The notes under the pieces were generated by a model. It was not told the DNA's origin and searched no databases. It saw only the letters and a list, made by a program, of their open reading frames with translations. Shown piece after piece: positions 1 through 64,000 of a stretch of DNA of 64,000 bases. Every line of letters starts with the position of its first letter. Position 1 is the first letter of the stretch. A program made the position numbers and the translations under genes. Origin of the DNA: Halichondria panicea (taxonomy: Eukaryota; Porifera; Demospongiae; Suberitida; Halichondriidae); the NCBI RefSeq assembly GCF_963675165.1, contig NC_087389.1:3966830-4030829 (forward strand), given 5' to 3'.

Positions 1-560
1 CAAGTATAAGAGACAAGGACAATCTTCTCTGAATCTCTGTTGAAGACTCTGACAGTGACAAGGAACAACCTTTGATGCAGAATCTTAACTCTTTATACCT
101 ACCGTAAAACCTCGATTTAAGGCGACACTTTTAAATAATTACGTTTTGCGAAAGTAGAGTTTTAATGTACACAAAAAAAATGAATTTCCTATATGGGCGA
201 AATGTCCAAGTGTCGCATATTTAGAGGGTCGCCTTAAATAGAGGTTTTACGGTAGCTACTTTACCCATGCATTACCATTGTTGTATGTTGATGTATTCAT
301 TGTATTTTCAAGAGCTGGTAGGCCTCAGACACAGACAGAAAAGAATAGTTTCTTAATGAGTGGGCTTAATTTCGATCGAGGCAAACACTTGGGTGGGCTT
401 AATTTAGAGACAAAACTACTGTTTTCGAAATTAAGCCCATCCCACCTGTAGCTGCTTTGTATGCAATTAGGGTGGGCGTAATTTCGGTAGAGTACGGTAA
501 TTGTAAGATATAGTATACATGTACTATATAATTTGCAATCTAATACGATGCATGGTGGGT
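1..560. repeat. Dispersed repeat, copies near 26.1-26.5 kb and 28.6-29.2 kb
   Basis: Bases 1-99 and 253-540 align with 28860-29160 in the same orientation: the same run through the CATTACCATTGTTG motif, the CTCAGAC-CAGACAGAAA motif and a GTGGGCTTAATTT block. Bases 1-75 also match 26190-26250 in inverted orientation. The copies at 26.2-26.46 kb and 28.64-28.89 kb are inverted relative to each other, sharing a GTGGGCGTA...CGAGGCAAAT core and a CGGTAGAGTACGGTA end. No protein family was recognised. It looks like a non-autonomous element or a segmental duplicate. Confidence 0.7.
102..252. mobile_element. 151-bp TA-flanked MITE with empty paralogous site
   Basis: The ends are CCGTAAAACCTCGATTTAAG and its near-exact reverse complement. 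TA dinucleotides lie on both sides (100-101 and 253-254). The paralogous copy of the flanking DNA at 28951-28960 reads CCTAGCTACT with no insert. This shows a clean insertion with TA duplication, as for Tc1/mariner-type elements. There is no coding capacity. Confidence 0.85.
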
Positions 561-567
561 GCTTTAG

Positions 568-633
568 TAGTCTCATGAATCAGCCACCTTTCTTGTGGTC
601 TTACAAAAGAAGGTAAGCTGATTCATGAGACTA
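568..633. repeat. Perfect 17-bp inverted repeat (hairpin)
   Basis: TAGTCTCATGAATCAGC at 568-584 pairs with its exact reverse complement at 617-633 across a 32-bp loop. It could be a short MITE or a cruciform-prone site. No target duplication is evident. Confidence 0.7.
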
Positions 634-822
634 GTGCATGCTTAAGGTAGAATTGGAGAGCCATTACCACGTTTACCACACCCGTAAGCAAGAAAAATGC
701 ATAATTTACATTTTGGGATGTAAGCGTGCATAGGCTGGCCCTTAACCCTTCATACACTTTTAGCCAGCATGCTGACTATAAAAGGGGCGTGCCCTGGGCA
801 TTCGAGGCGGAAATTATTAAAT

Positions 823-1727
823 ATGGCCGCGTGCAATAAACTCTCTGGCCTTTTCTGCTTCACTGCCGCTCGCTTCATGCACACATGTTTTTACTTGGAC
901 AAGTTGGAGCAGGAGCAGGCAGGTGCTGTTCCTGAGAGAGTAGACCTACAGTCTGTAAATCTAACCCAATGTAGGAGAATTCAGGTTTGTTGATAAATTT
1001 GTATCCGTAAAGACGTTACTTCTTGTTCAGGAATATTTACTGGCAATAATATACTGACGTAGTGATGAACATGTTGCTCGTGTGTGAACTAAAGACTTTG
1101 TTCCGTCTTTTCACTGGCCTATCCCAAGTGTGTGACCACCAGTGCCAATCTTGCTATTATGGACTGGGTATAATTATGTTATGCTGGCTAATTAATAATG
1201 TGTGACTGTACATTCATTTGCAGAACGAGAAGGTAGGTATATTGTATATAGAGAGAGTATACAAGTGAGCAACTAGTTCAGGACATGAGAAGACCGGATT
1301 GTAGGACTCCCATGAGAGTGCTGGTGGAAAAATCGTTCGACTTTGTCGGAGAAATATGGGAGAATTACGTTCAGCAGAGAAAAGTTGACCTCAGGTACTG
1401 CGTATAATTATTATGTGCAATGTATATGATCGATTTTACATGCTACATGTATAAAATTATGCATGCAGTGAGTTTGTAGAGGACATGCAACTAGCTGAGC
1501 AATCAGATAAGCCAGTAGAGGACCTAGTGAACGATTGTTTACATGTACTTGACGAAGATCTCTATGAAGACATAATAATTATAAAGTAAGTGTAGCAAAT
1601 TTTTCCTTTGACTTTTTACATTTACATCAATTAGAGAGTGACGTCAGGGTACAAAGCTACAACTTCTTTAACTCCTCCAGAAAGTGTTCTGGAGGATGCT
1701 GGCTATAGCATACCTGAAGCTGAATAG
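823..1727 (+). CDS. Small unidentified protein, five exons, 163 aa
   Basis: Exons that splice in frame with GT-AG ends are 823-984, 1224-1232 (a 9-nt microexon encoding NEK), 1282-1394, 1469-1585 and 1637-1727. The start is the ATG in ATATGGCCGCG, which gives MAACNKLSGLF. The product has a Cys-rich hydrophobic N-terminus (about residues 1-25), a middle containing FVGEIWENYVQQRK, an acidic stretch (EDLVNDCLHVLDEDLYED) and ends in SIPEAE. I do not recognise the family. Support comes from phase agreement at all four junctions and a protein-like acidic/helical composition. The acceptor of the last exon has alternatives, so its last 29 residues are less sure. The microexon is a multiple of three and could be skipped. 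Confidence 0.55.
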
Positions 1728-3035
1728 AGACATACATTTTTTATCTCCTTATGTATTATATATGGCCTTCTTTGGTACCTTGAGTCTTGTTTTCTGTGTA
1801 TTAGTAGCCATTTTACTTAACGTGCATTGTATCCCCCCCCACCCATGCATGCATGGTATAAAATGCGCATGCTTGTTCTAGAGCCGTTTATACATTGTTT
1901 GAAAGGGCTATGAAGTGGGAAAGAAAAGAGAGCTGTTTTACACATATTTGAATGTTGGAGCTGGGGTCAAAGGTCTGCCCAGGGCATGGGCCTTTTGTAC
2001 CGCAACAGTGGGGAAGTGAATCTAATCTCTAATCATTAAAACTGCGCATTATAAAGCCAATTAACATGCTCGTTTAAGCTGGCATTATTTTTTGTGGGTG
2101 TGAGGAATCACTATAGCTTGATACCACTTAGCCTCGAATCCAGGCCGATTAAAATACGGCCTGGTATATATTGCATGGGTGATAGCGCACATGCGCAAAC
2201 TTTTCCCCCAGAATCTGGGGAATTCGTTCTATATTAGTAAACCTTTAACTAGTTTGTTTACTAGTTTTTTCTTTCTTGTATTAATTTTAATTCGTCTCCT
2301 GCATGTGAAGCTGTGGCTTATGCACTCTATTAAGTTGTCGAGAAGGCTTGCACACTGGTCTGAAGCCAAGAGACGCTCTCATCTACCTCTACAATGGTCG
2401 TAGTTGGAAGCACGAAGTCAAAGACTTGCCATACTCTGCCCAGGACTTTCCCAAATTGAATTAGCTTATCAAACGACACTCACTGTATACACATAAGACT
2501 GAATTTGCGATCCGCATGACTGTTACAATCTGACTTTTTGCTCGCACAGTTTGCATGCATTTTATGTTTGCAAAACATTGTAGTAATACAATCAAAACTT
2601 CTCTGCCTTGATACTTATATATGCAGTGGTGCATGGGGGTGATATTGGTACTTTGTAAGGGGAAATTGTCATGTATATATACACATGCACGTCACATGAC
2701 TCATTTGTGCATACAGAATCGTGGAACTTATTACAAATAACTATAACATAGTTTATCCATGTAGGGGTGGTAGCAGATAGAAGAAACGGGCAGCTTGATG
2801 TTTATATGCTATAAAGCACAATCATACTAAAAAAATGATATTGAAATGCGGCAATATAGCTATTATAATGTAGCATTGCATGCAGTACTGGCTAACATGA
2901 ATTGGATAGCAAACTATAATGTATCAACAGTGTGTGCAACTATGCTGTATGAGATTTATGTAGGTGGGTGGCAGATGATGTACTATGGAAAAAAGCGTTC
3001 TCTCAAATTAATTACAAACACACAGTACCTTGTTC
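1728..3035. repeat. Non-coding stretch with copies of repeats seen at 7.8, 10.3 and 13.1 kb
   Basis: No convincing gene. Bases 2080-2135 resemble 7835-7890, an RPAP3 intron. Bases 2440-2500 and 2525-2600 resemble 10325-10415/10555-10590 and 13165-13245/13410-13460. A left end of the TAGCCTCGA...AGGCCGAT mini-element is at about 2130. Together these mark the far end of a decayed duplicate of part of the RPAP3 locus. Confidence 0.55.
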
Positions 3036-3590
3036 AGTTGGTCTAGCTCGCAACTTTGTTCCCTGGCTCCAGTCTGAGAGTAACTGTGAAGTCGTCTCTC
3101 GCTCTTCTACTCTCCCTAGTTCGAGTTGAGTCGTCTCTCGACGGAGATAGGCCTTGAGATAACAGTCACCAAAATTTAGCGCCAAGAGCAGTCACTCTCA
3201 GCAGACGTGTATATATAATTATCTGCATGTGCATGTGTGCATGGGGTGGGTGGACATGCATGATACATTGTCTAATTGACTTCCTTCACTGCATGTAGTT
3301 ACACACATGTATAGCCTACTATAGGTCATGAGTATACATGTATACTGCTAAGCGTATATGTTGGTAGGCTATCAGTATCAGGACATTAGAATGATTCTTT
3401 AATTAGTCGTGGCACCTGACAATCAAAATCTCCCCCCATAGGGGATAAATTTTATACAAAGACACAAACACGCACACATGGCCTGCTGCTTCCTCACTGC
3501 CTCCTGTTCATCGATCTTCCTCCCCCTCGGAAGAAGAGTTGTTCTCCACCTGATAGTCCACTGCTTCACAGGCACCGTCCTACAAAATGA
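3036..3590 (-). pseudogene. Decayed copy of RPAP3 exons 5 and 3
   Basis: The minus strand of 3036-3195 is a close copy of the TPR exon at 13758-13950, but it carries stops and frame breaks (a TAA soon after the AESDC motif). The minus strand of about 3485-3582 copies exon 3 (15539-15652), including its TAG acceptor. An insertion near 3515 breaks its GEENEQ reading frame, and the donor side is replaced. The copy of exon 4 is missing. The exon order relative to the adjacent galactosyltransferase remnant matches the functional locus, so this is a duplicated segment and not a processed copy. Confidence 0.85.
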
Positions 3591-3974
3591 GAAGGGTATG
3601 ATAATTATTGTATTCGACAGTTAATGTACAAGAGACACTAAAATATAGTGAGGATACTATACGTGTAGTCTCGTACAATAGTTCAATGGATTACATCTAA
3701 ACATGCATGCACACACCATGTTTTAGAGCTCCCCAACGGCCCCACAATATTTGTGAAAGTGATTTAGATTACGATCCAAATGAGCAATGATCTTTTAACC
3801 ACGACAGTGGCTTTTCACTTAAATTCAATACAGCAATCTGTTGACATTCCAAATATTTATATACCCATGCAGTATAATTATATTTAGTGAACTCTTGATA
3901 TTATTACTAATGGTGGTGATTGCACTCATAATTAAATAAGAAAAACATGTGGAATAGAACCTTAACACAAAACA

Positions 3975-4497
3975 CCTTTAGTTATTAGTGAGTTTTCTCA
4001 GCATCTTCAATGGACAGATGATGAACAAGAAGATAGTCCTTGCACTGATCGTAACGCCGTTGCATATCTGAACGAAATCGTTTGCCATTTTTTCTTTCCA
4101 AGTTGAATGGACTGATCCAAGCTCCAACTGAGACATCTTCATTGTTTTAGAGTGTAAGACCATCAGCATTGATAGCAATTCTGTGTATAAGGTCTTTAGA
4201 TAATACATATATACCCCCTCCCAATGCATATGGCAAGAATTTGTCACAACGTGGTTCCACCCACGGCCCTTCTTTCATTGGAGTACCTTAGTTGGGCGTG
4301 GCCCCACCCTGGACATGAACGTTCATTAATGAGCCACGCCTTCACACTTGAACTCTGCAATCTGATTGGGCTGCAAATTTTCTGCAGCAGGAACAAACCT
4401 GACATTGCAGTAGTTCCCAACCCTACGTTCGCGTCCAGGGTGGGGCCATGCCCAACTAGGAGTACCTTGTGAGCGCAACCAAGCCCCAGTAGAAAGG
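3975..4497 (-). pseudogene. B3GALT6-like galactosyltransferase pseudogene, split by a MITE
   Basis: The sequence matches the C-terminal third of the intact galactosyltransferases at 16294 and 20978. The YALGGG motif is followed by a small insertion that shifts the frame, and the Tyr codon before NNEDVS is a TAA stop. A 170-bp inverted-repeat element (4289-4458) sits in the coding region, flanked by a 9-bp duplication. Homology resumes beyond it with the ...GTGAGCGCAACCAAGCCCCAGTAGA block and fades near 4497. The donor-binding DDD region is absent. Confidence 0.9.
4289..4458. mobile_element. 170-bp Mutator-type MITE with 9-bp target duplication
   Basis: The terminal inverted repeats are about 35 bp, starting TAGTTGGGCRTGGCCCCACC and ending in the reverse complement. 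The flanking direct repeat GGAGTACCT occurs at 4280-4288 and 4459-4467. Nine-base duplications are typical of Mutator-like (MULE) elements. It interrupts the galactosyltransferase pseudogene. The ORFs read through it on both strands arise only from the inverted repeat. Confidence 0.85.
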
Positions 4498-6674
4498 TAG
4501 AATACCACATGAGTGGCGTGCACGTGTCCAACAAAGAAGAGAATCGTTCAAATTTGAATGGTCATAATAATATTAGTGCCTAAGGTTATTGTGTCCTCCC
4601 TCCTCTGCAAACACACTATTGTATACCAGCGGAGGACAAATATTCTTAATCTGCTTCCAGATGACATTTTAAATCGTCTAATCTTCCTTTGCTACCTCTA
4701 ACCCTTGTAAACTTTCACTGCGGTTGGAGGTAACAAAGAAAGAGTAGACTATCAGAATGCAAATTAAAGTCCTCTGGAAGCAGCCCATTATTCCAGTTTA
4801 AAGACATCAATGAAAAGAAAATTTATTTGTAGTTGTATTGATAGCACTACCTGAAGTAGCCTCGTTGTCTCTAGCTAGCAACTTCAAAAAAAATCGGCCA
4901 TACCTTTAGGTAGCATTACAGAAAGTGAAATATAATCCTCTGTCCCGAAAGGGCCTCCCCTCCATGCCTGCTTAGTGGCTAGTGCTTACAGTATACAGAT
5001 ATATATTCATTATAAAATGTGAAATTAAGTCTACATCTACCAGACTATGAGGGTCTAATTAAGTGCCCAATTATGTTTCTTGCTAGAAGTCTCCCTATTA
5101 TTCCAAAAATTATGCTAGCCAAGCCCTAATTAGTACCTAAAAACAGAGAAAACACTAAAATTACTACCCGTCTATAATAGGTAAGAAGTTTTGACCCTGG
5201 CTATCCTCTTCCGATCGTATACCTCATCACTTGTGTATGCGCACACCGAGGCATAATAACAAAAACAGTACATGCAATACCAGGGTTTCATCCACGATTT
5301 TAAGTTTGGGGGGAAGTTAGAAAAGGAACCGCGCGCGCCAACGCGAACATTTTGAGGCCATGCCCATTTCTGGTCACCACACCGGTTGTTGGTGCCTATT
5401 AGCGATGTACTCCTGGAAATGTGCATTGACAGGCAACTCCATGTAAATTGGTATGCTGGTTTGAAATTGTGGATCCGGACCGTATATCTATAGAACTATG
5501 TACATGTACTAATTATAATACAAAAGCAAATGGATAGATTTGTGGTAAGACTAGGTGATGACCAATCATCATCTAGCAAAGCTACATGTAGCAAAAGACT
5601 GTGTCTAGATAATGTTGGGTATAGTACCCCTCTCTCTCTCCCTCTCTTTTCCTCTCTCTTCCTCTCTCTCTCCCCCCTCCCTCCCTCCCTCCCTCCCTCC
5701 CCCTATTTTCCCCTCTCTTTTGGGGGGGAAGCTTCCCCCCGCCCCCCCCCCCCCACTAGATGAAACCCTGAATACAGGAAGTATAAATTTAACCACAGGA
5801 AAATGATTAGGGATCCAAATAAAAGAACACTGTACACACTACTCTCATAATAAAGTCTCGATTCTTCCCTATATAAAAACAATGGCAGTTTTACCCAACA
5901 CCAAAATCGATGCATAATTGAAGGTCCTATAATTATACTGGCAAAGAGTAATAAAAGAGAGAGAGAGAGAGTATATCGAACAAAGTATTATACCGATGTA
6001 ACATGCTTGGCAACTAACCAATCCGAGCGCCTGGAGCCACCATGCACTTACCTCGAGGCAGCAATAATCTTATTGCCAAAATTAATTCAGTGTCATTATT
6101 CTTATCACTCGTTTCAGACAGAAAGTCATGTTACTTTCCTGACTTTCTATGGAAATGCTAATTACCGATCGATACTCTTTTGTTATGGACTGCATGCATG
6201 CATGCATGGTATACATAGTTGCCAACTTCACCAGCCAAATTCCGGGAGGCAATTTAAGCACATGACTCTGATTTTCAGTGCAAAGACAACAATTCATATC
6301 TTAGTCGTATATATAGAAGAAATTATGTGTCGGAAAGCCTGATCCCACCCCCTATACTTTTGTATATACCATTCTCAAACATATACACACACACACAACC
6401 ATATATCTCACTTGCGCATGCATGCGCATCGAGGCATAATTACACACACACAACTATATCAGGAGCACTATACAGGAGCACTATATATATACTGCATGCA
6501 CGTATGGTAATACAATCCATATAGATAGCATAGCTAGCATTTATGCAGGGGTGGCAAGAGAATAAAGGCATCTCACCAACATATTGTACTCTGGGGAAAA
6601 CTTAACAGCAACAGTCACATGTACCAATAACAGCATGCATGTACACATGAACTCTAAGAGTTTATGCGATAGAA
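4498..6674. other. Intergenic stretch, no gene recognised
   Basis: Downstream of the RPAP3 stop codon. It contains a pyrimidine-rich simple-sequence block at about 5625-5760 (CT and CCCT runs, then C runs), a short GA run at 5955-5972, and ends of the CCTCG...CGAGGCATAA repeat family near 5210-5260 and 6405-6445. The open frames over the pyrimidine block are low-complexity artefacts. Confidence 0.5.
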
Positions 6675-9600
6675 TCAAAAACCAAACCTAGCTGAGAGTT
6701 CTTTCAAGAGTTTAGATTCCTCTTGTTCTTTTACTAGTGCTTTTAACTCGTGGAACAGCTCCTTCAAATCTGCAACATCAAAACTAGTATTCAGAGCCAT
6801 AAATACTATTATGTAAGTAAGAATAAGGGCTGGAGGAAATAAAGAAGAAAATGTTGACCGAAACGCGGATCACCAATGCTATTTACATTGTGTTTATCTA
6901 TGATTATATGAATATTTTGCTCGACCAACACATACAGTACCAAATGGCTATATCTCATCAAAAACGCTGCTACCTGCATGTGTACACAATTATTATTGAC
7001 TCACTTTTCTGGTCAGTGGTAGAGAGGAACATGAGTGCCACAGAGAACCTCCTGACTCGAGTGAGGGCCTGGAGTTGTGCCAGACAAACCACACCCACTC
7101 TAACAAAATCCTCGAGAAGGATTGTGACAATATCAGAGAAAATGTCTGTCTCCAGAGACTGTTGAAGGAGAGCGGGGTACTTGGAGACAGGGATACTCTG
7201 GGAGTGGGGGCGGTGGAGTAATTGTGTAGCTACTGTATAGTGCTCAATTTTCGAACAATAATAATTTCATGAATTAATCTTGAACCAGGAAAATTTAGAA
7301 TCTTTAAGGGGTGTGAATCATTTGAAACTCTATTCTTAAAACTAATATCTGCGAAATATTTATTTTTAGTTGTTACTCAGTTAGAGGGTTTTGAAGAATC
7401 TTTGCAACATGAACAAAAAGCATTGAGGGTTGAGCGTTCCTTACATGGAAGACCAGTGGTGCAAAGAGTTCTATGTAAGGAACGCTCAACAACATTGCAA
7501 ATATTCTGCAAAACCCGTATACTGTATTGTAGAATTGTACTTGTCCAAGTTTCACATTCAACCTTTGAGTGACATATACTTATAGAGGGAAAGAAAGGGG
7601 GGGGGGGGAGTGGCACTCAAAAGGTTGAATGTGAAACTTGGACAAGTACAATTCTACACACAACATGCATGGTTATAATTATGCATAACGTATATAGTAC
7701 AAGTTAATGGACTAGAAGTTCAGTGGACAATGTGTATGTTTCACTATAATTATTATGTCATAGATTGAAGAGAGAGAGATTGGTGTACACACAATTAAGT
7801 TAGTGTATGTAATGTTGAAAATCGTACTGGCTGAGTTTAGTCTGAAGCTGACATTATTCTTTGTGGGTGTGGAGAATCACTATAGCTTAGATACCCCTCT
7901 AAATGAATCATGTCCTCCCTCACCTTGAAGTACTCTCCCAGTATTCCCCTGTCCCTCCTCACTCTCTTCCAGTCCCTCTGCAGGGTGATGGAGTTCTCTG
8001 GTACCGAGGGCAACTTAACCACACTCATCACACTTAAATCTTTCTTTACTGCTGAATCAGCATTCCCTGGTATGTCCTTTGTCGTCGAAGGTTTTAGTTC
8101 GGTTGACACAACACTCATCTTTGTACTGGGTTGTGGGTGGTCTGAAGAGCTTTCGGGCGAGATCAATGTTTCAATTAGCACGCGTTTCTTACTAATAGAT
8201 TGGGCATGGGATGATTCCATGGTGGTGTCAGTTGCTTTTGGTTGAGTACCTATTGTGTCAGTAATTTGATGGGGTTTGGAGTTTGTGATTTCAGAGATCT
8301 GCAGGCTGACATTAGGTGCTTTCTCGTTGGTATTCTTTGGTTGAGAGCTGGTAGGGTCAGCTGCTATGTGGGGCGTGGTGGTGGTGGGGGGTACAGTGGT
8401 GTCTGATTGCTCCTCTCCAATGTCCTCTATAGTGATATGCTTCAGTGGTTTCTGAGGTGGGAAATAATGGGTCACTTTATAGAGATGACGAAAAAAACTG
8501 CAACACAATACATGTAGTTGCCGCAGCTTTGTGCAGTGGAGACTAATGCCAAAAGTGAACTAGTTGAGCCAATTGCTTTAGCATAATGCTCATGTGATTT
8601 GTAAATGCTTCTATAGCGTTCCCGTTCCAGGTAACAATATATAGTTCAATACAATAGTATACGCAAGGCAGAGCTACTGAGGCGATACAAATAGGTTACC
8701 TTTGATCGAAGATGAGGAGGTCTCTTGACTGGTTGAACAAACTTTTTGTCTCTTTCCTGGAGGGAGCAAAGCAACAAAACCACAGACATTATAATGAAGT
8801 AACAGTGAGAATCAGAGAATAGATTACATGTATTCATGATCAAAAGCTGTATATAGCAGGAAACTTAAGCATGCCATAATAGACTCAATAGACTTCACTT
8901 CACTTAGTCAACGAGTGTTGCAAGCTGCGCTGTGCTAATGCCTCTCGCCATGTTATGCTTTCCTTCGTTATAGTAGAGGGAATTTAAAATTTGCATTTGA
9001 TTTCGAATGTGTATTATAAGTATATATCTATCTATAATTATAACTGAGAAGAAAAAACTTTCGTACATGCATCTATTGTATATGCATGCATGGTATCATT
9101 GCAGTATTTTGTGGCTTAATTACCAGGACGTCAAGAAGAAAGATAAAAAGTGATTCCGCCAGGATCTGGATTTTCTTACACGTGGGGATGATGAACGCGC
9201 ATGCACATTAGATCCACAGGAATAAGGGGTGTGTCTGCAAGAGGGCAAGTTTACAAAAATTAAATAGCTTGCTACTTTAGCAACTCTTTTCTGACTTTTG
9301 TAGCTAATAAAAAAACTAGCGCTTTACTGCAAGGCTAACTCATAAGTTGAATAGAAACTTGTGCGAACAAATGATGCTACGAAAGATTCTAAAAAGACTG
9401 CAATGTGAGTCAAACTAGCCATAACTCGAGAAAGAAGCTATAATATGTAGTTTGCTAATCCGAAACAAAATCCAAGAGAACGTGGCTAGAAGCCTATATA
9501 GTTTTCGTCGCATTGCAACCGTTGAGCAGTTACATGAAACAGACACACACACACAGTCAGCTTTACCGTATCCCTCGTGCGGCTACGCCTCGAGGCATAA

Positions 9601-12600
9601 AAACATAGCATTCCATTAAGGTTAGGCTGGTGCTAAGTAAAAACATCAATAGTAGATGGTTGTCAAGTTCCAAAGGGTGATCGTGTTCCAAGAGTGATCG
9701 AGTTTCAATAAGCCATAGATGTGACCATAATAGAGTACCTTAAGGTGACATATTTTCACAGGTAGATTTGTTTGCGATGTCACTGTTTAGCTCCTTTCGC
9801 TGGTATTAAATTCTTAATTCTAGCTCAAGTTGGAGATTCAATGCAATTTCCAATTATCTGCGAGTACACATTTTTGCAATTTTACTCTCATAGCAGAAAT
9901 TAATACTCCGAAAATATTTCACCTTAAGGTATGTAGTGTAAATGAGTTGGCGTGTGTGAGATACATGGTACGTAGCTTACTAGCTACTTGCTAAATCATG
10001 ATGATGACTAAGCTATTGTAGTCAGTATCTAAAGTCTATTTGTGTTGAGTTTGACCTTCATAAAGTTGTCATAACTTTGTCATACTTCACTAAAATTCAA
10101 AGTTTCATATACCATTGGGTTAAAAAGCGCTTCTATCTATATGCTGTAGAGCTGGTAAGCTCCAACCAGCTAAAAAAGTGTTTCCCCCGTGTAAAGTTCA
10201 AATAGGGTGGTCGGACTATGGCCAGGCACAGTAGATGTAACGTAACTTTCTTGCCATAATTTACATTGCACACAGCTTCTCGATTCTCATTGTCCAAACA
10301 CACTGGCACGATATGACTTCAGAGAATCTGAATAATAGCCCATGCAGGACTTTCCCCAAATTGGAAAGTCGATACATTTGATACGCTAATTATAATTAGC
10401 TTATCAAACACTCACTGTACACGTAAAACTTGTACAAATTCCTTAGCTCAAAGAGGTCTTTTGCTGTGTGGGGGAAACTGAAAATCTACAATCTGACAAG
10501 GATCGTGATAATTACTATAGGTATTTGCAATCTTATCTTTACAAAGTCCGGTATACACTTGCACAGTTTGCAAAACATTGTAGTAATACAATATCAAAAC
10601 TTTGTTGCTAGGCATCTTGGTCCAATACGAGAGAGACTAATTACTATAAATCACTTCCCACTGCATTTTTCCATTTTGATAAGTATTAAAATTTCATATT
10701 CCTTGGTTAAAAAGGGCTTCCATCTATAACATTATGCTTAGTGATAATTAGCAATTCCATGTAGAAGTCCCTGGCACAACTTGACAACCACAAAAAGCAT
10801 AAATGAAGCCATAATTCAGTTACACGAGCATGTAAAAACACACACGCAGAATAGAACAATAACACAAGCATTAACACAAGCATTAACACAAAACTCCTTT
10901 ACTCTTCATTATTTTGTGAGTTTTCTCCGTATCTTCAATAGACAGATGATGAACCAGAAGATAGTCCTTGCACTGTTTGTGATCCCAATTTGTATCTACC
11001 TTTGTACGAAATCGTTCGTCATTTTTTCTTTCTAAGTCAAATGGACTGATCCAAGCTCCAACTGAGACATCTTCGTTGTTGTAGAGTGTAAGACCGTCAG
11101 CATTGATAGCAATTCTGTGTATAAGGTCTTTAGATAATACATAACCCAATCCCAATGCATACGGCAGGTATTTGTCACACAACTTCCAATGTGTTTCCGC
11201 CCACTTTCCTTTTTTATTTGGTTTACGTGATTGAACCAAACCCCAGTAGAGAGGTCTATGGCTAGTTCTTTTTTTCAATTCCAATTCAATCCGATCCAAT
11301 TTAGGGAATGAGTCGTCGTCAAGTTTCAGTACAAAGGAGTAGTTTGTGTTCTTGTCCACCCATATAAAGGTATGTAAAACTTTCCTGGTGAGGTTCTTGT
11401 ATGAATCCAGGTGATCGGTCAAAAGTAATACATCGCCAAACGTCTTATTCTCTGAAATTAGCAACTCTGTTTTGTTAGCATTCAGATCAAGGGTTCCTAT
11501 AACAAACTTGACTGCAAACTTCTTTTTGTGTTCGACATAGCTACCCACCCAAGTCTTCCTAATCACATCTCTCCTAGCTCTGTTCTCGGGTTTTGAAATG
11601 ACTATCACGAGTAGTACATTATTTGGAATATAAGCTGTTTCAGGCAAGTCATTGGATACAGCTGTGGTATCTGCCGGTTGGCTCCATTCATTGTGATCCA
11701 GCGGCTCACATTGAGACAATTTGGCTAGGTACCATACAGTAGCAGTGTATATGGTTAAAGCTAGGAGCAACACTGTACACTTTTTACATCCTACATACTG
11801 ACTGACCAAACTCATTTTGTAAGTAGGCGCTAGGCCCAAGGCCTAGCCTTTTCATTTTATAAGAGCATGCAGTCAGCTGTTCCAGTAAAATGTGCTGAGC
11901 TGGCATGCTCCTAATTCTAAGGAAAGGAAGTTGTGAAAATAATATTGAAAACATTTATGAGCCAATGGCAATGGTCACCTCTGACCCAGAGCCTCTGGCC
12001 GGCCCTAGATCTATATCTTAGACTAGACTGGCGGCGACAGCCCCTCGCGTAGCGCGAGGGACTGGCAAACTGCCTATCAGTCACTCGTCTCAGCTGCAAC
12101 AAGCATTGCAGCCTATCAGATTGCTCAACGTCATATTAGCCCTGTAATTGTAACCGCACTTACACTTCAGGAGATTCAGTGCATTCCATAGTAGCTGAAT
12201 CTCATAGCAAAATTTAACCACATTATCTATAATGATATTCATGTTTAGTAGTGTCATATGATCTATTACACTTCCGCTGAGACGAGTGACTGATAGGCAG
12301 TTTGCCAGTCGCTCTGTTGCCGCCAGTCTAATCTTAGACATCGACAATCAGGTAGATTTGTTTGCGATGTCACTGTTTAGCTCATTTTGCTGGTATTAAA
12401 TTCTGCTAATTCTTGCTCAAGTTGAGATTCAATGCAATTTCCAATTATCTGCGAGCACACATTTTTGCAATTTTACTCTCATTCGCAGAAATAGCAGAAA
12501 TTAATACTCCAAAAATATGTCACCTTAAGGTATGTAGTGTAAATTAATTGGCGTGTGTGAGATACATGGTACGTAGCTTACTAGCTACTTGCTATAGATC

Positions 12601-15600
12601 ATGATGATGACTATAAGCTATTATAGTCAGTGTCTAGCAGATCTATATAGCTTTTACAACATACAAGAAATATACATACACACATTTAATAGACAAGAAA
12701 CTGAATAGACTCTAGCTAGATCTAAGTAAAACACACGATCTAGTAAGCTATACGTAGGTATAGCTAGCTAGCTTGATTGAATTGCTTACAAACTTCCAAT
12801 TCCAAGTCTATATGGCCATGTCCACCAGTGCCTGCACAACGTTTATTTAACAGTCCAATATCTCAACCTACCTGCCCACCCTCACGCGACTTCGCATCCC
12901 AGGCTCTAACTTTATCTCTATTTCTTTTTATTTCCTCCAATTAATACCTTATTGAACGATTGTGAAAAGAACAGAAAAAGGAGAGCCGACCGAGGCTACC
13001 AAATGAGCAAAAAAGTGTTTCCCCCGTGTAAAGTTCAAATAGGGTGGCCGGACTATGGCCAGGCACAGTAGATGTAACATAACTTTCTTGCCATTGCACA
13101 CAGCTTCTCAATTCTCATTGTCAAACACACTGGCACGATATGACTTCAGAGAATCTGTATAACAGCCCATGCAGGACTTTCCCCAAATTGGAAAGCCCTG
13201 ATACGATACATTTGATACGCTAATTATAATTAGCTTATCAAACACTCACTGTACATGTCACATAATACTTGTACAAATTCCCTAGCTCAAGAGGTCTTTT
13301 GCTGTGTGGGGGAAACTGAAAATCTAACTTATACAATCTGACAAGGATCGTGATAATTATACAAGAACTATAGTATAGGTATTTGCAATCTTATCTTTAT
13401 ATATACAAAGTCCGGCATACACTTGCACAGTTTGCAAAACATTGTAGTAATACAATATCAAAACTTTGCTGCTAGGCATCTTGGTCCAATACGAGAGAGA
13501 CTTACTATAAATCACTTCCCACTGCTTATTCACCCTGATACTTATAAGTATGCAGTGATTGCATGGGGGTGATATTGGCACTGATGTATACACACACATC
13601 CTTTGTGTATACAGAATCGTGGGAATAACTAGGCTTGAATAGGAAACTAATGTATCTGCATGTGCAACTATAATTAATTTATATAGGTGGGTGGCAAGTA
13701 AATAGAAAAAACCTTCTCTCAAAATTAATTACAAACATGCACACACTGACAGTATACCTTATTCAGTTTGTTTAGCTCGCTCCTAGCAATTTTGTTCCCT
13801 GGCTCCAGTCTGAGAGCAACTGTGAAGTCATCTCTCGCCTCTTCTATTCTCCCCAGTTTGAGTCGAGCCGTCCCTCGACGGAGATAGGCCTTGAGATAAC
13901 GGTCATCAAGAGTTAGCGCCAGGGAGCAGTTACTCTCAGCAGACGCGTATCTGTGTGAGTGTGCATGTGTGTGAGAGGAGGGGGCATGATACATATATAG
14001 TACCTAGTTAATGTGCGATCCGAGAAAAAAATTGTCTAATAGACCTCTTGAGACTATACTAGCACTACCATGCTAATGATTATGGCAAAACAAAACACAA
14101 TGCTGTGAATGCATAATTATGTAGATAGCAGGCACAGAGCACTGTTGTATACCCATACAATGTTATATCTCTTACTTCTGCAGTTTGAGCAGTGCCATTG
14201 CTTTGTTGGCTGGCATGACAGCATTAAGGGGATCCAGCTCTGCTGCTTTAGAGTAACACTCAATTGCCAGCTCATAGCGACCCTCCTTGAACAGATCGTT
14301 CCCCTGAAAGTATAATCCCATGCACATTACTATACACTCATATAATTATGCCTTGGGTGTGCGCACGCAGTGAGGTATGCGATAGTGTGTTTGTGTGTGT
14401 GTCTGTGTAGACCGCTATTAATAGCTGCTCAACGGTAAGAGTTTCTATAGACAAAGTCATGTTTTCTTTTGTGGATTTGCAGCTTCGTCCTCCAGTTTTG
14501 GCTATACGTTGAAGGCCATTGCAGTCGTTTCTTCAGACTTGTATCTAGCAAAAAAATTTTACTTAGGAGTTAGCTTTGCACTATAAAACGCTAGCTACAA
14601 GAGTGCATGGGGAAAGAGCTGCAAAGCTGCACAAAATGAGAATGATTAAACATATATACTTTTGGCAACCTTCTTGGCAACAATCAGGGTCAATCATTTC
14701 CCACTGTCTTGCACCATTCTTGCTTAAATAACATAAACGTTGCAAGCTGCGCTGTGCTAAGCTTTCGCTGCTCAAAACGTATTAGAGTGTTAGAGAAGAG
14801 GGAATAAGTGTCTTAATTTGTGAAAAGACTTGTGCATGTACATAATTATCTATTGTATTGTAGCATTTTGTACCAGGACCTCAAAGAAAGAAGAAGTTGA
14901 TTCTGCCAGGATCTGGTTTTCTCACACATGCACGTGGGGTTGAGTGCGCATGCGCAAGTACATGAGTAAGGGGTTTAACTGACGTCTGTAATAGGTTAAA
15001 GTACGCAATGGCTGCTGCAGCTGCTGGCAGTTAGCTTTGCAGCTCTTTTCTGACCTTGTATAGCTAACAAATGACTAGCGCTATAGTGCAAGGCTAACTC
15101 CATAACTTGAATAGAAACTTTGTGCGAGTAGATGATGCTATAGGAACGGTTCTGAACAGACTGCAACAGCCTTCACTGTAAGTAAAAATAGCCATAACTC
15201 GAGAACAAAGATTTTTATAGTTTGCAAATCTACGAATCAAATCAAAGAGAACGTGGTTAGAGCCGATTGAAGCTGTTAAATTTTGTCGCATTACAACGGT
15301 CAAGCAGTTACAGCTGGAATACACGCACACATGCACACATACACACACGCACAGATATGCATGCAGTCAGCTTTACCGTATCCGTAAAAAGTATTAGCTT
15401 TATGTGCAGCTATAGTTTCCACCGAGGCAACAGCACTTGTGGTGCTTTCATCATTAAGCATGCAAGATTGTTATTATAATTATTTACAGCATTCTTCCGT
15501 CGGTTGCTTGTAATACACACACTCCACATACCATTTACCTTCTCTTTCTCGTATATGGCCTGCTGCTTCCTCACTGCCTCCTGTTCATTTTCCTCCCCCT

Positions 15601-18600
15601 CGGAAGAAGAGGTGCTCTCCACCTGATAGTCCACTGCTTCACAGGCACCGTCCTACAAAATGAGAAGGGTGTAACGTACATGTACGTATTGGACAGTCAA
15701 TGTATACACTAAATTTTGAGGATATACTAGTCTTGTACAATAGCACTCACAACATTGTGAATGTGCAAAAATCCTTCAACTTTTAACCACAACAGTGGCT
15801 ATATTTAACCCTTGAAAATACACTGAGCCTTTCAGTTAAACATTCAATCAGTTGACATTTAACAATTTTTTCGTTTTGATAAATAATTATTAGTGAATGT
15901 ATTAAAATTTCATATTCCTTGGTTAAAAAGGGCTTCATCTACCGTATAGCTGGTAATTTTCGTGGGGTAAAATATTCGTGGTTTTCGTGGTTGGAGGTCT
16001 GACCACGAATATTTTACCCATGAATGAAGCGACCTTGCCTACCTTTACCTACAATCCAAGCAGCAACCACGAAAATATTATCCACGAAATGTCGCAATAT
16101 TGCTGAACCACGAATATTTTGTCCCCCGAAAATTACCCGCTATACGGTATAACATTATGCTTAGTGATAATTAGCAATTCCATGTAGAAGTCCCTGGCAC
16201 AACTTGACAACCACAAAAAGCAAAAATGAAGCCACAATTCAGTTACACGAGCATGTAAAAACACACACGCAGAATAGAACATTAACATAAGCATTAACAC
16301 AAAACACCTTTACTCTTCATTAGTTTGTGAGTTTTCTCCGTATCTTCAATAGACAGATGATGAACCAGAAGATAGTCCTTGCACTGTTTGTGACGCCAAT
16401 TTTTATCTACCTTTGTACGAAATCGTTCGTCATTTTTTCTTTCTAAGTCAAATGGACTGATCCAAGCTCCAACTGAGACATCTTCGTTGTTGTAGAGTGT
16501 AAGACCGTCAGCATTGATAGCAATTCTGTGTATAAGGTCTTTAGATAATACATAACCCCCTCCCAATGCATACGGCAGGTATTTGTCACACAACTTCCAA
16601 TGTGTTTCCGCCCACTTTCCTTCTTTCCTTGGTTTACCTTGTGATTCAACCAAACCCCAGTAGAGAGGTCTATGGCTAGTCCTTTTTTTCAATTCCAATT
16701 CAATCCGATCCAATTTAGGGAACGAGTCGTCGTCAAGTTTCAGTACAAAGGAGTAGTTTGTGTTCTTGTCCACCCATATAAAGGTATGTAAAACTTTCTT
16801 GGTAAGGTTCTTGTATGAATCGATGTGATCGGTCAAAAGTAATACATCGCCAAACGTATTATTCTCTGAAATCAGCAACTCTGTTTTGTTAGCCTTCAGA
16901 TCAAGGGTTCCTATAACAAACTTGACTGCAAACTTCTTTTTGTGTTCGACATAGCTACCCATCCAAGTCTTCCTAATCACATCTCTCCTAGCTCTGTTCT
17001 CGGGTGTTGAAATGACCATCACAAGTAGTACATTATTTAGAATATTAGCTGTTTCAGGCAAGTCATTGGATACAGCTGTGGCATCTGTTGGTTGGCTCCA
17101 TTGATTGTGATCCAGCGGCTCACGTTGAGTTTTAAAAGACGATTTGGCTAGGTACCATACAGTAGCAGTGTATATGGTTAAAGCTAGGAGCAACACTGTA
17201 CACTTTTTACATCCTGCATACTGACTGACCAAACTCATTTTATAAGTAGGCGCTAGGCCCAAGGCCTAGCCTTTTCATTTTATAAGAGCATGCAGTCAGC
17301 AATCAGTCTGTTCTAGTAAAATGTGCTGAGCTGGCATGCTCCTAATTCTAAGGAAAGGAAGTTGTGAAAATAATATTGAAAACATTTATGAGCCAATGGC
17401 AATGGTCACCTCTGACCCAGAGCCTCTGGCCGGCCCTAGATCTATATCTTAGATGACAATCAGAGTGCAGTGCAGTGGTCAACTGCCAGTATAGCCTCGG
17501 TCCCAGGCCGATTTTTTTTTAATAGAACGAAGTTGAAAAATGCGACCTAGCGTTCAATTGGAGACGGATCGGCCTGGGATCGAGGCTACTGCCAGTACTG
17601 AGCTAGCTAGCACTCACTGCAGGTCTTGAAAATATCTATGTGCAGTATAATGATAATGGAGTAGAGTCTGATCAGGTAAACTATACGTATTATAAATTGT
17701 AACTAGGCCGCCAAGGAACTTCGATGGATGGAACAGCACAGCAGGCTACATGAGATACAGGACTGGAAAAACGGAGTGGTGCACATGATGCTTGTACAAT
17801 ACATCTGCAGTGGAGCCTCGAAAACTATCTACTCAGATTCAACGAGGCTATTTTGTCGGGTACCGTCTTTCTTCTAATTATTAAATACAGCACCACAGGC
17901 TCTGCAATAGAACGGAACTAACTCTTTAGTTTACAAAAAATCAAATTTACATTGCGTAATTTAGTTAGCATAATTATAAACAACCTATACCAGTCCTATA
18001 GTTATAAAATACAGTTAGCCGAAAGCTTCAAGTACATAGTCTGCAAGCTCAGTTAAATCATAGATTGAAGAGTTAGTAACTCTTCAATCTATGGTTAAAT
18101 ACTGCTGTTGATGATACAGATACGATAGAGTACTACTTTGAGAGCAGATAATTATAGCTAAATCACAAACGTTTGAGGTCTTGAAACTTTGAACGGCTAT
18201 ATTCGAGGCAACCAGGTCACTGTAATGCTTTCTCTTTGTTAGCGCCACTCTATTCTAAGAACCAACTGTCAAAAATAATTATTTTGTCGTTCTAAATGCA
18301 GACCATTTCCAGATTTGAAGTAATTGTTTTAGTGCTGTAATTAGAACAAGATGGTACTCGCTCAAAATAAGTTGTGTTTCCTCGAGACATATCTTTTTCA
18401 GAAATTTGGAAAAGAATTAAGGCTTAGTCTAAGCAACGTCTTTGAAGGCTGCTAATGTTTGTATATAAGCACTGCAATACTTCATGCAGTTCCAAAGTTT
18501 TGGTAAAAATGGGCGTGGTGTAGAGTTCAAAAGAATTTCTCGCTTCCGATCCTACTGATGTACATGAGGGGTACATCGTTATTATTGTATCTGAAGAATC

Positions 18601-20290
18601 AAGAGAACTGATCAAAATGAAAGCACCGCAGGTGCTGATGCCTCGGTGGAGATGCAGCTACATAACATAAAGCTACTATAATAGCTTAATTTTATACACA
18701 TGATGAACATTTTTTAATTTGCATGCTGCATGCAAACTCAAAGAGTGGGTAATGATTGACCATGATTGTTGTTAAACGATCGCGATGCCAAAGTTTAAAT
18801 CTAAAATTAATGGCTGCCATCAGCAGAGCCTTGCAGCTCTTCTCACTCTTGCAGCTAGCGTTCTAGTGCAGAGCTAACTACTAAGTAGAGTAGCAACACT
18901 CGATCGGTGAACATGCAAGTTTGGCTACGTGCTTTTCTGAAAAGGGTGCAATGGCATTCCAAGTAAGCAAAACTAGGCATAACTCGAGAACGAAGCATTA
19001 TTTTGCAAATCCACGAATTAAAATCCAAGAAAACATGACTAGAAGCCTATAGAAACTCAGTCTACACACACATACACACACACACTACCGTATACCTCGC
19101 TTGCGTATGCGCATCGAGGCATAATGATGAAAGAGATCTGGGGTATATATCAGCATCAGGTGGGATCTCCATTAGAAACATAGAGCACACGTGATTAATT
19201 CATTAATGACCTTTTGACCGATATACGTGTCGAACCTCCTCTGATATCAGCAGGAGTGCATTAGGAGGAGTGTGCAACTCCCACGCACATTCCATTCTAC
19301 ATCTAGGACTGATTACCCACTAACACTTGTAATTGTGTAAAACTGTTAGCCATGAATAAAATTAAATGTGGGCTGGAGGTACAAACCTCACGTGTGTGTA
19401 CTTTTACTAAACTAGTGTTCAAGCTGGCGCTGTGCTAATGCCTCTCGCCATGTTTTTGCTTTCGCTCAAAAGTATAGAAGAGAAAGTATAGAAGAGGAAA
19501 AAGTGTATAAAATAATCTGTCTAAAACTGACTTGCAATTGTATAATTATGGTATCATTGTTGTGTTTTGTGGCTGCTTATACCAGGACCTCAAGGATCTA
19601 GGAAGCAACAAAGAAGAAGATTTTGTTTTCAATTAATTATAAGCGGAAGTGCATAATTATTTCATAAAGTTAGCTTATCTATATAAAGTCACTGAGAAGA
19701 AAAGACTTATTACATGCATCTATTGTTGTATTATGTGGCTTTAATACCAGGACCTCAAGAAAGAAGAAAATTGGATCTGTAGTTCATGCAGTGTATAATT
19801 ATAATATTTAAGAAGAAAAGACTTGTGTACATACATATTGTTATCTATAGTAGTGTTTTGTGGCTTACCAGGCCCTCAAGAAAAATATGATTCTGCCAGG
19901 AGGATGGGGAATGAGCGCGCATGCGCATTACATCCATAGGAATAATTAAAGGGTGTGTCCAAAGAGATCAATTTCACAAATGGCTACTGCTAGCTAGCTG
20001 TTTTAACAGGTATTTTCTGAGTCTTGTAGCTAACAAAAAGCTAGCGCTTTAGTGCAAGGCTAACTCATATGTTGAATAGAAAGTTTGTGCGGACAGATGA
20101 TGCTATGAAAGATTCTGAAGAGACTGCAACAGCCTTCAATGTGAGTCAAACTAGCCATAACTCGAGAAAGAAGCTTTAGTTTGCTAATCCACGAATCAAA
20201 ATCCAAGAGAACGTGGCTAGAAGCCTATAGAAGCTGTTAGTTTTCGTCGCATTGCAACCGTTGAGCAGTTACAGCTGGAACAGACACACA

Positions 20291-20328
<38 letters not shown>

Positions 20329-23300
20329 CAGCTTTACCGTATCCCTCGTGCGGCTACGCCTCGAGGCATAACTACACCTACGCACCCACTTAAAATGCTG
20401 TCTGATAGTGACGTAGTATAACCGTAACGTGGTTTACACTACAGTACATTGGATACTCCTCTTAATGTACTCTCGGTACCAGTAATGGCTGCATCAGCAG
20501 AGCCTTGCAGCTCTCTTCTCACTCTAGCTTGCAGCTACCTATAGCTAGCGTTCTAGTGCAGAGCTAACTACTAAGTAGAGTAGCAACACTCAGTGAACAA
20601 GTTTTGCTACACACTCTTCTGAAAACGCTGCAATAATGGCATTCCAAGTAAGTAAAACTAGAGAACGAAGCATTATTTTCAATCCACGAATTAAAATCCA
20701 AGAAAACATGACTAGAAGCCTATAGAAACGCCCTTCATTGATCCTTGAGCAGCTGTAGCAGTCTACACACACAAACACACACACTGACACAGATACACAC
20801 ACAAACACACTACCGTATACCTCGCTTGCGCATGCGCACCGAGGCATAATGACATGCAGGCTTCATTTGTTCGGATAATCGATTAATAAACTTATAGATC
20901 TAAGGGTGATTACATGTATACATGTACACTCATTATGATAAAGTAAGTGAGGATGCATCCAGTATGAATGTAGAACCTTAACACAAAACACCTTTACTCT
21001 TCATTATTTCATGAGTTTTCTTTGCATCTTCATTAGACAGATGATGAACAAGAAGATAAATCTTGCATTGATCGTGATGCCACCTTTTTTGCGCACTTGA
21101 ACGAAATCGTTTGTCATGTTTTATTTCTAAGTCGAATGGACTGATCCAAGCTCCAACTGAGACATCTTCGTTGTTGTAGAGTGTAAGACCGTCAGCATTG
21201 ATAGCAATTCTGTGTATAAGGTCTTTAGATAATACATAACCCCCTCCCAATGCATACGGTAGGTATTTGTCACACAACTTCCAATGTGTTTCGGCCCACT
21301 TTCCTTCTTTGCTTGGTTTACCTTGTGATTCAACCAAACCCCAGTAGAGAGGTCTATGGCTAGTTCTTTTTTTCAATTCCAATTCAATCCGATCCAATTT
21401 AGGGAATGAGTCGTCGTCAAGTTTCAGTACAAAGGAGTAGTCTGTGTTTTCGTCTACCCACACAAAGGTATGTAAAACTTTTCTGGTGAGGTTATTGTAT
21501 GAATCCAGGTGATCGGTCAAAAGTAATAAATCGCCAAACGTCTTATTCTCGGAAATCAGCGACTCAGTATTCAGATCAAGGGTTCCTATAACAAACTTGA
21601 CTGCAAACTTCTTTTCGTGTTTGACATAGCTACCCACCCAAGTCTTCCTAATCACATCTCTCCTAGCTCTGTTCTCGGGTGTTGACATGACTATCACGAG
21701 TAGTACATTATTTGGAATATTAGCTATTTCAGGCAAGTCATTGGATACAGCTGTGGCATCTGTTGGTTGGCTCCATTGCTTGTGATCCAGCTGCTCACGT
21801 TGGGTTTCAAAAGATAATTTGGCTAGGTACCATACAGCTGCAGTATATATGGTTAAAGCTAGGAGCAACACAGCAATAGTTCTATACATTCTAAAATATA
21901 CTAACATAGCTGTACTGATAGGAACTTCGATTTATACTCCTAATCCAGCCTTCTAGTGTGAAGTGTGCAAACTATGATAATTATTTCCTCCTACGCATGC
22001 TTCCTATACACTGTATATCGGGTTTCGTGCGAGGTTCATCGATTCCAGTACAAGCCTGGTTGTGGTTATAACTTTACGAATTGCATGCGCATGCGTGCTC
22101 ACCTTTGCGGTTCTTTCGACCTACAATTCACAATCGAAAAAACTTTGCATTCGAATCCGATGTACAGTATACATGGTTTTAAGTAATTCAATTTCTGCTG
22201 TCTGTGAAAAATGCAATGAATGTCATTAAAACCACCACGAGTAAAAACTAGAGCACTAAAGTGCAAACCCTCGGCTGGTAACATGAAACCAGAGGAGTGA
22301 TATAATGCAGTGCATGTAGTATGTATAACTAAGCTGTCTAGCACAGCAACTCAGGAGCAATAAAACTAAACCAGACTGGAAGCATGATGAACATTTGAGA
22401 ACAGAATTTCACTGGTACATACATGCACTGTGGACTAGGATCACAGCAAAAAGCCTGGAGTATTAGAGAAGTATGGCTCCTGGAGTCCTGGTGCTAGGAT
22501 CCAGAGTCAGCAAAGAAGCCTCCCGAGACAACAAACCAGTCATAATTCTAGTACGGGATCACTTCATCTGCAAGTAATAAAGGCCACAGTGTAGCTAGCT
22601 TAACGTGCAAGTTCAAGCTTCTTAGCTTTTATTCGACAACGAAGCTTTAACATCAAAATCTGCCACTATTAAAACTAATAACTTGTTGTGTGAAGGCTAT
22701 CTGTGCTGTAAACGCAGCGCCATGACACGCAGGTGAGTAGATTCACCTGTCACAAACAAACAAACAAACCAGACGACTACTATACCCGTGGCCGCCCACG
22801 CGCGCCTCGGATAACAAGTGTTATATGAACGGCATTAATTGCAAAATGTACAAAACTGTAAAATCGCAAAAAAACCACCTGTGAAAATATGTCACTATGC
22901 ATACTCTGTTTCATACTCGATTATATTATGTATTTTAGATATTGAGGTACGATCAAAGTGCTCTGCTTCTGTGACGTCAAAGAATGGTAATGAGGTATAA
23001 TACACGCTAGCAATTACGCAGAGAGCAAGCATGCAGATAACCCCAGTTCCTGCAAGCGATTTATTGGGTGTTTTTTCAGTAAAATGGAGTAGCCAAAGGT
23101 CGCCAGAGAAATACTAACACTAAAAGAGCTTTAAGTGACAAATTGGACGCTATTGTGCGAGACAATGACTGTTTAAGATCCTTATAAGGAGTCCATAATA
23201 ATTATAGAGAACAAGGTTTATGTTCGGTAATTGGCTATTTTCTAGCCAGCAGGCCATGCACTTTTTCATTCTGGACAGAAGTATACTTAGATGATGATAT

Positions 23301-26300
23301 AGCTGAGCTATACATTCGCCCTAGTGTACGATAATTGGTACTTCCAAAGGTCAGAGGTCAGTTTGACATATGACAGAACAACGACCTTTGTGTGAGGTCA
23401 CCCCTTTAGAGACTACACGATTTTCCTGAAGGGGCGCAGTAGCTAAAAGTAAACTACTTTGCAGCGGCACTAACATGAAGGGGCTATTTTATAAGGGCGC
23501 AGCAAGCAGTAACCTTTATTGTACAACTGATTGTCGCACGTGATCATTAATTAGTGACCTTTTGACCCTGTCCAACCTCCTCTGCATGCATGCACACAGC
23601 CCAAAACTTATTGGCTCTTCAATTGTACAATAATGGTGCTGAGAAGGAACAAAAACAAGAAAGCGACCAATGCTTGGGTAGTCTACTTTCAAACAATGTG
23701 CATCAACTCTTGAATTATTAAGAATATTCTGTGGTGCTAATTGGTCTGATCTGATTGAATTTTGGCATCTGTATAGAAGTCCATATTCATAGCTAGCGTG
23801 TATATACGTACATGTACAGGTTGTGCGTTAAAAAAGCATATATTGACAATTTAATAAATTATCATTAGGTTACCTTTAGATGGAGCACAAAAGGTCTACT
23901 ATTACATCAAAACACTGACGAATGATCATTCACAGAAACCATTATTTTGTTATTGTGGTTATATTTTTCTATTGAAGCAAACCAAAAGCCCCCGTTTTAC
24001 ACGAGGTCGAATCCGGATCAGAACACCCATATTAGTTCTGTTCACGTGCACACAATAACACTATAGTACTAGGAGTATAACCCAGTAGATGGCAGGAGTA
24101 TAAGTAAAATGTTTTCTTCCTCGCTTAGAGAAAAAGATAGTAAAATAGAACCCTGCACGGACTCACCTCACTACAAATTTGGTATTTACGACTAGGCCAT
24201 AGTCATAAGCTTAGTTACCGCTTAGTTACACCAGTTTGTGAATCGTATGCATATACTAGGGCGAATGTGGCATGCAATTGAACGATTTTTAGTTTAATGA
24301 TCACGCTGCACGCATGGAATTATTGATCTCGTCTGATATACTGGGACAGAGCCATTTTTAGTTGGCGACCCTCACTTAACTGATTCGCCAATTGGCAAAA
24401 TGTACCCGCTACAAATGTACCCGCTACAAAATCTGGCACAATGAGATATATAGCTATACACCTTGCTCTCAGCCAACAAACTATATAGACTTGTATATAT
24501 TTTCATATCTGAAACGCTGTGTAATAATGGATGCAATACTTGATTTTATTCACACAAAACACACTTTGTTCTCATTAAATGATGACTATTCTTCGTGTCA
24601 TCAATAGACTGGTGGTGAATAAGAATATAGTCTTTGCACTCTTTATGTTTAAAGCAACTTTCTGATTTTGTGCAAAAACGTTCATCATGTTGACGTTCAA
24701 AGTGGAATGGACTGATCCAAGCTCCAACTGAAACATCTTCATTGTTGTAAAGAACAAATCCGTCAGCATTCATAGCAATTCTGTGTACAAGGTCTTTAGA
24801 TATTACGTAACCTCCTCCCAATGCATATGGGAGGTACGTATCGCTCAGATCCCATTGTGTTTCTGCCCATTGTCCACTTGTTTTTGGATGGGATCTTGAA
24901 GCAATCTTCCCCCAGTAGAGCGGTCTTTTCGTTGTTCTTGCTCTCAACTCAAACTCAATCAGATCCAACTTGGGAAATGAATCGTCGTCAGTTTTAAGAA
25001 TGTAGGAGTAATTGAAGTATTGGTCTATCCACATAAACGTTCGTAGAGTTTTCCGAGTGAGGTTTTGGTAAGATTCAGAGTGGTCTGTCAGAAACAATAA
25101 GTCTTCAAACGCTTCTCTCTCCAACATGAGTTGCTTTTTTTCTTTGGCTTCCAGATTTTGGGTTCCAATAACAAACTTTACTGGAAATCGTTTCCCATGC
25201 ACTACATAGCTTTCTACCCAAGTTTTTCTAATAATATCTCTCTTGGCCGCGTTGTTTGGTGTTGAAATGATCAATACAAGTAACAAGTTTTCCTCATAGT
25301 TACTTAGTGATATAGAACTGACGGGCATCACTTGACAACCAGATCGATCAGAGTTATTGACAGAGATCAGTGTTCCACAGTGTGCTCTTGGCTCGAGGCA
25401 ACTAGTCAGGACATTGTTAGATCTACTTGAGGTTAATAAGGTTGATAAGTACAATACAAAAACGATTGATACTAAAAGTAGAAGTAGAGTAACATAGACT
25501 ATCTTTTTTAGCCTTCTAAACATGCTAAAAATGCAAGTGTCAGCATTCAAACAGCAGGTGAGAGATCAGATTACATAAACCACAATTATAAAGGTGGGTG
25601 GTTACTCTAAAGAGAATGAATGGTATATGAATGGTACAATAGGCTATATAGCTAGTGCAAGCAATTTGTTACAAACTATACTAGCTCATGTTATTCCTTT
25701 GTCAGGATGAGAATTCATCAGCTATATACCTGTACATCTTAGCACTGTGCTGAGACACCTATACAAATGAATGTTACAAGCTCCGCTGTGCTAATGTGTC
25801 TCTGCATGTTTTGCTTCGCTCAAAATGTGTTAGAGTGTATAAGAGAGGTCATTAGTTTTTCCAAGGGCGTATCGACTGAGAGAGGGCATGCAACTCAGCA
25901 TTTATCTAACGTCAAATGATAGTCACGGAAATACCCGATATGCCATAAATAGATATGAGTGACACGGACTTTCCACAGTTCACGGAGTACTTCATACTTA
26001 GCTATAGTGTATATATCATAATAATTATGATCGTGCTAGTGAGTCTAAGACTCCAGCGATGAGATATAGACAAAGGAGGACGTCATCAAGTCTCAATGTA
26101 TTCAACTAGTGGGAGTATAGTGAGGAAGTACCAGCGTCTCAAAGCACGACCATCGCCTCTTAAAGATCATATCTGGAGGCGTTTGCGCGGTTGTTCCTTG
26201 TCACTGTTAGAGTCTTCAACAGAGATTCAGAGAAGATTGTCCTTGTCTCTTATACTTGCAAATAGGATCTATTCAGAGCTAACCAGCGTACACAATAAAC

Positions 26301-29300
26301 TGCTAAACCTTTTCTTGACAACTTGCTCACTGACAAATGCATCATTTCCTGGTGGGCGTATTCTCGAGGCAAATTAGCCTATGTAGGAACTTTCACTCAA
26401 AAGAGGGGAGGACGTAATTTCGGACGTGGGCGTAATCTCGGTAGAGTACGGTAGTATACTGAATAGTAGTTGAATAGTATACTGAATAGTCCGTATACTC
26501 TACTTCAGAACTGAAGAGCGTCACTACCATGAAAGTATAGACCTGAAGGGTCTGAGAGCGGCCCTACTTTGGACCGGCCATCTCCAATTAAGATGGCAGC
26601 TAAAATCAAGTACAAATGTTAATCCCTGTACAATACACTCATACACACCTTTACTACCATCATCAGACATTACACAAGCTTGGCAGCAATGGAGCGCAGG
26701 TTAAAGCAGTTTACAAAAATACGGAATTTTGTAGAACCCTTCTTCACCACCAGGCCACCCATGAAGATCCCAAAGGAACAGTTTGAGTGCAGAACTACAC
26801 AAGGAACTTCTAAACAAAATCCAAGAAAGATTCCACTGCAATAAAAATAACACCTGTACATGCCTTAAACTGTCCATATTAGTGAGTAAGGTCGATCGTT
26901 ATACGTTCTTATTTACTGGAACAGCAGATTTGAAGAAGCCGAATAAATTGCCCGAACACTATAGCAATTGTACTAGCTATTAAGCTATGGTTCAAACCGC
27001 TTGCTGCATGTGCTTTGCTGTAAAATAATGAAAGCACCACAGGTGCTGATGCCTCGGTGGAGATGCCAAAGCTACATAACATAAAGCTACTAAAAGCTTT
27101 TATACACTCATATGACGAACATTTTTGCATGCAAACTCAAAGAGATGCTTGTTGTTAAAAATGATTGTTGTTAAAAACGATCGATGCCAAAATTTCAAGT
27201 CTAAAATTAATGGCTGCATCAGCAGAGCCTTGCAGCTCTCTTCTCACTCTTGCAGCTACCAATAGCTAGCGTTCTAGTGCAGAGCTAACTATTAAGTAGA
27301 GTATAGCAACACTCGGTAAACAAGTTTGGCTACGTGCTCTTCTGAAAAGGCTGCAATGGCATTCCAAGTAAGCAAAACTAGGCATAACTCAAGAACGAAG
27401 CTGCAAATCCACGAATTAAAATCCAAGTAAACATGACTCTTACTTGCACTTGATTCATCCTTGAGCAGCTGTAGCAGTCTACACACACACGCAGACACAC
27501 TACCGTATACCTCGCAAACACTGCGGGTGAAGTAATGGCTGCAGCATGAAACAGCTAAGTGCTGATTTTTCTCACTTATGCAGCTACAAATATAGCTATA
27601 GCGTTCTAGTGCAGTATAGAGTAGCAACACTTCATGGACAAGTTTTGCTATGCACAGTTCTGAAATGGCATTCCAAGTAAGCAAACCTAGCTATAACTCG
27701 AGAACAAAGCATTATTTTACAAATCCACAAATTGCAATCCAAACTATAAAGAGCCTATAGACACTCTTGCTTGCACTTCATTTATTATTGAGCAGCTGTA
27801 GTAGTCTACACAGACACAGACACAGACATAAATACGTATAATATACCTTGATGCGCATGCGCACCTTATAGGCATAATTATGCAAGTACTTGGGTTCAAT
27901 CAAATTAGTACTGCAGCGTCCACTTTATGAGAATAATGTCTGGAGATTAAAAGATATACATGTACCATAATATAAATTATTGGGTTTTGAATGCGAAGTT
28001 GTTGCATTTTGAGTGGGCAGATCAAAGGAAACACTGTGCCAATATCTGCCATATGGCACAGGTCAAGCCTTGAACTGTGCCACTATCTGGATACTCGCAT
28101 AGTCTGGCCTAAGTGACCTAAAGCCCACCGACCACCCAGTAACCTGAAACGGTCCCTTTTATAGTATAACACCGTTGTAGTTACTAGTGGTTTTCATTAA
28201 GTATATTCATGACTTCCTGTGTATTATTAAACGAGTCTGGGTGCATTCCACAGCCACCACAAGTAGTTGAAACTAGTTGTCCTATAAAAGGAGTGATGTG
28301 TACACGGAAAGGAATGCACAAGGAATGCAACAAATCAGTTGTTACACAGCTCACTCGTGCGCACATTGGATATATTGGCTCAGTAATGCCTTTGCCCTCG
28401 AGGGCCGCAGCCCTCGGGCCTAAGTCACTACTGAGCCAATATATCCCATGTGGCACTCGTGCATGTGTCACAACTATAACTTAATCATTTGCGAATGCCA
28501 CTGTGCATTTCTATGAACCGAGTGAAATTGTATGCGCATAAATAATATATGCTCATATGGACTTTTTGGTGTCTTTCATTTACGGTCTATATGCGAAAAC
28601 GTACAATTGAAATAACCTCACATTCGAAATCAGGTACCGTAGTCTACCGAGGTTACGCCCATGTCCGAAATTACGCCCACCCCCACATCCCTACCCTCAC
28701 GTTTGAGTGAAAGTTCCTGCACAGGCTCATTTGCCTCGAGAATACGCCCACCAGGAAGTGATGTACATGTATTTGTTAGTGGCAGTTGTCAAGAAATGGT
28801 TTAGCAGTTTCTTGTGTACGCTGCATGGTTAGCTCTGAATATAGTTATAGATATACTAGATATACCTAGATCCAATAATTACTCCTATTTACAAGTATAG
28901 ACAATCTTCAACCTTCTGATGAGGAATCTTGACTTGCACACTTTTTTATACCTAGCTACTTTACTCATGCATTACCATTGTTGAATATTGTATTTCAAGA
29001 GCTAGCAGGCCTCAGACGCAGACAGAAAATACGAGTGGACGTCAGTTCGAGGCAAACACCTGGGTGGGCTTAATTTCAGGCAAAATAACTGTTTTCGAAA
29101 TTAAACCCATCCCACCTGTAGCTGCTTTGTATGTATGTCAGTAGAGTATGATATACGGTAAACATGTGTATACGGTAGCCTGTCGATAGTTGGTAAGGAG
29201 TGATGTAATTAATGAGTGATTGACTCACCACATCAAATTTGTCCCAAGCTTTAAAATCATGGGATTTTATACGCGGTGGTTTCCGTGCTTCAATTTTCAC

Positions 29301-30155
29301 TTGCTTAGACTTCTTCTTCTTTGTTGCCTTTGTTCTTGAGACACCTCGGACAGGGGGCAACTTCTGTGGGAACACAAACACAAGGTTAATCGATCAAACA
29401 TTATAATTATATACATGTATGCAAATATCTTCACAGTCAACTACCCGCTCTACAGTACAGTAGCTCCTACTTTCTGTAGGACAGAGGTCAGTTTGACATG
29501 ACAGAGCTACGAACTTTATGTGAGGTCACCCCTTTTAGGCGCGCAGTAGCTAAAAGTGCAGCATCAGGACACAACAAGCAGTAAAATTTACTACAAAAAA
29601 CATAAGCTCACGTGATGATTCATTTATAGCGACCTTTTGACCCTGTCCAATCTCCTCTGAGTCATACCATAGATAGTCACCAGAGGTGTAGCCCGCGGTT
29701 TTACTCGAGGCTTAGCTAATTAGTTACACAGCCTCCACAAGCACTCAACGTAAAAGCACTACGTACTTCTCTTCCGTTTTCAACCCTTCTCCCTCAATTA
29801 TCTAGACTCATACGGAGCTAGCTCTGTGTATTAAACTTCTAACGAAAGTACACTGATTTTACAACTTACTGCCGCATTTATATATTAAAATTATGGCCAG
29901 GTGACGGTTTTGCTAGATCACATGTTTGGGGTGCATTCTATAGCGCTTAGAGGAATACTATTAGCTTATGTATCAGCTCACTAATAAATACAAATGCAGT
30001 CGGACCTCTTTGAGGATGGATTTTTGGTTGGACAGAGAAGCATCAGTCGTCTTGACGTCTGTCTCCCACGCTTTCAGGCCCTTGAGATAGTCCTGCAAGT
30101 CACTTGCATTGTTCCTGATTTGCATCTGCATTAGAGCAGCCTTTTCAGCATCCAT
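6675..30155 (-). CDS. RPAP3: RNA polymerase II-associated protein 3-like (R2TP subunit), 9 exons
   Basis: Coding exons in order: 30155-30006, 29363-29229, 15652-15539, 14303-14176, 13950-13758, 8756-8700, 8451-7924, 7197-7005, 6769-6675. All junctions keep phase and give 530 aa. The N-terminus (ASDLQDYLKGLKAWE) and the KLPPVRG...FKAWDKFDV block are typical of RPAP3. Residues about 134-240 form one three-repeat TPR domain (GNDLFKEGRYELAIECYS, AYLRRGTARLKLGRIEEA). A basic PPHLRSK-KPL segment, a long Ser/Thr/Pro-rich linker and the C-terminal RPAP3/Monad domain (YFKSIPVSKYPALLQQSL) follow. In the known family RPAP3 links HSP90 to RUVBL1/2 through PIH1D1 in R2TP. Vertebrate RPAP3 is about 665 aa with two TPR domains; only one is visible here. 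Introns 2 and 5 hold four glycosyltransferase genes on the same strand. The exon 1 donor (GTCCGA) is the weakest site. Confidence 0.93.
7386..7657. repeat. Two adjacent hairpin repeats in an RPAP3 intron
   Basis: Arm one: 7386-7450 pairs imperfectly with 7470-7516; the core TTGAGCGTTCCTTACAT is exactly inverted. Arm two: 7528-7571 pairs with 7615-7657 over about 43 bp (TGTAGAATTGTACTTGTCC...), with a G-run in the loop. They are probably two small inverted-repeat elements. Confidence 0.75.
8925..9603. repeat. Dispersed ~0.7-kb repeat, subfamily A, copy 1
   Basis: It begins CAAGCTGCGCTGTGCTAATG and ends TACCGTATCCCTCGTGCGGC...CGAGGCATAA. Internally it carries an ACCAGGAC-TCAAGAAAG motif, a GCTAGCGCTTTA-TGCAAGGCTAACTC motif and an AC-rich run. 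Copies lie at 14740-15400 and 19423-20372, with pieces elsewhere. There is no coding capacity, so it is a non-autonomous element. Confidence 0.75.
9755..10640. repeat. Duplicated intron block X, copy at 12347-13500
   Basis: Bases 9755-10035 match 12351-12635 and 10185-10640 match 13005-13500 with small indels. Block X at 12.3-13.5 kb adjoins RPAP3 exon 5, while this copy adjoins the 3' flank of a galactosyltransferase. It is therefore the remnant of a duplicated unit whose RPAP3 exons were lost. Confidence 0.8.
10883..11839 (-). CDS. B3GALT6-like GT31 beta-1,3-galactosyltransferase, copy A
   Basis: An intact intronless ORF of 318 aa. It is a type II Golgi enzyme: a short cytoplasmic tail, then a signal anchor at about residues 22-39 (VLLLALTIYTATVWYLA). 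GT31 motifs are RRDVIRKTWVGSY, FVIGT, a DxD-type metal/donor site in VLKLDDDSFPKLDRIELEL, LYWG, KYLPYAL and EDVSVGAWISPFD. The motif spacing best resembles B3GALT6, which adds the second galactose of the glycosaminoglycan linker; acceptor specificity is inference. It lies wholly inside RPAP3 intron 5, same strand. One oddity is YALGLGYV where paralogues have YALGGGYV, so activity may differ. An internal Met at residue 9 is an alternative start. The 5' and 3' flanks are near-identical to copy B. Confidence 0.93.
   Translation of the reverse strand: MGLAPTYKMSLVSQYVGCKKCTVLLLALTIYTATVWYLAKLSQCEPLDHNEWSQPADTTAVSNDLPETAYIPNNVLLVIVISKPENRARRDVIRKTWVGSYVEHKKKFAVKFVIGTLDLNANKTELLISENKTFGDVLLLTDHLDSYKNLTRKVLHTFIWVDKNTNYSFVLKLDDDSFPKLDRIELELKKRTSHRPLYWGLVQSRKPNKKGKWAETHWKLCDKYLPYALGLGYVLSKDLIHRIAINADGLTLYNNEDVSVGAWISPFDLERKNDERFRTKVDTNWDHKQCKDYLLVHHLSIEDTEKTHKIMKSKGVLC
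12024..12330. mobile_element. 307-bp Mutator-type MITE with 9-bp target duplication
   Basis: The terminal repeats of about 55 bp start TAGACTGGCGGC and include TGGCAAACTGCCTATCAGTC on both sides in inverted orientation. The direct repeat ATCTTAGAC flanks it at 12015-12023 and 12331-12339. The paralogous flank of copy B has the uninterrupted site near 17445-17455 (TATCTTAGAT). It inserted upstream of copy A after the duplication. Confidence 0.9.
12347..13500. repeat. Duplicated intron block X, copy next to RPAP3 exon 5
   Basis: Counterpart of 9755-10640. It contains the same GATTTGTTTGCGATGTCACTG start and the TTTCCCCCGTGTAAAGTTC and CATGCAGGACTTTCCCC motifs. A third, poorer match lies at 2440-2600. 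No gene is visible in it. Confidence 0.8.
14740..15400. repeat. Dispersed ~0.7-kb repeat, subfamily A, copy 2
   Basis: Same internal order as the copy at 8925-9603, from the GTTGCAAGCTGCGCTGTGCTAA start to an ACACACGCAC run and CAGCTTTACCGTATCCG. It lies in RPAP3 intron 3. Its right end lacks the CGAGGCATAA terminus. Confidence 0.7.
15942..16147. mobile_element. 206-bp TA-flanked MITE with empty paralogous site
   Basis: The ends CCGTATAGC...GCTATACGG lie within inverted repeats of about 50 bp (GGTAATTTTCG and AAAATATTCGTGGTT on both arms). TA is duplicated at 15940-15941 and 16148-16149. The paralogous 3' flank of copy A reads CATCTATAACATTATG at 10721-10736 without the insert. It is a Tc1/mariner-type MITE. 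A diverged, partly similar element is at about 57963-58070. Confidence 0.88.
16294..17262 (-). CDS. B3GALT6-like GT31 beta-1,3-galactosyltransferase, copy B
   Basis: An intact intronless ORF of 322 aa, nearly identical to copy A except for a few residues in the stem (SSFKTQREPLDHNQ). It has the signal anchor at about residues 22-40, RRDVIRKTWMGSY, the DxD site in KLDDDSFPKLD, the invariant YALGGGYVLS and NEDVSVGAWISPFD. It lies in RPAP3 intron 2, about 640 bp before exon 3, on the same strand. The 3' flank (16148-16290) and 5' flank (17263-17452) are shared with copy A, defining the duplicated unit. A TATAAG-like stretch lies about 35 bp upstream of the ATG. Confidence 0.94.
   Translation of the reverse strand: MGLAPTYKMSLVSQYAGCKKCTVLLLALTIYTATVWYLAKSSFKTQREPLDHNQWSQPTDATAVSNDLPETANILNNVLLVMVISTPENRARRDVIRKTWMGSYVEHKKKFAVKFVIGTLDLKANKTELLISENNTFGDVLLLTDHIDSYKNLTKKVLHTFIWVDKNTNYSFVLKLDDDSFPKLDRIELELKKRTSHRPLYWGLVESQGKPRKEGKWAETHWKLCDKYLPYALGGGYVLSKDLIHRIAINADGLTLYNNEDVSVGAWISPFDLERKNDERFRTKVDKNWRHKQCKDYLLVHHLSIEDTEKTHKLMKSKGVLC
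17492..17588. mobile_element. 97-bp mini-MITE with 9-bp target duplication
   Basis: It begins TAGCCTCGGTCCCAGGCCGA and ends in TCGGCCTGGGATCGAGGCTA. The direct repeat CTGCCAGTA flanks it at 17483-17491 and 17589-17597. Same family as 44300-44346. Confidence 0.88.
18059..18093. repeat. Perfect 17-bp palindrome, 1-bp centre
   Basis: CATAGATTGAAGAGTTA is followed by G and its exact reverse complement. It is a potential cruciform or transcript hairpin inside RPAP3 intron 2. Confidence 0.8.
18610..19126. repeat. Dispersed ~0.5-kb repeat, subfamily B, copy 1
   Basis: It contains the GCACCGCAGGTGCTGATGCC motif, the CAGAGCCTTGCAGCTCTTCT motif, GCGTTCTAGTGCAGAGCTAAC and the ACCGTATACCTCGCTTGCG...CGAGGCATAA end. 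Copies are at 20480-20851, 27025-27510 and 27530-27876. It shares its terminus with subfamily A. Confidence 0.72.
19423..20372. repeat. Dispersed repeat, subfamily A, copy 3 (enlarged)
   Basis: Same start and terminus as copies 1 and 2, but the ACCAGGAC-TCAAG section is present about three times (near 19580, 19750 and 19870). An AC microsatellite lies at about 20283-20330. Confidence 0.72.
20480..20851. repeat. Dispersed repeat, subfamily B, copy 2
   Basis: It runs from GGCTGCATCAGCAGAGCCTTG to ACCGTATACCTCGCTTGCGC...CGAGGCATAATG. It lies just downstream of galactosyltransferase copy C. Confidence 0.7.
20978..21907 (-). CDS. B3GALT6-like GT31 beta-1,3-galactosyltransferase, copy C
   Basis: An intact intronless ORF of 309 aa. 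It has a short tail and then a signal anchor at about residues 11-29 (IAVLLLALTIYTAAVWYLA). The N-terminal eight residues differ from copies A and B, so the 5' end was replaced. It carries RRDVIRKTWVGSY, KLDDDSFPKLD, YALGGGYVLS and NEDVSVGAWISPFD. The last 50 residues diverge (HDKRFRSSAQKRWHHDQCK). It lies in RPAP3 intron 2, same strand, and its upstream flank is not shared with copies A and B. Confidence 0.94.
   Translation of the reverse strand: MLVYFRMYRTIAVLLLALTIYTAAVWYLAKLSFETQREQLDHKQWSQPTDATAVSNDLPEIANIPNNVLLVIVMSTPENRARRDVIRKTWVGSYVKHEKKFAVKFVIGTLDLNTESLISENKTFGDLLLLTDHLDSYNNLTRKVLHTFVWVDENTDYSFVLKLDDDSFPKLDRIELELKKRTSHRPLYWGLVESQGKPSKEGKWAETHWKLCDKYLPYALGGGYVLSKDLIHRIAINADGLTLYNNEDVSVGAWISPFDLEIKHDKRFRSSAQKRWHHDQCKIYLLVHHLSNEDAKKTHEIMKSKGVLC
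21910..24540. other. RPAP3 intron 2 segment between galactosyltransferases C and D
   Basis: No gene recognised. Bases 22550-22800 resemble 59035-59230 (the GTGCAAGTTCAAGCTT and ACAAACAAACAAACCAG motifs). Bases 23335-23590 resemble 29465-29660 (AGAGGTCAGTTTGACAT and GAGGTCACCCC). Both are dispersed repeats. Confidence 0.6.
24546..25550 (-). CDS. B3GALT6-like GT31 beta-1,3-galactosyltransferase, copy D (divergent)
   Basis: An intact intronless ORF of 334 aa and the most divergent of the four. It is a type II protein with a basic tail (MFRRLKK) and a signal anchor at about residues 17-37 (VYVTLLLLLVSIVFVLYLSTL). The stem has extra Cys residues (SCLEPRAHC, SGCQV). GT31 motifs present are KRDIIRKTWVESYV, FVIGT, ILKTDDDSFPKLDLIEFEL, LYWG, YALGGGYVISKDLVHRI and NEDVSVGAWISPF. 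An alternative start is the Met at MFRRLKK (residue 10). It lies in RPAP3 intron 2, same strand; it is probably the older paralogue, with A-C as recent duplicates. Confidence 0.93.
   Translation of the reverse strand: MNADTCIFSMFRRLKKIVYVTLLLLLVSIVFVLYLSTLLTSSRSNNVLTSCLEPRAHCGTLISVNNSDRSGCQVMPVSSISLSNYEENLLLVLIISTPNNAAKRDIIRKTWVESYVVHGKRFPVKFVIGTQNLEAKEKKQLMLEREAFEDLLFLTDHSESYQNLTRKTLRTFMWIDQYFNYSYILKTDDDSFPKLDLIEFELRARTTKRPLYWGKIASRSHPKTSGQWAETQWDLSDTYLPYALGGGYVISKDLVHRIAMNADGFVLYNNEDVSVGAWISPFHFERQHDERFCTKSESCFKHKECKDYILIHHQSIDDTKNSHHLMRTKCVLCE
26080..26460. repeat. Dispersed repeat, inverted relative to 28640-28890 and 1-75
   Basis: Homologous to the family described at 1-560. The 93-aa open frame inside it (26096-26377) has no recognisable motif and is also part of the repeat. 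It is not called as a gene. Confidence 0.65.
27025..27876. repeat. Two tandem copies of dispersed repeat subfamily B
   Basis: Bases 27025-27510 and 27530-27876 each run from the CAGGTGCTGATGCC or AATGGCTGCAG section to an ACAC-rich end. The first stops at ACCGTATACCTCGC. The second ends with a diverged ATATACCTTGATGCGC...AGGCATAA. Confidence 0.65.
28339..28474. repeat. 136-bp inverted-repeat element
   Basis: Arms share GGATATATTGGCTCAGTA at 28367-28384 with its inverse at 28432-28449, plus imperfect outer pairing. The centre is a CCCTCGAGGGC...GCCCTCGGGC palindromic block. Open frames on both strands arise from the symmetry. No clear target duplication. Confidence 0.65.
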
Positions 30156-30860
30156 ATCTGTTGGCTTTAGCTTTAATAGTAGGCCTACTGACTATATCTA
30201 GTATCTACAGAGCTAGAGCTAGAGATGAGACCAGCCATATGGTTGGTTGGTGGTGATCGCCACAGATTTAGGCATTCTTAAATAATTATTTGTGTTTTTA
30301 ATGACCTTTACCTAATTTCATTCCAACTCTTTTTTTTGTTTAGTGTGAACATTGAATCCTCTCTCAAGTTGTTGATGAGAAGGGTACAATTTTATTATTT
30401 TTGTGTGCTTGTGTTTGATGAAAACAATTGTTGCGCTATTGCGTTTAATAGTAATGTGGTAATGACATTAGATCTAGTACGATGTGCCGATGACCAACTG
30501 TGTTTACAGAATACTTCCACAAATTAGAGTTGGTTGACAAAACATTGGTGAAGGCCCACTATTGAAACATACAATTGTTGAGACTGCTTAGTGTATCAAA
30601 TAACCCATCAAAAAGCTGCAGAGCATGTGCAGTATAACTTGTCTCAACAGCAGTTCTGCAGCATGTGGGATGCCCAGCAGTGTATGCGATTTAATGAAGG
30701 CATTAATAACTAGAAGCTATCCCATGTCTTGCTGAAATATAAATAAGCCTGATATAGAGAGTATCAACTTACAATTATTTTATAACAAAACAACATGGTG
30801 GTACACAAGTAAAAACTGAGTTGAGTGAGTCTGTTTTTCCTTTAACATAAATTTACTGCA
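30156..30860. other. Intergenic gap between RPAP3 start and kinase stop
   Basis: The two minus-strand genes are 705 bp apart. This stretch must hold the RPAP3 promoter and the kinase 3' end. No repeat or motif stands out. Confidence 0.5.
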
Positions 30861-33800
30861 TTAGTTATCCTGTTCTGGCTGTAGGTACTTCTTCTGCAGG
30901 TCCATGTGCATACAGCGACCTTTCTCCAGTGCTTCTCCCAGTGTTCGAGTCTCCTCACTGTAGATGGTGGTCTCGTTGCCCTGCCATTTCAGAAACACAT
31001 AGTCCGGCCTTTGCAGCGTTGTGCAAATGTCGAGAGCTGTTGGTCTGGAATCTGGATCAGGATGCCTGCAGCAGAGACATAACAATCATAACATTGTCAC
31101 ATGTGTAGTGATTATAATGTTCAAATAAAGTCAATAGATCTAACAGTTGCCGAAGCAAATGCACATAATTATATAATACATGTATAGCTGTCCTCAAGGT
31201 CTGCTCCAGGAAAACTCACCAGCAATTGATCATGAACTCGTAGATGGGTTTGGGGCAACCAGGTGGTGGAGGAAGTCTGTAGCCACTCGATATCGCTTTT
31301 ATGGTCTGCAATCAAGCATAAGTCTTGTTGAAATATTATACATGGCTCGTAACTATATAGTGATAGACATTACCTCTAAATTTGTGAGGTGAATGAACGG
31401 TTTCTGTCCCATCGACCATATTTCATACAGCACACAGCCATAGCTCCAGACGTCACTGGCACATGAGTACTTGCGATAGTTAATAGCCTCAGGGGCAGTC
31501 CATTTTACAGGGACCTTGCCTCCTTGAGACTTATAGTAATTTTCTTTATTGAGGTCACGAGACAATCCAAAGTCAGCAATCTGCATGAATATTATTGTAT
31601 CACAATACTATAATAATATCTCGACGCAATTGTACATTGATAGTTGGGAAAGATTTTCATGTGTAGATGGAGAATAATGTGCATTAACAGTTGTACCAGT
31701 AAACAAACACACACCTTGCAAGTACCATCTTCCGCAACCAACACATTCCTAGCTGCTAGGTCCCTGTGAACGTAGGCTTTGAATGAGAGGTAACCCAGCC
31801 CGTACACAATCTGCCTGCTGAAACTCATGAGCAGTTGCTTCTGTTCACACGGAGACAGCTCAGTATAGGAGGGACTGCATGTAACAGTGAGGTTATTATA
31901 GTTGAAGTTACAGATGTCAGAATTCTATAATTATACATCAGCTATATAAATTCTGCTGTAGTGAGTGTGAGGTATTTCCTATAACCTATAGATTACACAG
32001 TGGTGTGCTAACAATAGCTTTTAATCATACGATTGTTTGAGAGATGCCAGGTGCTTCAGAAGATCCCCATTTTGCATTAGATCCACGACAAGCTTCAACT
32101 ATAGTAGGAAAAAATCACCTAATAGTGAGGAACTTACTATATATAAATATCACTTTCACTTACAGCATCCCCATCCATAATAAATGCTCGTATCCGCAGA
32201 ATGTTGGCCTGATTAAACTGGCCCATAATGGCAGCCTCCTGTAGGAATTTGACTTTGTCTTCCTCAGTAGCCCCATCTGTCATAGACTTCACAGCTACCT
32301 CACTAGAGACTTCAGTCCCGTCCTCTTTGTGAACCCACACCCCTTTGTGTACAGTGCCAAATTGTCCACTTCCCAACACTTCTTGGAGTCTGTATATGTG
32401 GGAATGTACATGCATGGAAGGTGTGGAGTGACATTCAATGTAGTGTGTTTGTGTGGAGGCGGTATGTGCCCAGGATAGGGAAAACAATTTCCTTCCACAG
32501 GGCCAAAACAGTTCATTTACAACGTTGTACACTATCAACTTTCTTTGTAAACTATGAAGGAAACTATTGTAGATGAACTAAAATTCAACAACATTGTAAA
32601 CTATGATGTACACTCGCAAGTACAAACATAGTTTACAAGCTGTAAACTACCACTTCTGGCCCTGTGTTCATCTAACAGTTTACACATGCAGGTGTGTGTG
32701 TGTGTGTATGTGTGTGTGTGTGTGTGTGTGCTGCATGTGTGTGTGTGTGCACTCCATTTTGGGGTATCTGTGTACATACTAAAAGTGATTGCGTGCCAAT
32801 AAATAGGATGTGCCTATTTTATAATTATGAGTTTCTGTGGCCCTTTTCAATGGCCACCCCTGAAAAAACAATGAAGGTAAGGCACATAAGCAACAAAAGC
32901 TCAGTCATGCAGGCAGCAAAACGGCCAAAATTAGTAACTGCATATTCGCCAATGGTGCATGCATGCATGTCCGCAACAAATACAGATTCTAGTATATGGT
33001 GTGCATGCATGGTCATTGACCTGTTTACTTACTCCACATCACTTGCAGGGATGCAAGGAACACTGAGCTCAGAAATCTGACAAACAAGCTCCTCCTCTTG
33101 TGTGGATGGCTCAAAGAAAGGTTGATCATACTCGTGTTCATAATCAGGTACCACGCTACCAGTGTTGATATCTGTGTGTGAGGGAACGGAGTGCTAACCT
33201 GTATAGTTGAAAATTGTACTACAGTAACTATACTGTGCAGGCTCATTATGTTATTGTCAGTGGCAGAAAACATCCATATAAATGCTGAGCATGAATCTTT
33301 AATTTTATGACCACTAATTATCGTCTGAGAGGTGATAACAGGGGACAAATTGGTACTAAACACTGTTTTCAAATTATGATGCACTTGTATGGCTATATGT
33401 ATGCACTTACACTCCAATATGAAGTAGGCATGGTTGTCAACTGGCTTTGATACGACCGTTTTCGGGCCTCCCAATACACTGTATCCATTATCCACCTCCT
33501 TTTTAGTCAATGGTCCCTGAGACAATGGTCCCTGATCATGAGACGTTATCATCTCATAGCCATTGTCAGTGTTTTCAACCGGTGATACGGTGCCTAAATC
33601 AGCACTGGGTTGCTGTGAAACGAAATGTCCGTAATTAAAACTGTATGGAACTAAAGCAATAGATTCGCAATTTCTGTACTTGTAGCTGATCGTATATATC
33701 TCATAAGTGTTGGCTGCTATTTTGCTATACAAAATGCCATATAGTCCAAGTAAAATGGTTCAGTCAATAACATTTTATGCACCATAATTACCTCTGACAA

Positions 33801-34251
33801 GACATTGGACGCACTGACAACTGTTTCAGTTTCTGTCTCTTCATTTCCGACCACTTTCACGGCTTCAATGTTGGGTTTCATCACCCTGCGTTTGCGTCTC
33901 CAATAGCAACAACAGGCAATGATTCCCAGCACTGCCACTGTAATAAATACTACAGCAACTATCGTGCAGATTATAGCTGGGAGGACGACGTCTGGACTTT
34001 CATCTCCAGTAGCTGCATGCAATCAATGTGGAGCTCAGACATTTACAATGGATATCTACATGCTTTAAAATGGCTCATTGAACAATAATAATCATCTGTA
34101 TCTATTACATGCAAGCAATACTTAACATCATGGCAAGGGTATATGCCTTCTACATCTATAAATGCTTACATGTCTCAGATGTCTGTGCTTTTGATAGTGG
34201 TGTAGTCACAAGGATCAACACTACAACTTGAATAAGTTCCTCCATGTCCAT
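30861..34251 (-). CDS. Receptor tyrosine kinase with almost no ectodomain, 10 exons
   Basis: Coding exons: 34251-34170, 34012-33792, 33612-33411, 33171-33033, 32389-32164, 32098-32031, 31874-31715, 31580-31374, 31305-31220, 31065-30861. All phases agree and give 531 aa. There is a signal peptide at about residues 1-22 (MEELIQVVVLILVTTPLSKA), then only about 15 residues, then a transmembrane helix (VVLPAIICTIVAVVFITVAV) with a basic stop (YWRRKRR). The juxtamembrane region of about 190 aa has tyrosine motifs NGYEMI, NGYSVL, HAYFILE, EYINT and DYEHEY. The kinase domain has GSGQFG, VAVK, an alpha-C Glu (FLQEAAIM), HRDLAARN, DFG, PVKWTAPEA and SCASDVWSYG, so it should be active. The family phosphorylates protein tyrosines; ligand and substrates are unknown. 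The intron after exon 1 is only 157 bp, so no hidden ectodomain exon is likely. Confidence 0.92.
32691..32755. repeat. GT microsatellite
   Basis: An interrupted (TG)n run in a kinase intron. The long open frame of Cys-Val repeats over it is an artefact. Confidence 0.9.
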
Positions 34252-34451
34252 GATAATAATTTATAGCTCATGCAGTCACCACAGCTAGATATAATATCTA
34301 TTCTAAGTAATATCTCTAGAAGTCATTTATTTTATAGAATAGTGAGCAGGAAATAGACGCAGCTCAACTCAACTTGGCATTGCACACATTACACACACTG
34401 GCTAGATGACCACAACCTGACAAAATGCGTGGGAGGCTGCCACTTGGTCTG

Positions 34452-34453
34452 CC

Positions 34454-34504
<51 letters not shown>
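34452..34504. repeat. C-run followed by CT microsatellite
   Basis: A run of about 13 C followed by about 20 CT dinucleotides between the kinase gene and the piggyBac region. Confidence 0.9.
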
Positions 34505-34507
<3 letters not shown>

Positions 34508-35084
34508 ATTCTGCTTCAACTGTCAGAAGCGAGTCATACACAGCAACAGGGTAATCGGTTGAGTCCAGACACGGCTCATTGCAGTTCCTCTTGTCAGGGT
34601 ACATGTCTTACCGTGCTTCTCAGTTACAATGGTCATTAGTTGGTGTATTTTTTCCACTCCGTGCTTGTCTCGGACGCACTAGATTTATGTCAGTGAGGAA
34701 AACATAATTATGGGATGCTCTTTGCGCAGCTGCATTTGTATATATAGATCTATAGGAACGGTTCATCATGCACATTCCAGTAACTGCATGCTGTCCTTTT
34801 AAAGTGTCAGCCCAGGCGCAGCTCGTTGCAGTTTGTATTCCCAAAATGTGTGGGGTGGTACTGTTTCAGTGCTGCATTGATAAACTTAAATGGTCCATTA
34901 ATTTATGACATGTCGACCACTTTACTGCCATACTTACTGTAGTGGACTGTGAATAGTTTATAAAACGTGTCTCCAGCGAGTCTGGACTTGTAATAACCCC
35001 ATGCTTGCATGGTAAGACTCAGTGCAGCAGAATGTGTGGGGTGCTGTTTATTGTATGACTCATTGCAGCAGAATGTGTGGGGTG
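34505..35084. other. Non-coding region upstream of the piggyBac gene
   Basis: It contains several related short motifs: GCAGCAGAATGTGTGGGGTG twice near 35025 and 35065, and GCAGTTTGTATTCCCAAAATG near 34828. These could be subterminal repeats of the transposon. No gene is seen. Confidence 0.4.
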
Positions 35085-35710
35085 GGTTGTTGTGGTTTGT
35101 TGGGCTCCTCCCACGAGCCTTTGATGTGGACGAGCCTTTTCCTCTGCTGTACTGTACCTATGTACCCTAACCCCCCCCCCCCCCAGTAGTTAATGATATT
35201 CATAGCACCACACGCGTGTGGTACGCCCACGTAATGACATTCATGGTTGTTGTGGTTTGTTGGGCTCCTCCCACGAGCCTTTGATGTGGACGAGCCTTTT
35301 CCTCTGCTGTACTGTACCTATGTGCCCTAAACCCCCCCCCAGTAGTTAATGATATTCATAGCACCACACGCGTGTGGTACGCCCACATAATGACATTCAT
35401 GGTTGTTGTGGTTTGTTGGGCTCCTCCCACGAGCCTTTGATGTGGACGAGCCTTTTCCTCTGCTGTACTGTACCTATGTGCCCTAACCCCCCCCCCAGTA
35501 GTTAATGATTTCATAGCACCACACGCGTGTGGTACGCCCACATAATGACATTCATGGTTGTTGTGGTTTGTTGGGCTCCTCCCACGAGCCTTTGATGTGG
35601 ACGAGCCTTTTCCTCTGCTGTACTGTACCTATGTGCCCTAAACCCCCCAGTAGTTAATGATATTCATAGCACCACACGTGTGCGGTACGCCCACGTAATG
35701 ACATTCATAG
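35085..35710. repeat. Four tandem copies of a ~157-bp repeat
   Basis: Units begin GTTGTTGTGGTTTGTTGGGC near 35086, 35246, 35402 and 35558. Each holds a TGTACTGTACCTATGTGCCC block, a variable C-run, TAGTTAATGAT and the palindromic CACCACACGCGTGTGGT. Differences are mainly C-run length. The array ends about 40 bp before the transposase ORF and may belong to the transposon's 5' region. Confidence 0.92.
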
Positions 35711-35753
35711 CCTGTCCCCCACCTGCACTGGCGAGCACTCTTGTGGTACTCTA

Positions 35754-37349
35754 ATGATATTCATACTTTGTTTCCGTGCAGATGCTGCAGTGGAGGATGA
35801 TGATGAAATGGTCGATGGCATGGCTCCGACTCCCAAACGGAGGAAGCTGGCGAGGGACAATGGACTCCAAAAAGCTAAATCCACAGGAAGATACCCCGTC
35901 TTTGGCGGTGTGGTCGGTCCTGTCGATCAACTTGATCCGTCTGTAACTCCATGCCTAGATTTTGTTAAGTTACTTTGGCCTGATAGTTTGTGTGAGTACA
36001 TAGCCAAACAGACCAACCTGTACGCTAGGCAGTGTGGTGCTAAGGGTTGGTCAGCTACAAACAGTGCCGAATTGTGGGTGTTTTTGGGGATTGTACTAGA
36101 GATGGGCATTCATAGGCTCCCTGAAATTACGGACTACTGGTCCAAGGATCCCCTTTTAGGTGTACAATCTGTGAGCAATGTAATGTCGCTCAAAAGGTTC
36201 CAAAGTTTATGGCGGTATCTGCACTGTGAGGACAATACGTCCATCACTGATGCACGTAAGGTAACTAGCAAGCTAAAAACTGTTTTAGAGACTCTTAAAG
36301 CCAACTACTTCATGAGGTATAATCCCAGTCAGGAGCTTTCCGTTGATGAGATGATGATACAGTACAAGGGTCGTAAAAGCGGGAAAATTCATATGCCCAA
36401 GAAGCCTGTTAAACTGGCATTCAAGGTATGGTGCTGCTCATGTTCATGCTGTGGGTATCTCTGTGTGTTTGATGTATACAGTGGTAAGCTCACCGATTCC
36501 TCTGGGAAAAAGATAGCTGTGAAAGGGCTTGTGAAAAATGTAGTCCATCGTTTACTCACTCCTTTTTATGGTCATCAGCATGTTGTGTACATGGACAACT
36601 TTTACACGTCCGGTCCATTGATAGAAGAGTTGGCTAAGCAAAATGTGTTTACTGTCGGCACAATTTTGAAGAATGCTGCTGGTTTCCCAGCAAGTCTTAA
36701 GGATGTGGTACTCGACAAAGGTGACTATACGTCCATGACTGTTGGTGATATTTCTTACTCTATGTTTAACGACCGTAGAGTTGTGTCCTTTGCAACAAAT
36801 GTGTTCCCTGACCATATGCCCCACACTGTAATGCGAATGCACAAAGACGGTACCCTACGCTCTCAGAGTGCCCCCCCCTGTCTCCCTGCATATAACATGT
36901 ACATGGGAGGAGTTGACAATACAGGGCGTATGAGGAAAACCTATGGGTACGATAGAAAGTGTCGGCGGTATTGGTTCAGGATTTTCTTTCAATTCCTTGA
37001 CGTTAGTGTGAATAATGCATACATTCTATACAGGCACAACTGTGTCAGGGTGGGTTCAAAGGCCATGCCTTTGAAAGGGTTTCGATTGGAACTAATTCAT
37101 AGTCTATTGGGTGTGCCACGTACTCGTAGCAGTGCCTCAGGTCTGGCCAGTCTAAATATCGTTTTCCCCCCATCACAGGGCGCACGTGTGAGTGCAAATA
37201 GTGTCGGAGTGTCTCGTGGGCGCTGTCAAGTGTGTGTTCGGGAGAAGATCCCTAGCAGAGAGCAGCAACACACTGCAATGGCATGTCCCCACTGTCGCAT
37301 AAGAATATGCAAAGGACACTCTGTTATCGGACACACATGTGCTAGCTAA
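35754..37349 (+). CDS. piggyBac-type transposase, intact ORF
   Basis: An open frame of 531 codons with no break. The DDE_Tnp_1_7 core has the three expected catalytic Asp in ELSVDEMMIQYKG, VVYMDNFYTSG and MGGVDNTGRMRKTYGYDRK. The C-terminus has a Cys/His cluster (CQVCVRE...CPHCRIRICKGHSVIGHTC) like the cysteine-rich DNA-binding domain of the family. The true start is uncertain. TTTGTTTCCGTGCAG at about 35767-35781 looks like a splice acceptor, so the first residues may be intronic, and the methionines in DDDEMVDGMAP are alternatives. I could not find TTAA-flanked terminal repeats, so it may be a mobile copy with unrecognised ends or a domesticated gene. Confidence 0.88.
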   Translation: MIFILCFRADAAVEDDDEMVDGMAPTPKRRKLARDNGLQKAKSTGRYPVFGGVVGPVDQLDPSVTPCLDFVKLLWPDSLCEYIAKQTNLYARQCGAKGWSATNSAELWVFLGIVLEMGIHRLPEITDYWSKDPLLGVQSVSNVMSLKRFQSLWRYLHCEDNTSITDARKVTSKLKTVLETLKANYFMRYNPSQELSVDEMMIQYKGRKSGKIHMPKKPVKLAFKVWCCSCSCCGYLCVFDVYSGKLTDSSGKKIAVKGLVKNVVHRLLTPFYGHQHVVYMDNFYTSGPLIEELAKQNVFTVGTILKNAAGFPASLKDVVLDKGDYTSMTVGDISYSMFNDRRVVSFATNVFPDHMPHTVMRMHKDGTLRSQSAPPCLPAYNMYMGGVDNTGRMRKTYGYDRKCRRYWFRIFFQFLDVSVNNAYILYRHNCVRVGSKAMPLKGFRLELIHSLLGVPRTRSSASGLASLNIVFPPSQGARVSANSVGVSRGRCQVCVREKIPSREQQHTAMACPHCRIRICKGHSVIGHTCAS

Positions 37350-37554
37350 TGTGCTGTGTGACTGATTTTTCTTAGATGGTACTCTCCTGGTTTAAATTGG
37401 CCTTGGAGAGGGGAGGAAAGGGGTATTATTTCAATGATTAATAAAATTGTGATAAAGAATTCAGTTGTATATGAGAGGCCCTAACCCACTCTGTTGTAAA
37501 TTCTGTTGTAATTATAAAGCAGCTTTGCTGCAGTATAGTAGCCTCTATACCAGG

Positions 37555-37630
37555 TCGGTATTATTAACGGGTTGTTATTTTAGCGAATTTAGCGAATTGA
37601 CATTTTTTCGCTAAATCAACCACTCGCTAA
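37555..37630. repeat. Left arm of an inverted-repeat element around the RT copy
   Basis: CCAGGTCGGTATTATTAACGGG, followed by a TTTTAGCGAATTTAGCGAA block, matches in inverted form the sequence at about 39655-39750 (GTTGGTATTATATTGGCGGG, TTTTAGCGATTTG). The retrotransposon copy lies exactly between these arms. Confidence 0.6.
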
Positions 37631-39620
37631 CAACTCTGCGCTGGACAAATTTCGGGCATTGAGGCTGCGGTACACGCAGCTACTACACTCTTCCAACAAG
37701 ACGACACAGAGGCTATCCTGCTTGTGGACGCAAGCAATGCGTTCAACGCACTCAACCGCCTTGTGGCCCTGCACAACATCCGTCGTCTCTGTCCCCCACT
37801 GGCCACAGTTTTGATCAATACGTACAGGGTACCAACTGAACTATTTGTTGATGGTGACGTGCTCTACTCCTGTGAAGGCACCACTCAAGGGGACCCCCTA
37901 GCTATGCCCATGTACGCATTGGCTACAGTACCCATCATCAAGAGATTACATTCCCTCTCCGAAGACATTGATCAGGTGTGGTATGCGGATGACGCCGCTG
38001 CAGGGAAAATTGTCAGATTACAGGAATGGTGGACCAATCTTTCTACACTAGGTCCCAAGTTTGGATACTTTCCAAACCCCCAAAAAACATGGCTTGTCAC
38101 CAAAGAGAAGCACCTTTCCTCAGCTACAACCCTCTTTGCTAACACTGGAGTGCAAGTCACCTCGGAGGGCAGACCATACCTAGGGGCCGCACTTGGCACT
38201 GAAGAATTTGTCACCTCACACGTGCAAGACAAAGTTGGAATGTGGTCTAAGGTTCTGGATAAGCTAACTGTGGTCGCAGAAACACAACCACATGCTGCTC
38301 ATGCTGCTTTCACTCACGGTCTCTCCAACAAATGGTCATACCTCACACGTACCATCCAAGGCATTGGAAACCTCCTAGAACCGCTGGAATCAACAATCAG
38401 AATGAAACTTTTACCCACCCTGACGGGTCAACCACCCCCATCCGACGAAATGCGTGACCTCCTAGCCCTACCAGCGAGATTGGGCGGTATAGCAATAAGC
38501 AACCCCACTGCTGTGGCTGAGGCAGAATTCTCCGCTTCCACCAAAGTTGCTGGCCCCCTTAAGAACACCATCCTCCAACAAAGCTTCGAGTATGCCACAG
38601 AAGTAGCCGAGGCTCAAGTGAAAGCCAGGAATGAGGTCCGCCGATCAAATCGGGAACACTGTAAACATACAGCGGACACCCTGAAGCAATCCCTTTCTAC
38701 CACTCTAAAAAGATCTATGGACTTAGCACAAGAGAAAGGCGCTTCTAACTGGCTCACCTCCCTCCCCATCCAAGAATTTGGATTTGCCTTACATAAAGGA
38801 GCTTTTCGAGATGCCCTCTCACTTCGCTACAGTTGGCAACCATCAGGAGTCCCCTCATCTTGTGCATGCGGCAAACAATTCTCAGTCGATCACGCTCTGT
38901 CATACCCTAAGGGCGGTTTCACCATCACCAGGCACAATGAAATAAGGGATTTAACGGCCAACCTACTCACTGAAATTTGCAGTGACGTCTGTGTAGAGCC
39001 TGAACTACAACCTGTAAGTGGTGAAGAACTAATCGGGCTGTCAGCAAATGTCCAAGACGGTGCCAGATTAGACATTGCGTGTAATGGCTTCTGGGGTGGG
39101 CGCTTTGAACGTACATATCTAGATGTACGAGTGTTTAATCCCCATGCAAAATCAAACCAACACACCAACTGCTACAGGAAGCATGAACTTGAAAAGAAAA
39201 GACAATACGAACAACGCGTCAGAGATATCGAACACGCCTCATTCACTCCTTTGGTGATGTCAGCCACAGGTGGTATGGCCAACCAGGCCACTGTGTTCTA
39301 CAAAAGGCTTGCCTCAAACTTGGCAATCAAATCTAATGAAAGCTACAGTAGAACACTGTCCTGGCTAAGGAGCAGAATTACATTCTCTCTCCTACGCTCT
39401 GCCATTCAGTGCATCAGAGGATCCCGCTCCAGTCGTGGACAGCCAGCCAGGTCCCAGAATCACCCCTCAGCGGACCTGGCCAACTCGGAACTAAACTTCA
39501 ATGAATAAATACATGGTTTTAACTTTTACATGACTTTAGTTTTTGCATTACATTAACCCTGTCCTCATTTCACCTTATGAATCTTATAAAAAATAAAAAA
39601 ATAAAATAAAAAAAATAATA
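37631..39620 (+). mobile_element. 5'-truncated non-LTR-type retrotransposon with long RT ORF
   Basis: The frame is open from 37631 to the stop at 39508, with no natural start: the first RT residues (QISGIEAAVHAATTL) follow directly on a stop codon. RT motifs are DASNAFNALNR, GTTQGDPLAMPMYA and VWYADDAAAG (YADD catalytic box). The C-terminal part has CACGKQFSVDHAL, RHNEIRDLTANLL and GGMANQATVFYKRLASNLA, found also in the pseudogene at 53-54.7 kb. An A-rich tail (about 39583-39616) follows. Truncation at the 5' end plus an A-rich 3' tail is typical of target-primed retrotransposition. The missing N-terminal RT segments argue that it is not autonomous. The clade is not assigned. Confidence 0.88.
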
Positions 39621-39654
39621 CAACACGTCAGCATTACGTACAATTAGAGAGTAA

Positions 39655-39750
39655 TATTGAACAAAACGCTAAAATTAGTACCCGCCAAATGCAGTATCTC
39701 AGCAAATCGCTAAAATTAGTACCCGCCAATATAATACCAACCTTAACATC
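39655..39750. repeat. Right arm of the inverted-repeat element around the RT copy
   Basis: It contains CGCTAAAATTAGTACCCGCCAA twice, ending TATAATACCAACCTTA. It pairs with the arm at 37555-37630. Confidence 0.6.
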
Positions 39751-39754
39751 TGTA

Positions 39755-39935
39755 ACATTGTTTTCTGTAATGTCAACACATTGTTGTGTGTAAGTGTATT
39801 GTTGTCTGTGTTTAAGTTGAACTGAGCATGCGCAGTAGGAACACTTACTAACGCCTACATAGTTTTATTGTTTGTGATAGGGAATTCAGGGGTGGGGCAT
39901 GTCTAGGGGTTTTCCCAGGTGAGCTCAACAAGTGC
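39755..39935. repeat. Promoter-like dispersed unit with kappaB-like site, copy 1
   Basis: It shares GAGCATGCGCAGTAGGAACA, GGGAATTCAGG, a GCATGTCTAGG block and GAGCTCAACAAGTGCT with 63620-63780. The core is also related to 55405-55445 upstream of the TIR/ROCO gene. GGGGTTTTCCC at 39906-39916 fits the NF-kappaB consensus. No gene starts directly downstream on the plus strand here. Confidence 0.6.
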
Positions 39936-41289
39936 TTAGGCCTAATTAAGAGCATGAGGAATTTAATTAGGGTCTGTGACATCATAATTATGCCTCGAGG
40001 CGAAGCCGCACGAGGGATACGGTAAAGCTGACTGTGTGTGTGTCTGTCTGTGCTTAGATCATTACTGCAATCTGATTGGTTAGAGGAAATGTTCTATCCA
40101 ATTTAGAAAATCATGTACTTCAATAGAAAATCATGTACTTCACTTAGAAAATCATGTAGCAAAGATTAGATAAGAACATTCAAATCTGATTGGCTAAATA
40201 CTCATGGTTGCTATGATCTAAAATGCTTAGACACTGTTTAGGAAGTTTCCACATGATTTAGAATATAATTTTGTCAATAATTTTCATCATCAACAAAATA
40301 AGTATAGACGTTCAAAATTTATACATCAATGCAAAGTAAGAAGTGTTCTTTCATTTTCGCATGAGCAACAAAACCATTTTTCCCCCTTGTATGAACCATC
40401 AGGATTAACACCTTCACAGTGCATGTGGTAGTATACCCTGCAATTGCTGCAGACAATCATTGGTTGATTGGGATCGTTAATCATTCTGCATTTACAATAG
40501 ATCTCCTCACCAGTAGACTGCTTTCTTCGTATTCGATTACCAAATGTGATCCGCCTCCTTTTAGTGGTAGGAAAACGCTCTAACTTCCCATTCTCCAAGC
40601 AAGATAGCAAATGCTGACGCAAAATGTCAGTGTCTCACTGGTAAAAAACAGGGTCAAAGCCATGAGCAAGCTCAGTCGCTGATGCAATTGCATGAAGGCC
40701 ACAGTCTGAGCCATTTGTTTGACTCATGCAATTAGCCACATCAAATAACAGCACATCCGATTTGGGCTGCACCAACGAACATATAGCTTTCTTCGTTGAA
40801 AGTGATACTGATGGATAATGGCTGCTGTCATAAATCACTACAGCATCGTTGAACTCACTTTTGGTGGAAACATTGATGTTCAATACCGTTATCCAATGGC
40901 ACTCATCGGCATGGATGACCTGAATAAAAGGTTTACGAGGAGGAACTGGTGCAAAAATTCCTTCCTTCTTTGAGAATAGAGGTGTCATTAAACCACAAAT
41001 GGAGTTGCTGGTTTGTTTTTTCAGTAACTGCTGAGAAGCATCAACAATACTATCTGTCAACCACTCAACACTTGATTCGATGATTTATTTATCTCTCTTA
41101 TACAAGTTAAGACCACTTAGCCACTCATTTGGATCTTCTCTTACTGGTGAATCAGAAACTATAAGGTTACTTCAGACACATCGTATGATCCTTATTATCA
41201 GGCACCATTTCATCATTTTCTTCGAACAAAGGTGATTGAGAAAGTAGATGGCCGAGTAATGATTTGTCGTTGTTTTGTTGACGCTTTGC

Positions 41290-41830
41290 AGGTGGTGATT
41301 GAATGTTTGTTCTCGTGTTGACTCGTTTTGAATGTGGATTTTTCTTAGAGGTAGGGTGTTTGGAGGGTGGTTTGGTCTGTGAAAGAGTATTTGACTGTTT
41401 GGAGGGCGGTTTGATTTGTGGAGGAATATCTGAAGGTGGTTTGGATGATGCTAGAGGAATGTCTAGCTGTTTGGAGGGTGGTTTGGTTCGTGGAGGAGTA
41501 TCTGACTGTTTAGAGGATGGTTTGGATGCTGAATGAACAGTTGCTTGTTTAGAGGTCGCTGGAGGAATGTTTGACGGTTTGGAGGGTGGTTTGGTCGCTG
41601 GAGGAATGTTTGACTGTTTGGAGGGTGGTTTGGTCGCTGGAGAAATGTTTGACTGTTTGGAGAGTGGTTTGGATGCTGAAGGATGATCCGATCGCTTCGA
41701 GGATGGTTTGGATGCCGGAAGATGAGTTGACTGCTTGGAGAGTTTAGACACTGGAGGATTTGTTGACTGTTTGGAAGATTCTTTGGAAGCTGAAGAATTG
41801 TCTGACAGTTTGGAGTTAGGTTTTGAAGGT
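41290..41830. repeat. Degenerate 39-bp coding repeat
   Basis: Plus-strand units of the GGAGGGTGGTTTGGTCGCTG type encode, on the minus strand, a Ser/Lys/Pro-rich 13-residue repeat in the broken C48/PHD gene. It is a disordered linker. Confidence 0.8.
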
Positions 41831-42261
41831 AGTAGATCGCTTTCTTGTCCAGCATTAGATTCTAATGCTGGTGCATGACAATGATGGAGGGTTCCTTGCA
41901 ATGGGATGGACAGGTATACATCATAAAATCATAATTATTGTAAAGTGATTGACACATGGTTCCTCACTTGACCTTACCAGCAATAATCACAGCATGAAGA
42001 TACTCGATTAAGGCAGGAGAAGAACAACAACTTGCATTTGAGGAACTGACAAACTGAACATCATCCTCAAAAAAGCCAAAGGCAAAACCAGAATAGCCAA
42101 GTTGCTCGAGCTTCATCATCTAAACAGAGAGGAATCAACATTTTAAGAAGATGTGGATGTGCATGGGGGATCGAATTGTTGCCAACCCCTTATAATACAT
42201 GTAATAAGGAGGCAGAGAATTATGTTGAATGTGTGTGAGGAAGAGTGGTGCATGATTTGCC

Positions 42262-42560
42262 ACATCGGAACCTTTGTGCCTCACTTCTGTGGGAACATTG
42301 GAACCTTTGTGCTTCACTTCTGTGGAAACATCGGAACCTTTGTGCCTCACTTCTGTGGGAACATCGGAACCTTTGTGCCTCACTTCTGTGGGAACATTGG
42401 AACCTTTGTGCTTCACTTCTGTGGGAACATCGGAACCTTTGTGCCTCACTTCTGTGGAAACATCGGAATCTTTGTGCCTCACTTCTGTGGGAACATCGGA
42501 ACCTTTGTGCCTCACTTCTGTGGGAACATCGGAACCTTTGTGCCTCACTTCTGTGGGAAT
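42262..42560. repeat. 33-bp minisatellite, about nine units
   Basis: Units of 33 bp (GGAACCTTTGTGCCTCACTT...) run on the plus strand. They encode an 11-residue repeat, VPTEVRHKGSD, on the minus strand within the broken homeodomain-like gene. All six frames stay largely open because the unit lacks stops. Each unit carries a CCCACAG acceptor-like and an AAAG-GT donor-like site on the minus strand, so its exonic status is unclear. Confidence 0.92.
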
Positions 42561-43318
42561 ATTCTTATTTGTACAGGCTCTTAGAGAATGGACTCTATAT
42601 AACACTGGTTCTTTGCTCACCTCCTTCTGTATCTTTTGGAAAGCTTTTACTCCTTCTCTGATAATTCCTTTACGTGTCATGGCAGATGGCTGGCTTGTGC
42701 TCGGTCTAAGTGCATCTCGCTCAGAGTCAGTCAACGTAGAGTATGCTTCTTTTGCAGCACTCATAAATCGATAATTCTTTTTTTTTATCCATCTCTGCAT
42801 AGGGTCAGGAATACAGTACAGCAGCATGCATGCATGCATGCATGATGCATGGTATACACAGATTCACTACTTTAACGTGGGTACTAACTGTACAGTATTA
42901 AGAGTGCTTGTTAATACTCTAGATAAATTAATCCACCTTCACTTGTGCAATGCTCAGTCCTGTCTTTTTGGAAGCACGGCTAATGAAGGCGGTGAAGCAT
43001 GCTGCTTCTCCTTTCATTCCATTCTTGTAAAAGGTATTTAGTGTAGTTGTCTGCTCCGTGGAAAATTTTCTGCTTCCAGTGCTAGTGCTGGATTTTGCAG
43101 TCTGCATCCCATCACCACTGCTAACAGGCTCACTCTCAGTATCACTGTCAGTAGGACTATCCATTGCAGGAGCTCAGAGCTGGCACTGCATGAATGGCAC
43201 AGGTGCATGTGACTATTTAACCCGAATGGAACCCTTTTTAAATCAGGGAACTTTGGCCCTGCATGTTTGGTGGAACGTTCCCTAAACTTCCCATACACTT
43301 GTGGGGAAAAGTTCATGA

Positions 43319-45149
43319 ACCGGTGTCATAAAATTTTGGGCCCCCCATGTTTAGGCCCCCCGGGCCTAGAATTTTAAAATTTTGGGCCCCCTGGGCCTAG
43401 AATGTTAACAGTTTAGGCCCCCCAGGGGGTCAAAACTGTTAACATTCTAGGCCCCCCTCTTCTGCTATCCTTTTCTGCACGATAGAACGAAGTCAAAGAG
43501 ATATAATAATATGGTAAGGTTAGCTCTATTAGTTGACAAAGCATCAAAGAGACTGCATGCATGCAAAGACTCTGTATCAAAGTAGCAAAAATGTTTGCAT
43601 TATTATTCTATCATGGAATTCAAAGTGAAGGAAGATTTACCTTTCAAGTTACTCATGCTTTACCTATAAGAGTTAAATGCTTTGATGCAGCTCTGCAATG
43701 TTGGATCTGCCTGTAAGACAATCGATGTTGTTGTATAGCTATCGCCATATTTGCAACTTCGTGCTTACTTTCTCAGCCAAATTTCAGGACAAAAAAGTAT
43801 AAAACACACAATTTCAGTGCAAAGACAACAATTCATATCTTCCTCCATGTTTTCCTATACATAGAAGATGTAAATTGTTGTGGGGATGCTCCAATAGCAT
43901 CACTGGCTCAGCTCTCAAGTAATGTGGAATCACAGATAGAAGTCAAGAGAGAAACTGTTGTATCATGGTGGAATCACAAATAGCAGTTTCCTTTCGGAAC
44001 AAGGGTAATCTTGGACAGTCCTGACCAATTCGGGACAGTTGGCACCTATGTGCTTCGTGCTGCATGAGGTCATAGAATGACATGGTGCAGTGCATGTGAT
44101 GGCTGTGAGACCCAGTGGCGTGTACAATGGGGGGCTTTGGGGGCTTGAGCACCCCCCTGTCCTCCCAGACAACCATGAAACTAATCCTATCACTCAGTAG
44201 CTAGCTAGCTAACGGTGCAGCTCCAGAGGTACATGCAGCGATTACAAGTCATGACCACGCCCAATTGAGCATGCGCAACCAGCATTGCAATGTTGTTATT
44301 AGCCTCGATTCAAGGCCGATTTTTAATCCGCCTGGAATCGAGGCTATGTTGTTATGTAATGCATAATAGCTGATCAAGATCCTCTGCACTCTCCCAGTCA
44401 CCTCTTGCTCCACTGAGAGATACTGAGAAGCAGTGACTAACACTAGATTGACTGGACATCCCCATTGCAGTGATTGACCAGTTTGCTAGGATGTACCCCA
44501 GAAGAATAGTGCATGGAGATCCTACAAGATGACTGACTCATAATTATGTCTTATTATCACGCTATGCATGTATTAGATCCCGTTTGAGTGTATTTAGCAG
44601 GGAACTATGAGCTATAGTACCGGTACTATAGATTGCTCTAGGCTACAAACTACAACATTACATTGTATTGTCATTTACAACATAGTAGCTAGATGCTTTG
44701 TCTAGTAACATGACTAGAATGGAAGAGAGAAGCTCTAGAGTATTTTTGGCTTTGTTTGAGAGTAGTAAAAGTCGCTCGTTTCCAGTGTGCTGTACTTTTT
44801 TGATGCAAGGGTGCATGGGGAGGAGCTAAAAGACACGCCGAAATAAATGCGGGGGCGTAAAATCTCTTGTGCACCCTCCTGCTTCAATCTCTAGAAACGC
44901 CCCTGAGACCAGTGGTATATACTACTGTACATGCATGAAATGTGTGTGTGTGAGGAGAGCTGCATTCAGTAACTGGCACTGCATAGACTGTGAAGACCAT
45001 AGAAGACTGTATTGGTGTATTTTGAGAATGTACCGCTGTTGTGTTGTTAATGGGGGGCCTAAAATTTTAAGAGGGGGCCTAAAATGTTAAAATTCTAGAC
45101 CCGCGGGGGGCCCATTCTCATGGGGGGCCTAAAATTTTATGACACCGGG
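43319..45149. mobile_element. ~1.83-kb non-autonomous DNA element with GGGCCCCCC-rich terminal repeats
   Basis: The left end CCGGTGTCATAAAATTTTGG, followed by GCCCCCCATG, recurs inverted at the right end (CATGGGGGGCCTAAAATTTTATGACACCGG). The subterminal parts of both arms repeat a TAGGCCCCC/AAAATTTT theme over about 100 bp; the left arm is itself palindromic. No credible transposase gene lies between. It contains the 47-bp mini-MITE at 44300-44346. Confidence 0.78.
44300..44346. mobile_element. 47-bp mini-MITE with perfect 9-bp target duplication
   Basis: TAGCCTCGATTCAAGGCCGA is followed by a short T-rich loop and the reverse complement ending GAATCGAGGCTA. TGTTGTTAT is duplicated exactly at 44291-44299 and 44347-44355. 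Same family as 17492-17588. Confidence 0.9.
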
Positions 45150-45931
45150 ATTCCATTTAGTGCAATCTCGACCTTTGACCTCAGCCCAAAACTTAATTTC
45201 TGGAGCCGGAGAAAGGCTAACGATCTGAGAGATTAGTAAGTGCAAGTGTATTGCTACCATTTAGGACTATCTATGGCACCACTAAAAACTTGAATTAGTT
45301 GACATTGATTTTTTGAGTTGCGGACCCTAAATGATAGATACTCTCCTTTTTCTGCAAAACTCCAACAGTTGTTCCGCCAAGATTCCGGAAGTACTATATA
45401 AGTACACAAATTTATTTGCAACGGAAGTTCAACTTCCGCTATCAAAATGAAGCTAATACTACAAGTAATTAAATATTCACACACTTATATTCCACGAAGT
45501 ATTGTACATACACTCACGAACGAGCTCAGGCACGTAGAACTGTTCCTAGTCTACATGCATACACGAGAATAGTTGTTAAGCTTTTATAAGTTTGGCTCCA
45601 CGAGCTCAAATAGCACTCTATGTCATATGATAGTACTCCTCTAGAACAAGTGACAAAAAATTTTGCTAACAAAGTGAAGCTACGTGATGGGTATCAACAA
45701 AATTTGTAAGCTTTGAGCATTACTTTGCAAAAACATTTTGCTTGTACCCAGCTTTGAAGCAAAAATTATGAGCTTGCAAAACTTGACCACAATTTCCATG
45801 TCAAACCACATGGAGTCCCACAAGATGGAGTGCACCACACAGACTATGGACACATCATAGACGTAGACATTCCAGGTTTGTTGTGTCACACAATAATGAT
45901 ATAAAAAATTAATACAAACAGTTGTAAAATA
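45150..45931. other. Intergenic stretch, nothing recognised
   Basis: AT-rich sequence between the 1.83-kb element and the CXC pseudogene. No motif or repeat was recognised. Confidence 0.5.
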
Positions 45932-47455
45932 GTGTCTAGGGGAATGGCTAGTAAGCGAAAAACTAGAAGGCAGCTTTCTTTTGGGGAAGTCAGTGACAGT
46001 GTTGCAGACAACGGAGTATGTGAGTTGTGCCATGGCGTCAGTGGGAATATGAGTAGCCCAAGCAACTGGCGAAGTGAGCCAGCACATACCCTTGCAGCCT
46101 CCTTGAAGATTGATTTCACTCGCCAGGTTTGTCCTAAATGTAGAAAAGATATAACACGCTGTTTAGGGGATGATACATACGCACCACGATGGGACAAACC
46201 TAACAAAAAAAGCATATGTAGTGTATTGGAATGTACAGATGCTATACTAGCGTCACTCGGTAAACCCAAAGATCTCATAGAAGATGCACTTCGACGCGCT
46301 AAATTGGAAGTTGCTGAACTACAAATACCAATCCCACTATGCAAACGACACTACCACATAGTGTACGATTTAGTGCAGCCATCAAAGCAAGTATATTGTA
46401 CTACTTGTGGAACCACACTGAGAGTCACTAACCACAGAAAATGCTCAAATCCTAGAAAGATAGAGGAGTACCTAAGAAAACACACAGATTTTGATGGCCA
46501 TATACTTGAAGCGACAAAGTTTGCCACACATGTTACAAGTCTCACCTGATTATTCTCCAAAGTAATAAATGCCAGAGTACAGATGCAGACCTCGAGCAGC
46601 TCATCAACGACCTCTCAAAACAACTCTCCAGTTATACAGTGGGCTCTGAGAAAGATGTAGCAGACAAGGCAATGAATGCTACAGCAGTTGAGGTAGCAAA
46701 ACTGCTTTTAGAAAACAATGTGATATTATTGCCTACAATCAAAGATGTGTTAATGAGTTATGTGCATGCACAAATACTCAACTGAACACTCGGCCGACCT
46801 AACAACGACACAGCAATCTATTACATCAAGATGGATCCTTAGCCACTTAACAGTTAACTTAAAACATCATATTACATACAAGTGCACAACACGCAAGTAT
46901 GGCACGTTGGTTTACAGACCAAACACAGATTTTATGAATACAACCGCAAGCTACTTTGGAAACAGCATAAAAGTCAGAGATTGGCTGATACCATCTGATG
47001 ATGCACTTTTGCTTCATTGGAAGCGATCGTGTTGGGTTCTACACATGTGGCAACAATCTGATCAACCCATTATGACATTAGAAAACTACGGTTGGAGTAT
47101 CACAGACAATGAGCTCACCATTAAATGGGATACTGCCACCAACGTACAGGCTGTCCGTGATCGAGTCGACTCACTCCTTAAAGGATGCAAGTGTTCGACA
47201 GGTTGTTTGACTGGACGGTGTGGCTGCAAGAAAAGGGGGAAGCATTGTTCAATTGGCTGTGAGTGTTTAAATTGTGGTAATAACATAGCAGGGTCAAAAC
47301 AGAATGAAACTCACATTATATCTCTGGAAGAAGATGTGGAGGCAGGCCGATTGACAGACAGAGAAGGGGAAGACATCGTCGACTGGGTGTTCGGACAAAA
47401 TACAGGGAGTGACAGTCAAACCAGTCAGTCCGAATCAGAGCCTGAGTTAGACTAA
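45932..47455 (+). pseudogene. Frameshifted zinc-finger / CXC (tesmin-type) gene
   Basis: Three consecutive frames give one protein-like sequence. Frame 1 (45932 to about 46512) has CELCHG...CPKCRKDITRC and CTTCGTTLRV zinc-finger pairs. A one-base shift at about 46510 leads into VCHTCYKSH and a helical stretch (46513-46785). A second shift near 46780 leads into HSADLTTTQQSITSRW and on to 47455. The C-terminus has HWKRSCWVLHMWQQ, ENYGWSI and a CRC/CXC-type cluster (CKCSTGCLTGRCGCKKRGKHC). The acidic tail ends in ESEPELD. No introns are seen, so it may be a retrocopy or a transposon-borne gene. Two frameshifts make it a pseudogene unless they are sequencing errors. Confidence 0.7.
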
Positions 47456-47977
47456 GATTAAATTGTTATGTTTAAGATATTGTTTGTTATGCTTAAAATA
47501 ATTTTTGTTTATGTTTTTACTTGTACTCAAATTGTGTGTGGCTTTACTAGGCATGCTAAAGCAAGTGACAAAAAATTTTGGTAACAACGAATCTGTTCCT
47601 TACTTAGCATACACTGTAGCTAAAGGCTTGTACAACAGCTACCAGCTAAAACTGGCTTGTACTTGCTCACCGTTATTCCATAAGCACCGTCTCAGTAAAA
47701 ATTCCAGGGGGGCTGGTGGTAGCTTTTTGTAACAAAAACAGTGCAACCTCTTTCAAAAATAAGAGACATGGCATTATTTAAGGCTTGGTGGTTGCTACAA
47801 CACCTATGCAGCCAGTATCAGACGTTATAGCTTGAGTTATAGGACTGCATCTTCAGCTATTGCCACTAACCTACAACACTATCAAGCGGAGCTTCTTTGT
47901 GATTTTTGTTGCTGTTGATGACGTCACGGTTGCAAATATATTCACGTGAGCTGTCAGATGGCGGAGCAACTGCCAAA

Positions 47978-50900
47978 ATGGCTACAAAAAGTGACCTTGA
48001 TGCTCTGGTGGTCCAAGTGGAAGGATTGGATCTAGAGGAGAACAGAGCTGGCTCAGGGGCTTATGGCTGTGTCTTTAGAGTGACGGTGAATGGAAGACAC
48101 GTTATTGCTAAGAAGGTACACCACGTATTGCTCCAAAAGCAATCCGTTATAACAATGTTCAGAAATGAATGTCGTATTCTGAGTGTTTTACATCACCCCA
48201 ACATTGTCTGTTTCATTGGAGTCCATTACGGCCGCGATAAGAACGACATCAGTCTAATAATGGAGAGGCTTCATTCCGACTTGGCTGATTTTGTTGAAAC
48301 CCATCGAGACACGAATATCGCCACTAGAATCCATATCCTGTATGATGTATCCAAGGGCCTTCACTATCTCCACTCACTGATCCCTCCCCTCATGCATCGT
48401 GACCTCACTGCTCCCAACATCCTGCTCACTGAGGACCTCACTGCCAAGATTGGAGACCTGGGTACGGCCAAGTACGTAGACCTGGAGAGATTGACTCAGA
48501 ACAAGACTCAAATTGTTCTGACAAACGTCCCGGGAAATCCAACCTACATGCCCCCCGAGTGTCTCGTGGAGCCGCCCACCTACACTACCAAGCTGGACAT
48601 CTTCTCATTCGGTCATCTCATCATTCACACTGTTATCGGTGATTTCCCTAAAGTCAAGAACGTACCTCAAGGTTTTCGCAGCTATTTCAACTCTATCAGA
48701 GGAAAGGAGGAGCTCATGCGTCGAAGCACTGCTGTCCATGGTGACAAAATGGGGGAGAAACACGCTCTTTATCCTCTTGTTGTTAGCTGCCTCCATGACC
48801 GACCTCAACAGAGACCATCAGTTGACAAAGTGATTGTCTCACTCAGAAAGCTGTGTCTACAGCACCCCAGGATGGTACGTGAGTGAGTGGGTGGAGGTAT
48901 CAAATGTGCATTGTCAGCTTATATAGTGTTAGTGTCGACTGTATGCTGCATGGTACTTCTGTGTGGGTGACTAGAATTATATCCGTCTTAGCTGATACTC
49001 ATTTTTCTCCCAGGAATTTCTGGATGCTTGTAAGACGGATAATGTGGGTGTGGTTCTGGAGCTACTGGAGTGTGGGGCTGATCCCAACCAGGCAGACAAG
49101 GTGAGGGGAATACTGTCTACAGTGCCAATATATGTCCATTGGTTGATGATATTATCTCTATAGGATGGTGCAACTGCTGTTCACTGGGCCAGTAGGAAGG
49201 GACACTATACGATAGTGAGGGTCCTCTTAGCAGCCAAGGCTACAGTCAACACTCAGAACAAAGTTGGTTTTGTTGTACAAACACATTTCCGACAACATGC
49301 TGTTTACATTGTTTTCTTCCCAGTCGGGAGAGACCCCTCTTTGGACAGCCAGTTTCAATGGTCACCAGATATGTATGGAGCTCCTAATCGATGCTGGGGC
49401 CAATGTTGATGTACCCAAAGAGGTGAGTGTAAGTAGCTGTACACACATCCCACTAGCCACAGAGCCTCCCCATGTTCTGTTGACTTGGTCCATTAGACAC
49501 CAGAGCTAGTCATGTTTGTGTAGAGAGCACTGGTAGTTGGTGTATCCCCTGACATTAGTGTAGATAGTCATGTGATATTGTATAATGAGTGGGTCTGTGA
49601 TGAGTGATGGTTCACCTGCTCACAGGATGGATCCACTGCGTTGATTGTAGCTGCTTGGAATGGTCATGTGAGGGCAGTGGAATTGTTGATTGTTGTAAAA
49701 GCTAAAATTGACATTCAACAAAAGGTGGGATTTATTGCTTGTGTGCTTAAAATTACTTGGTTATTGTACAGGATGGAGCCACAGCATTGTACATTGCCAG
49801 TGAGAACGGTCACTGTGGAGTTGTTAGAATGTTGTTGGAGGCCAAGGCTGACGTCCACAACAAGACTAATGTGAGTCACGCTGCATGGTGGTGTTTGTTT
49901 ACTCTGCATGGTGGTGTTTGTTTACTCTGCTGATTCCATGGTTGAGTGTGTGTACACTGTTCAAAATGATGTGTTCTGGAACACACTTTTGGGATGTTGG
50001 TATGACACTTTAAATTTGACACCCCTAAAGGTGTTTTGTAACACATAGACTGTTGTGTGTTGCTGAACACATTGGCAAGTGTGTTATCTAGCACATGCAT
50101 AAGTGCCTTTAAGCACACTAATAATGGTAAATGTGTTGTCTAGCACACCATACAGTGCCTTCAAGCACACTAATAATGGTAAATGTGTTGTCTAGCACAT
50201 GCATACAGTGCCTTCAAGCATGCAGTGTTCGTAACTTGGTTATTTTCAGGACGATAAGATTACTTCTATAGCTGTTGCAATTTCAACGAAATGTACAAGT
50301 CATTTAACACAAATCAGTTGCAATTTCAACGAAATGTACAAGTCATTACAAATCAAAAACACATCTATACAACGAACGACTATTTAAATGTTATACGGAT
50401 TATTACAACACATTACTGTTAATGACAGCACATCACATGTTTCCTTTTTGACGAAAGAGCGCACAGCAGCAGTAGCACATTTTGATTGAAGTCATCTTGT
50501 CATCTTGTCCTAAATAATAAATACAATTATGTCAATTATGTCTGGTAAGCATATCTATTACTCCACGTACCTGGATACTTTTCTGCACATTTATAGCAGT
50601 TAGTATGTCCCAGAGAATAGTCACTTCTGTACCCAAACCAGTGCTCAAGTCAAAAATGAGGTCAAGTTCTGGGCTGAGTTGTGAGAAAGGCTATATATAA
50701 TTTATATGATCATATCACACAGTATTTCACCAGCTTACCACATGAATGGCCTTTGGAAGCTCCATGAAGTGCTGCAGTAGTGTATATTCTTCAGGAAAGC
50801 TAAATACTCAGTGCAGTTAGTATAGAGCTAAATTTAGTTCTTCTCCAGTTCTTGAGTCTTTGTTGATTTTAATTAAAGCACACTACATGTGCTTCTAGCC

Positions 50901-51772
50901 TCAATGCGCATGCGCACACAGAAGGTCCGGACTTAGCTCTAGTATATATAGCATGCATATACTATAGCCATACTTTTAGGACCTGGATTCCTGGGTTTGC
51001 AAGTATAAAGCTTCCTTTGAGAGTGATAGCAAGTTGTTTCCCGCATTTGCAGGGACTGCTGTTTCAACTCTTATTTCACTTGCACTTACTTAGCACTCTT
51101 GGTGATCTAACTGTACTAATTGGAACATAAATATTAATTCTGGTATCTGAAAAGTAAAAAGACCTTAATATCTTATATATCGTGTGCTACTTTACACCAC
51201 TGTATGGATGTCAGTGTGTTCAGTAACACACCATTCTGTTGTGTCACCCAAGTGTGTTCTATTACACTCCAAGTGTGTTGTTGAGCACGACAAACACACG
51301 AGTGTGTTCAGTAACACACCACTGACATTTACCTACTAAAATTAGTGTGCTACGTAACACCCCATTTTTAACAGTGTACTGTCACCTCTTTTCATTGGCC
51401 TGGGAACGAGGCTACCTCTGTGTATGAGTGGACTGAGTAGTGGAGAGTGTACAATTAGCTGGTCCAGTTGCTGTGATATATAATTATATGGTTTATGGTC
51501 TATAACAGAACAACCAGACAGCTCTGTATGTAGCCAGTAGGAATGGACATGATGAGATAGTGAGGGTCCTCTTAGCAGCCAAGGCTACAGTCAACACTCA
51601 GACCAAGGTTGGTTTTGTTGTACAAACACATTTCCACAACATTCTGTTTACATTGTTTTCCTCCTATGTACAGTCGGGAAAGACCCCTCTTTGGGTAGCC
51701 AGTTTCAATGGTCACCAGACATGTATGGAGCTCCTAATCAATGCTGGGGCCAATGTTGATGTACCCAAAGAG
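47978..51772 (+). CDS. TKL-like protein kinase with ankyrin repeats, 3' end disrupted
   Basis: Exons: 47978-48874 (kinase), 49014-49100, 49164-49262, 49324-49422, 49626-49724, 49772-49870, 51509-51607 and 51674-51772. All are phase 0. The kinase has the glycine loop GSGAYGCVF, a VIAKK lysine, an alpha-C Glu (FRNECRIL), HRDLTAPNILL, DLG instead of DFG, MPPECL for APE and KLDIFSFG. It is probably a catalytically competent Ser/Thr-type TKL kinase. Each later exon encodes one ankyrin repeat: 29 aa, then six of 33 aa. Ankyrin exons 7-8 and their flanking intron duplicate exons 3-4. The expected next exon is missing because homology stops at about 51968, where mobile DNA begins. No stop codon in an exon was found, so the end is open. 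The start is the ATG giving MATKSDLDAL; an in-frame ATG at 47906 is less likely. Confidence 0.85.
49952..51379. mobile_element. ~1.43-kb non-autonomous element in the ankyrin-kinase intron
   Basis: The ends GTACACTGTTCAAAATGATG and, inverted, GTACACTGTTAAAAATGGGG flank arrays of AACACA/TGTGTT-rich subterminal repeats (50025-50225 and 51190-51360). No transposase is present. It separates ankyrin exons 6 and 7 and accounts for the one long intron. Confidence 0.75.
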
Positions 51773-51967
51773 GTGAGTGTATAAGTAGCTGTACACACAT
51801 CTCAGAGGCCATTAGCCACAGAGCCTCCCGTTCTGTTGACCTGGTCCATTAGACCCAGAGCTAGTCATGTTTGTGTAGAGAGCACTGATAGTTTGTGTAT
51901 CCCCTGACATTAGTGTAGATAGTCATGTGATATTGTATAATGAGTGGGTCTGTGATGAGTGATGGTT

Positions 51968-52589
51968 CGAGACCAAATAATGAAAATTTCCTAGTATTAT
52001 CAGGGGCGTAACTAGCAATGAGGCAGAGGAGGCCCTTTCCTCCTGTACTATTGAACTTCAAGTGTCATATGAGTCACCTCACTAGCTTTTAATAGCTCTG
52101 GCTAGCTAACTTCTGGATAACTAGCTAACTATATTGGTATATAGAACGAGCAGAAATGAGCTCTTCACTGTCTTGTTGATGTAGAAAAGAGAAGAAAAGC
52201 AGGTATATAGCAGTTTACTGCCATTTGCATGCGCTCATGGGGTCATAGCAGAGCTTTATGTATTAGTTATTGCACGAGTGATTATGCAATAACTGATTGT
52301 TGCGTGGGAGAAGTATAGTTATAATGAGATTCATGCCTTCCGCATTCCTTATTTTGATACCACAAAAAAGGAATTTGTAGGAACAAGATCATTCAACTTT
52401 CATGGGCTGTGCAAATAATTATAATTGTTATGGCATGCATATCGCACTGCGGAGACTTGTTAGCTATGATGTGCCTGGCTTCACTGTGCAATATGGCATA
52501 TATTTGCACTGTGGTTTCTTTTGCTCAAACATGCTTATATTCGAGAATGCGCAGTCACATTGTATTGCAGATATCAGTAGAGTGAAAGC
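51968..52589. other. Non-coding junction after the duplicated ankyrin exons
   Basis: Bases 51880-51967 repeat the intron sequence 49528-49615. Similarity ends abruptly at GATGGTTC, just before the position of the next ankyrin exon. The rest holds no recognisable gene. Confidence 0.55.
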
Positions 52590-52946
52590 AGTGGCTGATC
52601 CAGGAGGAGATCCTAGGGTGCCACGGATCCCCCTTGCTTTACTACAACTACGTACCAGCTAGCTATTTATCAGTTTTTGTATAGCTATTGTAATTTGATT
52701 CGTATACCTGTTGTTCTGATGCATCAACTGCCAAAGGAGTGTTCAGGTTAGCCTAGGTTACTCAGCTAGTTGACTGTTCTGGCAGCTAGCTATACATGTA
52801 GCTCTGCGCAAGTCTATTATGGGACTTCCCCTGGCTGAGTATGGGATTTTCCCTAGTCACATGTGACCGCGTAACCCCAAAAAATTTCGCGCTGTGTGCT
52901 CGTAGTTTGGAACCCCCCTTTCATTTTTCCTGGATCCGACACTGGA
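52590..52946. mobile_element. ~355-bp MITE with CAGTG-GATCCAGGA ends
   Basis: Left CAGTGGCTGATCCAGGAGGA and right TTTTTCCTGGATCCGACACTGG are inverted, with GGGGGTT/AACCCCCC just inside. GAAAG flanks both ends, a possible 5-bp target duplication. No coding capacity. Confidence 0.65.
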
Positions 52947-54720
52947 AAGACAGGCAGGCATGTATAGCCAGTACAAGGTCGAGCAGTAGGTCTGCTCCCA
53001 TTTTTTCAGCTAGACAAGAGGCAAGTCGCTTGTAAAACGTTGTGGACTGTTTTGCCATGCCCCCTGTGGCCGAGAGGACTATTGGAGTGAAGGTTGAGTT
53101 TTCGACATCTCGGACTCTTTGCTCATACTCAGTCAGGTAGGTAGGTTAAGGACTGGGACCAGCAATTATTGCTGAATCAGCTAAAACGCAGCCACACCCA
53201 CGATTTTTAATATGTTTTGTGTGTAAAAAATTAGTTTAGCTACTTATCTTTTTTAGTTCTAATTCCGGAGGTCTAAACCTTCCTTTCAGCTCTAAATGTT
53301 TAGTGTAGTAGGTAGTTCAAAGGTTTGTGCAGACTATTCAATCGGGAGGGAGCATGGTACTCTATGAAAAGTAAGTTATTAGCTTTTACATTTAAAATTA
53401 ACAGCTAGAAAACTACGTTTTTTTCAAAATCTCACCTTTGGCTGAATAAACAGCTCCCTCCCAATTGAATAGTCTGCACGAACCTTTAAACTACCTACTA
53501 CACTAAAAATTTAGAGCTGAAAGGAAGGTTTAGACCTCCGGAATTAGAACTAAAAAAGATAAGTAGCTAAACAAATTTTTTACACACAAAACATATTAAA
53601 AATCATGGGTGTGGCTGCGTTTTAGCTGATTCAGCAATAATTGCTGGTCCCAGTCCTTAACCTACCTGAGTAAGCTCTTCTTTTTTTTTCTTTTCGTGCT
53701 TCTTGTAACAGTTTGTAATGCTAGAGTTTTTGTTTGACTGCAGCGTGTGGGTTGAACATCCTGACATCCAGGAATGTCTTCTCTTGGCGTCCTCCCCAGA
53801 ACCCTTTCAATAGAGACATCAAGTCTGGCACCATCCGATATATTGGTGGTTCCACCGAAACATCATGGCAGATTTTGGTGAGTAGGTCGGCAGTGATATC
53901 CCTGATTTCATTGTGGCGAATCGATGGAAATCCTCCACGGGAGCAAAAGAGGACGTGCTCGACCGAGAAGTTGGCACCACAGTCGCCATGCAGTGTATTG
54001 GCGTACCTGCAGGCGTCCAACCATATAGCGTAGAGACATAGGGCGTCCACAAAGGCACCCTTGTGTAGACTGAAGCCGAACTCTGAGATCGGTAGTGAGG
54101 TTAGCCAATTGGATGCACTCCCTCTCGCTTGCGAGATCCAGCGTCCTAGTGTTGGTAGGGGTGAGACGCTGCTTGATTTCTTCTGCTGCTAGGGTGGATT
54201 GTTCCCTGCGCAGCTGTTTGACAGCAGATTTGGCTGACAACTGGGCATCCATGTACCCGAAGGATTATTCTGGATTTTGTAGCAGGATGGACTCTATTAG
54301 TGGCTTGGAAATGGAGTGGGAAGCGGAGAACTGTAGATCACACTGCTTTGCTGGGTTGCTTAGGCCCAGACCCCCGAACCTTGTGGGCAGGGCAAAGATA
54401 TCCCTATCTGTGTCATTAGGGGGTGGTCTTCCAGTGATGGTGGGAATGAACACAGTGCGTAGGATGTTCTTCAGAAGTTGAAACTGACTGCCCCCAGATT
54501 CGGCACGATATGAGAGAGATGGGACCATTTGCTGTAGAATCCATGAGTAAATGCGGCATAAGCAGCATGAGGCTGAGTGGTGGCTATCTCTGACAGTGTT
54601 TTCAACTCGTTTAACCATAAGTCCACCTTTTCACGCACAAAATCCGTTGTAAACTCCGAAGAGCCCAGATGGGCCCCCATGTATGGCTCTATAAAAATCT
54701 TTTCCAATTATACCCAGACA
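52947..54720 (-). pseudogene. Decayed non-LTR RT copy, split by a foldback element
   Basis: The minus strand matches the ORF at 37631-39508 in order. The YMGAHLGSSEFTT region is at about 54690, RPPPNDTDRDIFALPTRFGG at about 54400, FSVEHVLF...RHNEIRD at about 53920, TFLDVRMFNPHA at about 53770, and YEQRVRD...SATGGMAKQSTTFYKRLAS at about 53120-53030. It has several frameshifts and stops and no catalytic YADD part. The foldback element at 53139-53667 interrupts it between the NCYKKHE and YEQRVRD motifs. Confidence 0.9.
53139..53667. mobile_element. ~530-bp foldback element
   Basis: Arms of about 230 bp are nearly perfect inverted repeats, starting TAGGTTAAGGACTGGGACCA and including GAATCAGCTAAAACGCAGCC and AGTTCTAATTCCGGAGGTCT. 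The spacer of about 90 bp is centred near 53400. It lies inside the RT pseudogene, so it is the younger insertion. Confidence 0.9.
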
Positions 54721-55400
54721 ATTTCCGTTATTTGTTCAACCCAGTCACATGCAAATCCTGAGTTCACTCTCTACTGAGGTTACTCTCATCTTCTGACTGC
54801 AGTACTACCAGTAGAGATGGTACAAATAATTATAATGTGTGTAATTTACGTGTGTCTGGAATCGTTTGAGAAGTGAGAAATCATTGTTCAAGGTGATGTT
54901 GCTCTCTCGTACTTCTTTGTAGTGCAATACTCAAATGGCTATATCACCATGTGCAAGGGCATATAAAAAAGAGAGGACAAGCAAAAACCGAAGGGGGCAG
55001 TGGAAAAGTATATACAGATAACAATTTCGATTTTTGTGTACAGTATACATTCGGTCTCTGGCTTCAGTTTTTGCTTGCAGGTAGGGTTGATAGTCAGTTG
55101 CACATGCCCTCTCTCTTTTTGTATGCCCTTGCTATCACCAGCTATGTAGCTACCATGCACTGTACAAGCTAGATAAACGAATAGCGCTGAATCAATATCC
55201 TTCGCATAATTGTAAAAGCGCTTCAATTCGAACAAAAAACCTGCAGTTGAGCATGCATGCACTTAAAATAAAGATACGCTTATAATTGGAACAAGCGCTA
55301 ATAACCAGTTTTTATACAGTAGATTTAACATGTCAAGGTTTATACTTCAGTGCTGTAGTTGCATGTGTCATCATTGTGGGATGGGGATGGAAGTTAGGTG
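54721..55400. other. Intergenic stretch before the TIR/ROCO gene
   Basis: No gene is recognised. It separates the RT pseudogene from the putative promoter of the next gene. Confidence 0.5.
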
Positions 55401-55404
55401 CGGA

Positions 55405-55571
55405 AATACAGGGGTGGGGCATGTAGGGGCTTTCCCAGCAGAGCTCAGCTTGTTAGAAACCACAAGCAACAGACTTCATTGTCCATTAGCTTTATTGTGA
55501 TCAATTGTTATGGTGCGTATTTTGAAATTTTGAGTCAACATTATACATTGTAATATCCCCCCTCACAACAG
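55405..55571 (+). promoter_or_regulatory. Putative upstream region with kappaB-like site
   Basis: GGGGCTTTCCC at 55426-55436 fits the NF-kappaB consensus GGGRNNYYCC, about 135 bp before the first coding ATG. The surrounding GGGGTGGGGCATGT...CCCAGC-GAGCTCA is shared with 39890-39925 and 63725-63770. The sequence just before the ATG (CCCCCCTCACAACAG) also looks like a splice acceptor, so the true promoter could lie further upstream. Confidence 0.45.
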
Positions 55572-58500
55572 ATGACTACTGGTACCCCTGAATACAAAGC
55601 CATCTGTAGCTGCAGAGTGGATCTGACAGAGAGGCTCTCTAATTGCTTCAAAGATGTAGCTGAATACTTAAGTCAGAGTGGAGCACTGACTGGCAAACAA
55701 TGCCAAACAATCATCAGTGCTGAGATGCTCCTAAATTATGTTCTTGTGGACATCAAAGACCCAGACACCACATTGGATGCTTTTGCCTACTTTGTGACAG
55801 CAATGAAACAAAGTGGAAACACATTCTTCAAAGTATTTGTCAAGAAACAAATTGAAGCTAAACGAAAGGAGTTCTATAGGGAATTGCTCCAGGTTCCACC
55901 AGGTATGTATAATGGTAAAGGACGTGATTGAATTTTCCCATGTTCACAGGTTTCCAGGCATCTCAGGAATACGACGTTTTCATCAGCTACAGCCGTGAGG
56001 CTGACACCATGCGCACAGTGGACACTCTTATGTTGCGATTGAAACAAGAAGGCCTCACTGTGTTTGTTTGTAAACGTAGAATTCGTCCTGGGGACAAATG
56101 GCGATCTGAGATTGCCTCCGCCATCAAAACCTGCAAAGCCTTTGTTTGTGTGCTCACTAAACGCTACGTGAGGTCTGTGTACTGCAATGGAGAGCTGTAC
56201 GAAGCAGAAGCTCTTGGCAAGCCTCTGTTCCCAGTGGTGTGTGAGGATGGATGGGAAGATGTGCCTGGAGGTGCTCCTGTGACGGAGGTAGTGAGAGACT
56301 TTCAGTATGTCTCGCTAGTAGTGGCAGAGGACAGGGAGAATCAACTAACAAGACTGGTGCAAAGTATCAAAGGTCAGTCAGTAACTAATCTCATCAAATA
56401 GTGTTACACCAGTCCTACATTTTGATAGTACCATTCATCGTTCTAAGTGGTGTTTCATTTGCAGAAGCAGTTCCCGTAGCTCCAGGCTCGTCTAATCTGC
56501 CCACCGATCATGCTTGTAAGATGTAGTGACCATGCATATAGTGTTTCCGTTAATTAAAACCTTGACCCTCGTCCACTCTGCACACAAACAAACACACACA
56601 CACTCAGGTATCTGAATAATGCCTATAATTATAAGCATATTCACAATAGAAGGCTATAATATATATCCATGCATGCTGTAAACGCTAGCAAATTTCAAAC
56701 AGACAGACACACCAACAGACTATACTAATGCTCGTGGTCGTTCGAGTTAACATAATGCTTTTCTGCTTTTACTCTGCAGGGTTGGTGAACAAAGCCACTA
56801 CACAACTGTCAGAGCACACACTTCTAACACAAGATGAGATTGGTGCTCTACAGAAGCTTATCGAGGGAACAGAAGTGAACATTGATGACATCATTGCTAC
56901 TGGTCAAGGCATCACTCTTGAAGAAGCTCAACAATTGCTTGCTCAGAAAGGATACATTGAGGACGCAGGGAATCTCAAGACAAGGCTACAAGAAAGTAAG
57001 TTTGTACATATCTGTAGTGCTTATAGCTAATTACCTGAGGGTTGTATATATATTCACTTCATAAGGGGTTAGTGTAAAAGCTGGAATGCGGAATGGAATG
57101 GAATATGGAACCGAATATGTAATGAAAAAATGAGTAATAAAATATATTAATACGGTAAGCGTGAAATGTATTCTTTTAGAGGCACTTCCACGAAAATATA
57201 ACTCAGGCTATGCGGTACAGTGCATGCATGCATGCCTTTCATCTATAGAGAATATAAATCATATAAATCACTCATTTGTGCGAAGTTGTGAAGCTTACGT
57301 CTTATATATAATTATATATAATTATGCCCAGTCTGTAGTGTAAAAACACTGCGCTACCAATCAAGTATAGCTATAGAGAGTGTCACTTTAGTGTAGCCGT
57401 ATTATAATTATAGCTATAGAGTATGTCAGGTCAGAGGAAGATGCTCCTTTACATAATACATATAAGTATGTCATCTGTGTACCTGGTTGAGTTGCACAGT
57501 TTGCTAGGAGAGCATTCCTGTTTAGCATCAGCAACACACCTCACTATATAGGAGCCGGTTTTAAGTGCTCTAATGGTGTAGGGCAATCTGTGCTTGTGAC
57601 GTCTGCACAGCATGTATCTCTGGCTCCTAGTGAGGTGTTGTTTAGTGTGATCGAGGGTTGATGCTAAACAGGAACACCCTCCTTATATAGATAGGTTGTG
57701 CACCTCACGCATTCAACAATGACCCCGCAATAGCCACGCCGATTATTCCTGTTTAGTAGTGGCCCTATATACAAGCGCTTTAGTGTAAGGCTAACTCAAA
57801 GTTGAATAGAGTGCAAACAGATGATACTGTACAAAACATTCTGAAGAGACCTTCACCGTGAGTTAACTCGAGAAGAAGCTTTTATAGTTTGCAAATCCAC
57901 GAATCATTGTGTCTAACTGATCCAAGAGAACAGGTACACACAGACACACACAGTCAGCTTTACCGTATATATAGCTGGTTATTTTCGAGGCACTACAATT
58001 TCGAGGGTTGACCTCGAACCTTGTGCCCTCGAAAATTGGTTTACATCCAGTATTGAAGCCTCTCTACTGTATAGGGGTGTGGTCATTTGAACCTCTATCC
58101 TCAAAAATAAAATCGGCGAAATGTTTATTAGTTTGAATCCTCCGCGACATTTAGTGCCTTAAAATAACTCTTGCTATTCCGGCTCTCTGAAGTATATATA
58201 TATGGCCACCTCTATATTTGGTTTGGCATGGATTAATTATTGCTTGTAATTATGTTTACTGCACAAAACTCACCCTGAAATGTGGCCACTCGCTATTCGG
58301 TAACTAGGTTTTTAATGTAATTTTATACGTTTATTACGGCCGGATTGACATTTTGGGTATGGTTTGGCAGATAAAATTGGATTACACTTTAAATAGAGAA
58401 CATCCTTCATTATCCTCGAGACAGAACCGTCATTAGATTTGAGGTAGGGTCGTTTTTAAGCCCCAGCTACTTTCTGAAATGCGACTAACTCGCCAAGCTA

Positions 58501-61500
58501 CACTGTACGAAAGTCTACTGTATACAGTATTTCTCGTGCAGCTACGCCTCGAGCAACAAACACAATCAGTTTTCTGCTTTGTTTAATTTCCCCTATGTGT
58601 TATTCTCTGAATAGCTAATTGAGTTTGGGAGAATCCTGTTGGGATGTATTGTATATCCCACAGGATTCTCCCAATTATTGTACATTTATGGTCATGTATA
58701 CGTATTGTGCCTCGTGCAAAAATAGAGCTTAATCGGCCTAATCATGATCAGAGTGCTACATATAGTAGTAGTATAGTATACACATGTAGAGCTACTGTCA
58801 ATCAAGAGTAAACTAGTAGAAGATGTATATTCTAGGTGCATTTTTTGTATTTCAAAATGCCACGGTTCCTTAAAAGCTCCTCAAAATTCATCAGAATCAA
58901 TCTCAGAGCATGTAAATACAAAAAAGTTCTGGGGGAGAACCCTAGACCCCCCCATTTAGGCATACAATAGTGCGCGCCGGGTGCTGCGCACCCCAGCCGG
59001 CCATAGTTTGAACTTAACTATGGGGAAAACACTGGTAAAGGATCACTTCAGCTGTAAATACATACCTCGAATAAAAGCCGCGTGTAGCAGCTAACGTGCA
59101 AGTTCAAGCTTTTTTTAGCCTTTGCTCGCCATCAAAAAATCTGCCACCATAACTTAGTGTGCATGGCTGTAACAAAGCGTTTATTGACTCAGATATCACA
59201 AACAAACGGACAAACAAACCAGCCGACCACTGTATAAACATACATTTTTATTTATTTCACATGCAGTTGCTAAAGAGCAGCAGCGATATCTCGAGATACT
59301 CGAGGATTTAATGACAGCTGCTGACACCATCGACCTTCGCTACTTGAAACTGTTTCTTGTTGGCCCACCAAATGTGGGCAAGACGACCACTCTAAGCCGT
59401 CTCCTAAAAATATTTGACAATATTCGTTCAGCTGGAGACAAGGCAAAGCTTCCTAGTACGCTACTCGCTAACTGCATTCAAGCGTTTGCTTTTGTTGGTG
59501 ACGACACAGCAGAGTGGCTGTCTTCCATTAACGTTGACGATGAAGCCAAAATTTTGTTCAACTATTTTTGTGGAAACAACCTAACACCTGAGGCACCGTT
59601 GGACACACCCCTCAGTGAGCAACTAAGTGAAGAACTCACTACGTATACTGCACCCGAACCTTCCAGAGAACAGTCACATGTTCAACAAGATGTACCCCAC
59701 AAGCTCATTTCTGTACAGAACATTGTTTCACAAGTTGATAAACTCAAGACTTCAAGTGAGGAACAAAAGACTTGCAAAAATCAAAGAATTAGCGAGGTTG
59801 TCAGTCAATTTCAAAAGTTGATCATGAGTGGAGACTATTCTACCCTTTTCAATGCTTTGGGAACATTTTTGAACATTAATGATATTGGTGGTCAGCCAGG
59901 CTTTTTAGAAATGCTCCCAGCTCTGAGCACTGGTCCGGCCATGTATCTCGTCTTCTTAGACTTGAGCAAAGAGCTGAACAAGCCGTACAAAATCCCTTTT
60001 AGTCGCGATGACACAATTATCACTCCCTATGACGCTATACACACAGTCAAAGATACCGTGTCTCAAATCCTATCTTCCATCAGTAGCATACATAGTAACC
60101 CTCATGTGACCTCGTCATTCAGGACCGATAAAGTTGATGGATTTAATGAGAAGCTTGAATCATTCCTACAAGTTAGTCCCTTGGCTGCGCTGATAGGCAC
60201 TCACAAAGATAAGCTGGAGCATCCAGAGAAGGAAATCAAGAAAAAAAGCGAAGATTTAAATGACATTGTAAAAACGTTTGAGGAAATATTGATTTGTCCT
60301 GGAGCTACTAGTGAGAGAGTTTCTCTATTTACCGTGGACAACTACACTGGAACTGAGCAGTCGGACATAGCCCCTCTTCGTAATGTGTTGAGTGAAATCT
60401 TTCACACACGCTTTAAGGATGCTTCGCTACCGATTAAACCAAAATGGCTTTTATTTGGACTCATTCTTCGAAGGGAATACAAGATTGCCACTATTGAAGA
60501 TTGTCTAGAGTTAGGGAAGAAGCTTGAAATGGATGAAAATGAAACGAAATTTTGTCTGCGGTATCTTCACGACTGCGTTGGCACTGTCATGCATTACACA
60601 AGCGTTTTGAATGATAAGAAAAACTGGCTCAAGAATCGTGTAATCTGCTCCCCTCAAGTAGTCTTCAATAGCATCAGTCAGCTGATTCTTCCTTCTTTGC
60701 GTGTGCTTCATTCTGGAAGTACTTTCACTTTCACTGAGTATGAGAGAAAGGAGTTGATTAGAATGGGGCAATATTCAGCTGAAGCCATCGAAATGTATTG
60801 CAAAACTGCACAAGTTAGCAAAAAATTGGGAAACGACGAACTTATCCCAGCCAAAAATCTTATATCCCTTCTTCAACACTTAAATCTTCACTCTGAAATC
60901 ATTCACAAAGATGTTAATGACCCAAGCAAATCTCGAATCACCTATTTAATGCCGGCAATATTGGAGTGTGCTTCACAAGAGGAGCTGACTAACCCCCCTC
61001 CACCAGATGCCAACAACCCAGAGCCACTGCTCATCACATTCAGCTGTGGTTATGTTCCAACAGGAGCTTTTTGTGGTCTGATCACTCGACTAGTTTCCCA
61101 AGGCCCTCATGGAATCCTCGGATTGACGTGGGAGTTAGTGGAAAATGGTGTGAAGCGAAATTGCGTATCTTTTTTCGTCGCTAGATCAAACAGGCTAACT
61201 CTACTAGCCCATGATCAATGCTACGAAATTCAAGTTATCCGCTGTCCTGGTTGTCGCATGTCTCTCCATGACCTTTGCACTTATGTTTTCTCAGTGATGC
61301 TCTACACTCTCAAAAGCCTTTACCCACACTTGGTTCCTCAAATTGCATTCCAATGTCCCTGCCCTGGTCACAAGTCCAGCCGAGATAATTTGTGCGTTCT
61401 TACCGAAGAGATCTGGGTACAGTTTCTTTGTGGTAGTAAGCTGGTAACTCCAACAAAACACCAACAAGTTTGGTTGGGTAAGGTAGGTTATTTATATTTA

Positions 61501-62921
61501 AATGTTTTGTGTTTCATATTTCTTGCAGACTGCTTCTATTGGTCTGAGTGCTAGCTTGGAAGTTCTCCAGTTCATGAAGGGACAGTCTCTGAAGACATTT
61601 TCTTTCAATTGGAGCAAAGTGGGAGATGACGACACACAGCTTTCAATTCATCACTCCAAGCCCAACATGCTCACCTTCCAGAGTGTGAGTGAGGAGGACC
61701 TTGACTACTACCAGTGTGAGGTTAAGGAGGCTGGGAAAGTGGTCCTCACTGTCTATAGAGCTCTCTACGAAGGTGAGCTCAGTAAGTTCTGTACATACAT
61801 GTGCCGACCCTTTGCTTCTGTGTTACTGTTCCAACACATACTAAAGTACCATTGATGATGTTGAGCCCTCATTATAAATTCATTTTGCAGAAGCTGTGGC
61901 ACCTTTATTACCTTTATCACCAGTTCCCGTAGCTCCAGTCTCGTCTAATCTACCCATTGACCAGGCTGGTAAGACGTGCTATAGTTACTTGATTAGCAGA
62001 TTATTATCCCTCCTCAGGCAAATCATCCTCTGTAATAGAAGATGTGTGTAAGGAGACTGGAGTGAGTGATCACCAACTCGACCAAGAAATCCCTGAGAGG
62101 CACATCATTCTCTTAGCGGAGAAATTTCCACACCTACTGAGCGTGCACAAGGTAGGCAGTACATCTAAATCATATACGCAACTTGTCGACCTGACATTTG
62201 GCAAAGCAATATATTAGGGGAGGGGTTGATGTTAAGAATATTGCTCACCAGAACCACTCAATTGTATTCCTATTGAGTTTCCTCTGGAAGGTATTTCCGA
62301 GGGCAACCCCCACCAAATGAAACCCTGTTGATTTTGCTTTTGTACAGGCTTTGACAATTAACGATCTGCAACATGTTTACGAGAAACTACACACTGCACA
62401 TGAAAGTGCCAGCCCTCACTGGTTCAATCTGGGATTGGCTCTAGGTCTGACTCATTTTATTCTCACCAATATCGATAGCAAGCATCATGGTGATAATGTG
62501 TCATCATTGCGTGAAATGTTGGCTGAGCTCCTGCGTACGAAAGATGTAACATGGAGTCTCCTATCAGATGGTCTCAAAAAGCCCACGGTGAAGCTCATCA
62601 ATTTGGCTGATAGCGTCACAGGTAACCATTTTCAGTGTTTATGCATATGGTATATACGTACATTTAATCTTTTTTCTTTGCACAGCCACAACTCCTAACC
62701 TGCTCGATCGACTCAACCTCACCCCAGCCGACCTCGGTGATGTAACTGATGTCACACGTCATTATGGCAATCAAGCTGGAGTGGCTTATGCATTGAGAGT
62801 GTGGCAAAGAGTGAATCCTTCCAGAGCTACCTTCAGGGCCTTGGTGGAAATTGCCATAGGACTGAGAAGAGGAGACACTGCTGTAGACATTTGTAGATTT
62901 ATTGTAAAGGAACTAAACTGA
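55572..62921 (+). CDS. Death-fold/TIR/ROCO-COR/Ig-like/Death-Death protein, 10 exons
   Basis: Exons: 55572-55902, 55950-56372, 56465-56515, 56780-56995, 59267-61482, 61529-61772, 61891-61968, 62018-62151, 62348-62621, 62686-62921. All phases agree (1400 aa). Residues 1-110 are a helical CARD/death-like domain. The TIR domain spans about 115-250 (EYDVFISYSRE; RRIRPGDKW; CNGELYEAEALGKP). A helical linker is at 269-340. The ROCO-type GTPase starts at about 370, with P-loop GPPNVGKTT, DIGGQPGF at about 546 and GTHKD at about 650. A COR-like region follows (KWLLFGLILRREY). An Ig-like domain is at about 1080-1160 (DLDYYQCEV), then death-like domains at about 1187-1320 and 1323-1400. There is no signal peptide or membrane segment, so it is probably cytosolic. 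By family knowledge TIR, death and ROCO domains build signalling platforms, so an innate-immune or cell-death role is likely but inferred. Exons 3 and 7 are duplicates. A further 5' exon is possible. Confidence 0.92.
56996..59266. other. Long intron 4 of the TIR/ROCO gene, repeat-filled
   Basis: It holds a truncated copy of dispersed repeat subfamily A (57770-57966), a diverged ACCGTATA...TCGAGG inverted-repeat MITE (about 57963-58070), a hairpin at 58625-58674, and a copy of the 22550-22800 repeat at 59035-59230. No exon is supported here. Confidence 0.65.
58625..58674. repeat. 20-bp inverted repeat
   Basis: TTGGGAGAATCCTGTTGGGAT and ATCCCACAGGATTCTCCCAA pair with one mismatch across a 9-bp loop. 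Confidence 0.8.
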
Positions 62922-63022
62922 GCTTAACAATTTTTATTGAACATTTTTTGTCTGTCTAATTAGTACGTGGGCGTAGGTGTTCCAGCATAATTATGTCATA
63001 TTAATTATAACATTGTTTTCTG

Positions 63023-63645
63023 CAGGAGCACATTACAGAAGGAGCGTCTTACCTCGGGAATCGCATCTCGTGGAAGTTTGCAAAGCATGGCCTTATAATT
63101 ATGCAAAACCACTAAGTGGGTCTGCGGGCGAGTGCTAATTGAGCTGACGGTGCACTTTTGGCAAGCATAGGTCAATAAAAGTGAAAAGCTACAGCTAGCT
63201 AGCTAGCTATAGGCCTGGTAGTAAGCTCTCTCTTCTAACAACCCCAGTAAGACTCCCTACTGCAAAAAAAAAACGCCTAGTATGTGTTAGTCTAAGTCTA
63301 ACAAACTTCTCTGTACAAAGTGACTGGATATGCTCCTATTTTAGAACTTTCTGTACCTTACCGATGACAGTCTCTTCCATGATGTATACCAACATCCATC
63401 AAAGATCTAGCTATTCATTTTAGCTCTTTCTGGCTCAACCTAGCTCTCCTGCTGCTGCACTACATACAAAATCCGTTCATAATGATATTCACAGGCTGAC
63501 CGCGGTCTGTAATTTATGTACACAGTACTTACACACTTTTATTATAAGGCAATGCGGTGTTTAGGAAAGCACACGAGATGCGATTTCTGAATCCATGCAC
63601 AGTTAGACGCTCCTTCTGTAATGTGCTCCTGTTTTCTGTAATGTG
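63023..63645. repeat. Inverted repeat pair downstream of the TIR/ROCO gene
   Basis: Bases 63023-63090 (GGAGCACATTACAGAAGGAG, AATCGCATCTCGTG) recur inverted at about 63560-63630. The spacer holds no gene. It may be an element or the edge of a duplicated block. Confidence 0.6.
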
Positions 63646-63900
63646 CTTTTTTCAACACATTGTTGTGGTAAATTATTGAGCATGCGCAGTAGGAACACAA
63701 CAACGCCCACATAGTTTGGGAATTCAGGGTGGCATATGCATGTCTAGGAGTTTTCCCAGCTGAGCTCAACAAGTGCTCCCTTGAGATCCCTGCTTTGGCT
63801 AGCTATGAAATACCAAGGTCAGCAAGGCGTTTTATTGTGCGTGAGTATCTAGATCTACTGGTACCCCTCTAAATACAAAGCCATTTGTAGCTTTCGTTAT
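63620..63900 (+). repeat. Partial copy of the TIR/ROCO 5' region
   Basis: Bases 63675-63780 match the kappaB-bearing unit at 39.8 kb (here GGAGTTTTCCC at 63747-63757). Bases 63855-63895 (CTACTGGTACCCCT-TAAATACAAAGCC-T-TGTAGC) match the first codons of the TIR/ROCO gene at 55576-55615. The copy lacks the ATG, diverges within 45 bp and is cut by the window edge soon after. Confidence 0.6.
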
Positions 63901-64000
63901 CGAAAATAGAATGGGGATCACAGTGGAGTTGTGGAGAGCTCGCATTGGGCAGTTCAGTGGTGGGAGGGGATCACAACCACACAGTAAAGCTCCCTCGACA

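Follow-up and report, generated by a model that had tools for sequence, protein, structure and literature searches.

A ten-exon gene of the sponge Halichondria panicea (positions 55572–62921, forward strand, of the 64,000-nucleotide stretch of DNA analysed here, which we call the window) is, with a probability that we put at about 0.55, a single phase-matched mosaic encoding a cytosolic CARD-TIR-(ROC-COR-Ig)-death-death protein that would work by a GTP-switch mechanism. One chain of death-fold, TIR, ROC-COR, Ig-like and death-like parts is the supported, and best, reading of the predicted exons, and the two gene families that appear to have contributed to it are both still present in the same genome.

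The exon chain and its predicted domains

The ten exons join in phase into 1400 residues, as the preliminary description had stated; all introns are GT..AG, the phases agree, and the chain has no internal stop. Its order is CARD-like domain, TIR, linker, small exon, ROC-COR GTPase, Ig-like domain, second linker and two death-like domains. The chain is not a product of chance, because each of the seven exons searched genome-wide (exons 1, 2, 4, 5, 6, 9 and 10) has homologues elsewhere in the same genome, with between 17 (exon 1) and at least 150 (exons 9 and 10) matches per exon, the window included. Exon 6 may end 9 nt further downstream (61781 instead of 61772), which keeps the phase and gives 1403 rather than 1400 residues; the GTAAG donor equivalent to position 61782 is the only donor in all five aligned paralogues.

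Exon 1 (55572–55902, residues 1–110), described earlier as a death-fold, is CARD-like by Pfam, with matches in 3/3 copies tested (E 7.5e-4 to 4.9e-3), but the window sequence scores 17.3 bits and two paralogues 19.9 and 18.5, all three below the cut-off of 23.9. By its sequence, exon 2 (55950–56372, residues 111–251) is certainly a TIR domain (Pfam TIR_2, E 2.9e-20, 73.4 bits, cut-off 28), and PADLOC returned 15 models for it, most of them TIR-type by name. The glutamate of its CNGEL motif (residue 192) is invariant (7/7) and aligns with the glutamate of the WCxxEL motif in Roq1 and RUN1. When the TIR family was used as a profile against the PDB, Roq1 was the top match (2.8e-7) and plant and bacterial NADase-type TIRs ranked first, with a small lead over TLRs; with the window TIR as a single query, a TLR15 chimera and TLR1 rank above the plant TIRs. 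TLRs are not known to be enzymes, and the retained glutamate is no proof of catalysis, because the aligned TLR15 and TLR1 sequences carry it as well.

Two parts had not been singled out before, a linker exon that is present twice and the small exon 4. The linkers, exon 3 (56465–56515, phase 1 at both ends) and exon 7 (61891–61968), are 86% identical over 57 nt. Exon 4 (56780–56995) belongs to no Pfam family above cut-off, looks helical by eye, and is assigned to the ROCO unit from its genome neighbourhood: it has 28 matches genome-wide and lies upstream of the ROCO exon, within 8 kb, at 27 of 60 loci, in 25 of these within 2.3 kb. It was also considered as a partner of the TIR exon, which we rejected, as it tracks the ROCO exon.

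Exon 5 (59267–61482) is a single exon of about 739 codons that is predicted to encode a ROC-type GTPase followed by COR, the latter recognised through relatives, and a cysteine-containing C-terminal part. The P-loop GPPNVGKTT noted earlier is present, and the G1 (GPPxVGKTT), G3 (DIGGQP) and G4 (THKD) motifs are invariant in 12/12 ROCO copies. Pfam Roc matches all 12 with E values up to 1 (best 7.6e-4), and every score listed stays under the 27-bit cut-off; COR-A is matched at E up to 1 by three of the 12, the window copy not among them, and at 11 of the 60 ROCO loci of this genome, always below cut-off. A relative with 29% identity, found in a GTDB scan on an apparently chimeric contig with bacterial atp genes, reaches 40 bits for COR-A, above the cut-off of 35.3; a scan of IMG/VR yielded no relative. 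When the whole genome was searched with Pfam Roc, 150 of 354 candidates being scored, 141 matches were listed, of which none lay by eye in the 60 ROCO loci. Aligned by hhalign with an LRR-ROC-COR open reading frame of the same genome, the ROC-COR alignment matched at the P-loop only (22 columns, probability 15.1), and a PDB profile search with the exon gave nothing significant, the best value being 0.08 for an unrelated enzyme and that for the LRRK2 ROC 0.16; both outcomes count against an easy ROC assignment. A single weak PADLOC match of exon 5 to AriA (0.0043) was discarded.

Exon 6 (61529–61772, or 61781) is a putative Ig-like domain that matches Pfam Ig_3 in 13/13 copies with E values up to 1, of which the best is 1.8e-6, the window copy scoring below cut-off; in the alignment, the tryptophan and the F-strand cysteine are invariant and the B-strand cysteine is absent. 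Exons 8 (62018–62151) and 9 (62348–62621) together would form a first death-like domain. They have no Pfam Death match of their own, and three of the 150 loci listed for the exon-9 family overlap Death matches above cut-off. Exon 10 (62686–62921), which ends with the stop codon, would be the second such domain: 12 of 15 aligned family members, the window copy not among them, give Pfam Death matches with E values up to 1, the best being 6e-6. ROC-COR, Ig and Death are assigned through relatives, the window's own sequence giving weak matches or none. In the profile searches and structure predictions that the preliminary description had proposed as checks, TIR scores above cut-off and ROC, COR, Ig, CARD and Death of the window are below it or absent; the model of exon 2 matches TIR structures, and the AlphaFold model of the ROC-COR exon, from a 12-sequence input, has a pLDDT of only 33.9.

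The TIR exon (dN/dS 0.31–0.74, five comparisons) is under purifying selection among paralogues, which is not fusion-specific, and the ROCO exon (0.15–0.49, nine comparisons) is likewise under purifying selection among paralogues, a signal that is not specific to the window copy. The CARD exon gave no purifying signal (1.04–1.42 in three comparisons; Fisher p 0.48 and 0.72 in the two that were tested), and values for exon 4 (0.67–3.1) come from very few changes. In the comparison with a short copy, L043, exon 8 was dropped for its bad alignment, and exons 9 and 10 contributed two changes each.

Gene families and the seams of the mosaic

The genome holds at least 60 ROCO exon loci, at 56 of which (56/60) the Ig exon comes next, so that ROC-COR-Ig is the standard core of this family. 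A TIR exon lies upstream at three of the 60 loci, and only the window locus looks intact; in three ROCO copies examined, ankyrin open reading frames occupy this place. CARD-TIR genes form a family of their own, most of which is located on contig C10. These neighbourhood counts comprise all matches of exons 5 (71), 6 (66) and 4 (28), together with 17 of 29 TIR and 15 of 17 exon-1 matches, second exon pieces and weak matches being left out. Among the open-licence PMC papers covered by our literature searches, we recognised no description of a CARD-TIR-ROC-COR-Ig-Death protein or of a ROC-COR-Ig family.

A short CARD-TIR-linker-death copy on C10 matches the window gene on both sides of the cassette formed by exons 3–6 (linker, small exon, ROC-COR GTPase and Ig-like exon; 2727 nt or 909 codons, with both ends in phase 1) and lacks this ROCO cassette. 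Short CARD-TIR copies align to about 55572–56523 and 61878–62925 of the window and ROCO copies to 56752–57062 and 59238–61841, so that the two parental alignments overlap only in the linker regions. On the left, resemblance to the CARD-TIR genes gives way to resemblance to a ROCO gene (P7) near 56371, and the seam zone covers introns 2–3 (56372–56780); on the right, the seam lies within intron 6 (61841–61890), where ROCO-gene homology stops and short CARD-TIR-gene homology begins at 61878. The linker has 11 matches in one genome search, of which eight lie 44–85 nt after a TIR exon, one before a ROCO unit and two in the window gene, and at least one more, at C10:6594250, again after a TIR exon. 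Among the copies seen, only the window gene has linkers directly on both sides of the ROCO cassette. The cassette-free copy matching both sides, together with these flanking linkers, marks the gene as a phase-matched mosaic: a cassette of the ROC-COR-Ig family appears to have entered a CARD-TIR-linker-death-death gene at its intron 2.

Competing readings of the locus

The matching borders also permit another product. The ends of exons 3 and 7 share phase 1 with the start of exon 8, and skipping exons 4–7 (2754 nt) therefore keeps the frame; as L043, with a frameshifted TIR exon, has exactly the resulting short exon order, the main product could be a CARD-TIR-death-death adaptor spliced from exon 3 to exon 8, with the long ROCO form minor or absent. 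We consider this unlikely, given the uninterrupted frame of 739 codons in the ROCO exon. Two genes, a CARD-TIR gene and a ROCO-Ig gene nested in it or following it, with no fusion protein, would resemble the clusters on C10 and C14, where CARD-TIR exons stand beside ROCO exons as apparently separate genes and three CARD-TIR exon pairs hit a stop soon after exon 2. At the window locus such a division is distinctly improbable, as the seams offer no promoter-sized gap (introns 2, 3 and 6 measure 92, 264 and 118 nt), all phases agree, exon 3 meets a stop shortly past its donor, and the lack of any methionine in exon 4 and the shortness of intron 3 leave little room for a separate ROCO start. Intron 3 contains two in-frame ATGs; at this position, five of seven other copies have no methionine, and the remaining two have unrelated upstream frames. 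Transcripts ending between exons 4 and 5 had been named earlier as the sign of separate genes, but the 2.3-kb intron 4 is the wrong place to look: the natural seams are introns 2–3 and intron 6, and exon 4 itself so often precedes the ROCO exon.

A recent and possibly transient mosaic that is turning into a pseudogene, and is intact only by virtue of its age, is compatible with the other readings. On C10, stops or frameshifts interrupt related copies of both the TIR-ROCO and the short TIR kind (C10:6596420 has two TGA codons, and exon 2 of L043 and C10:6579172 are also broken), and the window gene shares 99% identity with L043 in exon 9 and 97% in exon 10. This fate nevertheless appears doubtful, as all 1400 codons are open despite differences of 10–20% between several segments and the copies compared. 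That an assembly error fused two loci is highly improbable: the family is large and repetitive and misjoins are therefore possible, but two of them, both at phase-compatible introns, would be required, no other ROCO exon copy exceeds 86% protein identity among the 61 of 328 candidates scored, and the sequence downstream of the window gene matches that downstream of the short gene (94.5% over 91 nt).

Predicted product and known systems

In the single mosaic protein that we favour, the ROC-COR part would be a GTP-dependent dimer switch, whose opening or clustering may bring the N-terminal CARD and TIR arms together; the TIR might then either cleave NAD or serve as a TIR scaffold, the CARD and death domains would recruit death-fold partners, and the Ig-like domain would provide a protein-binding surface. 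The sequence itself shows the exon chain, the homologies, the motifs and the mosaic structure with its seams; that the product is expressed, oligomerises, is gated by GTP, has a scaffold or NADase output and plays an immune role is what we infer. Such a protein might be the sensor-to-effector platform suggested earlier. Only tentatively do we go further, to a single-chain immune switch in which ROC-COR dimerisation, taking the place of SAM rings or NLR wheels, activates an NAD-cleaving TIR, built on a core of at least 60 loci that uses phase-1 linker exons and introns to swap its N-terminal module (ankyrin, death or CARD-TIR). Should the protein be made, one could test directly if a TIR enzyme can be gated by ROC-COR dimerisation. 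The gene also records how a multidomain immune-type protein can be assembled while relatives of both parents remain in the genome: a TIR/death gene holds a whole GTPase-Ig cassette at one of its phase-1 introns, and the linker exons to either side of the cassette are the mark of this assembly. As the ROC-COR-Ig family lies below the Pfam cut-off in the copies scanned, surveys of animal ROCO and immune genes that rely on such cut-offs would tend to miss it.

The TIR family profile and the model resemble SARM1, Roq1 and RUN1, with the catalytic-type glutamate kept. Unlike SARM1 and the plant TIR-NLRs, the chain has no detected ARM, SAM, NB-ARC or LRR, and the oligomeriser would be ROC-COR; for ARM and SAM, both of which precede the TIR in SARM1, the whole chain of 1400 residues gave no match even with E values up to 10 allowed. 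MyD88 has an N-terminal death domain beside a C-terminal TIR, whereas the window protein begins with a sub-threshold CARD, its TIR is followed by ROC-COR-Ig, and its death-like domains are C-terminal. DAPK1 has the order kinase-ANK-ROC-COR-Death, and paralogues of the window family appear to be ANK-ROC-COR-Ig-Death, which recalls its C-terminal half; the window chain differs in having no Pfam kinase or Ank family and CARD-TIR in place of ANK, and its family in that an Ig-like domain separates COR from Death.

In the sponge Amphimedon, death-fold/TRADD-N genes have expanded with swapped partner domains (PMC8195603). The lineage expansion of death-fold genes and the exchange of partners are shared with the present case, but that expansion is based on TRADD-N, and the part of the study that describes it does not mention ROC-COR-Ig (PMC8195603). 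Brown-algal LRR-ROCO genes are candidate immune receptors, and the red alga Chondrus crispus has a TPR-ROCO-TIR protein, so that ROCO candidate immune receptors, a ROCO-TIR fusion and in-phase exon shuffling all have an algal counterpart; in the sections of that report on these genes, however, the Chondrus TIR is C-terminal and accompanied by TPR, and the units shuffled in brown algae are LRR exons, whereas those of the window gene are whole domains (PMC11378527). Among animals, TLR-like and MyD88-like proteins of Aplysia unite TIR, ROC and COR in one chain, in the MyD88-like case with a death-like domain; ROCO stands there in LRR TLR-like or MyD88-like proteins, and the account given of them names neither a CARD, nor an Ig domain after COR, nor an origin by cassette (PMC9334734). 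The architecture was described earlier as non-standard; in this genome, ROCO loci do rarely have a TIR upstream, but that the whole combination is unprecedented is not supported, given the ROC-COR-Ig core at the many loci counted above and the Aplysia and Chondrus proteins. TIR with ROC-COR is already published from Aplysia and from a red alga, and the window gene is an uncommon mosaic in a large family whose parts can be exchanged.

Exon chain and parental seams

The preliminary description had joined ten exons in phase at 55572–62921 (plus strand), and this reading holds: the nine introns are all GT..AG, their phases are concordant, and the frame runs to 1400 codons. The Ig-like exon 6 may end 9 nt downstream, at the GTAAG donor of the family, which keeps the phase (5/5 aligned paralogues). 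Exons 3–6, the cassette that includes the ROC-COR exon 5 (ROCO exon), total 2727 nt and have phase 1 at both ends.

DNA comparisons divide the gene between two parents, short CARD-TIR/death genes and ROC-COR-Ig genes. L043, a short copy without the cassette (C10:6498500-6500560), matches the window at 55580–56523 (80%), 61878–62199 (82%) and 62232–62925 (96.6%), and ROCO copies match at 56752–57062 and 59238–61841 at their greatest extents. In 100-base steps, the parental matches overlap only in the linker regions; neither parent matches the bulk of intron 4, nor a portion of intron 3. The single linker exon of L043, a copy with a frameshifted TIR exon, matches both window linkers (exons 3 and 7), and the ROCO gene P7 carries a linker before exon 4. 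Since introns 2–3 are closer to P7 (87%) than to the short genes (68–74%), the left crossover would lie at about 56371, at the exon 2 donor; the right crossover is put, on sequence similarity, inside intron 6. The linker search gave 11 matches (eight at 44–85 nt past a TIR exon on C10, one before a ROCO unit, two in the window gene) and overlooked at least one more, at C10:6594250, which follows a TIR exon and precedes a death-like exon and exon 4 of a disrupted copy.

The nearest protein copies lie on C10 for exons 1, 2, 9 and 10, on C8 for exon 5 (86%, the best among 61 of 328 candidates scored), on C14 for exon 6 (90%) and on C10 or C14 for exon 4 (87%). Similarity to L043 is much higher in exons 9–10 than in the remainder of the gene, a sign of recent exchange in that part. 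Downstream, 63910–64000 is 94.5% identical to the corresponding DNA of the short gene, at a spacing 611 nt longer in the window, which fits a 609-bp element at 63023–63631.

This element, about 100 nt past the stop codon, has the 7-nt direct repeat TTTTCTG at either end and carries terminal inverted repeats of 30 nt that are 97% complementary. Five other copies were seen (88–92% alike), three of them in ROCO paralogues on C10 and C14, in the stretch that separates exon 4 from exon 5; the ROCO-side matches at 63023–63631 are this repeat. Downstream of the gene, at 63855–63892, a 38-nt piece resembles the first part of CARD-TIR exon 1 and is perhaps a relic of a tandem copy. By eye, the window also contains four similar tandem ORFs of 317–339 codons (10886–25565, minus strand; putatively beta-1,3-galactosyltransferase-like) and, near the gene, a putative PiggyBac-like transposase ORF, reverse-transcriptase-like ORFs (both strands) and a protein-kinase-like ORF at 35670–39505, 47903–48883 and 53721–54707.

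The two families in the genome

In the genome (131 Mb, 39 contigs), exon 5 has at least 71 matches, a lower bound as 61 of 328 candidates were scored, which merge into at least 60 loci, 44 spanning more than 2 kb. At 56 of the 60 loci, an Ig exon in the same orientation lies no more than 2.5 kb downstream; at 27, exon 4 occurs up to 8 kb upstream, in 25 cases within 2.3 kb. Upstream of three ROCO copies (one on C8, two on C6), all seven ORFs picked for their ankyrin appearance match Pfam Ank, six of them above a cut-off, and no Ank match came from another two C6 ORFs or from a C14 ORF. Exon-10-like death exons follow the Ig exon in the six C8 and three C6 copies retrieved, and none was seen directly after it in copies from C14 or in the two from C10. 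This context makes ANK-(exon 4)-ROC-COR-Ig-Death the most likely home architecture of the family.

In two C6 ROCO copies, the ankyrin ORFs are each preceded by an ORF (L038 7365–7796, L040 1658–2173) that we take, by eye, to resemble the C-terminal portion of RBR ligases of the Ariadne type; a Pfam search of them gave no match. Outside the 60 loci, COR-A matches in open frames of about 800 codons, one just under the cut-off and one reaching it, are followed some 2.5 kb downstream by death domains of the exon-9 type (C10:387607-391128, C22:74479-77456), and the death-domain pair may thus be common to more than one ROCO class.

Exons 2 and 1 have 29 and 17 genome matches, the strong ones nearly all at 5.8–6.6 Mb of C10, with others on C14 and in the window. 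The CARD-like exon lies upstream of TIR in 14 of the 17 TIR loci taken into the neighbourhood count. At three of the 60 ROCO loci, TIR lies on the strand of the ROCO exon and no more than 10 kb upstream of it: the window gene; C10:6596420, where the ROCO exon contains two TGA codons; and C10:6586629, where TIR is 7.0 kb off with death-like exons in between.

Domain assignments and constraint

In Pfam searches, Roc and Ig were matched across the family copies at E≤1 (12/12 for exon 5, best 7.6e-4, below cut-off; 13/13 for exon 6), CARD scored below cut-off in exon 1, which we call CARD-like, and exon 10 of the window itself has no Death match. Pfam Death matches 12 of 15 aligned exon-10 family members, and among the exon-9-family loci listed, three coincide with Death matches above cut-off (C14:4989951, C14:5089608 and C14:589810, the last with an internal stop); exons 8–9 and 10 are thus classed as death-like by way of their relatives. 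Exon 4 matches no named Pfam family. Exon 6 lacks the B-strand cysteine in the alignment, which fits a cytosolic location.

In exon 5, the G1, G3 and G4 motifs are unchanged in 12/12 copies. COR-A matches three of the 12 below cut-off (best 2.2e-5), coincides below cut-off with 11 of the 60 ROCO loci (overlap judged by eye), and exceeds the cut-off (40 bits) in L044, a relative with 29% identity. The L044 contig (JAKSCP010000286.1), filed as a Pseudomonadales MAG, carries bacterial atp genes followed by an animal-like ROCO gene fragment, and therefore looks like a chimeric assembly. Against the ROC-COR assignment, none of the 141 matches listed in a genome-wide Pfam Roc search lay, by eye, inside the 60 loci, and hhalign of the exon 5 family against an LRR-ROC-COR protein and a PDB profile search gave the P-loop alone or chance-level matches.

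Between window exons and paralogues, dN/dS was 0.15–0.49 for the ROCO exon (nine comparisons), 0.31–0.74 for TIR (five), 0.38–1.13 for Ig (four) and 0.67–3.1 for exon 4 (four, with very few changes). It exceeded 1 in 3/3 comparisons of the CARD exon (55572–55901; 1.04–1.42), and the two of these that were tested did not differ significantly from 1. These ratios reveal constraint at the level of the ROCO and TIR families; they do not show that the fusion itself is constrained.

Possible working and known relatives

By analogy with the biology of ROCO and TIR proteins, ROC-COR would act as a nucleotide-dependent dimer switch in the predicted protein, TIR would be switched on by clustering, and the CARD and death domains would serve as homotypic adaptors; the order CARD-TIR, switch, death domains suggests signalling arms on either side of the GTPase. 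As skipping of exons 4–7 keeps the frame, the same gene could also yield a CARD-TIR-death-death form.

Published accounts report TIR with ROC-COR in Aplysia (PMC9334734) and Chondrus (PMC11378527), shuffling of ROCO exons as an immune device in brown algae (PMC11378527), death-fold shuffling in a sponge (PMC8195603) and TIR_2 genes in sponges. Neither a ROC-COR-Ig family nor this domain order was recognised in the literature searched.
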